A stretch of DNA of 64,000 nt from Amanita rubescens. Its lineage: Eukaryota > Basidiomycota > Agaricomycetes > Agaricales > Amanitaceae. Below the pieces are notes generated by a model, which saw nothing but the letters and a program-made list of their open reading frames with translations, made no database searches and was not told the origin of the DNA. The position numbers and the translations under genes were made by a program. Positions 1 through 64,000 of the stretch are shown here, piece by piece; the first letter of the stretch is position 1, and each line of letters starts with the position of its first letter. The stretch spans positions 620,001 through 684,000 of the forward strand of contig WION01000014.1 of the NCBI GenBank assembly GCA_015039365.1, given 5' to 3'.

Positions 1-455
1 TAAGTCCAACAGACAAGTCAAACAATAGGTGAACAAATAAGCTAAGTGATAAGACGACTAGAAGGAGTCTTATCCTTGAGAGCGATAATGAACGGAGTAG
101 AAACGACGTTCTTTAGGCGAGATAAGGTGTGATATTGATAAAGACAAGCTAAGTCGAACTTAAGGTTCGACGTTACAGTACATCGGTTTATATACATGTA
201 CAGGAACACAGCCATATCGTAAGTAGAACAAGGGCGATAGCAAGTATAGGTAAAACAAGGGGCATAGGGGATGGTACGCATATGAACAAGGGGTTGGGCA
301 TAGGGTAAACGGAATGGGGATCGATAAGGGAACGAGGTAGTCCGTTTGATGAACATAATGGAGATGCGACGAAGGGGTAGGCATAAGCAAGAAAAGTAAG
401 CATGTCCGACGTGTCATGTAATCATAATGTAGGAGTCCGTACCGTGTTTGTAACA
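1..455 (-). repeat. 3' LTR of the chromovirus, truncated by window edge
   Basis: Positions 1-455 repeat at 7776-8230 with two mismatches. The inner end on the element strand begins TGTTACAAAC at 455. About 105 bp of its other end lies outside the window. Both mismatches are G here and A in the other copy, each within a CG dinucleotide. Confidence 0.93.
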
Positions 456-583
456 CTAGCTCTCCTCTACGTTGTTGACCGCAACAACACTATGCGGGTA
501 TCCTCTAGGTGTCGAGGTTGTGGCGGGCGTTTTCATCGTCGTAAGGATGATAGCCGGCTGAGTTGTCGACGAAGACGGCGAAG

Positions 584-961
584 TCATTCGTCTTGGTTCC
601 ATCCTCCTGCGTTCCAGTCGGTGGGTGTGTCCGTGTACATTTGGACGAGTTCCTCGTTGTTGGCCTCAAGCGAGTTGAGGAGTTTGTGGAGAACCTTGAG
701 GCGTCGGTTCTCTTCTTTGAGGAGCTTGATGATGCGCTCCTTTGATTCGTCATCGGGACGAGGGACTGTTGGCAGTAGGGATGTGGCGGCGAAAAGCCGG
801 ACGTGGGACTGGTAGTGAAGGAAATCCAAGATTTCCTGGTGAATGCGGGCGAGACGTTCTCGACCGTCGAAGGCGCCGATGCTGAAAGCGGTGGGGGTGG
901 AGGCCGATGTGGCGTTGGAGACGGCGGGGGTCTGTTGGGTCTGTTCTGCGTTCCCTTCCAT
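584..961 (-). CDS. Second post-pol ORF, coiled-coil-like protein, 125 aa
   Basis: No family recognised. The first ATG on this strand is at 961, two bases after the stop of the preceding 418-codon frame (964-966), so the two are packed like a coupled pair. The N-terminus is rich in Thr, Ala and Gln. The middle and C-terminal part is a charged amphipathic helix (runs such as ERIIKLLKEENRRLK), which suggests a short coiled coil that could drive oligomerisation. It ends about 130 bp from the 3' LTR, the position an env gene would take, but there is no signal peptide or membrane segment. Coding is inferred from length, composition and its placement in a young element. Confidence 0.5.
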   Translation of the reverse strand: MEGNAEQTQQTPAVSNATSASTPTAFSIGAFDGRERLARIHQEILDFLHYQSHVRLFAATSLLPTVPRPDDESKERIIKLLKEENRRLKVLHKLLNSLEANNEELVQMYTDTPTDWNAGGWNQDE

Positions 962-963
962 AG

Positions 964-2220
964 TCAATAAAGGTTATGTTGGGGAATGAGTGAGCGTCCG
1001 AGGTTCTTAAACCTTTCAGCGGTCTGGGTGACAGGCGTGGAAGGTATAAGATTCTGATGGAGATCTAATTCCATCATGACATGGGCAACTTCTTCATAAG
1101 CGTTGTGAGAGAGTTGCTGCGGTTTAGCTCCTTTGGTAAACAGATCTTCTGTCCATGCGGTAGTTCGTCTAGATGATTTGGCGATCTCCTTGATTTGATC
1201 TGCTAGATCGGCTAGGGCGATTGCTCCAATCTCGGTCCTATTTGTGAGTTCCAAGATATGCTGTGCGTCCGGTGCGATCCTGTGAGAGTCAAAGCTGTGG
1301 TGGATGGCAACGAGATCGTTGGGATCGTCATTAAGGATGAATGGAGGGTGTATTTCATTTCTGACGTCTAAGATGGCTTGTTCGTAGAAGCGTTCTACGT
1401 CAGCGGTGAGGATTCGGCGTAGTAGGTCGATTCCGAATTGGTGGATGGTGCATCCATGGGAGAGTTTGGTGTACCATTCCATACGATCTAAGTTGGTCCA
1501 GATTTCTATAAGATCTGCGCAATGATAGTTGTATCGTTCTCGAGCGTTGACGATGATTGCCTTGGCAAGTCTTGCATCTGAGAGAATGCGCCAGAGTCTG
1601 GTAAGTCGTTCCAGTTCCTGAGAATTGATTGACAGGCTGGAAAGTCTTTTAACGTCGTCAATAGTCTTTCGCATAAGAGCTGAGCTGTTATAGTCTGCAA
1701 ATGTCGTAAAGATCGTCTGAGGTTCAGAGGGAGTGATGTCTGCCATGATTCGATGACTGCTAGGGCTAGCTGGGTTGTTATCATCGCTTCTGTCACGAAG
1801 ATCGCCAGTTGATTCCTTGTCGAATTCGGCAAAAGAGTCGGGGTTATGATATACCTTTCGCATGTTATCAAGTATTTTCCTAGCTCTTCTTGTATCTTCA
1901 TTATGTCCTCTGTTATCTTGATCTTCTGTGGAATCGTGAAGACTCGTAGCTCTGCTTGTTCTGGGTGAATCATCGAGTTGATTCTCTTTGTCAGAATCTG
2001 AAGCACTGTGATAAGGAACGAGACGTGGTCTATTGGGTTCGGCGATCGTCGTCTTTCTGCTAGCATCCTGATTACTGGATGTATTGGGGGATTTGGCGGT
2101 GGTGGTGGTGTTGTCGTCGTTGTCTGGGTAAAGACTGAGTATATGGGCGGTTCCGGTGATGGTGCTCTCGTCGTTGTTGGCGAGATTGTCGGTGAGGTTC
2201 TTGTTGATTCCATGATTCAT
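964..2220 (-). CDS. First post-pol ORF of chromovirus, 418 aa, unknown function
   Basis: No known domain recognised. The frame begins with ATG at 2220, 40 bases after the pol stop (2261-2263), and runs 418 codons. The first third is polar and low-complexity (Asn, Asp, Ser, Thr). From about residue 180 on it is mostly helical, with hydrophobic heptad-like spacing and many Arg and Glu. A second chromovirus in this window (24895-28949) carries a comparable long frame in the same place, so the post-pol ORF looks like a feature of this lineage rather than an accident. Another 235-codon frame overlaps it from an ATG seven bases downstream. It has no transmembrane segment or signal peptide, which argues against a classical Env. 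A role as an accessory structural or nucleic-acid-binding protein is only a guess. Confidence 0.55.
   Translation of the reverse strand: MNHGINKNLTDNLANNDESTITGTAHILSLYPDNDDNTTTTAKSPNTSSNQDASRKTTIAEPNRPRLVPYHSASDSDKENQLDDSPRTSRATSLHDSTEDQDNRGHNEDTRRARKILDNMRKVYHNPDSFAEFDKESTGDLRDRSDDNNPASPSSHRIMADITPSEPQTIFTTFADYNSSALMRKTIDDVKRLSSLSINSQELERLTRLWRILSDARLAKAIIVNARERYNYHCADLIEIWTNLDRMEWYTKLSHGCTIHQFGIDLLRRILTADVERFYEQAILDVRNEIHPPFILNDDPNDLVAIHHSFDSHRIAPDAQHILELTNRTEIGAIALADLADQIKEIAKSSRRTTAWTEDLFTKGAKPQQLSHNAYEEVAHVMMELDLHQNLIPSTPVTQTAERFKNLGRSLIPQHNLY
1506..2213 (-). CDS. Overlapping +1-frame ORF inside the post-pol ORF, 235 aa
   Basis: This frame starts at an ATG (2213) only seven bases after the ATG of the 418-codon frame and stays open for 235 codons in the +1 frame. 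Its composition looks like a protein: a Pro/Thr-rich N-terminus, then a long helical part with regular Leu, Ile and Ala. Two close ATGs in different frames is the arrangement used for leaky scanning in dual-coding viral genes. A third frame in the same stretch opens at 2260, directly after the pol stop (TGAATG), and runs 62 codons. Whether any of them is translated cannot be decided from the sequence; one of the two long frames may be a shadow. Confidence 0.35.
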   Translation of the reverse strand: MESTRTSPTISPTTTRAPSPEPPIYSVFTQTTTTTPPPPPNPPIHPVIRMLAERRRSPNPIDHVSFLITVLQILTKRINSMIHPEQAELRVFTIPQKIKITEDIMKIQEELGKYLITCERYIITPTLLPNSTRNQLAIFVTEAMITTQLALAVIESWQTSLPLNLRRSLRHLQTITAQLLCERLLTTLKDFPACQSILRNWNDLPDSGAFSQMQDLPRQSSSTLENDTTIIAQIL

Positions 2221-2260
2221 AGGTGGTTTCTGGGTGTTTGTGGGTGTAATCTTTGCTCAT

Positions 2261-5200
2261 TCAGAGTCTCCTACGTTTCTTATATTCGTCAAGGATATCC
2301 TCGGCGTTTGATAAGTTCTTTTGGGGTTCCCAAGTGTTTTCGCTTGTATCATAGCCTTTCCATTTGACGAGAAACTGTAATTGACGTCCGATCTTTCGGT
2401 GTGCGAGAATAGCTTCTATTTCGTATTCTTCTGATCCTTCTATTAGATCAGGCGGTGGACGTGTGTCGTTAGGTCCATGGAATTCTGTTTCTTTGAATGG
2501 TGACAGTAGACATGCGTGGAAAACGCTGTGTATCTTCCATTGTTTCAGTAAGTCTAGCTGATAGGTGACAGGTCCTAAGACTTTCTTTATCTTGAAGGGT
2601 CCTTCTCGTTTAGGTGCGAGTTTGCGTGATTGATAAGGAATGCGTAGGTTCTTTGAATCTAGCCAAACCTTTTCTCCTTCTTTGAATGGTTTAGAGTGTT
2701 TCATCGTTCGTTGTGCCATTTTGAGGCGTGCAAGGTCGTGTGCTGCCAGAGCTTCTTCTCTTGCTTTGATCAGGAGCCTGATGCGTTCGTCTGCTACAGG
2801 GGTAGCTGACTGTTCTGTAACCTGGGGTAGCGCCACAGGGTTAGATCCATACATGAGATAGAACGGTGATTGTTTCAGTTCTTCATGCGTTCTAGAATTA
2901 TGAGCGAATTGTGCGATAGGAAGTATCTTATTCCATTTGTCCGGTTCATAGGCACAGAATATGCGGAGGTATACTTCAAGTACGGCGTTATAGCATTCCG
3001 TTTGACCATCTGTTTGAGGGTGAAAGGCGGTGCTCATTTTATGTTTGATCTGAAGTGCGCTAGTTATCCCTTTGAAGACTTTTGCTGCGAATTGCGGTCC
3101 TCTGTCAGATATCATAATGTCTGGTAAACCGAAGTTCTTGAATACTTCTTTAATGTAGAGGTCGGCGGTTTCAGCTGATGTAATAGTTTTATTACAGGGA
3201 CATAGAATTACTCCCTTTGAAAGTCCTTGGTCGACCACGACAAAGATAGAATCAAATCCGTCACTAGTTGGTAGATCGGTGATGAAATCCATAGTAATCT
3301 GTTGAAATGGTCGGTGAGCATGGGATTTAATCGGCATTAGGGGTGCGGCGGTGGGATGCGTATTAGGTTTCATCTGTTGACAGGTAAGACATCCGTCGAT
3401 AAAACTTTTGACAAGTGTTGTCATTCTAGGCCACCAATAGTGTTCCCTTAGTAGGCTAAGTGTTTTGAAGAATCCAGGGTGTCCTGCACTTGGTGCTTCA
3501 TGGTATTCTTTAATAATAGATCGGCGAAGATCGGAGTCCATTGGAACGTATGCCTTATTTTTAAATAGGATGATTCCGTTATCTTCGGTCCAATCGGTGA
3601 TTGCTGTGCGGAGGGGTGCTGTTCCTTTCTCCTTTAAGCATCTTCTAATGGTTTCAGCAAATTCATCGGTTTGAGTTGCGTTCTTCACTTGATCTCGGAG
3701 ATCTTCGGCGATGACTTGAATGAATAATGAGTCAGGGAGCATTGTGACTGTTTCGTCATCTTCTTCTCCGTTAGTGTGATCAGGTCGGCGGGATAAGGCG
3801 TCCGCTTGAGTTAGTTTTGCTCTGGGTACATGAATTAGTTGGTAATTATATCTTGAGAGATTATTCCACCATCTTGCTTGTCTAGCTGTGAGACGTTGTG
3901 GTGCGCGGTAATAGGTTAAGTTTTTGTGATCGCAGTGAATAGTGAGTGTGTGTTCTGCTCCAAGCAGTAGGTATTTCCATTCGTCAAGGGCGTAAATTAT
4001 GGCAAAGAGTTCTCTGTCGTAGATTTGCCAATTTCGTTCAGTAGGCGTAAGTGCGTGTGAGAGATATCCACAAGGGTGTAAGTCTCCGTTTTCGTCTTTC
4101 TGCATTAAGGCGGCTCCGACAGCCCATTTAGATGCGTCCGTTTCGAGTATGAAGGGTTGATTGACATCTGGCATCTTTAGTACTGGTGCTGTTACGAAAC
4201 TTTCCTTTAATGAGTCGAAGGCGACTCTACATTCTAGTGTCCATTCCCATATCTTGTTTTTCTTCGTTAAGTCGTGAAGGGGTCGTGCGAGGTGCGCGAA
4301 TCTGGATATGAAACGTCTGTAGTAATTTCCAAATCCAAGAAACGAGTGTACTTGTTTAACTGTTGTCGGAGGGGGCCAGTCTCTGATTCCAGCGAGTTTT
4401 ATTGGATCCATTTTTATCGTGTCTTTCGTGATTATCATGCCTAAGAAGTCCACTTCCTCGGCGGCAAATTTGCATTTTTCAAGTTTCAGGTAAAGATCGT
4501 GTTCTTTTAATTTTGCGAGTACTAGCTTTGTTCTTTTCTCGAGTTCTAGTTTGTTGCGCGCGTGTATCAAGATGTCATCCATGTAAATGGCGATCCATCC
4601 TTCGTTCATGAAGTCCCTGAAGTAATCGTCCATCATAGCTTGGAATGTTGCTGGTGAATTGCGTAATCCGAAGAACATAACTGTCGGTTTGAATAGTCCT
4701 TTGTTTGTGATAAATGCGGCTTTCCATTCGTCTCCTTCTTTGATACGAACATTGTTGTATCCCCATCTGATGTCTAGTTTCGTAAAGTATTGCGATCCTT
4801 TAAGTTGTAGCATCAGATCGGATATGAGTGGTAAGGGGTATGAGTTTGGTTTCGTATGTTCGTTCAAGTATCGATAGTCTTGGCAGGGTCTGAGTGTTTT
4901 GCTATCTTTCTTTTCGACATAAAAGAATGGTGCTGCCTGCGGAGATTTGGATGGTCGTATATATCCTTTAGCTAGTTGTTCTTTGATCCATTTGTCAAGC
5001 GTATTTTGTTGTAATGGTGATATTGGGTAGATCTTCCCTTTCTTTGGTATAAAATCTTCGCGAAGTTCAATTGCGTGATCCCATGATCTACGGTCTGGGA
5101 ATCGTTCTGACGCTTGTTTTTCAAATATCTCTTTCCATTCGAGATACTCAGGAGGTAGCGTGATTTCCTTCTGATCGGTGTTGTACTTATGTTCCATTTG

Positions 5201-5878
5201 TTGAGCTGGTGAATAGCGATTAATCGTGATCTCGTCATAATCTTCTTCTGTCCATCTTCCTATGTCTTCAAATGGTGGTTTCCAATGTAGACTCTTCTCT
5301 TCTGGTCCTTTGTGTGACAACAAATACCGAATTACGACGTCTTCTTCCCATTTAGGCATTGCTTCTTCATCGAGTCGATGCAAGATGCTCCGTATTGATG
5401 CCTTCCATTCGTCTTCTTTGGAGTTACGGAACTCCAGAGTTCTATTCCTCCAGCTTATGATTGGGTCATGCTTCTTGAGCCACGGAAGCCCCAGTATCAA
5501 GTTTTGATCTCCAAGCGAAGTGACCAAGAACCATTCGGTCATCTTCTTTCCATTGATATCGATGGTGATCAAACACTTGTCAGAAATTTCTCCATTCGTG
5601 TTGTATGTGCCGTCAACGTTCTTGACTCGGATCGGTCTTGCGAGTTTCTTCTTTCTCCATTTATGCGCGATTGATGAATTAATAAATAAACCTTCTGCAC
5701 CGCTGTCGACCAGTGCAGTCATTGATTCAGTGTTGTCTTCGGTTTCAACTTCGAGAGGAATAGATAATCGATTGCTTGAAATAGAACGTACTATTACAGG
5801 TGATATCGAAAGATCGTCCTTTGGAGTTGAATCCGAAGTTATGGGACAGGCATCCACTGACATGTGTCCCACTGTCAA
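2261..5878 (-). CDS. pol: Pol polyprotein of chromovirus: PR-RT-RNaseH-IN-chromodomain
   Basis: About 1,205 codons without a stop. Domains in order: aspartic protease (DSGAEG near residue 57), reverse transcriptase with the YMDD active site near residue 431, RNase H (ETDASKWAVGAAL), integrase with an HHCC finger (C-L-T-C followed by QQMKPN) and a DDE core (TMDFITDLP, ISDRGPQF), then a C-terminal chromodomain (EYEIEAILAHR, FLVKWKGYD, NTWEP). The chromodomain is thought to guide integration to modified histones. The frame lies -1 relative to gag. Its upstream limit is a TAA about nine bases before the TTG at 5878, so the gag-pol overlap is tiny. No ATG is present at the start, so translation by frameshift at the T5 run or by reinitiation is inferred. 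All catalytic motifs that I can see are intact. Confidence 0.93.
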   Translation of the reverse strand: MTVGHMSVDACPITSDSTPKDDLSISPVIVRSISSNRLSIPLEVETEDNTESMTALVDSGAEGLFINSSIAHKWRKKKLARPIRVKNVDGTYNTNGEISDKCLITIDINGKKMTEWFLVTSLGDQNLILGLPWLKKHDPIISWRNRTLEFRNSKEDEWKASIRSILHRLDEEAMPKWEEDVVIRYLLSHKGPEEKSLHWKPPFEDIGRWTEEDYDEITINRYSPAQQMEHKYNTDQKEITLPPEYLEWKEIFEKQASERFPDRRSWDHAIELREDFIPKKGKIYPISPLQQNTLDKWIKEQLAKGYIRPSKSPQAAPFFYVEKKDSKTLRPCQDYRYLNEHTKPNSYPLPLISDLMLQLKGSQYFTKLDIRWGYNNVRIKEGDEWKAAFITNKGLFKPTVMFFGLRNSPATFQAMMDDYFRDFMNEGWIAIYMDDILIHARNKLELEKRTKLVLAKLKEHDLYLKLEKCKFAAEEVDFLGMIITKDTIKMDPIKLAGIRDWPPPTTVKQVHSFLGFGNYYRRFISRFAHLARPLHDLTKKNKIWEWTLECRVAFDSLKESFVTAPVLKMPDVNQPFILETDASKWAVGAALMQKDENGDLHPCGYLSHALTPTERNWQIYDRELFAIIYALDEWKYLLLGAEHTLTIHCDHKNLTYYRAPQRLTARQARWWNNLSRYNYQLIHVPRAKLTQADALSRRPDHTNGEEDDETVTMLPDSLFIQVIAEDLRDQVKNATQTDEFAETIRRCLKEKGTAPLRTAITDWTEDNGIILFKNKAYVPMDSDLRRSIIKEYHEAPSAGHPGFFKTLSLLREHYWWPRMTTLVKSFIDGCLTCQQMKPNTHPTAAPLMPIKSHAHRPFQQITMDFITDLPTSDGFDSIFVVVDQGLSKGVILCPCNKTITSAETADLYIKEVFKNFGLPDIMISDRGPQFAAKVFKGITSALQIKHKMSTAFHPQTDGQTECYNAVLEVYLRIFCAYEPDKWNKILPIAQFAHNSRTHEELKQSPFYLMYGSNPVALPQVTEQSATPVADERIRLLIKAREEALAAHDLARLKMAQRTMKHSKPFKEGEKVWLDSKNLRIPYQSRKLAPKREGPFKIKKVLGPVTYQLDLLKQWKIHSVFHACLLSPFKETEFHGPNDTRPPPDLIEGSEEYEIEAILAHRKIGRQLQFLVKWKGYDTSENTWEPQKNLSNAEDILDEYKKRRRL

Positions 5879-7620
5879 AAATCCGGTTTATCTGCATTGA
5901 TAAGGAGGTTGATACGTTGATCTGGAGAGAGTTTCTTTAACATAGCGCGTATCGTTCTGTCGCTAGTGTCTTCTTCTTCTTCTTGTTCTTGCTGGCTAGA
6001 CTCTTCGACGTCTTCATAGTTACTGCCATCGTCATCCCTTTCGGTTGCTCGAATATGACGACCGTGTGCGAATTTCTTTCCTTTCTTTCCATTAAACTTC
6101 TTCTTTCCTTTGTAAGATCCTTTATCCTTCCTCATGGGGCATTGTCCTGACATGTGGTCCGGTTTGTGACATATGAAACAAAGTCCATCGCGGATATGTC
6201 GGGTTCGTTCATCCTTTGATAGCACGCCAAGAATTATTGCATCGAGATCCATATCCCATTCGTTTTGAGGGGGTTTGTGTGAAGATGTTCCTCCTCTGTT
6301 GGTCGCTAGAATGCCAATACGTGTTTCGGCGTTGTATGCTCTGAGTGCTCCTTCATACCATTCGTCCAAGGTTTTGGGGTCTCTCATTACGACTGCTCTG
6401 TATGTGTTGGCGTCGAGTCCTTGTCCGAACATGTGGGTAGCGGCACTGCCTGTAATTCCAGCTTTCTTTATTAGTTCTTTGAATAAACCAACGTATTTTG
6501 GGATTGAGATTCGTTTTCCTTTCTTGTCTTTGCGTTTTTGTAGCTGTACTAATTCTGTGTACGCGTTTCTGGGTGAATCTATTTCTTGCCAATTGTTGAG
6601 GAATCTGGTTTTGAATCCTGTCCAGTCGTTCCATGTTATTTCCGTCTTTGCTGCATCGTTAAGATTGTCGTTTTGATTGCGTCTCCAGTTCTCAGCTTTG
6701 TCCGTTATCATAGATAACGTTAGTCCGATTTTAAGTCTGTCCGTGTTAATGCGACCTGGATTGAGATCTAGGAATAGCTCCATTCGATCTATGAAGTCCT
6801 GTGCTTGAGATCGCTTTCCTGTGAAGGTAGGGATTTCTCCTAAGAGACTCGGAATCGGTTGTATTGCTGGCGTTGTCATTGTAACTGTCGGTGGTTCTGG
6901 AGGTGGTGTAGGCGGTTTCTGTGGTGGTACTGGTGGTCCTGGACTAGGATCAGGTTTAGGATCGACTTCTATGTACTGAAGTCCTGGGGAATTTGGTTTC
7001 TCCTGTTCTGTCTCAAACGGGTTGAAATCGATTGGGCTAAGTAAGTCTGGAACAGTTTTGTCTTCTGACTCGGAAAGGTCACTGGAACTTTCGAATTGCT
7101 GATCGGGGTTTTCGTCACTTGATTCGGTTCCTGATTCGCTTTCTTGTGTTACTCCAAAAGTTTTACCTTTTGGTGTAGTTTTGACTGCTGCTTTCGGTGT
7201 AGAGACTGCGCTTCTGTGCTGTAAGTTTTCGGGCAAGTTATCTGGGTTTCCTTCTATCCACTTGGGTCCTTTGAAGAAATCGTCTGGTACGAATTCGTAT
7301 GTGAGTTCTGATTCAGGGCCTGGGTTATATCCTCCCCAACGTTTGGTATTTTCGTCGAATTCGACTTCAAATCCTAAGAGGTAGTATTTGTCGTTGAACC
7401 GATGATAGAATGCGTTGTTGGGTGGTCTGTTGGCTCTCTGTGGTATCCAAAACTCTGATGTTGGTACGAGACTGTGGTCTTTCGAATATTTCCAAAGGTG
7501 GTCCTTAGGGTCGTTGTAGATAGCGATGTGATCTAGATAATAATGTCCTCTTGTTCCTCTTGTAGCACGGTTAGGCGGTGTCCTCTGTTGATCCGTAATT
7601 GTTGCAGGCTGACCGGTAAC
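5875..7620 (-). CDS. gag: Gag polyprotein with zinc knuckle; no clear ATG start
   Basis: The frame is open from just after a TAG at 7621-7623 to the TGA at 5875, 581 codons. The core (from about 6870 down) resembles retrotransposon Gag: a helical capsid-like part (FTGKRSQAQDFIDRMELF) followed by a CCHC zinc knuckle (CFICHKPDHMSGQC) and a basic then acidic tail. The N-terminal 240 or so codons are clearly protein-like (Pro-rich, acidic Ser/Glu repeats, aromatic-rich start) yet contain no ATG; the first in-frame ATG is at 6879. Either Gag starts there, or translation starts at a non-AUG codon, or an ATG in the leader is joined by splicing (the TAG at 7621 could itself be a 3' splice site). The last gag codons overlap the start of pol. 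Confidence 0.85.
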   Translation of the reverse strand, partial: VTGQPATITDQQRTPPNRATRGTRGHYYLDHIAIYNDPKDHLWKYSKDHSLVPTSEFWIPQRANRPPNNAFYHRFNDKYYLLGFEVEFDENTKRWGGYNPGPESELTYEFVPDDFFKGPKWIEGNPDNLPENLQHRSAVSTPKAAVKTTPKGKTFGVTQESESGTESSDENPDQQFESSSDLSESEDKTVPDLLSPIDFNPFETEQEKPNSPGLQYIEVDPKPDPSPGPPVPPQKPPTPPPEPPTVTMTTPAIQPIPSLLGEIPTFTGKRSQAQDFIDRMELFLDLNPGRINTDRLKIGLTLSMITDKAENWRRNQNDNLNDAAKTEITWNDWTGFKTRFLNNWQEIDSPRNAYTELVQLQKRKDKKGKRISIPKYVGLFKELIKKAGITGSAATHMFGQGLDANTYRAVVMRDPKTLDEWYEGALRAYNAETRIGILATNRGGTSSHKPPQNEWDMDLDAIILGVLSKDERTRHIRDGLCFICHKPDHMSGQCPMRKDKGSYKGKKKFNGKKGKKFAHGRHIRATERDDDGSNYEDVEESSQQEQEEEEDTSDRTIRAMLKKLSPDQRINLLINADKPDF

Positions 7621-7669
7621 CTACGGGCCGGTTCTCCGGAAGTTCGATAGTTATCTTGTGTTTCACCAA

Positions 7670-8230
7670 TGAGGTAATACTCGGGTATCGTTTTGATAAG
7701 TTCGACTTAATTGTTATGATCACGTCGATCTCCACCTACGATGCGTCCACGCTAAGAGCGCTTGACAAAGTAGACTAAGTCCAACAGACAAGTCAAACAA
7801 TAGGTGAACAAATAAGCTAAGTGATAAGACGACTAGAAGGAGTCTTATCCTTGAGAGCGATAATGAACGGAGTAGAAACGACGTTCTTTAGGCGAGATAA
7901 GGTGTGATATTGATAAAGACAAGCTAAGTCGAACTTAAGGTTCGACGTTACAGTACATCGGTTTATATACATGTACAGGAACACAGCCATATCGTAAGTA
8001 GAACAAGGGCGATAGCAAGTATAGGTAAAACAAGGGGCATAGGGGATGGTACACATATGAACAAGGGGTTGGGCATAGGGTAAACGGAATGGGGATCGAT
8101 AAGGGAACGAGGTAGTCCATTTGATGAACATAATGGAGATGCGACGAAGGGGTAGGCATAAGCAAGAAAAGTAAGCATGTCCGACGTGTCATGTAATCAT
8201 AATGTAGGAGTCCGTACCGTGTTTGTAACA
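7670..8230 (-). repeat. 5' LTR of the chromovirus, with primer binding site beside it
   Basis: The 561 bp LTR reads TGTTACAAAC inward from 8230 on the element strand and ends in CA at 7670. Directly inside, the element strand reads TTGGTGAAACACAAG, a PBS-like sequence beginning TGGTG. The same kind of sequence (TTTGGTGTCACGAG) sits beside the copia LTR near 60111. The boundary at 7670 is inferred from the TG/CA rule and this PBS, since the partner LTR is cut at position 1. Confidence 0.85.
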
Positions 8231-8378
8231 GAAGAGATTTCCGTGCAAAATTCAATTTGGGGCACCATTTTCCGTGGAGAGACAGTAAATCGTCGCAGGA
8301 ATTTACTTCTTCTATCCTCGGAGGTGTAGAGTAGTGATAGGTGTTTGTTCCTTCCGAAAGCGAACATTTCTGACGTGG

Positions 8379-8706
8379 TGTAACAACGAAACGGAGGTTG
8401 CGTTGGGTGCAACCTCCGAGGCTCGGTGTTTGCTGAGCGAGTTCGGCAGCACCGAAAGGTGCTCGTCCGAGTTCGGTCTCACTCTCGGGGCTCGGAAACG
8501 TAGAAGTGAAGTGCGGGGGAGGAAAAGAATGTATAAAGAACTAACTATGACAATCTATATACTGTGTACCTCGTGTACTACGTGCGCTACTCGGTCCGAG
8601 ACGTATCCGATGCCGAGGTTGGGGGTCCGAGGTGTCGGAGGTCCGAGTCCGGAAGACGGAAGGGTTTCAGTATCGATTCCAGCATAGCCGGAATCGATAC
8701 GTTACA
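8379..8706 (+). mobile_element. Probable solo LTR inside the hairpin locus
   Basis: A 328 bp block starts TGTAACAACG and ends CGTTACA, an inverted terminal signature usual for fungal Ty3/gypsy LTRs. It is flanked by GTGG (8375-8378) and GCGG (8707-8710), a four-base target duplication if one CpG has decayed. A 10 bp stem with loop lies just before the end (TATCGATTCC, then GGAATCGATA). The last about 50 bp resemble the end of the solo LTR at 14076-14472, so both probably come from one LTR family. A TATA-like AATGTATAAAG occurs near 8528. Confidence 0.55.
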
Positions 8707-9400
8707 GCGGCATGAGCGAGAACCAGTCTTCTGAACGTTTTGACGAGGGTGCGCGTCGAAATTCGACGTTCCTTCCATGTTTGGAAGTTCGTGACGGGGT
8801 GTGACCGACCAGAATTCGAGGGAGGCAGCAGGCATTCTCAAATGGGGTAGATGGGGATTTCGACTAGTGGAGAGATGCCTTCGTATATAGACTTCACTCA
8901 GAACAAGGTTGAAGTCTTGAGATCAAAACAGTGGGTCGATAAGAATGTTTGAAGCTTGGGCGCGTCGGCGTTGGTGTGACTTCCGGATAAGGAAGGTCGC
9001 GGGTTGCCTGGGTCTTCATGGTCGTAGTGTGCTGTACTTCAGCACATGGTTGAAGGGGCATTGGGAGCTTCCCAACGTGAACTTCTGGCAGCATCCAGCC
9101 GCCTGAGCGAGGTCCAAGCCTCGCTAGAATTGGGCGTGACGAGCGCTCAGCGCGCGTCGGGATTTCGACGAGCCTTCCAGATTTGGAAGGTCGGTGATCA
9201 TGTGACATGCGACTCGCGTCTAGTCTGTTTATCGCTAGGGGTCTCCCCAGAGATAACCGCGATGAAGGGAGCTCCAACCGACTGGAGCTCATCAGACGAT
9301 ACGGTAACGGCTACAAGAGCCATCTGGATTCCTTCGTGGTTTGAAATCGGGAGAACGAGAGAGAGGGGGACAGGGCGACCGTGTGTAGTGGGTATGCAAG

Positions 9401-12400
9401 GTAAGCTCCTCGTCTCCAGGCTCCTTTCTTCTTCGTTCCTGAGCCACTGACCGACCACGACACTCATACTAGGGCTTGGATGACTTCAATGTGATAGCGC
9501 GCTGTGGATAGGAAAAGGGGATGAGGTGGCGTGTAGGCGACGTGCGCTACTCGATCGCGAGTAGTTAGATGAATTCTCCCCCACAGAACGTGTTCTGGGG
9601 AGAATGGGGTGGTCTGGATGCCGGGTGAGTTCCAGGCATCTTTCCTGTCGACGCGGTGACTGATTTCTTCATATAGGTGTGCATACCAGCTGTTTCACGA
9701 GGGTTTGGTCCCTCATGCGTTTCGACAGAAGCGGAACGGGCTCAGCAACAGCCCGTGTGTTGTCTTCAATGGGGAATGAGCTAGATGGATGCCAGCGACG
9801 GATGGGAGTGGGCGAGACGGGACAGGGATGAGGACTTCGGATGGTAAGTCCTTCCTCATCTAATTCTTCCGTTTTCTCGCTAACTGTTTGTAACGCTGTC
9901 GTACAGGCACAGTAGACCTTGAACAGACCGATGTGAATGGGGAGGCTCGAGCTAGAGTCTTTCATATGCTTTGGAGAGTTCATTGAAACTCTCCAGCACT
10001 TTTGGAGATCCCGAATGATCGACTATGACTTGTCGCGAGTCTCTTCCCCACAGAAAAGGAAATTCCGGTGGAGATGGCTGTTGGGATTCTCGGGATAGTT
10101 TCCCGAGGGTACAAGCATAGTAGGTAAGCCTACTACATCCGTAATGGTGATGTTGAGTTACTGACGATGTTGGTATAGCATCATCTTTTATCCATCATTC
10201 GGTCAAACCAGTCGACGAAATTAAGAGGGAGACGGGAGCGGGATACTTTCGAGACTAGGTAAGTCTCGTCTTCCAGCTTTCCATCCTCGTATTGACAACT
10301 CAATGACGTTGGTGTGGATTCTCAGGTAGACGGATTAGATGGGAGGACTAATACTGGTCCTCAAGAGTGTTTCCAAGGCCTGGACGAGATGTCGGCCTCG
10401 AGGTTAGGACTTTGCATTGACCTCTCGTTTGTCAACCATGTGTAAATCAAGCAATAAGGGGTCACGAGTGCAGGAGAAAGGGATAGAGACTACCAACCGG
10501 TAAGTCTTCTTCCTTTCATTTTCCTGTACTTTTATTAACTGCGGGACATGCTAGATACGGTATTCCCGAGTACGCGAATGTCCAATGAACGGTTGGAAGA
10601 CCTAATGGTGAGTCTTCCGTATGTTTTCAGAGAGTTTGATTTAACTCTCGGTTGATTTATTATTTTTAAAGCGAATCGTGTTTGACTCGCCAAGTCCTTT
10701 CCCCTTCAAATGAAGAGAGGTAGATTAAGTGTTCGGAGATGAGTCTCCGTTGTCGTAATGATTAAGTTGATTAATTAGGTGAGTTGTATGTCAACTCGGA
10801 TTTAGTAGTTTCTGATAGATATCTTCATAATTTACAGATTTACAAGTTTGAAGGACTCGGAATCACGGTGAAGCCAGCAACGGACGAGACGAACGAGGAT
10901 ATTGACAACGCGGAGATTCCGCGCGACGCTCGTCGGTTAGGGAGTGACCCGACTCAATCATTGCTTCAGCCTCGGTACCAGGATCGTCTCCGAGCACAGA
11001 TATTGATTTGGGCGGCATCGTTTCCGCCCAGAGTAAAGGTGAGTCGTATTCACCAATGCTATTTGTTTTATTGACGACATCATAGTTCTGTCGTCTGTGA
11101 TTAACCGCTACGTTGGGCGGTTTGTAACGGGTGCGCCAAACGCCTTCGACGCAGGTGGAATCAGAAGCTTCCGCCCACCACAAGGTCTTGGGCAGAGGTG
11201 TGGATAGCTCGTTTGCTATCCATGATGATGGTGAGTGTCTCGATACACTCGGATCGACGTTTGTATTGACAACGTCATCGTTACATTGTCTAGTTGTGAC
11301 TGCCGAGTCTGGTGGCTTACAACGAGCTCGCCATGAAAATTCACTACTTCCACGACGGCAAGGGATGTTGACTGGATGACCAACGGGTTTGGGAATAGGT
11401 GGAATCAGTTCCACCTCGAACTTCGGTGAGTGCCTATTGGTACTCGGGCTGAGTGTTGAGCTGACGACATCACAGGGATATCGTCGGAGCGAAGAGGACC
11501 AGTCGAGTTCGTTACTCGACTGTGTTGAAGACCTAACCAGTTGACGCAACACGCTATTCAACTGGGTCGTTGGAAGGGGCAGCACGGGATTGGTGAACAC
11601 CGATAAGGGGATCGACACGGGAACCGTGCAAAGTGCGGGTGAGTGCAGGCTTTCACTTATTCCAGCAGTTTCACTGACGATGTCTAGGACTCGTCGTCGG
11701 GATGAATTAAGACAGTCAGGGACACAGCCCAACTGTGTGAGGTGTTGGAACAGCTGATGCGATTCGAAGGAAATGTCCTTCAGCTGGTGAGGTGAAACGG
11801 CCTGCGTAGGGAGGGCAGCTGTATGCGTGAGTGGTGCGAGGACCATACAAGGATCAGGTGAGTGCAAGTCGCTACTCATTTCCTTGTCATTGACGGTGTG
11901 TGGATCTCGCAGCTGCTCTTCAGCCTCGTTATGTTGTTTCAAGACTTGAGGATCATCTCCAGCACGTTCCTCAGCATTGACAGCCTCAAGATGCTTTTCC
12001 GAGCGACTTTCCGAGATCTCAGCATGGGAGATTTCCAATGTAGATTCAGGATGGTGTGGAACCGGTTTCGAACAGGGAATAGAGAGCTCCTTGACTCTCA
12101 GGGTGATAAGCTGCTGAGGAGCAGCTTTGGGCCGTACTGGAGGGGATTCGGAATCCTCGGGTTCAGATTCTGGTGAGCGTGAGTTCACGCTCGCGTCTAT
12201 TCCTTTCCTAACGAAGGACAGGGCTTCGTCACAAGAGGATGAGGATTCAACCATCTTATCCGATGGACCCTTTGGAGGACGACGAACGGTTTCGTCGCAA
12301 TCGAGTGAGCGTCTGCGTTTGCGTTCTTGAACGTACGCCGCAGCGCTCGCTAAGTACCTTCCTTCTGAAACTTCAGAAGGACTGTTGTCGGGTTTAGACT

Positions 12401-14915
12401 GTCTTCGAACAGTCTCGGAGTTCCGTGAGTGTACTTCACTCACTGTTGATCTTTTATTGACGACGTTTAGATGACGTTGTCTAGTCACCACCTCAATAGA
12501 CAGCTTGGACTCGTCCAATGTTTGACGAACAAGCTCTGCTTGTCTGGGATGGATGGGAGAGGTAGCAGGAGCAGTGACGGATAGTGTGGACGCTACCAAA
12601 GCATCAGGTGAGGATACTTCCTCACTTATGTGCTGTTTACTGACGACGGTGGCGTCATAGACCCGCCGTTTCTCCCCCAACTCAATTGGAAGAAGAGAAC
12701 TTTGGACCTGTATGTCAACAAGTCCAGGAGCAGACGTAGAGCACTCGGTTGTGCTCTCTTGAGACATTTTGAGAGGCAATAACACGTTCCTCTCGATTTC
12801 AACAGTTCGTTCAGACTGTTGTGGTCCTTTCGCAGCAAGTACGAACAAAGTTTTACCAGTCTGCATATCTGCAGCTGACTCCGGGACTTTGGAACGAGTT
12901 TCGTTCCTTCGGTGAGTAATATTGACGACGCGAGATTCACGTCATTTAGAAACACGAGGGGGAGACAGGATTAGCTCGTCCTGGAGCGGCAAAGAGGGAA
13001 CGGCCGGTATTGGAGAGACCGGAGAAGGTTTTGATACCAAGGAGGCTTCCTTGGTAAAAGGTACGCGTTCCAGAGAACTTGCTAATTTCTCCGTACTAAC
13101 GGTTGCGTTTCCGACTCTTTGAAGCTTCAATTCGGATGTGGTTGTCCTGCTAAGCGGGATCTTCAAGTTTCGACGAGCAGTGTCATTGTAAACGGAGGAG
13201 CGTCGAGTTGTACACTCCTGAGCATGTACCACAGCTTTTGCAAGTAGCTTTCCTTCCGAAGGTTCAGAAGGAGTTATCAGGAGTTTGGACTGCTTTCAAG
13301 CGGTCCTAGGGAGCGGTGAGTACACGTTACTCACTCTTGAAGCTTTGCTGATAGCGTTCAGGTCACGACGTCGTGATACCACCTCAACAGGTGGTTTATC
13401 CTCACACACGGGTTCACCAGAGGGTTCTAAGTGAACAGAGAGGACAGGCGAGATGACAGGAACGGGGACTGGCAGTGCTAAGACTGCCACGTCATCAGGT
13501 GAGGAGATTTCCTCACTTCCTCTCCGTACGCTGACAACGCTGTAGCCACATTGTCTCAATACTACCTCAACAGGTGGTGAAGCATCGTTTGGTAATTGAC
13601 GATGAGGTGTACCGCAGGCGGGAGGGGCAGGTGAGGAAGCTTCCTCGTCCTTATCGCTGAGAGTAGTAATGTTGACGCGTACCAGGTCATGTTGAACTGG
13701 TACTAGTGTGAGCTCGTTCGGAGGTACGTGAATGGGTGCGACTATGAATGGAGGGATCGCCGAGGCCGCAGAAGGCGGCGAGGAGGCTGCAGTAGCACAA
13801 AGTGAGGAGTTTTCCTCACTTTCTCGTCGTATGGTAACAACGGCGTCGTTTCTTTTAGATACCACCTCACGAGCGGATTTGGGCATACTCGTGGATTGAC
13901 GAAGGGATGCAGGTGGTGACGAGTGAACAGCAGGTATGGGAATAGACAGCATGACGGTTGCGGGATCTTTTGGTGAGGAAACTTCCTCACTATATCTCTG
14001 TATATTGATAACGGCATAAGAATCCTGCCGTTTCTCCCCCATTTCACTCGAAAATGAAGGAATATGAACGGGCGCTGAAACGATCAGAAGAAGGCCGATG
14101 CGGAACTGCGTTCGGCCAAAGGGGCTTCGGAGGTCAGTCCTGGGGGTGCCTCGGAGGCAGAGAGAGTGCCGAAGGCGAAGGTGAACGAGTGGAAGGTGTC
14201 CGAAGCACTGAGGAACGAAGGGAACAGAAGGAATTGAACTCGGAACGCAGATGGGGTGATAATTTGCTAACTACAACTATGTACACAATGGTATATATAC
14301 TACGGAGGCACGAGGTGACCATGTGATGAATCCTGTGCCGAGTCCGAGGCCTGTGCATGCGTCCAAACACAAACGATCATCCTCCAGGATCGAGCATAGG
14401 CTCGGAGTGCTTCGGGGAGCTTCGGAAGGTTTCAGAGATCGGTTCCAACATAGCCGGAATCGGCTCGTTACAGCGCGTTCATAAGTGCAAGAATATCAGA
14501 CGAGCATGGTGGATGTTCTGTCGGGGTGTCGGGAAGCAAAGGTGAAATTTCCTTTGCTTTTACGGCTTGTATTGCATGTACTGACTCTCGTTCTGCAGGT
14601 GGATCACCAAACCACGGGTTTCCGGTTTGGCTTAGAGCTCTTCGACGAGCTTCAGCAGTATGGTGAGTAATCTTACTCACTATTGACTTCGTGTTGACAA
14701 CACGAGGTTCGCATCGTTTAGGAAGCCACGAAGGCGCGAGGATTAGCTCATCTTTGAGCAGAACAGGAGGGTTGGCCTGTATAGAGGAGACGGGCAAAGA
14801 TTCCGACAGCGAGGGGGCTGTCTCGGCCAAAGGTGCGTAATCAGCTGCGCTCTCTCGTTCCTTCATGCTAACTGTCTTATTTCCAATTTGAAACTTCAAT
14901 TTGGATCCAACACAG
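9401..14915 (+). other. Ladder of about 25 intron-like GT-AG units on the plus strand
   Basis: At regular spacing the plus strand shows GTRAG(T) donors, a branch-like YTNAC about 15-25 nt before an acceptor AG, and sizes of 38-72 nt, as in fungal introns. Examples: 9401-9472, 9625-9676, 9844-9906, 10124-10178, 10259-10325, 10500-10554, 10608-10671, 11039-11085, 11231-11293, 11426-11475, 11639-11687, 11858-11912, 12425-12470, 12608-12660, 13061-13124, 13316-13371, 13499-13545, 13803-13858, 13974-14020, 14664-14721. Some have a fine pyrimidine tract (10500-10554). Donors usually lie within a hairpin (AGTAGGTAAGCCTACT at 10121) and acceptors often in the loop of another. The intervals between them, 53-260 nt, hold stops in all frames where I checked, so a spliced product would be non-coding. 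Splicing itself is inferred. Confidence 0.45.
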
Positions 14916-15886
14916 GGGCCAGGAGCACAACGCGCGACGGCAGCAACAACTCGAGACTTTGATGAAGATCCGACAACTCCAGTGCTTTTGTCCGGAAGCT
15001 TCCGGACAAGTATGGAGGGCTCCAACACAGGCAGTGGTATACGCTTATCACGCGTATTGGATTTCCGAGACGGCGTATGAGAGACGGACGATTCCGTCTT
15101 CTTTGATGATTCTGAAGGAAGCTTCCTTCGTGAATCTAAGCCACGAGCTATTGCTGGCTCGTTGGACTTTCTCGGTGAACTCCTCTGGAGCTCACGAGAT
15201 GTGAGAGTGGAGTCTGGCTTCAACGAGCTCGGACGCTCTTGAGTATGAGTCACTTGAACTTGTCTCGGGGTGTTTCGAGACTCAAGGGTCGAGTCTCCTG
15301 TTCCACTAGCATTGTTAAGTACTCACAAGGAATCTTCCCTGCGAGTCGCTAGTTGCGTTTCACTCACGGGCTTACGGGGTTCCAGCCAATCAGACTTAGG
15401 TTGACTCCGGGTTGGAGTCTGGCCGAGGCGACACGTTTCGATAACGGGAGTCACTGTGCTTTCCCCAGGTGACTTAGAGGTTCTCAGAACCTCCCGTTTC
15501 ACTCGAGGAGCATGAGTGGCCTTAAACCGTGTAGCGTCGCGTGAAACTGACTGAGTGCTTGAGTTGTGGGACGAGCCGAACGTATGCTCGTCCGTGTGAG
15601 TTATTAACTCAGAGGTACTGACGCTCGTTGCGCGTCGTGATGAGCGTGAGGCAGTGGGAGCCTCGGTCTTCACTTTCGTCGAAGGTTTTTCGATGTGTTG
15701 AGTTGAGTTGATGCCCGGGATGGACTTCCCAGGTGTCCGTGTGTGTTCGTATGCTGAGCCTATCAATCGGCTCAGCCTGAATCCGACGGACGGTCTCGCT
15801 AAGAGCGGATTCGGGTATGGCAGGTGTCTGGAGCCACGAAGTGCTCCAGGCGAGTTGAGCCTCGTGTTACAGAGCTCCTTGGGCAT
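10863..15886 (-). pseudogene. Long repetitive Ser/Pro-rich reading frame broken by TGA codons
   Basis: On the minus strand one frame runs from 15886 to 10863. After removing the solo LTR and one target copy (401 bp) it keeps phase and gives about 1,541 codons, interrupted only by TGA at 15323, 13296 and 12942 and ended by TGA at 10863. The protein is built of diverged repeats: a basic stretch, then VVN or VVS, then a Ser/Glu run ending in SP (for example SEEVSSP), and longer modules such as DELILSPPRVSK matching DELILAPSWLPKR. Aligning repeats shows that the TGAs at 13296 and 12942 stand where Arg CGA is found in the other copy. No domain or family is recognised. The VVN codons are the complement of the branch-like motif and the SP codons of the donor on the other strand, so the two readings are entangled. 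Confidence 0.5.
14076..14472 (+). mobile_element. Solo LTR inserted in the hairpin locus, with 4 bp target duplication
   Basis: A 397 bp block runs from TGAAACGATC to CTCGTTACA and is flanked by GCGC on both sides (14072-14075 and 14473-14476). Removing the block and one GCGC copy rejoins the minus-strand reading frame exactly and restores a module (APVHIPSF...MGEKR) that parallels the repeat near 12,690 (LPIELGEKRR). Its final 50 bp share the stem-loop and ATAGCCGGAATCG motif with the solo LTR ending at 8706. Confidence 0.75.
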
Positions 15887-16599
15887 TGGCTATGCCCGGG
15901 ATTCGTATTTGGGTGTTGGTAAACTCTTCTGGGACTTGTAGATTGATTCGTGTACTTGTCTTCGAGAATACCAGAGATTTTCAACTCCAAATGAAAGTTG
16001 ACAATGGCACGGCTGCACAACAACAGTGGTTGTGCAAAAAAGTGTAAAGTGGGTAGGTTGGGATAGAGGTTGATAGCTTGTATATGTTCGAACGCACAGT
16101 GCACAGGACCAAATGTATTGGGTGAGCCGTGCTAGTGTGTGCGTAGACGAAGTAATAGTGGGCTCATTATGTAATGTGTCAACGCGTGAATATCAAGTCA
16201 CACGTGACTTGATCTATATACAATATATCTATGGGAGTTGTTCCACAACTCCCCGGTCTTCAGGCTTGGAGATCCTCTGGATCTCCATATCCATGAATAT
16301 CCATCTGGGTTCCAGGATGCTCTTGTAGCTTCCTTACACAGAAGCAGCTGAGCAAGTCAAGCCTGTGCGACATGTCTTACTCAAGGTATGTTCTCACCGC
16401 TTCTGAGTCTAGGCCCTTGTCTCAGCCTTCTTATCCCCATCACCTTATCCATGCAATCTTATTTGTAAATGACCCTCTATTTTGTACATGGTCCAGCATT
16501 GGCGGTCCTATCTTGCCTGATCTTCAACACGTTTTCCTCGGTGCCCACATTTCCAACATCTGCCAGCTACACAAACTAGCATATGCCATAAAAAACTCG

Positions 16600-17290
16600 A
16601 CCACTATAGTAGCTCTACCTTGATGGAGGGAGATCGTCAAAGAGCTGGGAAAGACAAATCCCAAGATAAGCAATCGCATGATGCCACGGGACATCTGGAC
16701 CCGATGGAATTCAACCTTCGACATGCTTCGGTTTGCATACACCTATCGCAATGCCATCAATAAGCTCACTGGTTTGGAGCACGCCCTGAACCTCCAAGAC
16801 TATGAAGTGGGAGAGAGCAAATGGGAAATAGTCAGGCAACTATGAAACATCCTTAAGGTCTGTAACTACAAATCCCATGTCGGTGCCTATGTATCTCACG
16901 AGTTGTCCAGAGTTTTAAACTCATGACCCTCCAGTTTTCTACCAATACTCCATGCCCTGCAGCTGTAATCCCCACAATGGACTGAATGCATGAAGAATTG
17001 ACCACAGCTGCCAATAATCTGACCGTAATGCTGGCGCTTGGAATTGGGAAGAAATTACTCAACAAGTACTACTCGCTGATGGATCATTCTGATGTTTATC
17101 GTATATCTGTTGGTAAGTCTCTATCTTTCATGAGGTCTTCAGAAACTCAAGCCTCGGACGATTTAGTTCTTCATCCCCACTACAAATTGAAATATTTCGA
17201 GAAGCAAGAATGGGACTCAGATTGGGTGAAGACTGCCGAAAATATGAATTTTGCTGCTCATATGTATGCTAACTATGTGATAAAAAAGCT
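16600..17290 (+). pseudogene. hAT-family transposase relic, C-terminal half
   Basis: Conceptual translation shows the hAT C-terminal region: PRDIWTRWNSTFDMLRFAY, then KWEIVRQL and NILKV, later LNKYYSLMDHSDVYRISV and HPHYKLKYFEKQEWDSDW, which resembles the dimerisation part of fungal hAT transposases. An intron at 17113-17166 (GTAAGT...TTTAG) joins YRISV to VLHPHYKL in frame, as expected for this family. The reading frame is broken by stops and shifts around 16845 and 16920-16990, so the copy is dead. An upstream open stretch (16372-16620) may belong to the same gene but is not clear. No terminal inverted repeats were identified. Downstream lies a minisatellite. Confidence 0.7.
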
Positions 17291-17392
17291 GTCTGCTCCA
17301 CCAATAGTGGCTACAATGCGTTATCAAAGAATAGGGATTTATTGGGAACCCATTCGTGTTATCTATGGTGGGTCTTTCAATAACCTGGGTAG

Positions 17393-17740
17393 CTTTCATT
17401 TCATTAGTTTTCATATCCCCCCCAGGGAACCTCCTTTCATAACTTTTGGGCCAAGTTTCATTTCATTAGTTTTCATATCCCCCAGGGAACCTCCTTTCAT
17501 AACTTTTGGGCCTTTCATTTCATTAGTTTTCATATCCCCCAGGGAACCTCCTTTCATAACATTTGGGTCTTTCATTTCATTAGTTTTCATATCCCCCAGG
17601 GAACATCCTTTCATAACATTTGGGCCTTTCATTTCATTAGTTTTCATATCCAGGGAACATCCTTTCATAACTTCTGGGCTTTTCATTTCATTACTTCCCA
17701 TGGCCCCCAGGAAATATCCTTTCATAACTTTTGGGCAATT
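17393..17740. repeat. Minisatellite, about six copies of a 56-59 bp unit
   Basis: The unit begins TTTCATTTCATTAGTTTTCA and contains ATATCCCCCAGGGAACCTCC followed by TTTCATAACTTTTGGGCC. Copies start near 17393, 17457, 17512, 17570, 17626 and 17683 and differ by small changes; the last two are the most diverged. The array is open in one plus frame only because no stop falls in the unit. Confidence 0.9.
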
Positions 17741-17756
17741 TGAGTAATTTCCTTTT

Positions 17757-17870
17757 TCAGTATTCAGGGTCGAATTTCCTAAAAAGGAAATGATGACATA
17801 ATTTCAGGGTCAATTAATTGTATAGCCTTGGTCAGGGCTTTCTAAATATGGTTGTATGACAGTGTTTGGT
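17757..17870 (+). repeat. Interspersed repeat shared with the 21.7 kb and 24.4 kb regions
   Basis: About 115 bp beginning CAGGGTCGAATTTCCTAAAA and reading on to GGTTGTATGACA recurs in direct orientation at about 21737-21852 and inverted at about 24352-24480. It contains the stem TTTCCTAAAAAGGAAA. It looks like part of a dispersed element of which the palindrome at 21320-24892 holds two arms. Confidence 0.7.
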
Positions 17871-17872
17871 GC

Positions 17873-18497
17873 TGTAAGGACGGTGATCCTAATTGGGACG
17901 GAGCCCGGGAACTAAGCTGCAGACAGGGAAGGATGGAGTATAATGGAGTCCGGGACGTAGTGGGGAAAGGCTAGGCTTCAGCATGCAAGCTGTGCCATGC
18001 TAACATACGTCTTGCCTAAAATAAACTTCTGGAGAATGCTCTGGAGTCCGGGATGGAGTCTGGGACCAGAGTCCGAAGGGCGAGCAGTCTGGATGAGGTC
18101 TTAGACAATGAAAGACAGGGAGTCAATACGAGCTGGGGCACAATCCAAGTCGATATTCGGACTACTGTATGAATACAAGTGAGGCCTTATATACATAGTC
18201 CGACAAGGGGTTCTATGGCCATGTTCTGATAAGTGAGGAAACCATAGAGATATGGAACAGAAAGTGGAGTTGAGCATATGGTACAAAGGGACAGTGATAC
18301 CAGTGATGCCTGAGATGAAACAAGAGGTGAAACAAGTATGGAAAATACGTAGAAAGGAACTTAGTGAATGTCAGGGAAAGTATGGAGTCTGAGCACGGAG
18401 TTGTGACGGAGTTTTCGGAGTTTTGGCATAGGCTTGATATGAGATGCAACATGAGTGGAAAATGGTCATGGGTATACAGTTGCGGACAACCAAACAC
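17873..18497 (-). repeat. Possible solo LTR, minus orientation
   Basis: The block can be bounded as TGTAAGGACGG ... CAACCAAACA on the plus strand. A TATATAAGG box lies on the minus strand near 18190, as in LTR promoters. No convincing target duplication is seen, and no gene is present. The next 300 bp to 18800 contain an inverted repeat (TTTTTGGGGT type, near 18628-18650) and no gene. Confidence 0.3.
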
Positions 18498-18800
18498 GAC
18501 AAAAATTTACCCCCGTATTTTATCCCCACTGTACAGACATACAATAGCTATATAAACCATTTAGCAGGCATATTTAGGATGTATTAATGAGGATTCCACG
18601 AGCAGTTTTCCTTTGTTCTAATGTTTGGGGTTTTTGACCCCAAAAATTTGGCGGACCCCCAAAAAAAATCAGGAAAAATCAGAAAAAATGCGGAAACGCT
18701 AGGGATTGATGCACTAACGATGATAGCGATCATAAATTTGATGGCGCGGCTGAGTTGAACTGTTGAAAAAAAACAAAGCTGTAGCACAGCACCACACCCT

Positions 18801-21348
18801 ATGGCCCGAGGTAGGCCTTGCAAACAGGCTCGCAACACTAAGGGTCTGCAAAATAAAGTTCGGAAAACATCCAAACTGCATGCAGACCCTGTTCCCGTGT
18901 CAGTTCCTTCTGAGAATCCATCAGAGGATGAGAGGGATGTGGGGCAGCATTTCGACAGTCTCAGATTCATGTTTGATGACGAGAATGAAGGGGATGGCAT
19001 TGATGACAATGTCGAGGAGCTGTCAAGCGATGATCTGAGTGACTGGGATGGAGATGAGCTTAGAGAGAGGCTTTACCGGCTGGCTGCGAGGGAGGGTGAT
19101 GATCCTTCAGATGAAGATTGGCTGCCATCTTGTCTGGAGAGGAAAAGGAAAAGAATGAAACACGGTTAGTTCTTGCATTCATTTTAGAATGTTTTTGACT
19201 TACAGTGACTGTTGCCGCATACAGAGAGACCGGAGGAGTACCGAAAGGGGCCAGATGTCATGAGTAAGTCGAAGCGCACTCAGCAGCGCTATCGAAAAGC
19301 CAATCGTGATCAGACGAAGTTGGATGCATTTGGCTTCAGCAAGCAGTCCAAATATCTAAATGCGGAACGCCCGTTATCAGATGGCCAGACGCAGTTGGCA
19401 GAGTGTGGATCCAAGACAATGGATGACAGTGATGGAGACGACAGCGTGCATAGGCGCCAGGTGTTGGTACCAATCCATCAAGAAAGTGTTCCAGTTGATT
19501 TGCGCATGTCATCAGATGAGTCGGAAACCGAGAATCAGCAATTGCTTGCAAGCAGTGATGATATCGGGCATCCATCGAGTGACGAATCGGATGAAGATCA
19601 GGAATTGCGAGAAGATCAGTGGGAAGCAGAGTTGGATGATTGCGTGCTGCATGGTGGCGAGATACAAAGCTGGGAGGATTTGCGAGCACAGATAAAAGCT
19701 GATTTGAAGAAGAAATCGAAGACATTACCATTATCCCATATCAATCAGCTTTTCATCATACGCAACTTTGCAACCTTGATGCTCAAGGGTTATGGTCAAA
19801 TCAGCGCGAGTCGTGAAATTGCAAATCAATGGCATGAGGGTGAAGGAATCCATTATGCCCGGCGCATCCGTGCACTTGCACGCCATTATCAAGTCTTTGA
19901 ACAGTTGCCAGTTGAGAAGCGTGGGGGTGTGAGAATGTCACGAAGCTTGCTACTAGATGAAAGGGTCCGGATTGCAGCATGCAGCTGGCTCACATCCCAG
20001 TCGAATGGAGAAGTCACTCCTCACCGGTTTCAGCATGCGCTTAATGACGACATCTTCCCGGCTCTTTTCATTACATTAAAGAAGCCACTCTGCGAACGCA
20101 CTGCACTACGCTGGCTCCTCAAGTTGGGGTGGCGCTTGACAGTGCTAAAAAAGGGGGTGTATATGGACGGGCATGAGAGAGATGATGTCGTCAAATATCG
20201 CAATGAGATTTTCCTTCCTCTCATGGAAGAATACAAGAGACGGATGAGAAAATTTGAGGGGGCTGAGCTGAAAGAGATCCCGCCAGCTCTCAAGAATGAT
20301 GAGAAGGAGATTATCCCTCAGTTTCATGATGAGAGCTGTTTCACAGCCAATGAATACAAGGCCAAGGCTTGGCTCACTGCTGGCCAGACAATCTTGCAGA
20401 AGAAGGGTTGTGGTCGGCTTATCCACGTCTCAGAATTCATCAATCCGATCACAGGGCATCTGGCAGTACATGACAAAGGGGGCAACATTACCAATGAGGC
20501 ACGAAAGATTATCTATCCAGGCTCAGGGGGAGATCCATGGTGGGACACAAACCAACTGCTCGAACAAGTCAAGCATGCAGTCAGTGTATTTGAGCGAGCT
20601 CATCCAAAATGTGTCGCTCTGTTCATCTTCGACCAATCATCTGCTCACGCATCGCTTGGGCCGGATTCATTAAAGGCCTTTGAAATGAATAAATCAGACG
20701 GTGGAAAGCAGCGCATACAACAGGATACAATTATTCCACAGTCCAACCCTATTGTGGAACATCGCGGGAAGGTTCAGAAAATGACGCTTCCAGATGGGAC
20801 ACAAAAAGGCTTAGAACGTGTGCTTACAGAATGCAGGTTTAATGTCCGTGGCTTGCGTGCTAAGTGTTCACCAGTCTGTCCAATGGAAAACACCAATTGC
20901 TGCATGGCATGTCTTCTCAGCAAACAAGAAGATTTTATGAATCAGGTCTCCATGCTTGAGACACTAATACGGAAAAGTGGACATGAGTGCATCTTCTTGC
21001 CGAAATTCCACTGTGAGTTGAATCTGATTGAAATGGTGTGTAACTCCCGCCTTTCTCTATTATAATTTATAGACTGATCACTACTACTGCTACAAGTATT
21101 GGGGATGGGCTAAATATTGGTACCGTGAAGTACCAAAGCAGAACTTCGCCGAAGCGAAGGAAATTGTTCTGAAGTACTTAGATGCCTGTCCCACTGATGT
21201 CATCCAGCGGTTTATCAACCGATCATGGCGCTTTTTGAGCACATACCAGATGGGACTCACTGGAGAAGCAGCAGCATGGGCTGTACGAAAACAGTGCCAG
21301 CATCGCCAAGTATCTAAGCCACCTGATCAGCCCGACAAAAAACTCTAA
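18801..21348 (+). CDS. DDE-superfamily transposase, three exons, about 808 aa
   Basis: Exon 1 is 18801-19164, with an intron at 19165-19224 (GTTAGT...ACAG). Exon 2 is 19225-21035. A second intron starts at 21036 and ends at 21072 or 21096; both keep the frame. The last exon ends with TAA at 21346-21348. The N-terminus is basic (MARGRPCKQARNTKG), followed by acidic Asp/Glu-rich stretches. Putative catalytic residues: D in FHDESCFTA, D in FIFDQSSAH and E in FHCELNLIEM next to YWGWAKYWYRE. This layout is typical of a large group of basidiomycete DDE transposases that are usually annotated only as hypothetical or DDE endonuclease. A Cys cluster lies near the end (CSPVCPMENTNCCMAC). No stop interrupts it, so it may be intact. 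Its last about 30 bases fall within the left arm of the palindrome. Confidence 0.8.
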
Positions 21349-24300
21349 TTAGACAGGGACGTCACATGCCCCTCCTCCATTAAAGGGGGTTTTTTGGCTA
21401 ATAGGGCTTTCATGAATAAATGTACATGATAAAAGACATAAAATTGTGCTAAGTCCACTTTCCCACATCTAAAAATGAACTCATTACCATTTCTGGAAGG
21501 TGGGGGATGTTTGTACATGTTATGACATGAGAATTTGATCACAAGTTAGGGACAAGGGCATAATTGCCTTTTTTGGTAAGATAGTCAGATTCCAAATAAG
21601 GAAAGCAATTTAGGATACCATTTTTGGAAGGTTGTCAAGGTGTTTGTACATGTTTGTACATGCTTTGACACAACAAAGTATAATTTCCTTATTTGGAAAG
21701 TGAGAAGTAGATGCCAAATAAGACAAAATAATTGATTTCAGGGTCGAATTTCCTAAAAAGGAAATGATTACGTAATTTCAGGGTCAATCAATTGTGTAGC
21801 CTTGGTCAGTGGCTTTCTAAATGTGGTTGTATGACATTATTTGGTGATGATTTCATTGAGATATTCACTGATTGATTTTCAGGGTCAAATTTCCTGAAAA
21901 GGAAATGAGTAATGTAATGTGTGCTTTAGGATCCTGTGGCGCATTTCCAAAAAAGGAAAGAGCGCACTTCGGCCTTGCCATTTTGGGAAATATCTGCTCA
22001 CTGTTGCTGGTGATGAGCAGAAAGAAATTGCAATATCTCCCTTAATACTGAATGTTTTTGTGGCGCTTTTTTGGAATATGTTCCTTATATGTATATGCAC
22101 CTATCCAGTATGTTAGAATGTAAAAAATGCAAGTGGTTTCTGTCAGAATGCAACATGTCTTGCTCACTGTTGTTGACAGTGAGGAGCAACAAATGACAAT
22201 ATCTCCATCAATACTGGCTATTTGTGTGGCGCTTTTTTGGTATGTCCCCATTAGGGATATAAGAAGGTATTTGGTATGTCAGAATACAAATAGTATGTAC
22301 CAATCAGCCACAAATAAAATTGATGTGCTCACTGTCTGCCACAATGAGCAGGCATATCTCCACCAAAACAAGATCTTTTTGTGGCGCTTTTTTGCATTTT
22401 GATTCCTTATCATAACAGAGTGTCATTCAGGGTATCTGGAAGCAGATTGCCCTGCTGATTAATGTGTAATTTTCAGTTTCATGATAAAAGACTGAACATG
22501 ATACAGAAAGAGTGGCTGACAACTTGACATGTCAGGAAAAATGGGACATTCCACTTGATCTTGCCTAGGGATCCCCTGTTGTGACCTTCCCAATGTTTAT
22601 CTTTGTTATGTGTGATCCCAAATCAAAAAAAGTGCCACAGAAAGATCTTGTTTTGGTGGAGATATGGCTGCTCATCATGGCAGACAGTGAGCACACCAAT
22701 TTTATTTGTGACATGATTGGTGCATACTATTTGTGGGGGTGGGCAATTCCGGCTGTCACGCGAACCATGTGTCACACGCGGCGTCACAAATCCGTGACAT
22801 TATCTGTTACAACAAGATCTAAGGTGATTCTGAGCACATTCGCCTACTTCTTTCAATACTATAGGGTAGATACATTGTAATACTACCATAATGGTCTAAA
22901 TCTGGTACTAATTATGGTAATATTGCTGCAATGCATGCATTAAAATATGACATAGTGTATGCATAGTGCTACAGATCATCTTCTGAATTACTGACATTAA
23001 TGTCAATCATCTCTTCTGGATAAGGATCACTTTAATTTACCTCCATAAATGATTTCCATGTGCCAGCATAGCACAATACTGTGTTTGCAATCATTACTGT
23101 TAATTCTCAAAGAATAGTAAGATCGAGCCACAGAGCAGTAATTAGGCTTCCTTTCAGTGACAAAAAGTGATCCCGTGATATATCCCAACAAGATGTTCAG
23201 GTCAGATTTTGTTCCCACAACCTCTGAGCTGATATCTCCCAGCATGTCCACCCAATATCTCAGCTCACAGGCCGTGGGAACAGAATCTGGCCTCAACATC
23301 TTGTTGGAATATATCAAGGGATTACTTTTTTATCACTGAAAGGAAGCCTGAAAACTGCTTCATGACTCAGATTCCATTATTCTTCAGTACCTTTGGAAAG
23401 TGTTCATAGCAGAGTGCCAGAGTGATTTTCAGGCTTTCTTTCAATGACAAGAAGTGGCCATCTTGACTGCCTCTACAAAATGTTCTGGCCAAATTCTTTT
23501 CATATAGCCTCTGGATTGAGATATCAGGGAACATAATATAATATCTCAATTCAGGGGCTGTGGGAAAGAAATCTGGCCAGAACATTTTGTAGAGGCAGTC
23601 AAGAGGGCCACTTCTTGTCATTCAAAGGAAGCCTGAAAATCACTCTGACACTCTGCAGCAAAGATTCTTTGATAAATCACTGGATTTGGCAGCAATTTTG
23701 CACAAAATGAGATATAGAATCTGATAACAGATACATAGGGTTAAGCCAAGCATATGGATATGTTAATATACATGTGTGATGTAGTTCTGTCACCTTAAAC
23801 CCAGTTCCAACAGGCTGTGGAAGCTCCAAAATCAAGATAACACCTAATCAGACCTGTGACACGACTTGTGACAGTCGTGACGATGTCACACATACCGGCA
23901 ATTGCCCACCCCCACTATTTGCATTCCGACATGCCAAATACCTTCCTATATGCCTAATAGGGACATACCAAAAAAGCACCACAGAAATAACCAGTATTGA
24001 TGGAGATATTGTCATTTGTTGCTCCTCACTGTTGACAACAGTGAGCAAGACATGTTGCATTCTGACAGAAACCACTTGCAATTTTTGCATTCTAACATGG
24101 TGGATAGGTGCATATACATATAAGGAATATGTTCCAAAAAAAGCGCCACAAAAATATCCAGTATTAAGGGAGATATTGCATTTTCTTGCTGCTCATCACC
24201 AGCAACAGTGAGCAGATATTTCCCAAAATGGCAAGGCCAAAGTGCGCTCTTTCCTTTTTTGGAAATGCGCCACAGGATCCTAAAGCACACATTACATTAC

Positions 24301-24892
24301 TCATTTCCTTTTCAGGAAATTTGACCCTGAAAATCAATCAGTGAATATCTCAATGAAATCATCACCAAATAATGTCATACAACCACATTTAGAAAGCCAC
24401 TGACCAAGGCTACACAATTGATTGACCCTGAAATTACGTAATCATTTCCTTTTTAGGAAATTCGACCCTGAAATCAATTATTTTGTCTTATTTGGCATCT
24501 ACTTCTCACTTTCCAAATAAGGAAATTATACTTTGTTGTGTCAAAGCATGTACAAACATGTACAAACACCTTGACAACCTTCCAAAAATGGTATCCTAAA
24601 TTGCTTTCCTTATTTGGAATCTGACTATCTTACCAAAAAAGGCAATTATGCCCTTGTCCCTAACTTGTGATCAAATTCTCATGTCATAACATGTACAAAC
24701 ATCCCCCACCTTCCAGAAATGGTAATGAGTTCATTTTTAGATGTGGGAAAGTGGACTTAGCACAATTTTATGTCTTTTATCATGTACATTTATTCATGAA
24801 AGCCCTATTAGCCAAAAAACCCCCTTTAATGGAGAAGGAGGGGCATGTGACGTCCCTGTCTAATTAGAGTTTTTTGTCGGGCTGATCAGGTG
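21320..24892. repeat. 3.6 kb imperfect palindrome (foldback structure)
   Basis: The left arm runs 21320 to about 22260 and the right arm from about 23925 to 24892 as its reverse complement. Small indels make the arms slip by about 20 bp. The left arm starts inside the last codons of the DDE transposase (CCACCTGATCAGCCCGAC), and the right arm ends with the complement of that same sequence, directly beside a chromovirus pol fragment. The centre is itself built of smaller inverted pairs. No gene is supported in it. It could be the terminal part of a non-autonomous element duplicated head to head, or the trace of a foldback repair event. Such a structure would give double-stranded RNA if transcribed. 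Confidence 0.85.
23147..23645. repeat. Two nested inverted repeats in the palindrome centre
   Basis: The pair 23147-23215 and 23283-23345 (core CCAACAAGATGTT versus CATCTTGTTGG) is followed by the pair 23412-23485 and 23565-23640 (core GACTGCCTCTACAAAATGTT and its complement). The two hairpins share a GGAAGCCTG-type end (or its complement) and a loop with an ATATCTCAATT-like motif, so they are probably two copies of a small foldback unit. Confidence 0.75.
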
Positions 24893-24894
24893 TA

Positions 24895-25305
24895 CGAAAA
24901 TTCTCCCCTAGACGAGAAGGACCATTCAAGATTGAGAAAATCTTAGGACCTGTCACCGCAAAATTAGAACTTCCCCCAAGATGGAAGATTCACCCCATTT
25001 TTCATGTTTCACTCTTAACACCTTATCACGAGAACGAAACACATGGTCCAAACTTTACAAGACCAACCCCAGATCTTATAGATAACAAGGAAGAATACAA
25101 AATTGAGACAATTATCTCGCACCGAAGAAAAGGAAACCAATGGCAATTTTTAGTCAAATGGAAAGGTTATCCGACATCTGACAATTCATGGGAAACCAAG
25201 GAAAACTTAGAACACTCCGAGGAGACCTTAAATGAATATAAGGAACAACATGGAATCACAGCAATTATCCCCGCTACTCGTAAACAACGAAAACGCTGCT
25301 CTTGA
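24895..25305 (+). pseudogene. pol: Chromovirus pol 3' fragment: integrase tail and chromodomain
   Basis: The frame opens at 24895 with KFSPRREGPFKIEKILGP and ends in a chromodomain (EYKIETIISHR, FLVKWKGYPTSDNSW) with TGA at 25303. The corresponding stretch of the first element's Pol is similar in order and wording. Everything upstream (protease, RT, most of integrase) is missing, cut off by the palindrome's right arm. Together with the following frames and the LTR at 29001 it forms the 3' half of a second chromovirus. Confidence 0.88.
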
Positions 25306-28300
25306 AACCATGTCCTCCCCCATTGACACCCCAGCCGCTTCAACAGTCGTCGAGGAAACTGTCCCTCCAACCCCTTCTAGAGAGGAATCACCTGCACCAT
25401 TGCCAATTCCTCCTCCCATCTGTATGTTACATTACACATCCACCGCTACAGAATGGTTCCCTATAATCCCCTCTCACGAGGAATTCATACTACGAGATGA
25501 AGATTCCTTATCTTCTGATTCATCTTATACCTTTCCACCATCAAACACTTCTACAATAGAAGAGCTAATGCGAAGTGTTACAGATATGGGGAACACTATT
25601 CTCCCTGACACCCCTGTGCCACCCGAAATGCAGGAAATGGTAGCTCAAGTATTTGCAACCAGAGATCAACTGGTTATCACCTATGCACGCGGACCACGTC
25701 CCGACACCACCCCTGCCGATATCCGAATCATGCGAGAAGGATTACTCATGTTCAATACCACCGCTTTTACCATGGGGATTCCCCCTATCGACGAAGAACT
25801 TGTCAACAACTACTTTGAAAGAGCAAGAACTGTCGCCGCCACCAACGCCACTACAGCCGCTGCCATTACTGCTGCCACCAATGCTGTTGCTGCTGAACTC
25901 GATATTGTCACCGCTAACGCCATCGCTGATGACGAAATTAATGAAAGACTCATCAACCCCATTTCAATCCCTATCGTCTTCCCAGAAGACACCCCATCGC
26001 CAAGGCCCCTCTATACTCCACTGGATTTAATGAGGGAAACCCACACTCGATCCACGAGCCCGACGCCTAGACTCCCTGCTGAAGGACCTATTCCTAGGTT
26101 CCTATTTCAACATGCCTCCACCCTTGATGATAACTTCAATGTACCTGCACCTAACATTCCCGCCGTAGACGTCATCTTGACGCATTACGCCATCCCTTCC
26201 TTCGTCGATTCAATAATTTGACAAGCCTTTTACTGAATCTGGACGCTATTTACATCCTGGACTTTTGCCAATAACTATCTGTTCATCTTGAATAGATATG
26301 TTCGCCCCGACTTGATGGCCCTCGTTAACATCATCATTAATCTTACCCGTCGGTTCCGAGAACCGCACCGTAACCGCTGGATCACCCTGATGATCTGGAA
26401 CAATATCCATTGGTTCTGTGATCTACGAGGAGATGTATACCTCGAAGAAGCAGTCCATCTTACCACTGCTGGACATTGACACCACTTCATCCAACCAATG
26501 CGACAACCCGCCTTAGATACTGGAATGGCCTGGATGCACGGACGCCCCGTATTTCCCCACACTCCTGTCATCGCTACCCTTGAATGTATTCGACAACTTA
26601 ATGACCGTCTCAACCCAATGATGGAACTTTCTCACACTGTTACCACCACCATCCCAGTATCAAACGACCCATCCACCGACATCTAACACCTCCCCGACTC
26701 TAAAAGGGATGCCCCAAGACAAGGGCACCCAACGGCCCCGTTTGAGGGTCAACTATGAACACATCGCAGACAATCCCACTGCCACGGCAGGGAATCAAAT
26801 TTTAGCTTTACTACAACGGGCAGACGTGCTCTTGTGCGGACTCCAAGACTCTCCTGGCTTTAGCAGCCAGCCCATCCAGGCCTTTTTTAGCCAGCCAGGA
26901 AGGGCGCCATGGCAGCATCTGATTCACAGGAACAGCGCGCCCGCGGGACAGGCCGGTGACCAGTCGGCGGACCAATGCTCTTCAGAGCTAAAGGGACTCG
27001 CCAAACAGGTCCAGGCCATCAACTCCAAGCTGGGGGCGCTACAGGCTCACCTGCAGAAAAAACCCAAGTCATACACAGAAGCGGCAGCCCCAAACCCTAC
27101 CCAAGGGCAGGCGGCTCAGCCCACCAAAAACCCCTGAGAACCCAACACACATGCTCGGCTGGTCCTGGTCCCCCAGGTGCTGGCCGACTCGGCAACTGAT
27201 GTCAGCGGCCTTTGCAATCTGATCAACGTGGCTTTTACCGATCCAGTCACAGTTGCTGCCAAGTCGGGTGGTACGATATCATTACCATCCATCCCGTCCA
27301 TGGTCCGCTTGTCTGCGGTGAATAGGACGGCAAAGGGCAACTATGTGCTCATCGGCGCGACAACTCACCGACGCTTTACCCTATATCAGGCCGGTATTCG
27401 AAGGAGCAGGATATCCCGTGGAGGCCTTTACAGGTACCAAATGGAGACATGTATGCATTAATGGGGTCCTGACCCCAGAGGAAGGTCCAGCATACACGCC
27501 GGGAGATATAGCGCGGCAACTAACAACAGACAACCTTTGGGCGAAACAGCTACGAATGCCGATAAAGCCTTACTGGATCCGACTGCCATCAGCCATTGAA
27601 CCAGGCCACAGGTCCACAGTGGTCCTCACGTTCGAGGATGAAGATGGCAGGGCCCAGCAAGGGGTTTTACGCCAACGGAAAGCTTTCATGTTCGGAGTCA
27701 GCTGTACCATGCGCGCATGGTCAGACAAGAAGCCGACCAGAAAGGAAGGTAAAGCGACCACCCCCGATAACCCCGCCACCTCTTCAAGTAACACGGCACG
27801 TGGTGCCAGCGGGCGCCGGACCGCACGGATGGATACGTCTTGATGTGCCTCAGTGTTACGCAACTGTAGTATAGGTGCTCTGGCTGTCTGCTCAGTCCTG
27901 TTTCGCGACAGGTTCCTTACCGCCTCCCTTTCTTTGGACTTACCTATTTCTTACAGCGGGCCCGGCTCTATGAGCTCGAGGCTTTTTAGCGGATGAAGTA
28001 TACATACCCCACGCAGATGACAAACATTGGTTAACTTGTATGATCGTATATGCCCTACCATGCGCCTAGCGCCACGGGGCCTAAACAAGGTTTTAAAAAA
28101 AAAAAAAAAAAAAAAAAACCCAATGATGACTCCTGACGGTTGGGACATGACCATACTACAACAACTACAAACGACAATTAACAATCTCGTATGGAGACAT
28201 GATCGTAACCCTCACAGACCCAACCACAGCAACGAATACCAAGACGCCACCATCATTGCACTTCAGACAGGACATACTATTGAAGGACGCGACGTCCCTA

Positions 28301-28782
28301 TCCCTGAAAACCCAATCCGCCACACTATTTTCCACCTCCACGGACCCGATCCAAGTGCCAAACAATTGGTGTCGTTCGAACCAAATAACTTAGCCTTTGA
28401 CGGAGAAGATATTCCAGGGACTCAAGGCTGTTACATGTGCGGAGGCCCGCATCATACTACCGAACACCATAGACGACGAGAAATACGTCGAGGCCCAACA
28501 CATGAAGAGACCCCTCCTCCCACCTATCCAGATGCTATAACACAGCCGCGCCCACACCATTTGAACGAATCCCTGAACAACGCATTTCTACTGCATCACC
28601 TGTTACTAGTATCGATTCCGCCCAACTCGAACAAGGTGAACCTTCCCCGCTTATCGAAAGAAGACGACGAGGAACAAATACTCGCCCTCCGGGAAACTGC
28701 TTCACTACCACTACTACCGGACCTCCACCATCACGACGAAACCTTGGAAACCGCTGAGGCCAATCCACACGAGGACAGTTGA
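25232..28782 (+). pseudogene. Post-pol ORF of second chromovirus, interrupted by TGAs and a LINE
   Basis: The frame begins at ATG 25232 (or 25250), overlapping the end of pol in the +1 frame. It runs 329 codons to a TGA at 26219, continues in the same phase past two more TGAs (near 26234 and 26477) to 26623, and after the LINE insertion resumes at 28129 to the stop at 28780. Without the insertion the frame would be about 682 codons. All internal stops are TGA. The N-terminal part is Pro/Ser/Thr-rich and includes an Ala/Thr-rich stretch; the middle is helical. Near the C-terminus is a zinc-knuckle-like CYMCGGPHHTTEHH (CX2CX4HX4H). This matches in place, and loosely in build, the 418-codon frame of the first element. 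The function is unknown; RNA or DNA binding is suggested by the knuckle. Confidence 0.6.
26624..28118 (+). mobile_element. Truncated or non-autonomous LINE-type insertion with poly(A) tail
   Basis: The insertion ends in a run of about 24 A (28095-28118) and is flanked by AACCCAATGATG at 26612-26623 and again at 28117-28128, a 12 bp target duplication. It carries an ORF1-like frame at 26709-27137 (a Gln/Ala-rich protein with AKQVQAINSKLGALQAHL coiled coil and a KKPKSYTEAAAP motif common in fungal Tad1-type ORF1) and continues after a frame change at 27343-27843 (tail SSNTARGASGRRTARMDTS). No endonuclease or reverse transcriptase is present, so it is an internally deleted or gag-only copy that must have moved with borrowed machinery. 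Positions 27846-28094 form the 3' untranslated part. Confidence 0.75.
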
Positions 28783-28799
28783 CACGACCCATCGCCACT

Positions 28800-28949
28800 A
28801 TGACCGCCTCGAATATACGAGAAGAGCGACCAACTCTTCAAGAACGCCTTACTGACAACCGCCGCCACCGCCGTCACCCCTGGCAAGGAAATGAAGACCC
28901 TTATACTTATGACAGCGACGCCGAACATAATCGTGACACACAGTCATGA
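28800..28949 (+). CDS. Small second post-pol ORF, 49 aa
   Basis: An ATG at 28800, 18 bases after the stop of the preceding frame, opens 49 codons rich in Arg, Asp and Asn, ending with TGA before the polypurine tract at about 28987. It lies in the same place as the 125-codon ORF of the first chromovirus. The sequences are not obviously alike, and it is short, so coding is uncertain. Confidence 0.3.
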   Translation: MTASNIREERPTLQERLTDNRRHRRHPWQGNEDPYTYDSDAEHNRDTQS

Positions 28950-29000
28950 GTTATTTCAATATTCGGTGAATATTGGACTTCATATGTAGGAGAAGGGCTA

Positions 29001-29409
29001 TGTTACAAACGTACGTCATGGCCTATCTTTTTCTTATCTTATCATCTATGTCATATCTCCTACGTCATTGATTGCATATGTGTTCCTTCTGGAACATTCA
29101 TCGTTTATCATATGCTATTCCATTTTATCACATGCATGTCGACTATCACATGTAAACCGTTTCATTATCACATGTATTCCTACTTACTATATTTGCGTAT
29201 ATACCTTGTACTATATAAACTACGCAAATATACAACTAGACCTCAGTCTAGTTTTAACAGTCAAAATCTGTCTCGTTATCGTGTAAGCTCCCTTGAGGAC
29301 TTATCCGATAACACTCTTATCCTTTGTTAGTTCTTAAGTGCCCGAACTCCCTTGAGGAACCTACGGTACCTAATAGGCTTGACTTATTAGTGAACGAACA
29401 AACGTAACA
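29001..29409 (+). repeat. 3' LTR of the second chromovirus
   Basis: The block begins TGTTACAAACG after a purine run (GTAGGAGAAGGG) and ends AACGTAACA, giving the inverted ends TGTTAC and GTAACA. It starts with the same ten bases as the first element's LTR. A TATA-like ACTATATAAACTACG lies near 29212 with a plausible transcription start downstream. The sequence to the right is part of another element's pol. Confidence 0.8.
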
Positions 29410-31120
29410 CACTACCTTAAAGGGACAGAAACAGTAACAGAAGTATTAACAGATCACCAAAATCTCACATACTTCCACAAACCTCAAAATCTAAACAGAA
29501 GGCAAGCCCAATGGATCATGGACCTCCAAGAATATAACTTTGTCATAAAACATTGGTCAGGAAAAACAAATACAAAAGCCAATATACTCTCTAGAAGAGT
29601 GGGACACCCAAAAGGAGAGAACGATAATGAAAACATTATCCTCCTAAAAAGAAGACGTATTTGGAAAAATTGAAATAAGAATAGATGATGAAAGTTACGA
29701 ATGGCTAAGCATTAGACAAGAAATTTGTAAAACGCACCGCCAATATTTCAATAAACAGGTCAACAAAGGGATAAAAGAAAAAGACCCCAATTTCAAATAC
29801 AACACACTTGACAAATGTTGGGAATGGAAAGGAAGGATATATGTACCAGCGAGACTGGAGATTCGGGAAAGGGTAATTCAAATGAATCATGATGCACCAA
29901 TGGCAGGAGATCCAGGAGTAGCAAAAATGTTGGAGTTAACAACAAGAGGATTTTGGTGGCCCAACATGAAATGAGATATCAAAACATACATCAAGGCATG
30001 TCATCAATGTCAGATGAACAAACCAGACTGACAACCTTGAGCGGCCCCTCTACAACCTAACAAAGCCCCATCTGAACCATGGAACATCATAAGCGTAGAC
30101 CTTATTGGACCATTAGTACCTTCAAAAGGAAAAGATATGATCCTGGTAATAGTGGATCAATTCTCAAAAAAGGCATATTTCATTCCTTGTAACACAACAA
30201 TAACATCGCAAGGAGTGGCCAACCTTTATCGAGAACATGTCTTTAAGGAACAAGGACTACCCTGAAAAGTCAGACCAAGGAACTCAATTTGTATCGGGAT
30301 TCATGAAAGGGTTATATCAAATCTTAGGAATAGAAGCAAACCCTTCAATGGCATATCACCCTCAGACAGATGGGCAAACGGAAAGAGTAAATCAAGAAGA
30401 ATACCTCCAAATGTATGTAAACAAAAAACAAGACAATTGGACCGACTGGCTTCCAATTGCTCAATTTTGTCATAACAATTGAAGACATTCTGCAACAGGA
30501 TTTTCCCCATTCATGATTACAACAGGAAGAAATCCTTTTAAAGGGACGGAAGGAGAAAAAGAAACAGCAAACCATTCAGCTGCAGAATATATTGAAAAGT
30601 TCAAAGAAACATGGAAGACAGTGAAAGAAAATCTCAAAAAAGCCGTGGAAAAGATGAAGTGCCAACATGATAAACACGTTCAACCCTCCCGAAGATATCA
30701 ACCAGGAGATCGAGTTTATCTAGATTCGTCCAAAATCAAAACAACAAGAACGTCAAAAAAATTGGATGCAAAATTCCATGGACCGTTCAAGGTAATTTCC
30801 GAGGTTGGAAGATTGGCATACAAACTAGAATTGCCACCAACATGGGGAATCCACGATGTGTTACATGAATCAAAACTTAAACCAGTTTACGAACCACAAT
30901 TCCCGGCGCAGCAGGAAAAACAACCTCGGCCACCCCCAGAGATTATCGACAGACACAAGGAATATGAAGTTGAAGCAGTGAAAGGAGTGAGAAAAACGAG
31001 ACAAGGGAAATGATTCCTTGTGAAATGGAAAGGGTTACCTGAAGAAGAAAATACATGGGAACCTGAAGAAAACATGGAAAACATGAAGAATACTATAAAA
31101 AGAACCCTTCAGCATTACAA
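29410..31120 (+). pseudogene. pol: Third chromovirus pol relic: RNase H, integrase, chromodomain
   Basis: The translation shows the end of RNase H (LTDHQNLTYFHKPQNLNRRQ), an integrase zinc finger (MNHDAPMAG, CHQCQMNKP), the catalytic core (SVDLIGPLVPSKGKD, SDQGTQF), a GPFKV linker and a chromodomain ([31 protein letters not shown]). The copy is broken by frameshifts near 29660 and 30260 and by at least five TGAs (about 29973, 30028, 30037, 30480, 31012). Most of these stand at positions where Arg (CGA) is expected from related Pol proteins. The 5' end is missing, cut by the second chromovirus. From 31120 to 31418 a short Ser/Pro-rich frame and untranslated sequence follow. Confidence 0.85.
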
Positions 31121-31418
31121 CACAATAAACCCCTTCCCCTTCCTCCACCATCATCCAACCCCCTCTGGCCCACTGACATTGACACCTCCACACCTCCTTC
31201 CCCTCTATGTTCCACACCCATGCCTGTATGGATGGGACAATCAAGCCTTCAACGAAGAATATCGACGAAAACTCAAAGGAAACTGGCAATGCTGGAAGAG
31301 CACATGCGAAGAGGTGAACTCCATATAAAACCCCAGAAACTGTCACTGTCTACACGGCGGTAGAGCCAAAACCCTCCCTTTATTGAGTCTAGGGTAAAAC
31401 CTAGCCTGGTGGGACAAC

Positions 31419-32268
31419 TATTACACCCCTGTTTCACTCCTTAAAACACCGCATGTTTCGCACATGCATGACTCATGTAGATAACCCTGTACCCCGATGA
31501 AGTCATACCCTATACCCATACCCTGTACCCTGTATAGTATATAAGTAGAATGATTGTAATAGGTAGAACAAGCAACAAGCTCGTCTTTCCTTGGATAGCT
31601 TAGTTGTGATCCTTATCCAACTTGCCTTGAACCTAGACGGTTCTTGTTCTCATTCTCATCGCTTGACACTGTCAGCGATAGCCTCTAAGAGTGATTGAGT
31701 CTTGTGTTGTGACGCCTATCTAGGGCTCATGACAACAACATGGGACACCCAGTAGTTTTGACGGGTGAGGGTGCTGCAGCAGAGGACTGGCATATGAATA
31801 AATGATAAGCCATTAGGACTTTGCAGATATACGGATAACAAGAAGGCAAAAAGCGGATAAGCCCAGGAAGATTGTGAGTGCCACTTGACCTCACATCATA
31901 ATTTTTGGATTTCTTCCAGTTCATCTGGAATACGAACCTTAAAGGGGAGGTAATGTCACACCCCTGTTTCACTCCTTGATATGCCACATGCTTCGCACAT
32001 GTACAACTCATGTATTTAACCCTGTACCCTAATGACTTCATACCCTATACCACAACCCTATGCCCTAGGTAGTATATAAGTAGAGTAATATGTAGTAAAT
32101 ACCCAAGCAACAAGCTAGTCTTTCAACCTTGGACAGTTTAGTTGTGATTCCCATCTCAACTTGCCCTGACCCTTGATGGGTCTTGTATTCATCCTTGCTG
32201 CTTGACGCTGTCAGCAGTAGCTACGAAGTGATTGAGCCTTGTGTTGTGATGCCTGTCTAACCATTGCT
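31419..32268 (+). mobile_element. Miniature LTR element (TRIM-like), two LTRs around 219 bp
   Basis: Two direct repeats of about 316 bp, 31419-31734 and 31954 to about 32268, share the start (ACACCCCTGTTTCACTCCTT), a TATA-type AGTATATAAGTAGA (31540 and 32072) and a CTGTCAGCGATAGC-like end. The second copy begins with an intact TGTCACACCCC directly after a polypurine tract (AAAGGGGAGGTAA, 31941-31953). The 219 bp between them carries no coding capacity. This is the structure of a terminal-repeat retrotransposon in miniature or of a large internal deletion. Copies are perhaps 80-85% alike by eye, so the insertion is old. Confidence 0.7.
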
Positions 32269-32611
32269 GCGCTCTGAGGCATTGAGGTGCTACCAGCTGC
32301 TAAAATGCAGTGTCACCATCATAGCAAAAGCCCCACCCACTATCAAGACACAACCCAGCATCTAAGCAATGAAAAAAATTGTGGGGCTATGCCATAAGAT
32401 CCAGCAGCTTAGAAAACATGTGTATCATAGCTCTGCCCCATCTTTCTTCTTTCTCAGCCTCCCTTTCCTTCATCTGGGTAGTGTTGGCCCCTCTCCCATT
32501 CCTCATTTGACATAAACCCATTCTCAACCCATCTGAAGAGGTCCCCAGCTGCATATTGAACAATTGAGTATCTGGTTTCATGGGGCCTTATGCTTGCATT
32601 TGAATGGATGA

Positions 32612-33205
32612 TCAATGCTGATGGTATAAGGAAGCAGGAAAATCAATGACCAGCCCAAGGTTCCATAGAACCAACTGGCCCCCTTCCTTGGCATCAAAGT
32701 TCCCAAAGGGGGTGATGGTGCACCACAATTGGGCAAGGTTCATCATATTGGTATGGGGGTACAATATGGTTTGCTCACCCATGTTGAAGGATCTACAAGG
32801 GTACACCCCAACATTGCCATTGTATGGATGCCTGAGGCCAGGTTTTTTTCTCTTGAGCTCCTCAACCATGTAGTTAACATGGTCATGGTTCCTTTTACTG
32901 TAGGCCTTGAAACCATCTGATGCTGGGTTAGCTCAGGCAGGGCCAATAAAGGGGCAGGTGCCTACTACTAGCATAGTTGCATATCTATTGAATTGATTGA
33001 GCCCTCTGCCATAAGCCTTTCTAGGGTGGCCTCTGTTCATTGTGAATCCCATAGATGCTGTGGCTCCTATTTCTAAAAATGAAGGATGACACCAAACTAG
33101 AAGATTAAATGACTCCAGAGCAACCAAAACAAAGTTCCAAGGCTGAATGAAAATGAGGCTCGGTCTTATAATTGGTGAGTCACATGAGTTTTTGTAATGC
33201 TCCAT
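32612..33205 (-). pseudogene. Relic resembling a TE-linked 2OG-Fe(II) oxygenase-like protein
   Basis: Two minus frames (33205-32933 and 32869-32612) join across a short gap into one protein-like stretch. The second contains HTNMMNLAQLWCTITPFGNF followed by GGQLVLWNLGLVIDFPAS, a pattern I associate with a family abundant in mushroom genomes, with HxD metal ligands, a GGHxVLWD-type strand and a later His/Arg. Here HxD reads HTN, which would remove a metal ligand. The link to the TET/JBP-like dioxygenases reported from basidiomycetes is from memory of the motif layout and is not certain. The copy is truncated, stop-containing and inactive. The 340 bp before it (32269-32611) holds no gene. Confidence 0.4.
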
Positions 33206-34090
33206 TAAGATACCAGCATTTCCTGGTTCACATGTACAAATATACCTCAGCAGCCCATGTCCAGTTGCCCTTCTCCATCACACCCAACCCCAACCATGAA
33301 TTTGCCACTATAGAACATGTACAAATGATGCATCGACTCCCTCACAGAAGCATGGCACAATGATAACTAGATTGCTCCCATCAGTCTAGCATAACACATT
33401 CACATCCTGCTGCTCCCATGCTCAACTCTATGCTGTTTCACCTGCGCCCATGCACATCAATGTACAACATATATCATTTTATACAACATGCATAGCATGC
33501 CCACATCTGGTTCCCCTGCCACTACTGCTCAACCCTTCCCTATCATGCTCAAACCCATATCTCAGCCATGTGGAAATACATCTCGTGAGGAAGCTGTATT
33601 CTACTCCCACCAAACTCACATTCATGTATGCAGTTCATGCTCACCTGCACACCCCTGCCGCCCTTTTCTGGTATATGACATGTACAAATGATGTGTCAAC
33701 TCCATTGCAGAAGCATGGCACAATGAGATCAACATGTCCACGTCCTGCTGCTCCCATGGTCAACTCTACCCATTTCACCCAACAGCACCCATGCACATCA
33801 ACAACAACTTACAGTACATTGTTTTATACAATGTAATTGAATCAGCAGTTCAGGTGGCATGGCCCTCATCATACCACCCTCTCATTCATGCTTGCAGTCA
33901 TCCTCTGCCCCCACCACCCTCACATTCATGCCCTCAGCTCACATGCACCCACAGTCACCTGCCAAACCAAACACCCATCAAAAAATCAAATGACACAATG
34001 TCCTTCGCACCAAATAAAGCCAAGAATAAGAGACCCACTAGGGCCTCTCTCTCAAATACACCTGCCGGCTCTGGGGAAAGTTCCGAGGTC
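33206..34090. repeat. Partly duplicated non-coding stretch
   Basis: Segments near 33317-33470 recur near 33678-33815 (shared words ACATGTACAAATGATG, AGAAGCATGGCACAATGA, CCTGCTGCTCCCATG, CCCATGCACATCAA), an imperfect direct duplication about 340-360 bp apart. Plus-strand open frames here are C-rich without a recognisable protein. Confidence 0.55.
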
Positions 34091-35600
34091 TTTACCCTCC
34101 CCCACACGTATCCTTGTGGACTCCTGAGAACTCCTGGCTCACTCCCGGGAATTCCCGGGACTCCAGAGGGACTCCCACCTCCCTGGAAGACCCCTCATCC
34201 CAGCCAAAATGTACTGAGAGTGAGCTGGGACTCCCGGTAGACTCCTAGTAGACTCCCAGGACTCCTCTGGACTCCCTGTATGAGGAGTCCACAAGGAGTG
34301 TAAGGACTCCTTGTTTCATTCCTGTTTATGTGGTCATGTGACATGACCAGTTGGTCTATGCACAGGCCCACAGGTATATAAGGAGGGGGCATCTGGCACA
34401 TATCCCCCAGCACCCCCTCGGGAAAAGGGGGGGGCAGTGGAGATAAGATTAGATAGATAGATAGATGATAGGCAGCTTAAGTAATATGATGGCCTAGATA
34501 AGATAAGATAAAATATAACAAAAGTGAAAATTTCCTTTTATAGAAGTGTTACATTATGTAATATGTGACCATGACAAAAAAGATGTGCCTAGCTTTTGTG
34601 ATTCAGAATATGCAACAATCATAATGCCAAATAAAGTCAAACATGAGATATTCACAAAATATATTTTCAAACATAGCTTTGAAAAAAATCAAAAAAATCA
34701 AAAAAATCATGTGATCACATCTGTGCAAGAATTGCAGTGCCAAATGCTGCCAAACTCAAGATACTTGCAAAGTACTGTTTTGAACACCAGTCTTTTGAAC
34801 CTGATCTGATTTTCTGATTGCCTGACTTGTGCTGGAACACTGGTTGTCTGATGGTGATGGTCTGACTCAGACAGTGTCTGAAACACTGGTTGTCTGTTGT
34901 CTGATATTAACTGATGACATCTGATTGTCAGACAATCAAACAACCAGTTCCAAGGCTGAATGAAATGAGGCTCCATCTTATAAGAGCTGAGCCCTGTGAT
35001 GTTTTGTAACACAACTTTAAGATGGCAGCAATTTCCATGTACAAACACCATGCACATAACGAAGATGATCAGGAAGAATGGGCCTTGGATTTGCTGCTTT
35101 GCATCCCATACTGTCCCAGCACCAGTCAGGTAATCAGGAATCAGACACCATCAGATGTCAGATTTTTGGCATGTTTTCTGATGCTACTCCGAACCATTGC
35201 ACAGGTCACTGCAACTGACTTCCAGCACTTCCAGTCACTCATAACCACCAGCAACCCCAACTTCCTAAAACTGACCAAACTTGATCATCACCAGACACCC
35301 CTCCCAAATTGACCTTGCAGGTGGTCACACATGGAGTGGCAAAACCAAAAGACAAACAGACTTTTTGCATTCACATTTTAGCTTATTTAGTTTGGCATCA
35401 TAATTCTTGCATGTCCTTGATCACATGGGACATTTTCAAGATTATTTTCGGACTTTACAATTTCCTCACACTCACATCTGAAAAGGTCTTTTGCAAATAT
35501 TTCAAGTACTTGGCATTATTTATTTGGTTTTACAATAAGTCCTATATGACCTGGATCATATGAATTTTCAGGTTTTTATTGCAAGTATAAACATTGCCAA
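34091..35600 (+). mobile_element. Partial copy of a TIR element family starting CTTTACCCTCCCCCAC
   Basis: From 34096 the sequence reads TTTACCCTCCCCCAC and a cluster of GACTCC/GGAGTC palindromes follows. A later part (34520-34800) matches, inverted, 56400-56670 in the second copy at 54905-57239 (shared words AAATTTCCTTTTATAG-like, AATGCAACAATC-like, CATGTGATCACATC). Internally 34600-34760 is repeated in inverse order at 35400-35520, making a foldback. A GATA-rich microsatellite lies at about 34441-34475. The right terminal repeat is not seen, so the copy seems truncated. No transposase is present. Confidence 0.6.
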
Positions 35601-35750
35601 ACAACATGCATGCCCACCTGAAATTTGGAAAGCAGCATGAAATTGCACTGGTACCTGCACCTGGTACCTGCACCTGTAATTGGTGTCCGTCATGCTCGAT
35701 CCCCATCGCCCACAGTGAGTACCGCTCCCTGTGTTCACTTCCCACTCCTC

Positions 35751-36730
35751 ATGGCTTTTCTCCAGCCTCCCCCTCGCAAAACCAGGCGACACCAAGGAGG
35801 CCCAGCTCTAACAGATGGGGTTAGTGAGACAGACCTTGAAAGCGAAAGTGGCATACAGGACGATGATGATTTGCCCGACATTAGTGAGATTCCATGGATG
35901 CCTTCAGACAAACTCGAAGATTGGCAATATCATATTCGCTTGCACAAGAAAGGTCATTTCTTTCTCTCAGCCCCTAAGGTCAATGTCGGAGCAGCGGCAT
36001 TCATTCATATATTGAAGTCATTACTCTCTGGCACCCTAGCCACTGAATATTTGCCCAAATCCTCTTCTGTTCGCTGCAATCTTATGGATTCAGAAGCTTT
36101 GCTGCATTTTGCTCCAAGGCCTTTTATAGCATGTGAGTGAGATCATCATTAGTTGCTAAAACATGTTCTCACTCACCCTGTAGCGGCAAACATGGGCATG
36201 TCGCCATTGGAGATGGTCCAAAATGCACATTGAGACAGAATGGTGGCTGAACATCAATGGCGGTTTTTATCACACATTGAATTTCACCCCCAAGCCCTCC
36301 CATGTCTGTTCAGACTCACTTGTGGAGTTTGAAATAGATGGAATAATGACAGCCATAGTAATGGTGCAACTGCTCGTTGAACCATACCCTGTAAATCCTT
36401 TCCTTGTCTACACAGCCTTGTTACCAAAGGGGCATGATTTTGGAAATGCATATTTCGATTGAAAGTCAAATTATTCACTTAATGTTCAGGTGAGTGATGA
36501 TTCACTGTACAATTCATTTAAATTAATGAATGACTAGATCATATCCACTCCTCAATTACAACTAGTTGATTATGGAGTAGGACTGCCAGGGAGTCAGCAT
36601 GATTCCACAACATGGCAAGAAACACATCTTCCCACTGAACATCATCGACTGTTGGGTCCTGAAGAATTTGTGTGGGCTGATTCAGCATATCCAGTGGGCA
36701 AGTGGTGCCAGGCACCTTATAAAGGGTGAG
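35751..36730 (+). pseudogene. PIF/Harbinger transposase relic (DDE_4 nuclease)
   Basis: The first exon starts at ATG 35751 (MAFLQPPPRKTRRHQ) with an acidic linker, then an unknown helical part. Introns are likely at 36133-36183 (GTGAGT...TGTAG) and at about 36490-36538 (GTGAGT...ACTAG). The nuclease part reads YFD-stop-KSNYSLNVQ, then VDYGVGLPGSQHDSTTW and EEFVWADSAYPVGKWCQ, which is the DDE_4 signature of PIF/Harbinger transposases (the second D in GSxHDS). The stop in YFD*KSN is a TGA where Arg is conserved. Other stops and a shift occur near 36223. The C-terminal part is not recognisable beyond 36730, where a further donor site (GTGAGTCTG) follows. Confidence 0.75.
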
Positions 36731-38000
36731 TCTGTCTTTGAAAACTTAGGACATACCTAATCTGTGTTCAAGGCCTGAAAAAAATAGTCAAGAGAACACC
36801 ACCTACAATTACCATGTATCTTGCATCTGCATTCATTCAGAACATGTTAAAAATGCGCCAAGTGTAGTTGCAACTCACTACAAATGTTGTAGTAGTTGTC
36901 TAGCCCTCTGATAGACTCAATACACGCTTTAGACATTCACAAATGCGGTCTATAACAATTGATAGCAGTGATATTAAGTCTATATCCAAGTGTAGGTACT
37001 GTAGTTCCCTACATGTAAGGAAACCTGGCCTGTTTGGTTCTATTTACTACCTATCCCATCAGGCGTGAGTTTAGGTGTCCACTATATCGCATTTTGTCCA
37101 CAGACACAACCGCTACACCTATAAACTAGCTCATTATACACAAAATAAAGAATATAGTATTGTAACACTAAATATAAAGCATTTGAGCGATATTTGATGT
37201 TTAATCACTCAATATTCAACAGGAGCATGCTTCCGGGACAAAAGGGTATGTCCATTCCCATCTCTTTCCTCTATTCTGTGCTGACTGCCGTTCACAGCTG
37301 AGACTCTTTGTCAATTCCAGGACTTGGACAGGAGCCCTTCTCGGTTTACCACCAGCTGAATGTACAAGAAGTTGAGGGGGGACAACGTTGTTCTTAGATG
37401 GACCAATGTGGATGGGAGGACTTGTTTGTCTCCAATATATTCTGGAGAGTTTGTTGATGATTTGGTGAGTCATACATTCAGAATTCAAATGTGTCTTGCT
37501 GATAAACATTTTCATGAATTACAGGTTTAAATTGTGGACATTTGGAATTACTGCAAGAAGTCAAGCGATCAGTGAGACTCATGAGCAGTTGACTAGGTGA
37601 GGATTTCATGAGACGCTCGTGAGTCAAAATAATCAGTTTGACTACTGCAGCCCAATAAATGGTTTCAGCAGAGTTTGCATCTCCAATGATCACCCACCCA
37701 CTATCAACTGCTTATGCACCTCCATCAACTACCAAAATCATCCTACACCCCAGCAACTGTACAGAGCCCTGGCCGCTGGCTGTGAGCCCTCTACTAGCCT
37801 GGCTTGTATTTCCATGCCATCTTGAACTGAGCCCAGGCAGATGGAGATGGTCTCTATCAGATATGTTGGATACAAGTTTGGTCATGCTCTGGATCATGGT
37901 GGATCATGCTTGATCATGATGGGACACAGCAAGTCACCATCTTCATGACATATCTCTCTTATGAACCTTTAACCTTTAACTACATTGTTTATGTATTTAA
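36731..38000. other. No gene recognised; possible decayed Harbinger tail
   Basis: Open frames here are short and unlike known proteins. A few words (EHASGT-like near 37220) could be remnants of the Harbinger C-terminus. No repeats longer than a few bases or RNA genes were recognised. Confidence 0.4.
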
Positions 38001-39080
38001 ATTAAACATTAGCCTCTTGGTTCACATTGTCAAGCTCCAGACATCTTAACTTATCCTGTGTAGAACTGAGCTTGTCTTCAGCATCACTATATCCAATCTT
38101 CTGCTTCAAAGTTTTTCCTACATGAAGGCAATTTGTGATAGATGGTATGACTGTAGGTGTTGACTTACCTGTGAATATGTTGAATCTAGCAAGGTTAAGC
38201 ATCACAGCACAGCAGTCATTTTGAATTGCCTGCCTTTCAAAGGCACCAGCATCAATGTTAACTGCACTTCAACAATGTCCCCTTCTCGAAATAAGACAGG
38301 TGCGATGGGGCTGTATCTGGAGATTTCTATTGTTAGTAACCTTCATTTGGAGTATAGTGAAGGTTCCAAAGTGATGTATTTAATAGCTCCATTTGATCCT
38401 TCGCTTTGTTCATAATACCATACAACGTTATCCTCAGTATGGAAATAGATGCCTCCAACTGCTCATGTTAATATCCCTTTCGGATCAATGTCTCTGCTGA
38501 AAGGTATGTGCTTTGAGTAGGGATGATCTTTCCATGATGAAAAGTACTGGTTAGAGCAGTTGATGGTGGTTGCATGTTCACCATTCTGATTGATAATTGT
38601 GTTGGCCTGAAGTTTACCGGTTGGAACAAATTGGTTGAACATGGCATATATGTCTATCAAGCCTTTTATTGAAGCTTCAAAATTAGTGTTTCCTAGACCA
38701 CCAGTTAAATCCACTGCTTGTTGAAGGTATTTCCATTGTTTTGACATGACGCTGAAACAAAATGATAACTGTCAATGCCATGCATTTGTATAACAGTGCA
38801 TTTTGGCTTATGATATCTCATTGTTGAATGGGGGAAGGTTGTACCAATGGAGAATTCCTTGTATGTGAACTACGACCTCTGAGTCTTCACTTCCAATATC
38901 ATTGGGTTCCTTTTTATGTAGAAGATGCCATGTGGATAAAGGCGACTGCATCACTGTGTACTTATCCGACCAGCTCCTTTTCTTTAAAATGTTAATCAGT
39001 GAAAGGGGCTGATACATCTTATTTACAAACCATTGTGATTTCTGACAGCTGCAGTAGGTTTGGGCTCCCATCAATGCTTG
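38000..39080 (-). pseudogene. Decayed fungal lineage-specific hypothetical protein
   Basis: Minus frames at 39074-38808 and 38747-38463, and a further stretch down to about 38170, read as consecutive pieces: a start with CSCQKSQWFVNKMY, then KYLQQAVDLTGGLGNTNF, then PFSRDIDPKGILT, YFHTEDNVVWYYE, and IAPVLFREGDIVEVQLTLML. The order resembles a protein group widespread and multiplied in mushroom genomes whose function is unknown (the DPxGVLT...HTEDNxVxYY pattern is from memory). Stops and frameshifts separate the pieces and no start codon is convincing. It may be carried by a transposon. Confidence 0.4.
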
Positions 39081-40929
39081 CTCACTCTTGAGTTAATTGA
39101 GCAAGCACATTTGCTTTAGTTGAAGTTTTTTGGTGAGTGGCCATGCACTGTGCTAAATGACAAAGCTTCTAACATACCTGCTTCTTTCCAGTTGTAATTG
39201 TCATTCATTGTCAATAGCCAAGACGCTAAACTTGGGAATTACTGAGTTTTTGGATGCACTACTCTACCACTAATGCTATATACGCTGCCATACATTCCCA
39301 TCATTTGGAACCCACATGTGGTACAGCCCATTTGGGTGCAATTTATTTTTATTTACTGACAGTAGCAGTTGATGAGTAGTAATCTGCTCCAGTGTTACAG
39401 CTGGATCCAGATTGATGAGGGGCCTGAATTTCAAGTCCAACAAACCTGGTATCATTGGCATCACTTGTCAGAACCTGCACCATGGAGTGACATATCTCAA
39501 GGCCAGGCTGCTCTTGGTTACTACTACTCTTCACTACTCACTGGCAGCATTTGTACATCTTTTCTATCAATGACATGACAGCGCGAGCCTCACCAACCCA
39601 GATGATGCCATTACATCAGGCTTTTGGGACTTGAAAATCAGGCCCTGCTGCATGTGTATTTTTCACAAATCCAGCTGTAATGCAGAGTCAGCCTTGGCAC
39701 TTGCATGCATGACAATTAAAAGCTGCACTGAATTTCAGAATGCAGTCAATTTAGAAGCCGGTTTTTCAATCAATTAGAAACTGACAAGGCATTTTCGCAC
39801 TTTATGTAAGCTGTATTAAAGCATGCAGATGGATGTGTTTTGTCCAGTGTGGAAAGGGGTAAAAGTTTTGTCAAATGCCAGTTTGAGTTCAATGCTGATA
39901 TTGATACCAGAATGATACTGTTCCAGGTATTGTTTTCCGTACAGATGCCCTATGACTTGTCTCTTATGGACCAAAGCTATTTTTGTATGGAATGCCCTTA
40001 CTAGCACTGTCAGACCTGTTCCGCCAAATTTGTTTCATTTTTCAGTAACTTGATTTAGATTGCGCATGGCAATGAAGTTGCTATGGTCTAGGTAGCAATC
40101 TCTGTGTTCCTGAAACTAATGCATCATAATATGGTCATGACCTTTTGGGGGGAAAGCAATATGATAGTCACTTACTTTTTGCTATTGTGCAGGGCACTGA
40201 AGCTGCTAGTCTTGGTAGCAATCTCTGTGTTCCAGAAACAACTGTGTCATAACACTGTCATGATCTTTTTTTTGGTAAGAGAGAAGCCAATCATTGCACC
40301 AACTCACATGCAATTTGGCAGGTATAAAGGGCAGGAGATGGGAAGGTGGACTGGACCATTCATTCAATTTGTTTTGATTCTTATCTGCTGTTACCTGCCA
40401 GGCTTTCAGCCTTATATTTTGGGAAAAGCAATCATCATCTTGTACCCATGTAAGTCCCTACCAAATTCAAGATAGCGTGTTTAAATTCAACCATATCTTC
40501 AGGAAAGGTCAAATGAAAAAGGAGTCAAAGAACACTATAATTGAGATGTAAGAGCATTTTTGCTGTGGTTTTATATGTGCTTAAAACATACATATATTTA
40601 GTGCCTCCAGTGAGGAAGACCCTGTTGCTTCTGACAATAAATTGTGAGTTTCTTTGTTGACAATTCGTCCAATCAACCCCTTTTGTAAATCAGGATAGTA
40701 GGGTAAAGCAAAAAAAGCCACAATTAAGCTGTGTTGCTATGGAGTGAGTAGGCTTGCATCGTTTGACAGTTTGTGCTTATTAAATGTCATATGTAACATG
40801 ATTAGTGTGTCTTCCTCCAATAGTGGTCCTAAAAAGTAGATGATGATCTCTTCAATTTTAAAGTTGATCATGATGGTGATAGAGTTAAGTGAATGTAGGT
40901 TAAATGTGAAATTTCGTTCATCATCAGTT
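39081..40929. other. AT-rich stretch without recognisable genes
   Basis: Only short open frames are found, none resembling a known protein. Two phrases recur about 110 bp apart (GTAGCAATCTCTGTGTTCC near 40091 and 40218, each followed by a CATAA-type and TCATGA-type word), which suggests an old local duplication. Confidence 0.5.
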
Positions 40930-42134
40930 ATTCACATTAACTTTTTTTGTTGAATGCCATCAGCTAAAGCAAAGCTTCCCAGTCTATGTATGTGTAGACT
41001 GTATGCCAATTTATCTATTTCTAACCCTTTGAAAAAGCTGCAAGACTTTGCTGTTACCAGGCAATGCCTCCAGGTCTGAAACGGCTTTCCAGAAGAGTTC
41101 AGCCTGCATCTTCTGAGACTTGCGGCTTTGCTCATACATCTCTTCAGTTACTATGCTTCCAACTAATTCGTGAGGATGGCCTTTGCCTCCGAGCCAACGG
41201 ACAAACCATGTACGGAACAGTTCAGCGAAGAAATTAATTAGCCTTGCATGAACAGAGTGGGTTGAATATTCGATAGTGGATTTGTCTACTGAGGTTGCCA
41301 GGGCCAGTGATACAGTTATTCCATAGGGTGCTGACAAGCTGGAAGGCGTAAAGGTATGTATCTTCCTCTGTTTCGTACTCCAGAGGAGCTTTGATGATTG
41401 ACCGGACACCGCACAGGCCGAGATGAACCCCATGCTCAATGAGCAGGACATTAAACAATTGGCTCCTGATGTTGGCATGTTGCGTGTCATTGTGAGGTTT
41501 GACAAAATAAGTGGCAGGGGCTCCGATTGGATTGTCGAATGCTCGACGCAGGAGGATGTCTTGGATAGCCTCAAGTACAGAGATGCTTTCCTTCCTTTGC
41601 TGAGTTTGAAGAGCTCTGTGAGAGCCTTGTGTGTATCTTTGTCAGGAATCATAGCAAATAAATACTCGCATTTATAATCCTCATCCAGGGATGGTGGATC
41701 CATCAGGAACTCGAGGCATCCAGGTCAATTTCTTGGAAGCTCGGATAACCGATTTCACATTTGATATCGGGTTCCGTTGATGATGTATTGACTTTCTTCA
41801 GAATCAACTCGTATCCAAATGCAACAATGAGAGTCTTCCAAAGTTCAAGATGTTTGACTTCAAAATAAAGATCCAGATCTGCATTTTGATAGATTGTCCT
41901 TTCAAAAAATTGTAATGCTGTGGAACCGCTGATAACAGCATTAGTTCGTTCCATCATATATGCAAAATCAATAATGTGGGAGTCCGTTTCCAAGAAAGGC
42001 GTAATCACTCTTTGTAGACTGAAAGTGAATCGGCAATAAGCTTCTTTCAAAACCTTCATTCTCCTAGAGGTGCGTTCTAGAACCAAAAGATCTTGAATTG
42101 GCAACAAGTCAAATATGTCGTGCCACAGTTCCAC
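40930..42134 (-). pseudogene. F-box-like protein relic, frameshifted
   Basis: The frame from 42134 to 41703 starts MELWHDIFDLLPIQDLLVLE, which fits an F-box helix pattern (LP...L...LE.TSR), followed by NAVISGSTALQFFER and NADLDLYFE. The GSTALQFF...DLDLYF pattern occurs in an expanded mushroom family of F-box-like proteins with a nucleotidyltransferase-like fold. The sequence continues in shifted frames (41703-41011 and the 41458-41234 alternative, with GVHLGLCGVRSII), so at least one indel has occurred. F-box proteins select targets for SCF ubiquitin ligases. Here the copy is broken and lacks a complete C-terminal part, so it is best treated as a pseudogene. Confidence 0.5.
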
Positions 42135-42221
42135 CCACGCTCAATGAGCTGCATTTGTTGTCATTCAAAGTATGTAACATTGAAAGAACGGTGTTACTCA
42201 CTGGTCGTAAGCTATCATGGT

Positions 42222-42490
42222 ACTATCTTTGCTACGAAGAAGGTACCAGTTTCTTTATAGCTTGACTCAATACTATTGATTATTCATCTTTGGCTTAAAC
42301 ATTTTGTGAAGAACAGGCCTATACTGCCCAACTCTACCGTTTCATACAATCAACTGAAAACATAACAAGAGACCATCATTTGCAGTATGTTATAGGCCTA
42401 TTCTTCGCAAAATGTTTAAGCCGAAGATGAATAATCAATAGTATTGAGTCGAGCTATAAAAGAAACTGGTACCTTCTTTGTAGCAAGATT
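42222..42490. repeat. Inverted duplication at the left edge of the Helitron
   Basis: About 100 bp arms at 42222-42328 and 42391-42490 are reverse complements with few mismatches (core GATTATTCATCTTTGGCTTA versus TAAGCCGAAGATGAATAATC). The right arm runs into the Helitron Rep coding sequence (AAACTGGTACCTTCTTTG), so the left arm is an inverted copy of Helitron-side sequence. It may mark where the N-terminal part of Rep was lost. Confidence 0.8.
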
Positions 42491-43607
42491 AGCTCTTCAC
42501 TTACATATGATGATTTGGATCAAAGGAAACTTGACTCCACAGAAAATGCGTGAACAGATTCTAGATCCTAACTCTGACTTTCAAGAAACAATTATTGCTT
42601 GGATTGAAAGTTGCCAAATTGGTGAATTTTTGACAGGGACAAAAGATGAAGTTTTACAAAGAATGGAATATATGAGCAAGTCAGAAGAATATAAAGACCC
42701 TACTGAAACATTGCCTGATGCCCCTCCTCCAATGTGCCCAACAGAATGTAATGCCTGTCAGAAATGTGATGATATTGCAGGATGGTGGAAAAATTTTGAA
42801 TTTGTAGTTGATGACATTGTGAGCAAGTCAAACATTCATAACTGTGACAGAGGGTTAAACAAAGATGGATCAATAAATAAAAGACTGACATATGTTGGAT
42901 GTAGAGATAACAAATATGGCACATGGAAAGCACAATTTCCAAGGCCTACCTTTGAAGTTACGGAAATTGATCCAGAGACTGGTTCTTTGAACTTGAAAAA
43001 AGGTGAACCATGGATGAACTTCATAACAACATATCTGACATACATATTTAGATGCAATACAGATGTCACAAGCATGTGGTCAGGAACTGCATTAAAAGCA
43101 GTTATTGTATACATTTCTGACTATATTACTAAAAGCAGCTTAAAAACACATGTAGTGTTTGAAGCAATAAAAAGCATATTTGATAGAAATCGAGAAATCG
43201 TAAATTTGTTGTCAACAAAGTCAGAAATGGGAGGACCAATGGTTTGCATGTATCTCCTTGGTAATCCAGATCACTACACTTCACATAAATTTATTCCTTT
43301 CTACTGGAAACCAATTGTGAATGAGGTGCATAGTGTCTGGGACTCTGAAGTGGCTTCCACTTTAAATAATAAGGTTGCAATTATTAAAGTCAAAAAGCAA
43401 ATCATTGGATTTTCACCAGTTTATGACTATATTTACAGACCAAGTGAATTGGAGGACTTATGTTTGTATGACTGGGTTAGAAGATGTGAACGAAAGCGTA
43501 TTACAACAAAAGACCTAAAGACAAAAGAAAGTAAAAGGAATGATACATGTATTGAAGATGATATTGAAGAATGTGATGAATTGGCATTTGCTTCAGACAA
43601 GAGATGA
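42444..43607 (+). pseudogene. Helitron Rep (HUH endonuclease), C-terminal part
   Basis: Rep nicks and joins single-stranded DNA during rolling-circle transposition. The frame contains the HUH motif (LHLHMMIW, residues 17-24 or so), a Cys cluster (MCPTECNACQKC) and the two-tyrosine region (VIVYISDYITKSSLKTH), all typical of Helitron_like_N proteins. Part of the sequence before HUH is absent: the inverted duplication meets the gene at GTFFVARLALHLH. The frame ends at a TGA at 43605 and continues after a shift in the next frame (43604-43804, EEDIKEDNNE...), then past another TGA (GN-stop-EYYYYCMTMLTSFKPW), where an Arg codon is expected. The copy is inactive. Confidence 0.85.
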
Positions 43608-43822
43608 TTGAAGAGGATATCAAAGAGGACAATAATGAATGTGAAAATGATACAAAATCTCACAAACTGCAAAAAAATAGATACTATTTCAACAAGTTAC
43701 ATCCACTGTCTGAAACTCATGTAACTCAATTGCGTCCTGAAAAAGAAGATTTTGTGGTTAACTTTATAGGAGGAGCATTACCTAGATGTGATCAAGGAAA
43801 CTGAGAATACTATTACTATTGC

Positions 43823-44978
43823 ATGACAATGCTGACCTCATTCAAACCATGGAGAACAGGTAACTCCTTAAAGAATAGTGAAGTTTCATGGGATGAAACT
43901 TTTATAAAGCATGACTTTACAGGAAGACAGTCTCAATTGATGAAAAACTTTAATATTAAATATGAATGCCTTGATGCTCGAGATGACTATCGTGCCCAAA
44001 TTAAAGCTGGGAAGGGAACACCATTGTTCATGTATGGTGATGAATATGTAGGTAAACCTGAAGAAGAGATGATAAAGGACTGTTATGTTGATGAGAATTA
44101 CTTGAATGTAATTGAGACAAATGCAAGTGTACTGGGAACAAGGGAATTAAAGCTGCAAAGGGATATGACAGAAATTAGGGCAATAATGCGACAAACAGGT
44201 TGGACAAATGAAATAACATCTCATGTTGATTCCTGTGCAATAAAGCCTATAAATGCTGCTAACTTAGAGGGATCTGAATGGAGAGCAATTGTACAATTGG
44301 AAAAGCAAGAAGTTATTGATGAGAGAAACAAACACCATAAATCTGGCACTGCAGATGAAAATGTGTCCTTTGATATGAATTATGAAACAAATGTTGTCAA
44401 AGTAATTGACAAATCATATCTAGAGAAAAAAATATTACACAACTACTCATGAAGGATCTATCAACTCTTTATGTACTGAGTTCAAACTAAATAATGAACA
44501 GGAATGTGCATTCAAGATAATTGCCCACCACGTCACTATGGTAAATTCAGGTCAACTGAAGATGTACATTGGTGGAATGGGAGGAACAGGAAAATCTCAA
44601 GTAATTAAAGCAGTTACAGCTTTCTTCTTTGCACAAAATGAAGCACATCGCTTGATTGCTGTTGCACCAACTGGTTCAGCAGCTGCACTGTTGTCTGGAT
44701 CAACTTATCATTCAGTTTTGGGAATACATGACCTGAGTGAAAATGCATCTGAAAAGATGTTATCGCAGGTGCGTACACGGTTACAAGGTGTTGATTATGT
44801 ATTTTTGGATGAGGTGTCAATGCTTTCATGCCATGATTTATACAGGATCAGCACACAGCTTGCAAGGGTGAATAACCATTTAGATATGCCTTTTGGAGGT
44901 ATAAACATAATATTTGCGGGAGATTTTGCACAACTGCCACCTCCCATAGGTGGTGAAAATGTTTCATTATATACAGTA
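43823..44978 (+). pseudogene. Helitron helicase, N-terminal half (Pif1-type)
   Basis: After a linker (43823-44452) and a one-base frameshift in the A-run near 44431, the helicase motifs follow: Walker A GGMGGTGKSQVIKA, motif VAPTGSAAALL, Walker B YVFLDEVSMLSCHDL and GGINIIFAGDFAQLPP. These define the Pif1/RecD-like helicase that unwinds DNA during Helitron movement. At 44977-44978 (TA) a MITE interrupts the gene; the next piece resumes at 46512. Confidence 0.88.
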
Positions 44979-46511
44979 ACCCTCAAAACTGTTCCAATGT
45001 TTGGCCGTCTTGAAAAGATTGACCAACCACACAATGAGAAACTTTTATAAAATTAGTAGAAATTAGTAGATGATAGAGTAGCATCTAAGCTTGAATTTGA
45101 GCATATACTGATGTCAATTGAGTCAGTGGTCCATGAGATATAAAATGTTTTGTGAGGCAATGTCATTGGAACGGTTTTGTGGCCGACATGGTGGGATGAC
45201 AAAACCAGTATCTAGCAATTATATGACAGTGGTGAAAGTCATGCTACAATGTTTAATAACTTTAATATGTCTCAGATAAGTGCTTAAAATGCTTACATTG
45301 CATCAATGTACCCTCCCAGGTGGATATCATCCTGTATTCTTGCATCTTGTCATTCTGCATATGAAGTGTCAGCCAGGGCTAGTCACAATGTAGGTACCAT
45401 CCTCAAATTGTACTAAAAACACTTCCCCTGCATTTCTGTGTTCACTAGACCAGCTCTTGACCTCTCACAAGTGTGTTTTCGATCACTGTCCTGCTGACTT
45501 CAAAATTCTTGCCTTAGTAATCAAAGCTGGCTTCAAAGCTATCCTTCAGAATGGTGATATAAAGTTGCCTATCCCTCCCCCCATCCATCCTGTAAGCAAG
45601 TATGGGTCCCTCCTATAACATATGTCCTCATAGAAATGTTGATTCACCTGTGAACTTTGACATCCCCCATACCCGCCTGTCACTCAGCTCCTCCCTTCCC
45701 CCCATCCAGGCTCATATCCCCTCATTTGACTCTAGACAATTGATTTTGGTCATATATCACTAAATGACCCTGTTCCAGCCCTCAATTGTCCAATCCTTAT
45801 GTGCTAATCACAGCTAGGCATCTCCACTGTATGCTTTGCAGTGAGTAATGGCTTCTTAGACACCACCACAGACTTTATCTCTGTCCTCCTTACATTCCCC
45901 CTTGTTGCACTTGTGGAGAGGTACCCATTCATGATAGTTTGAAGTGCCCTAGTCACTTCTACACCTGACACCACCCTCCTCGAGGCAAAGAGGCAACTGG
46001 GATACTGGGTAATTTGGCTCATCAGCTGCTTTGGCCCACCTCCAGTGGTTACTGGGAGGAAGAATAAGTGCATTAAATGCAGATTGGATACAATCTGGAT
46101 GTTGTAGCCACTCATGGTTGAGACTTCATAGCAAGAATAGCCAGGGGTATGAGAGGAGGCAGTTGGTCAACTGGGAGGGTACATTGATGCAATGTAAGCA
46201 TTTTAAGCACTTATCTGGACATATTAAAGTTATTAAACATTGTAGCATGACTTTCACCACTGTCATATAATTGCTAGATACTGGTTTTGTCATCCCACCA
46301 ATGTCGGCCACAAAACCGTTCCAATGACATTGCCTCACAAAACATTTTATATCTCATGGACCACTGACTCAATTGACATCAGTATATGCTCAAATTCAAG
46401 CTTAGATGCTACTCTATCATCTACTAATTTCTACTAATTTTATAAAGGTTTCCCATTGTGTGGTTGGTCAATCTTTTCAAGACAGCCAAACATTGGAACG
46501 GTTTTGAGGGT
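44979..46511. mobile_element. MITE with about 350 bp terminal inverted repeats, TA target
   Basis: The element starts ACCCTCAAAACTGTTCCAAT and ends with the complement (AACGGTTTTGAGGGT), with TA on each side (44977-44978 and 46512-46513). The arms remain complementary over about 350 bp (44979-45328 and 46166-46511) with few mismatches, and about 830 bp of unique sequence lies between. No transposase frame is found, so it is non-autonomous. TA targeting suggests the Tc1/mariner superfamily. The long arms can fold into a large hairpin. The 24-codon tail of the frame ending at 45050 belongs to this MITE and not to the helicase. Confidence 0.85.
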
Positions 46512-46905
46512 TACTGTAGTTGGTCTATAGGTCAATTTGGAACATCACTTAGATCACAAGAAGAAGCAATGGGAAGAGCAGTTTGGCACCAGGTAACAAC
46601 TGTGGTCATTCTGCAGCAGAATATGAGACAGCAACAAAATTCTGAAGATGATGATAAGTTTCATACAGCATTGGAAAACATGAATGAGACACAAAGATTG
46701 CTCACCAGATGATATACAGTTCTTGAGAACCAGGATCACTTCTCTTGTCCCTGGTAAACCTTCTATATGTGATCCACAATTTAGAAATATATCAATAATA
46801 ACTGCAAGGAACATACAAAAAGATGAGATAAACAGGCTTGGGTGTATAAGGTTTGCACAAGAAACTGGTCAACAACTAACTGAATTCTATTCAGAAGATT
46901 CTTTA
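46512..46905 (+). pseudogene. Helitron helicase, middle fragment
   Basis: The frame reads SIGQFGTSLRSQEEAMG, then WHQVTTVVILQQNMRQQQNS, a shift, then DIQFLRTRITSLVPGKPSIC and ISIITARNIQKDEINRLGC, as in fungal Helitron helicases. It ends at the TA where the Tc1/mariner-type element is inserted. Confidence 0.85.
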
Positions 46906-47285
46906 CTGTGTTTTGCGCGTGACGTGACGGTCATGCTTTCCCATATATGTTTTACATGTGCCAACTTCGAAAAATCATAACTCGATAACCGCCGAGCACG
47001 TGGCTTTGCCAATTTATTTCTGGTATCCCACATATAGTGGCTAGGTGCTGAAAAATTCCTGGGGCAAAAGAACATGATTTCAAAAAATTTGTTTCAAGGC
47101 TGCCCGTGCTAAGTTAGAAATCAACATATGGGCTCAGAACACTCAGAATAGGCCTCGGAAGTTGCTGGTCTATGTAGTCTACATGCTTTCTAAGTGCATC
47201 CAGGTGTGCAAATGGCTGAGCATGTGCAGAATATCGAGTCAAACCTGATTTATTAAAAAAGGGCTACTTACACTAGCTACACTAT

Positions 47286-49131
47286 CTAATGGTTGTCGTA
47301 AAAGGTCATAACATGTTGTAATCTAAGTACTACTCTCACCAATAATTGAAACTTTCCTGCCTTTACCAGTTGAATATCCTGTTCAGCATACCTAATGATG
47401 AGGTCAGCTGTACCCTTGCCAATGCTGAGCCATCCAGCCAGGCTTTCAATCATGATGCGTGGGCCAACAAGTTGATCGATATAGACAAATCCTTCATTAT
47501 CGAATGCATTAGCATACCGGCCGAGTCTGGAGCTACTGCGCCGGGGATGCTGATCACAATACCCCAGCCATTCCGATATTGATGGATACTCAATGTTCGA
47601 CTCAGTTTCAGCTGTAGTGATCTCTCCAAGTGGGCCCACCGGATTCAGGGGCTGCTGAGGCATTGGAAAGGGACACGGATAAGGCGGGTACCCATATGGC
47701 TGGATTGGAGGATAGCCCAGGCCGCCAAATGCTAGTATTTGTGGGCCGGGACCCATACCGCCCAGCACCTGTGCAGCCTTAGCCCCCGGTGCCCTGGAAC
47801 GCGGTCCATTCAAATGAACCTTGATCTCGGCTGGCTTTTCGGTCAAGCAGTACTTCTCGGGATGTTCAAGCTGTAACGAAGTACTATGGGTAAGTTTTTG
47901 CATTGCAGAAGATGTCACATACATGTAAAGTCGCCCAAAGGTTGAGATTGCTCTCTGTGACAGGGTAGCAGAGACCCTGTGCCATATCCTTCCAACAAAC
48001 TGCTTTCTTGTCCGGATGACTGTGCGTCGAGCAGGAGTGAAGCTCGATAAGACTTTGACGGATTGCAGTACGTTTCTCAAATGAGTCATCGCTTGGAGGT
48101 GCGGTGCCATTGCGGTGTTGCGCGCTCAATGTCTTCTGCTTCTCCTTTGCCTTCTATTGAGTTACAACTGCAGTCAGATGCGATTGAATTCAGATTGGTA
48201 TACTACTCACCTTGCCAGACACGGACTGCGAGCTCTCAGCTTGTACATCATGCTTATTGTATAACTCGACAATGGTTTGCTTTGAGTTGCCCCGTTTTGG
48301 CCAGATAAAGTCGGTGAGGGTGTCAAATTGCTTCTGTGATGTCAAGTCACAAAGAAGGGTGTCCTTCTTCTCAGTGCTGAGCCGATACTGGACATGAAGG
48401 CTAGCAGAATGTACATCGAATGTCTGGAGAAGCAGATCTTGAAGATCTTCCCAAGCCATCGTCGAATTGATTGTTTCGGGCGTGCAAGTGCCATGGGCAA
48501 GGTCATTGATACGAATCTTGATCTCAAATGCTTTCTGTTTACCTATTGCAATATGCTTGTGGTGAGCTACTTGTCTCGTTCATGTAAACTCTTACATACC
48601 ATCCGTTGTTGTTGTTTTCGTCACCTTTCGTCTAGTATTTGGAGGCTTTTTCACTGCCTTTCCTGGGCGCCCTGACTTCTTTGCTATGACTAGAATTGAC
48701 TCGTCAGAGTCATCATTGTCATCATCCAAGTCAACTACGTCTTCAACATCCGGGGAAGAATCTGACTCCTCCAAGAAATTGTCGCCATCGGCACTGGATA
48801 TCTCGAAATCAGTGCTGCCAGCTGATGGCTGCTGGATATTGCTCGCGATTGTCTCGATGGGGAGCTTGTCTTCAGGCTCAGATAAGTCTGATGAAACATT
48901 GCTGGATGTGCTGGGAGGGATTTTGGTAGAATGAGATGTACGGCCTGGCAGCTGAGTGCGTGGAGGTAAAGCCTCAGGAGGATACTTGCGAGGGTGGCCC
49001 CTCTTCTTCAGCTGGGAGGAAGATTTATCGGATTCAGCACTGGCCAGCGGTAGTGCGGAGGCTGCAGACGCCATCTGCTGCTTTCGTGCCTTTGTATCTT
49101 CTCTGCGTTTCCTTGCAGCACCCTTTCCCAT
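47286..49131 (-). CDS. Second gene of the Tc1/mariner-type element, 4 exons, about 559 aa
   Basis: ATG is at 49131. Exons are 49131-48600, 48542-48211, 48153-47923 and 47870-47286; the introns of 51-57 nt have GT-AG ends and keep the frame throughout, and the total is 1,680 nt. The N-terminal part is basic, with AT-hook-like words (KKRGHPRKYP and KKSGRPGKAVKKP), and has an acidic middle (DVEDVVDLDDDNDDSDES). The centre is an unknown domain (WEDLQDLLLQTF...). A Pro/Gly/Tyr-rich linker follows, then a SAM-like helical end (SISEWLGYCDQHP, IMIESLAGWLSIGKGTADLI). I recall similar C-termini next to transposons in mushroom genomes but cannot name the family. A DNA-binding accessory protein for the transposase is the simplest guess. 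No stop interrupts it. Confidence 0.65.
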
Positions 49132-50382
49132 TGTGCGGGTGAGCAACACAAGGAGGAATGGGTTGGGAATGGGAAGGCATGGTCCGCATGGAAGGAGTCC
49201 AAACGGCTTGAAGAAATAGTCAGTCTAGGCACAAATAATCATACATCATTACCGGCTTACCAGATCTAGCAGGCCTCAATGGCCATCAAGCCCTGGCTTC
49301 ATAGTCAATGGAACTTGACCTTTACTACCTGACGGTCAGGCGTGATGCCATTTCAGTTAGATGAACATCGTTACATCAGTGATCACATACCATGCGGTGC
49401 TCTTCCATCCGCCGATGCTGCCTCCCACGGACGATAGTCCGATGGACTATTTGTATCCACCAATGGTATTGCCGGACGACACGGAGTCGCTCTTTTCGAC
49501 TTATTTGCACCCCATGGCACTGAAGACTGAAGTTACTCTATTTCTGTGACAGGTAAGTCACGGTATACACTACACTCGGTTAATCGCACGTCATGCAAGA
49601 GGAGCCTGGGCTAGACTACATGTTGCCCCCGAGGATTACACCCTGGGTCGTCCGCCAACAACAAATGCATCGCAAGAAAGGGATGCGTACATGTATGCTG
49701 CTTGATATCAGCCCTGATAGTCTCGCTGATGTCTCTCGCGAAGCCGTACCACCCCGTGCATAAATCATGCCTAAGAATGAGCCTTGAGGTGATCTGTGAC
49801 GACACCTATTCAAACAAATCTTGGACTATCGTTACACAAGACTTATTCGGAGATCAAGATGGAGAACTCCTATCTCAATAACGTCACGCAGCCGTACCAC
49901 CCCGTGCATACAAGAACAAGGCGATCTGTAACAAGACACCAGTTGCCCCGATCAAGGATGGTCTGGCGCATTTCCGATCCTGTCTGAGCAACCACTGCGC
50001 CATGTGGCACGCAACAACCACATGCTTCCCTATATGCGAAGCGAACTGCCAGGTGAGTTCTCTGTTGTGTCCCTGTACAGTACTCGGTGCTTTTTTTTTC
50101 ATTTCAGATGCCACATTGCTGAAACAATCAAGTCTACCGTACGTCAGAAGGTCCACATCCCTATCCTACACGAGGCTGGTGCACATTCATTTGTTTCTCA
50201 TCCTATCATATGCTGGTAGAACAAATTTGTCCTAATATATCTATTCCTTTCTGCTGTCCCTAATGCATTTACACCATTTTCGAGACAATCAGACGTTTCG
50301 GCAGTACTGTGTGAAAATATCCCCAAAAGAGTAACTCGTAACTCCTCAACTTCATTGTCAGTTCGTCTCACTGTCCAACATC
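49132..50382. promoter_or_regulatory. Shared 5' region between the two divergent genes of the transposon
   Basis: No strong gene is seen. A plus frame of 62 codons at 49361-49549 (rich in Pro, Leu, Thr) is followed by a possible donor (GACAGGTAAGTCACGG), so a small spliced gene cannot be excluded. The words GCCGTACCACCCCGTGCATA occur twice (near 49742 and 49890). Both promoters should lie here. Confidence 0.35.
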
Positions 50383-51585
50383 ATGGGCCGCCGCGGCAAA
50401 GCCATTTCAGAAGAAGTACAATGGATCGTTGTCCGATTATCAACAAAAATGAATACGGAAGATATCTCCATGTACACTGGACTTAGTATCAGATCAGTTG
50501 AACGCATCCTGGCATGCTTTCGGCGGAGTGAAGACGTTCTTATCCCCAAACAATCGATGAAGGAGCGAAAGAGAAAGCTTGGCGAAATGGAGCTCGAGGT
50601 TAGTATAGTACCTTTACCTGTTTTCCATCGTTCTCAATGATTGATGTCACGGCAGTATATGTTCAATGCCGTCAACAACATTCCAGATATATACCTCGAC
50701 GAGCTACAGATGGAGTTGAAGGATGTGTTGGGGGTAATAGTGGATAAGTCAACAATCTGGCGTGGGCTCAGACGTGGAGGGTATACAATGAAACAGGTAT
50801 GCACGAGTATGCTCATTTACATTTATATTAGTACTGACATAACCCCAGCTAACTCGTGTTGCCATTGAGCGAAGTGCTGAGAAACGGGCGGAATTTGCGG
50901 CACGTGTTGGAACATATGAAGCCGAGCAACTTGTATTCGTTGATGAGAGTGCGGTTGACTGCCGCACGACATACAGAGGAAGAGCATGGGCAATACGTGG
51001 CAACAAAGCAACTCGGAAGGCATTCTTTGTACGTGGGCGACGGTGAGTGATATTTTATGCTTAGACTTCCCAAATATGCTAACCTATTGCATGCGCAGTT
51101 TCTCCATACTTCCGGCACTTTCCTTGACGGAAGGCATTCTTCATTGTGACATCGTTGAAGGCGTGTTTGATTCAAATCTGTTCTACACCTTTATTAGCCG
51201 TCTTTTGGACCATAATGAACCGTTTCCAGGATCCAATTCCGTAATCATCATGGACAACTGCCACATCCACAAGCATCCCGCCATCTTGGACTTGATAGAA
51301 TCCCGGTATGCTCTGGGTCAGTCTCTGTGAAAATGTTTATTGATGACATATTTTCGGAACAGGGGGATGCGATACAAGTTTCTTCCGCCTTACTTGCCTG
51401 ATTATAATCCAATCAAGCTCGCATTTTCTGCTTTGAAATATCATCTTCGGTGTGATGGCGAATACATCCGCATGGCTATGACAAATATGCCCATTGAGGG
51501 TATATACACTGTTCTCTTCAAGGCTATCTATCATATCTCATCGGCGGACGCATTCAGTTGGTTCAGGCATTGTGGATACACGTAA
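50383..51585 (+). pseudogene. Tc1/mariner-type DDE transposase, five exons, third acid changed to Lys
   Basis: Exons are 50383-50598, 50656-50796, 50849-51042, 51099-51305 and 51363-51585, with introns of 52-57 nt. The N-terminus is a helix-turn-helix of the Tc1 kind (MGRRGKAISEEVQWIVVRLS, YTGLSIRSVERILACF), followed by STIWRGLRRGGYTMKQ. Catalytic motifs are FVDESAVD (first D), IIMDNCHIHKH (second D) and YLPDYNPIKLAFS, where Glu is normally found in NPIE. The AAG codon there follows ATC, so a GAG to AAG change would be a CpG transition. With this residue lost the enzyme should be unable to cut DNA, although the reading frame is otherwise open and all introns keep it. Confidence 0.85.
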
Positions 51586-51989
51586 CGGTGTAGTCTAGTA
51601 GCTTGGGTGTATGTACTATGGTTGATGTTATGTATGTAGACAGTAGGGTGACAGTATACAATTGTTTCGTGCATGCTCAGGCATTTGTGTGTTTGGGAAC
51701 TTAGAAAGCATGTAGACTACATAGACCAGCAACTTCCGAGGCCTATTCTGAGTGTTCTGAGCCTGTATGTTGATTTCTAACTTAGCACGGGCAGCCTCGA
51801 AACAAATTTTTTGAAATCACGTTTTTTTGCCCCAGGAATTTTTCAGCACCTAGCCACTATATGTGGGATACCAGAAATAAATTGGCAAAGCCACGCGCTC
51901 GGCGGTTATCGAGTTATGATTTTTCAAAGTCGGCACATGTAAAACATATATGGGAAAGCGTGACCGTCACGTCATGCGCAAAACACAGT

Positions 51990-53840
51990 AAGGGTCACAA
52001 CAGACAAAAATAATGCATGACAAAAAAGAAATACTAAGAAATCATCTGCTATATCTAATGATTTACAACATGTCATATGGAACCTTCCACATTCTTCTGG
52101 TGAGAAACAAGTAGCTGGTAAACTATCACTCTGTTTAGGTCTGCCAGTCATCATTAAGTGCAATGCAGCAACTGAACTATGTATCACAAATGGCCAAGAG
52201 GCTATTGTGGTGGGCTGGCAATCAAAATTAGGAACAAAAGGACAGTTAATGTTGGAGACATTATTTGTAAAGCTATTAAACCCACTGAGAAACATTACTT
52301 TAAGTGGATTACCACTAAATGTCATCCCCCTTACTCATACTACAAACAATATAACTTGCAAATTACCGGATGATAGCAAAATAAGCTTGTCCAGATCTCA
52401 AGTGGAAGTTCTTCCAAATTTTGCAATGACAGATTTTGCATCACAGGGAAAAACTCGCCCATATAATCCTGTTGATTTGTCTAATTGTCATTCACATCAG
52501 GCTTATTATACAACACTTTCAAGGAGTGCAACTGCTGAAGGAACAATTATCCTTCAAAGCTTTGATGCAAAAAAGATAACAGGGAGGGCTTCTAGAGCAT
52601 TAGGACAAGAATTCAGAGACCTGGAGTTGCTGGATGAAATAACAAAACTTCAGCATGAGAGCAAGTTGCCAAGTAATGTCAGTGGATATAGAAGGAATAC
52701 TTTTAATACATAGTTACAGAACACATAAAGGATTGTCATATGTGCCATCAACAGTACACCATTCAATTAGATGGAACAAATCTGATCCCATGCTTGATCC
52801 GATAGAAGATAATGTAGAGTGGAAGATACTGAAGAAAACAAAGAACAGCTCTGCAAAACCTGGTTCTATTGCTACTGGCAGTGGAGATTTCATAAACACT
52901 TTTATTCCAGCCAAAGGAAGTCTTCCCTTGCAATCAAAAAAAAGAAAAGAAGATGACTGTAATAATAACTCAGAAAAAAAAGATAACAAGAAAACAAAGA
53001 CTCTAATACCAAACAAAGGGACTACTAAAGTAATGTCTGTGTCATCACTAACACCATGTGGATTTTTATGGACAGAAAACAGCTGTGCATATGATTCTGT
53101 TCTGAGTGTATTACATGCCATTTGGAACAATGATAGTATGAAATGGGATGATACATTCAGAAACTTGAATAACATAATGGGACTTTTGTTAAACAACTTT
53201 AGAGCATCAAATATTGGATTGATTTCTTTGAATTCAAGCAGAGATAACTTGTGGTTCAGATTACAAGAGTTATCTCCAGAAAATTTTGCATGGGGACAAT
53301 ACACTAGTGTCACTAAACTTTTAGACTACCTGCTTGAAACTCCTAGTAAAGATGCTCTCGAAAGAACCATACACTGCTACAATGAACATGTAGAAGATAA
53401 TGTTATGTGTACAAATAAAAGTTGTTTAATAGCTGCTGGTGCAGAGAGACAACTATCTGTACAATCTTGGATGACAAATTTAAGGGAAGACATAGTACGA
53501 AAATGCAATGTATGTGAAAGCAACCTATATAGAAACTTTAGATTAGTATATGCACTTCCAATTGTTGCTTTGGATATATCACAACATCAAATTGAGATCA
53601 ATAGGAATTTCACAGTGAAAATAAATGAAGAAGATCATACTTATATACTTAGAGGCATAATTTATTTTTCACACTACCATTTCACTTCTTGAATCATATA
53701 TGAAAATGGAATGACCTGGTTTCATGATGGTATTGTGACAGGTGATAAACTAATATATGACGGTATGCTAGAAACAATATCAAACATTTATCATTGTAGA
53801 GGAAAGCCTGGATCCATTGCAATCTATACAAAAACTTAAT
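51990..53840 (+). pseudogene. Helitron helicase C-terminus with cysteine-protease-like domain
   Basis: The helicase resumes with DLQHVIWNLPHSSGEKQVAG, CLGLPVIIKCNAATELCITN and the final motif YYTTLSRSATAEGTIIL. After a frame change near 52690 the protein goes on with a basic Lys/Asn-rich linker (KKRKEDDCNNNSEKKDNKK) and a domain with PCGFLWTENSCAYDSVLSVL and, near the end, YFSHYHFTS-stop-IIYENGMTWFHDGI. A Cys in NSCAYDS followed late by His and WFHDG is the layout of ubiquitin-protease-like (USP/C19) enzymes; such a tail is seen on some fungal Helitron helicases. A CxxC pair of pairs lies in between (CTNKSC, CNVCES). The TGA in HFTS*II stands where Arg is likely. It ends near 53838. Confidence 0.75.
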
Positions 53841-53989
53841 AATACATATCATTTAAACCATAAATACATATATTTTATAACATACAATTAAATGATGCTT
53901 CACTCAAAATTTAAACTGGCCTCGGATCTGCCGTGCACTGCAGCGGCCCACTTACCCAAGTACATATATGATAATGTAAAATAAAAATA

Positions 53990-54860
53990 GAAAATGCTCT
54001 GCCAATTGCAGTGTCATTATTAGTGTTTTAAAGTCCGGTTCAGTCCAGTCTTTTTTCCATTTTTGGAAAGACCGGACCAAGACCAGTCTTTTGAATTTTG
54101 AGATTTGGAAAGACCGGACCGAAACCGGAAAAAACCGGTCTTGTGGTCTTGCAAGTGAGTTGGGAACCAGTTGCAACCGGTCGCAACCGGTTTTCACCCT
54201 TGACACTTATGTAATAGTGAAAAAATTGAACTTTGTTAAAAATATAAGTACATAACATTCTAAAGTGAGAAAAAGTGATGTTGTGGGCATTAGATACTAT
54301 GTTATTCTTCAAGATCTGACTATTGCTACACTAATGCAAGGTGTTGAATGGGTGGATGCGTAAATGGGTGCTTGGATGACGTTACTAAAATTAGAATTGT
54401 TTCTAATTTTAGCAATGTCATCCAAGGTGACACTCGCCAATCCACCCCTTGTTGCTAAAGTTCAAGAACAAAAATGTCATTAATATATTATAATAATCAT
54501 TGTAAAGGGTCTGAGCTATGTTGTAGGGATGATATGTTACTTTTCAACAATGACATTGGAAATTGTTTCCAAAATTAGCAATGTCATCCGAGTTGCCACT
54601 GGCCAATCCACCCCTCCACCCCTCTCAATGGTCACCATCAAAGACCAGTTGCGACCGGTTGTGACCGGTTTTCAACTGGTCTTTGATTCTAGCCCAAAGG
54701 CCCAGACCACAACTGGGCAGAAGTCAAATCTACCAAAACTGGCAACCGCGGTTTGGTTGCAACCGGTAACGGTCCAGTCCAGTTGCCGGTTTTTTACCGG
54801 TTGCACAACCAGACTTTAAAACACTAGTCATTATTGGCAGAGTATTTTGCTATTTCTCTG
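53990..54860. mobile_element. MITE with CCGGTT-rich subterminal repeats
   Basis: The ends are inverted: GTGTTTTAAAGTCCGGTT near 54022 and AACCAGACTTTAAAACAC near 54808, with complementary outer flanks (ATGCTCTGCCAATT and ATTGGCAGAGTATT). Inside each end are several copies of accGGTTGCaACCGGT-type palindromes and GAAAGACCGGACC boxes, and the middle has a stem at 54381-54425 (GACGTTACTAAAATTAGAA with its complement). No gene is present. Short palindromic subterminal motifs of this kind are typical binding sites for hAT or similar transposases, but the superfamily is not settled. Confidence 0.65.
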
Positions 54861-54904
54861 AAGGTGAGGTAGAGAATTGGGAGGTATAGTGGTCATGTAG
54901 CAGT

Positions 54905-57239
54905 ACTTTACCCTCCCCCACGCTTCCTGGCAGGATCCTGGCTGACTCCATGGAATCCACACGGAATCCACATGGATTCCACATGGATTCCTTGCAAAAA
55001 GGAAATTTCTGTGGAAATTCTACCAGGATTCCATGGAGTCCATGTGGATTCCATGCTCAGTCCAGGCACATTCCTGGCAACAGGCAAAACCTGATTTACA
55101 CCTGAATTCCTGGTAGGCTGTCTGGAATCCATGTGGACTCTGTGGATTCCATGTAGCAATATATGCATTAAAAAATATGGAAAAAATTCCAAAAAATATA
55201 GAAAATTCATAAGATCAAACCTATATAAAATTTATTATCTTAGGACATGCATAGAGTCCAAATACCAAGATAGTCCTTGGATCAGTATCAGCTAACCATA
55301 CAAAAGCCACAGACTATTGCTATATGACATTTTGTCATCTATGACTAGCAGTTGGAGTGTGGCAGTGGTTGCTGATGACCTGACATAACATTGCAGAGCC
55401 TCAGAGGTCATGAATAGATGTGAGAAGGTTGTCATGAGGGTTCTGTAATCATGTGGGGGGCTTTGAAATTTGGAGATGACTATCTGGAGATACATTGCTG
55501 AGCAGTTGTTAGCAGAATATTGACAGCTAGTGATCAATGGTGGCTGACATGCCAGCAATTCAAGTTATCAATATGGTCTACCTCATTACCATCACAAGGA
55601 ACCACTTGCAATCACCTGCCACCTCCCTCTCAAACCTACCAGCTTATGCATACCTCCAGCAACCACATCTGTTAGCTGAAAAGGCTGGGCATCTAAGCAG
55701 ACTTTAAGGATCTCAGTTATCAGTAGTACAGAAGTGACCTACTGGATGACCATCAGCTAACACAGCAAAAGTCTGATTGCATCTGATTCTGTCTGACACA
55801 CTGATTGTCTGACTGTGTCTGACTGCCTGACCATCTAAGAGACACTGATGGATGCTGATACACTAATTGTCTGACTATCTGACTATCTGAGAGACACTGT
55901 TGCATAAGTTGTCTGATTGTCTGACTATCTAAGAGGCACTGTCAGCTGCTGATACACTTATTGTCTGACTGTCTGACTGTCTAAGGGGCACTATTGCAAA
56001 CTTGAGGTGTTCTTTCAATATATGTATCCATACTAGTTTTACATAGCCTAGTCTGTCTCATTGTATCACTTGTTGACTAAACCATTGATTTGCCAGATGG
56101 TTCTAGTGTGGAAGCTTAGTAGATTTTGCAAACACACCTGTCAAATGAGGGAAACAACTATGGAGTACTAAGGCTAGGTCCTGATTGTGTTGCAGAAATA
56201 AATACAGTAAAGTTGTGTACACCCCACTACATTATACATATCAGATTGCTGACCACAGGTACATATGTAACAATGCATGTGTCAGCAAAGTAATCAAGGT
56301 AGAGTAAGCAAGGATTGAGGCATGATGAATGAGGAGGCTTGTCTGCTAAGCATGATTGTGTAATGTGGGAGTCCATTACTATAACAGCCACCATTCCCAC
56401 CAAAACAGTAGTTTGAAAATATCTTGTGCTTGGTTGTGTTTTGCACTGCAATTCTTGAAGAGATGTGATCACATAATTTTTGACAATTTTTTGGATTTTT
56501 TCAATTTTCTGTCACATCTGAAAAAGTGTTTTGCAAATATCTCATGTTTGACTTTGTTTGGCACTGTCATTCTTGTATATTCTGAATCACACAATCTAGG
56601 TGCATCTTTTTTGTCACAGTCACATGTCACACACCTCATGTTGTCACAAATTCTATAAAAGGAAATCATATTATCTTATCTGTGATCTTATCTTATCTAC
56701 ATCATCATACGCTATTTAAGCTTACCTAAGCTTACCTATGAGATCATACATATATCTAATCACTATCTATCTATCCAATCTTATCACTCCCCTCCCCCCC
56801 TGTCCTTGAGGAAGGGGGGGGAAGCTGGGGGATATGTGGTACATGCCCTCTCCTTATATACCTGTGGGCTGGCGCACAGACCAAGTGGCCTGTCACATGA
56901 CCATGGGAATCAGGAGTCCATGTGGACTCCTGAGGACTCCTTGTGCTGAAAGTCCTTGTATGTCAGCATTATGCAAACCAGGCAGAAATGTACCTGGAAT
57001 CCACAGAGTCCATGGAGTCCATGTGGATTCCTTGTCACTCCTGTTCCAGGCAAATTCCTGAGATTCCGTGGAATATGCATGGATTCCACATGGATTCCAC
57101 ACGGATTCCATGCACTTTTTTTAGTGTGTTCTGGGCCATTTGGACCATCTTGAAATTGCAAGGAATCCACGTGGATTCCATGGAACTTCCGCATGGAATG
57201 CAAGGAATCCATAAGGAATGAGTGGGGGAGGGTAAAGAC
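54905..57239 (-). mobile_element. TIR element, non-autonomous, inserted in a copia integrase gene
   Basis: The ends are CTTTACCCTCCCCCAC at 54907 and GTGGGGGAGGGTAAAG at 57224. Both ends hold clusters of GGAATCCATGTGGATTCC-like palindromes (54945-55150 and 56995-57215). The interior has an imperfect TGTCTGAC tandem repeat at about 55790-55990, an expanse matching (inverted) the copy at 34091, and a GATA/TATC microsatellite near 56755. No transposase frame is seen. On the right it abuts copia codons (SDQGEVF on the minus strand), while the left flank is not copia, so the copia element lost its 3' part. Confidence 0.7.
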
Positions 57240-59766
57240 CTCCCCTTGATCAGAACGGAGGTGAGAAATAGGTTGTTTAGGATCTACAAACTCATTATAC
57301 CATCCGGTAAAATATTCTAGAGTTTGATCTTTGGTTTTAAGTAAACCAATCCACGTATACAAGGTGAAATCGTCAACGATAACACCAATATATTTGTATT
57401 TGTGGTAAGATATGGCTGGAACGGTCATAAGATCCATATGGAGTAACTCGAAGGGACAAGTAGCTCTCTTCGAAGACAATTTATAAGGTTTTGCCTTCAT
57501 TTTGCCTTTTAGACAACCTTCACAATGTAATTTTCCTTCTGGAAGTGTAACTTCTTTCCATCCATTGACATTTAACGGTATCTTCGAAAAGACTTTGTTA
57601 GATGGATGACCAAAACGTTTATGCCAGGTCTTGTAGTCCAATAGTTTTTCTATAGACTCTGCATTTGGTTTCTTTGTCAGTCTTTCAAGAATTAATTTAG
57701 AATTCCTGTTGGCTAGGCCAGGACCGGAAACCAGTGTAGGATTCATTATAATGATCCTACCTCGAGCGTAAACTAATGTATCATCGGGCATAAGATAATG
57801 TCCTTCAATACATGTTCTACCCGAGTCTGTAAAGGAAAAGACTACCATCTTTTCATCTTGTTTACAAGTTAATCCTTGTCGGATCAATCTGCCATTTGAA
57901 ATCAAGCGTGCAGTTGCCCGTGGCATATAAAGTACAGGAAAGAGCTTTACAAGTGTTGTATCATCTGTGGATAACTTGTGTTCAAGAATAACTGTGCCTA
58001 GACCCTCAAGACGGTCTAGACCATTAGCAGTTTTAACACTGTGGTTTTCATTTGCAGGAAATTCTCTGTATTCAGAGAAGTCTTTCCTACTAAAGGTAAA
58101 GTGATCAGATGCACCAGAGTCACACATCCATAGTGTATCTCCAGTATGCTTCTCAACACATTCTGGACAGGGACATGTTGGATGTACTTTATCTTTAAAC
58201 TTTCTTTTATTGACTGCTAAACATGTAAAAGGTTTCTTAAACATGTTACCAATATTATATGATTGTTCAATCATATTGGCATTATAAATGGCTGTGTCAC
58301 ACGACTTATCTCTTACGAGGCAGTTTTCGTCTAAATTTTCTTTATAATTTATACTATCATATAGTACAGATTGTTCAAAGAAGGAATTTATAATACGATG
58401 ATGGTGTCCCAGTTTAGGGAACACCATTTTCATTGCTGCCTCTATAAAGAGAAAGTTAGCCATTTCCAGCTTCTTAATGGTTTCATACCATTGTTCGCCA
58501 TTGTCTTCATAGTAATAATTGTCATAGTATAGCTCAGCTTCCTGATCTATATCCATGTTTTTATAATCGATATCGTCTGACGATATCCCCATTCCTCGGT
58601 TCAATTTATAGGACTCAAAGTCCTGTTCGTCCTTTGCTTTGCCTTTACTAGAGCCCTGGACGAATGTGGGCTCAGTAATGCTATAAGGCCCAATACGGGT
58701 GACGGTATGTGCAGAACCCATAGTATGTTCTGTGGCTTTGGCAGCCTTCTTCTCGGCTGCATCTGCCTTTCGGTGCTCTCAGTTCCTCTCCCAATTAGGA
58801 CCTCTCTTTTGGCCCTCAACTTTACCCGGCCAATTTTGATTTGCCGGAGGAGCAGTAGGAGCTGTTGTTTCAGTGCCTTGTGGAGGCCTAGAATAAGGCC
58901 TCCCCCCACGTCCATGACCTGATCCGCGTCCACGTCCATGTCCTCGACCACGTACTTGTTGCCATGGTTGCTGCTGTTGTTGCGACGTATTAGCCATCGC
59001 TGCAGATTCAGGGTGCCTTCGGCGCCACTCATTCTGAATTAAGGGAAGTATCCCTTGGATCGTGAGATCCGATGGTTCTGTTGTGGCAAGAACCACAGCG
59101 GCAAAATTGTCCCAATGACAAGGGACAGCTGAAAGTACAATCATTGCCTGAACATTTGCAGGCAATGTAATTCCGCTTGATGCTAAGCGGTTTATTATAT
59201 GTAGCGAGGAGGTCGTTTAAGGATTGTGTGGGATCCTTTTTATCTTGGAATTTCCAATTGATGGCTAATTGGAAATCATTATAAATACTGGCAGATGTTG
59301 TCACACCGTATTGTTCAGCTAAATTCTGCCATAAGATATGGGCAGAAACAACATGTTCATTGATCTGCTGTATGGTAGCAGAACATTTCATGTTTATGGA
59401 TCCAAGGATGCGATCATCCTCGACGACCCAATCATCAAAGGCCTTTTTGATAGCCGTTGCATCATCAATCATTTGTTGAGTGATGGCAGGTTGTGCCAGT
59501 TGTGCCGGCATTGCGGGTATCGCATCTTAAGTTTCCGTTTCCGGAACTGCTGCTGTTGCTGGAACAGCTGGAATAAAGGCTTGAACACCTGTATCCAGAT
59601 AAAATTGTTCCAACGGGGTTACCCATCTGGGACGAACATAATCAGATTTAAGGTACTGATATAGACCTTTTGTTTGTAATAGGAAACGCATCATGCATTC
59701 CCATTCTTTATAGTTAGTTCCATTCAAGATGAGAATGGAACTGGGAATCATCAAGTTGTTAGACAT
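57240..59766 (-). pseudogene. Ty1/copia gag-protease-integrase, truncated
   Basis: Reading down from 59766: Gag (MSNNLMIPSSILILNGTNYK and TKGLYQYL), a TAA at about 59529, more Gag (ILGSINMKCSATIQQINEHV, FQDKKDPTQSLNDLLATY), a one-base frameshift near 59197, the Gag tail with a Gly/Arg-rich tract (RGRGHGRGRGSGHGRGG), a TGA at 58779, and then a continuous frame with a protease (WMCDSGASDHFTF), pre-integrase finger (WHKRFGHPSN, CEGCLKGKMK) and the first integrase Asp (LLHMDLMTV, IGVIVDDFT). It stops at SDQGEV, where a TIR element is inserted. Reverse transcriptase is missing. There is no sign of an envelope gene. Confidence 0.85.
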
Positions 59767-60111
59767 ATTAGACGAGGAAGGCAGAGGTGATGATTATGAT
59801 ATAGGCGGTTAAAAGATGCCAAAAGAAACGGAAGTTTCTTTGATTTTCGAGGTTTTCGACCTCTTGGTTATCTCTTTCGAGATTATGGCGTGTACGCCTA
59901 TTTGCTATGTGTTGGGCTACTGTAGTGCCCCTGGGTGGAATCCAAAGATCTAAGGTGGGTGTAACACCTTCGATAGCAGCTTGTCAACGACGATGTATTA
60001 TTTCATCTTGCAAGGTGTGACCGTTTCTAAGTCGCGTGGCTAGGAAGTGATCTCGTCAATCGTGAACTGTGACAGGTCCACGTCTCGTGACACCAAATCT
60101 GGTATCAGGGT
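59767..60111 (-). other. 5' leader of the copia element with primer binding site
   Basis: On the minus strand the sequence directly inside the LTR reads GATTTGGTGTCACGAGACG, a PBS-like stretch (TTGGTG...) close to the one in the gypsy element. Between it and the Gag start codon lies about 340 bp without a gene; short open frames there have no support. Confidence 0.5.
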
Positions 60112-61859
60112 TGATAACACGAACAATCGTCCTTGTATAAGACGATTCTGGAATTGGTGCCGGTGTATCAATAAAAGTCCGGTCCCCTAGGATTAAGGGA
60201 AACGGTGGGATTGGTGCATCATATGAAGGAGGTAATCTCCGGGCAGGGGGAAATGATTCTCCTTCAGCTTCGTAAACTGGTAACGGAGTACTAGTTTTGG
60301 AATCCAGTTTTCTTTCCTAAAAGAGAATTGATGAGCTTAAAGCTTAATTAAAGCTAAAAGTCTAATTCATCTTTATTAAGTTACCAGGGTGCCTTAGACT
60401 AGAGTGTCAGACTATATAGAGTTCCTCGGTAATGAGTACAGTCTATATTTGGTTAAACCAACCGACCCTGAGTAACTTAGTTACAAGCCAAGCTTAGATA
60501 AAGCTCAGGTCCACAGGTCCACTCAGTCTTGAAAGCTTGAATAATCCCTGAATGCTGTAAATGACATGCATATGGTTGAATTGCAGACTCAAGCTCTCTT
60601 GGGCGAGTCACGGCGAACTGTTGCAATCAAATAAGAATAATGTCTGGTCCATAAACCCCCCAGACCATTATGTAAGCACGACTGGTAATCAATATGAAAC
60701 TTCTAAATGGGATTATGGGATCACCATAGAGCCCAAACTTAGAATGATCCTATCGATCATTCTGACTAAAGGAGTTCCTAAGGGCGCATCCTTAATAGAC
60801 TGCGGGTACCACCCACAATGAGGTGTCAGCACGTCCTTTATACTAGAAGTTTCTATATACAAGCCATATTGTATTCTAAAGCCTCTAGGGGCTTATGATG
60901 TTATATCATGCATGAATACCCCAGTCACATCACAGAGGGCAAGTATAACTCTGTGGGGGCCGACGTTGCCATGCCAGCGTCGAGAAACATAGGTAATACC
61001 CTTATCCCTGGGTGTCTAGGAGATCCCCCTAAAACCCTAGGGTCCGGGCACATGTCATTAGCGCATATGCCATATCAAGGATCAGTGGTATCAAGATGAT
61101 AAGACCATATCAGGCTTGCTGCGATACTATACCAGTGGGACATCATGTCGAGCAGTGAGTGATGAGCGGCAATGTGGGTCCTGGCAATATTGACGGCGGG
61201 GCCCATAACCTGACGAAGAATACAGGTGTACATGAGAGCGTGTCCACAGCATGAGCAGGTGCAATAGCTTACCTATTGTGATATAGTCTTAGCACTACCC
61301 TTCGGCGTAGTAGTGATAGTAAGAGGAAGAGAATGGATTGTCCTATTCTACAATACAGGACAGGTTTATATACTAAGAGAGAACAAATATGTGTCTACAT
61401 ATGTGTAAGCGTATAGTATAGATGAGAAGATATGGCATGCTAAGCACACCATTGACGAAGAAGACAGGTCTACGCAAGAGCGTGTCCACAGCATGAGCAG
61501 GTGCAATAGCTTACCTATTGTGATATAGTCTTAGCACTACCCTTCAGCGTAGTAGTGATAGAAAGAGGAAGAGAATGGATTGTCCTATTCTACGATACAG
61601 GACAGGTTTATATACTAAGAGAGAACAAATATGTGTCTACATATGTGTAAGCGTATAGTATAGATGGGAAGATATGGCGTGCTAAGCACACCATAAGGTG
61701 TGATCATGAGTCTATCATGATGTCACTATGATATCATAATGAAGTCATTATGATGTCATCTCTATGTCATACATAAAGGATGACGCGAGCGATATGAGTA
61801 ACATTGATTGTAGTCAATCAGTAGTTAATCATTCTATAAATATATTTCTATATTTAACA
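60112..61859 (-). repeat. LTR-like region between two copia bodies, probably composite
   Basis: The minus strand shows a polypurine tract (AAGCGAAGGGGTG) right after the RNase H end, followed by TGTTAAATATAG at 61859, which marks the start of the 3' LTR of the upstream copia. The other limit, TGGTATCAGGG at 60112, lies beside the PBS of the downstream copia. The whole 1.75 kb may be one shared LTR of a tandem pair or two LTRs with further sequence between them. It contains a 242 bp tandem duplication. No gene is supported between 60112 and 61200. Confidence 0.5.
61212..61695. repeat. Tandem duplication of a 242 bp unit in the copia LTR region
   Basis: Positions 61212-61453 and 61454-61695 are near-identical. 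Both contain CACAGCATGAGCAGGTGCAA, GGTTTATATACTAAGAGAG and ATATGGCATGCTAAGCACAC (GGCGTGC in the second copy). A TATATA box lies in each unit. Differences are few (TTCGGCG versus TTCAGCG, GGCATGC versus GGCGTGC), and these two are CpG changes. Confidence 0.88.
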
Positions 61860-61881
61860 CACCCCTTCGCTTAGATATCCT

Positions 61882-62320
61882 TTATTTAAAGTCTATAATG
61901 TTTTCATCATAGAAGGGATCTATATCCAACTCAAATTGGTCAATAAGACCATCAAGGAGTTTCATTAATTCCTTGTGTGATAAACGATCTATTCCATCTA
62001 ATTCAAGATCTTGCCAATCAAGAATTAATTTCATCAAATCACGAATTTCCTCAGACTCTAATTTGTTTGGTCTTTTGATTAAGGAATTTGTAGAAGTCGG
62101 ATATTCTTCTAAGGAAAGTCCCAATCGTTCTCTAAAGAATTTGACCTTTTCAAAGGATAAATTCTTAGTCATGAGATCCGCATTTGGCTCGTTGGTTGGT
62201 ATGTATTCGAGGACTACCTTTTTAGTCTCGATCAACTTGCGAACAAAGTGATAGCGAATATCGATATGTTTGGAATGATGTTCTTGTGCAGGATTTTGTG
62301 CCCAAAATATAGCGCCTTGA
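61882..62320 (-). pseudogene. Copia Pol C-terminus, after a one-base frameshift
   Basis: This completes the RNase H of the frame above: NQGAIFWAQNPAQEHHSKHI, RYHFVRKLIE, then LTKNLSFEKVKFFRERLGL, common at copia Pol ends. A single extra A near 62325 shifts the frame, since the upstream part ends LLSVDKL and the correct reading would go on to DNYNQGA. The tail after residue 70 of the 62235 frame is a charged extension without a known domain. Confidence 0.8.
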
Positions 62321-63850
62321 TTATAATTTATCTACGCTAAGTAAGATGCTTTTAATGGGTGCACCTATTTCGTAAAATAGATTCTCAACCCATGCAATTT
62401 GATGTGTTGCATCTGATAAAGATATGTATTCTGCCTCAGTCGAGGACAGGGCTACAGTCTTTTGCTTTCTACTCGTCCAAGCTACCGCACCACTGGCTAA
62501 CATCAAGACATAACCATTTATAGATCGTCGTGTATTACGATCAGCGGCCCAGTCTGCATCAGCATAGGCTCTAAATTTATTATTGCCTTTGGCGTTATAA
62601 ACGATTTTGACGTTTAAGGTGTGAGCTATGTATTTGACAATATACAAGGCCTTTTGAATGTGTTCTTGAGACAGGTTTGATGAAAATTGGGACATCAAAA
62701 TTACTGCATAGATTATATCAGGCCTAGTTCCTAGAGCGAGATATAGAAGGGATCCTATTATCTGTTGATAATAAGAACATTCCTGTGGTGTGCATTCTCC
62801 TTCATTCTTTAAAGGAGCATATCCAGCAGGTAACGGTGTGTGTACAGACTTGCAATCTTCAAGTCCAAATCGCTTAACAACCTTCAAGGCATAAGGGCCT
62901 TGATCTATTACTAAGAATCCTAAATCACAGTTGTAATTGACTTGGATCCAAAGATACTCTTTGATCTTTCCAAGATCACGACATTCCCACATCTCCATAA
63001 ATTTCTTTTTAATGGTTACGATGGTGGAATCGTCGTTACCCATAAAGAGTATATCATTGACATACAGTATGCATATTGTGATTGTATTCTTGCCTTTACG
63101 AACGTAAACACCAGAATCAGACAAGCATCGTTCAAAATGCAAAGATTTCAACAATTTATCCGCTTGTTTATTCCAGGCATATGATGCCTGTTTCAATCCA
63201 TATATGGCTTTCCTCAGCCTATATACTTTAGATTCTTGTCCTTTTACAACGAAACCTTCTGGTTGGGCCATATAAATATCTTCATCAAGATCGCCATATA
63301 AGAAGGCAGTTTTTACATCTAGGGCTTGTATATCCCAGTTTTCAAGCACTGATGTGGCCAGAAGTATTCGGATTGTTTCATATCTCACAACAGGCGAGAA
63401 TGTTTCGTCGTAATCTAATCCGGGATGTTGACTAAAACCTTTAGCTATGATGCGAGCTTTTTTGTGTCCATCGGTTTTTAAGTCGAAAACCCAACGACAT
63501 CTGATTAGGTTTTGTCCTTTTGGAAGATCAACTAACTCCCAAATATCTCTAGATTGAAGAGATTTAAATTTGTCATCCATTGCAACCTTCCATTGTTTAT
63601 ACAATTGAGGATTACTGGAGCGCATCTTAGATATATCTCTATAGTCATATGGAATATTGTCTACAAGGGGGACAGCTGCTTTTAGAAGGAAATGTAAGAA
63701 TTCATTTCCAGATTCATTAATCATTCGGGTTAAATGATCATGTTCTGCAGATTTTAATTCAGCCTTTAAAGTGAAGATTTCTTTAAGTAGAGAGGCAGAT
63801 TCATTCATTCTATCAGGGTTCCTGTTGTCTGACGGTGGATCCTGAGTCAA
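62321..63850 (-). pseudogene. Ty1/copia reverse transcriptase and RNase H, active site altered
   Basis: The frame has the copia RVT_2 order: DIWELVDLPKGQNLIRCRW, IIAKGFSQHPGLDYDETFSP, DVKTAFLYGDLDEDIYM, an active site that reads LYVNDILFMG instead of the usual YVDD, then RNase H (RAYADADWAADRNTRRS, VALSSTEAEY). The first Asp of YVDD is Asn (AAT after GTC), a G-to-A change at a CpG. The 5' part lies beyond the window. Together with the altered active site and the frameshift at its end it is inactive. It is a different copia copy from the one at 57240-59766. Confidence 0.88.
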
Positions 63851-64000
63851 AGAACTTGGAGTTTTATCTTTTAACTGCTCTCATAAAGTGTCTCACTTTT
63901 GCTGAATTTTAGCTTCTATTTGTGCAGGAGTTTTATCTCCATACGCGTTGTCTCTTTGTACCCTTGGTACTGGAAAACGACCAGAATGGCAAGGACCTAT

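Follow-up and report, generated by a model that had tools for sequence, protein, structure and literature searches.

The question raised by this locus is why some 8 kb of a fungal chromosome should be paved with short inverted repeats that pair perfectly, and whether selection maintains that pairing. The locus lies at positions 8231-16340 of the window, that is, of the whole 64,000-nucleotide stretch of Amanita rubescens DNA that was analyzed. The original prediction had described it as covered with short perfect hairpins and had suggested running einverted or RNALfold and comparing stem density and covariation with shuffled sequence and flanks. The description was borne out. With loops of up to 30 nt, the locus contains 68 perfect stems of at least 7 bp versus 12.0 in dinucleotide shuffles (mean of four), 29 versus 3.25 of at least 8 bp, and 13 versus 0.75 of at least 9 bp. 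The ratio of stems of at least 7 bp to shuffles is only 1.5-3.4 in seven other segments of the window, the highest value coming from segment 56001-64000, which contains copia ORFs. Mean RNA folding z-scores in 150-nt windows are -1.67 (plus strand) and -1.82 (minus strand) at the locus, -0.35 and -0.65 in 1-8230, and -1.39 and -1.52 in 56001-64000.

All four stem pairs quoted in the prediction were located (12360-12381, 12108-12127, 16192-16213 and 16267-16287). Allowing loops of up to 40 nt raises the count of stems of at least 7 bp to 78, or one per 104 bp, with lengths of 7-11 bp and loops mostly of 0-10 nt; the claimed spacing of about 50 bp would require 6-bp stems to be counted. Nor do all stems change from unit to unit: of 22 distinct EExSS motifs (14 ORF pieces), 21 share the single sequence GAG GAA nnn TCC TCA. 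One hairpin therefore keeps returning as the identical sequence GAGGAAnnnTCCTCA, and these motifs show no covariation amongst themselves. An Rfam search of 7800-16700 gave no matches up to E 0.5.

The locus belongs to an LTR retrotransposon family dispersed in the Amanita rubescens genome and is a single copy of it. A genome search for further copies, also proposed at the outset, found pieces of it at many places, about 70-100% identical, with match counts that are lower bounds (40 of 628 candidates were scored); the comparison set comprised 17 loci, the window copy and 16 others. The element proper spans about 8231-16339, and its sense strand is the minus strand, as indicated by the ORF, the polypurine tract and the primer site. 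The LTR at its 5' end in the sense direction (16043-16339, minus strand) is 297 bp long, has TG..CA ends and is present, complete or partial, at 33 genome places; the partner LTR of the window copy lies outside the window, at C46:619466-619762. Nine of the 17 loci contain two complete LTRs in the stretch taken for each, and eight of these nine carry a 5-bp target duplication: CAGAA in the window copy, ATGAA in L021, TTTCA in L024, CTCCC in L026, ATCTA in L028, TTTTT in L029, CATAT in L032 and GATGG in L033. L025 has two LTRs and no target duplication. Directly repeated LTRs with TG..CA ends and a short target-site duplication are the marks of an LTR retrotransposon, and the junctions at both element ends are conserved, with a purine tract beside the LTRs (before the LTR on the minus strand). 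The two LTRs are 98.65-100% identical in the eight copies with a target duplication (98.65% in the window copy) and 95.3% identical in L025; at 98.65-100% identity the insertions look recent.

The window copy has received insertions of its own. Positions 1-8230 (minus strand) are a Ty3/gypsy element, with gag and pol domains and terminal repeats and not rich in hairpins, which inserted into the hairpin element at its 3' end. What adjoins it (8231-8378, minus strand) is the 3' end of the element body; other copies continue for a further 168 bp and a polypurine tract before the LTR. A solo-LTR-like repeat at 8379-8712 is missing here in most other copies, with a relative elsewhere in L028, and another such insertion of about 400 bp, at 14073-14475, found at many other genome places, is foreign to the element. 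L022 (C383:15000-24900) is a near-identical copy, 98.6% over 8230-10822, that is free of the Ty3 insertion and has the same 12 bases left of the LTR as the window copy; it may represent the empty site on the other haplotype or in a duplicate. Beyond the element, a tandem array of about six copies of a 57-bp unit (17393-17736) lies inside a 253-codon plus-strand ORF (16986-17747) that has no Pfam match.

A single minus-strand ORF is open over 1,517-1,587 codons in six copies (L021, L024, L028, L029, L032 and L033); others have it shortened or broken. In the window copy it is broken into minus-strand pieces of 187 aa (15323-15886, a region open in L021 and L024), 261 aa (14468-15253), 248 aa (13296-14042) and 667 aa (10863-12866), the last of them hairpin-rich and the last three matching no Pfam family. 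The ORF is of low complexity and its product is repetitive and rich in S, P and E. No significant Pfam match was obtained for the full ORFs of L032 (no families) and L029 (one, at E 0.35, with matches up to E 1 considered), neither of which showed a Gag domain. Neither reverse transcriptase nor integrase was found in these two ORFs or in three window pieces, so that the family is probably non-autonomous. The best PDB sequence match had E 0.067, and a low-confidence model of the N-terminal 212 aa (mean pLDDT 62) had 257 PDB fold matches at E up to 10, none of them at E 0.001 or below. No relative of the diverged protein P0010, nor of the copia reverse transcriptase in the window, turned up in viral contigs, and none of window positions 12001-16000 in plasmids. 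The N-terminal part of the ORF, present in one subfamily, is common to the diverged proteins P0008-P0013; P0013 and P0014 are two more diverged ORF relatives in Amanita rubescens, on C121 (94,767 bases) and on a contig of 240,470 bases. Seven hypothetical-protein records of this species apparently correspond to seven of the loci. Protein constraint is weak although the frame stays open, because dN/dS between copies is 0.40-0.98 (mostly 0.5-0.65) and codon positions 1, 2 and 3 outside stems differ at similar rates (14.3, 12.4 and 16.2%). As a guess, the protein might bind RNA or resemble Gag.

The primer site points to where the enzymes could come from. The putative primer-binding site CTTTTTTGCAC (16032-16042, minus strand) adjoins the 5' LTR and lacks the TGG with which such sites usually start, complementing the 3' end of a tRNA; the same sequence is found in several LTR families whose LTRs differ. 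Primer site and LTR together form a 15-base junction that is present 51 times in the genome (its reversed control, never), with 14 occurrences belonging to the hairpin family by position and 37 lying outside it. When the 18 matches of L045, a stretch on C117 encoding an RVT_1 reverse transcriptase (E 1e-20), were set against the junction positions, 12 of the 37 outside junctions had a reverse transcriptase of this kind in matching orientation, 3.8-5.6 kb into the element. Elements with their own reverse transcriptase hence share the primer site of the hairpin family. The C117 element is matched by L044, on C121, where a different LTR adjoins the same junction. We infer that partner elements of this kind mobilize the hairpin family, their reverse transcriptase and particles copying it via the shared primer site. 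L045 itself shows no stem excess (3 versus 2.9), a comparison limited by how poorly its 266 codons shuffle.

Three lines of evidence bear on whether the pairing is selected, the first being its excess over shuffles that hold the coding content fixed. Synonymous shuffles keeping protein, codon counts and dinucleotides (20 each) retained 6.1-9.2 stems versus 32-50 observed, in seven of seven ORFs. With 100 shuffles of each of two kinds, three ORFs had 34, 41 and 46 stems versus maxima of 10-12. The 3' non-coding part shows the same excess, with 16 stems of at least 7 bp versus 2.9 in the window copy (8713-10862, minus strand) and 13-21 versus 2.4-3.9 across 11 rows, amongst which L024/L027 and L031/L032 are near-identical pairs. 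Pairing along the element thus goes beyond composition and protein constraint, the property by which a GORS-like structured genome is recognized.

The second line is the rate of change between copies. ORF and non-coding part were aligned separately, stems were defined in a third copy, and rows that were gapped or below 65-70% local identity were left out of the rate and covariation tests; the copies are related, so that cells are not independent and all intervals given for these tests are approximate. Differences in the ORF amounted to 6.7% in stems (95% interval 4.8-8.6) versus 15.2% in flanks (12.4-18.4), with 11.3% in 5-6-bp stems, 18.4% in mirror repeats and the highest value, 19.0%, in loops. 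Fourfold-degenerate sites followed the same pattern (7.2% in stems versus 16.3% elsewhere). The non-coding part gave 9.1% in stems (6.4-13.1) and 14.6% in flanks (10.1-19.7), intervals that overlap; loops were at 12.4%, 5-6-bp stems were no faster (7.8%), and mirror repeats were also slow at 6.0% (0.017-0.303 as a fraction), a value from three blocks only.

The third line is covariation. A comparison against slid partners was dropped as main evidence because two transitions alone keep Watson-Crick pairing and because the stems came from the compared rows; it was replaced by a comparison, within each stem, of the partner with the other bases of the arm. Given one changed base in the ORF, the partner had changed in 170 of 447 cells (38.0%) versus 11.9% for other bases of the arm (difference interval 0.09-0.41); in the non-coding part the figures were 64 of 279 (22.9%) versus 9.8% (0.045-0.244). 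Covariation was found between copies, and not amongst the repeated EExSS units. The signal lies in a minority of stems, with 16 of 68 ORF stem loci above and 8 below. When 6-bp stems are included, the ORF interval stays above zero, yet 30 stems are above and 33 below, and the non-coding interval contains zero. Between copies of at least 95% local identity the partner had changed for 0 of 59 changes (ORF) and 0 of 27 (non-coding); its share was 20% and 29% at 90-95% identity and 37% and 45% at 65-80%.

We read the hairpins exceeding synonymous shuffles, the slow stems in the ORF and the covariation as selection on pairing, the first of the two causes that had been proposed for the hairpins. The explanation that we favor, at about even confidence, is that this is a young, probably non-autonomous LTR family whose nucleic acid is under selection for many short local hairpins. 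The hairpins would serve to give the genomic RNA a compact form, protected inside the particle, while it is reverse-transcribed, and against host RNA surveillance; it would be their density that matters, and no individual hairpin need matter.

The molecule on which selection acts is less sharply indicated. After background correction, one-sided changes in the ORF give a ratio of G-U to A-C of 1.29 (0.86-1.93); for the non-coding part the ratio is 0.73 (0.32-1.33). Amongst helices that span at least 8 positions and contain a single mismatch, 41 have G-U and 37 have A-C, where Markov sequences give 6.3 and 13.3, so that the sense strand leans mildly towards G-U. G-U is not clearly preferred over A-C and both strands fold equally, which leaves selection at the RNA level no more than plausible. 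The same two observations are what Watson-Crick pairing on either strand predicts, and the pairing could instead be selected on DNA, either in the single-stranded cDNA within the particle, for example for compact cDNA or strand transfer, or in the double-stranded copy as cruciforms. This we consider rather unlikely, though to be taken seriously. The mild G-U lean argues against it, the neutral G-U result is also expected if both RNA strands are selected, and stable cruciforms seem to need stems longer than the 7-11 bp, with loops of 0-10 nt, seen here.

Pairing could also arise by mutation alone, if template switching in quasi-palindromes during reverse transcription or replication copies one arm onto the other, the second cause proposed at the outset. 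Many perfect stems, short loops and few one-sided changes, whichever mismatch results, are all in keeping with this, and partner changes that are absent between the closest copies and present later also fit a copy-over after a single change. Neutral template switching, however, predicts stems that evolve as fast as other sites, which is untrue in the ORF, where the stem rate is less than half that of other sites, fourfold-degenerate sites included, and is less clear in the non-coding part. The process may contribute, but as the source of the perfect hairpins it is improbable.

That the hairpins arise incidentally from a repetitive protein rich in S, P and E, from composition or from unit duplication, with no function in the nucleic acid, is very unlikely. 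The low-complexity ORF and the one hairpin that recurs as the same sequence speak for it, but shuffling destroys most stems even with protein, codon counts and dinucleotides held constant, the non-coding part is equally hairpin-rich, and slow stems and covariation would not be expected. Introner-like elements, suggested earlier as the nearest idea, or other multiplied introns with stable structure would fit the recurring GTGAGT- and TTGAC-like motifs seen by eye on the plus strand. As the class of the dispersed unit they are ruled out by its minus sense strand and by its being a 7-8 kb LTR element with target duplications; the splice-donor-like motifs lie on the antisense strand, many of them as hairpin arms.

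The apparent selection for hairpins in the nucleic acid of this family raises the matter of other elements, a small sample of which was compared with 20 synonymous shuffles each (stems of at least 7 bp, loops of up to 15 nt). Copia ORFs had 25 versus 6.6 and 10 versus 2.6 stems in L038, 15 versus 3.4 and 6 versus 2.3 in the window (ORFs 56910-58721 and 62321-63850, in L037), 14 versus 5.8 in L041 and 9 versus 3.4 in L042; L040, with 5 versus 2.7, is not clear. Where there is an excess it is 2-4 times the synonymous shuffles, weaker than in the hairpin family. The window Ty3 element (L039) shows none (3 versus 3.0 in its 1208-codon pol ORF, 2 versus 1.1 and 2 versus 2.0), nor does the RVT_1 element L043 (0 versus 1.9). 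Where rows were about 95% identical, 37 of 40 stem comparisons showed the copia stem at a conserved position, as did 6 of 166 between more diverged rows. It is possible, and we suggest it tentatively, that in several LTR lineages here (the hairpin family and Ty1/copia) selection on synonymous and non-coding sites maintains local hairpins along the entire genomic RNA, with positions turning over between families while density is kept. This would be a retrotransposon counterpart of viral genome-scale RNA structure.

Single-stranded RNA phages likewise have coding genomes tiled with short hairpins, in an unrelated replicon. Amongst retrotransposons the closest likeness is to LARDs, non-autonomous LTR retrotransposons of over 4 kb, and to TR_GAG, another such class, as characterized in PMC6696364: LTRs, a putative primer site, a purine tract, a length above 4 kb, no reverse transcriptase found and apparent dependence on a partner. 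Unlike the elements in that account, the hairpin family has kept an ORF of about 1,550 codons open and conserved, one that lacks a significant Pfam match, and carries apparently selected hairpins along its whole length, and, unlike TR_GAG, no Gag domain was detected in its ORF. GORS-type genomes, going by PMC3950689, resemble it in local pairing that runs genome-wide, coding sequence included, beyond synonymous choice and composition; they differ in that the present case is an LTR retrotransposon in a fungal chromosome, with RNA structure inferred from DNA alone and no strand preference found. Yeast Ty3 is also an LTR retrotransposon with a folding genomic RNA, of which, according to PMC11381356, a well-folded core covers about 19-20%, whereas the Amanita hairpins span the whole element; the word "covariation" is absent from the main text of that paper. 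The words "LARD", "hairpin" and "rubescens" are absent from the main text of PMC4122921, on Amanita transposable elements. A literature search, with most subscription journals outside its scope, returned no title or abstract opening describing such an element.

The kind of element is recognizable, an LTR retrotransposon, and its unusual property appears to be a nucleic acid selected for many small hairpins. Selection on pairing along a whole coding genome has already been described for RNA viruses. If it holds here, a young family with many copies would allow one to ask within a single species whether the structure serves packaging, copying or the evasion of host RNA surveillance. Codon choice would then also follow folding in some retrotransposons, and rate tests applied to their ORFs would mislead; several of these ORFs have entries as hypothetical proteins of Amanita rubescens.
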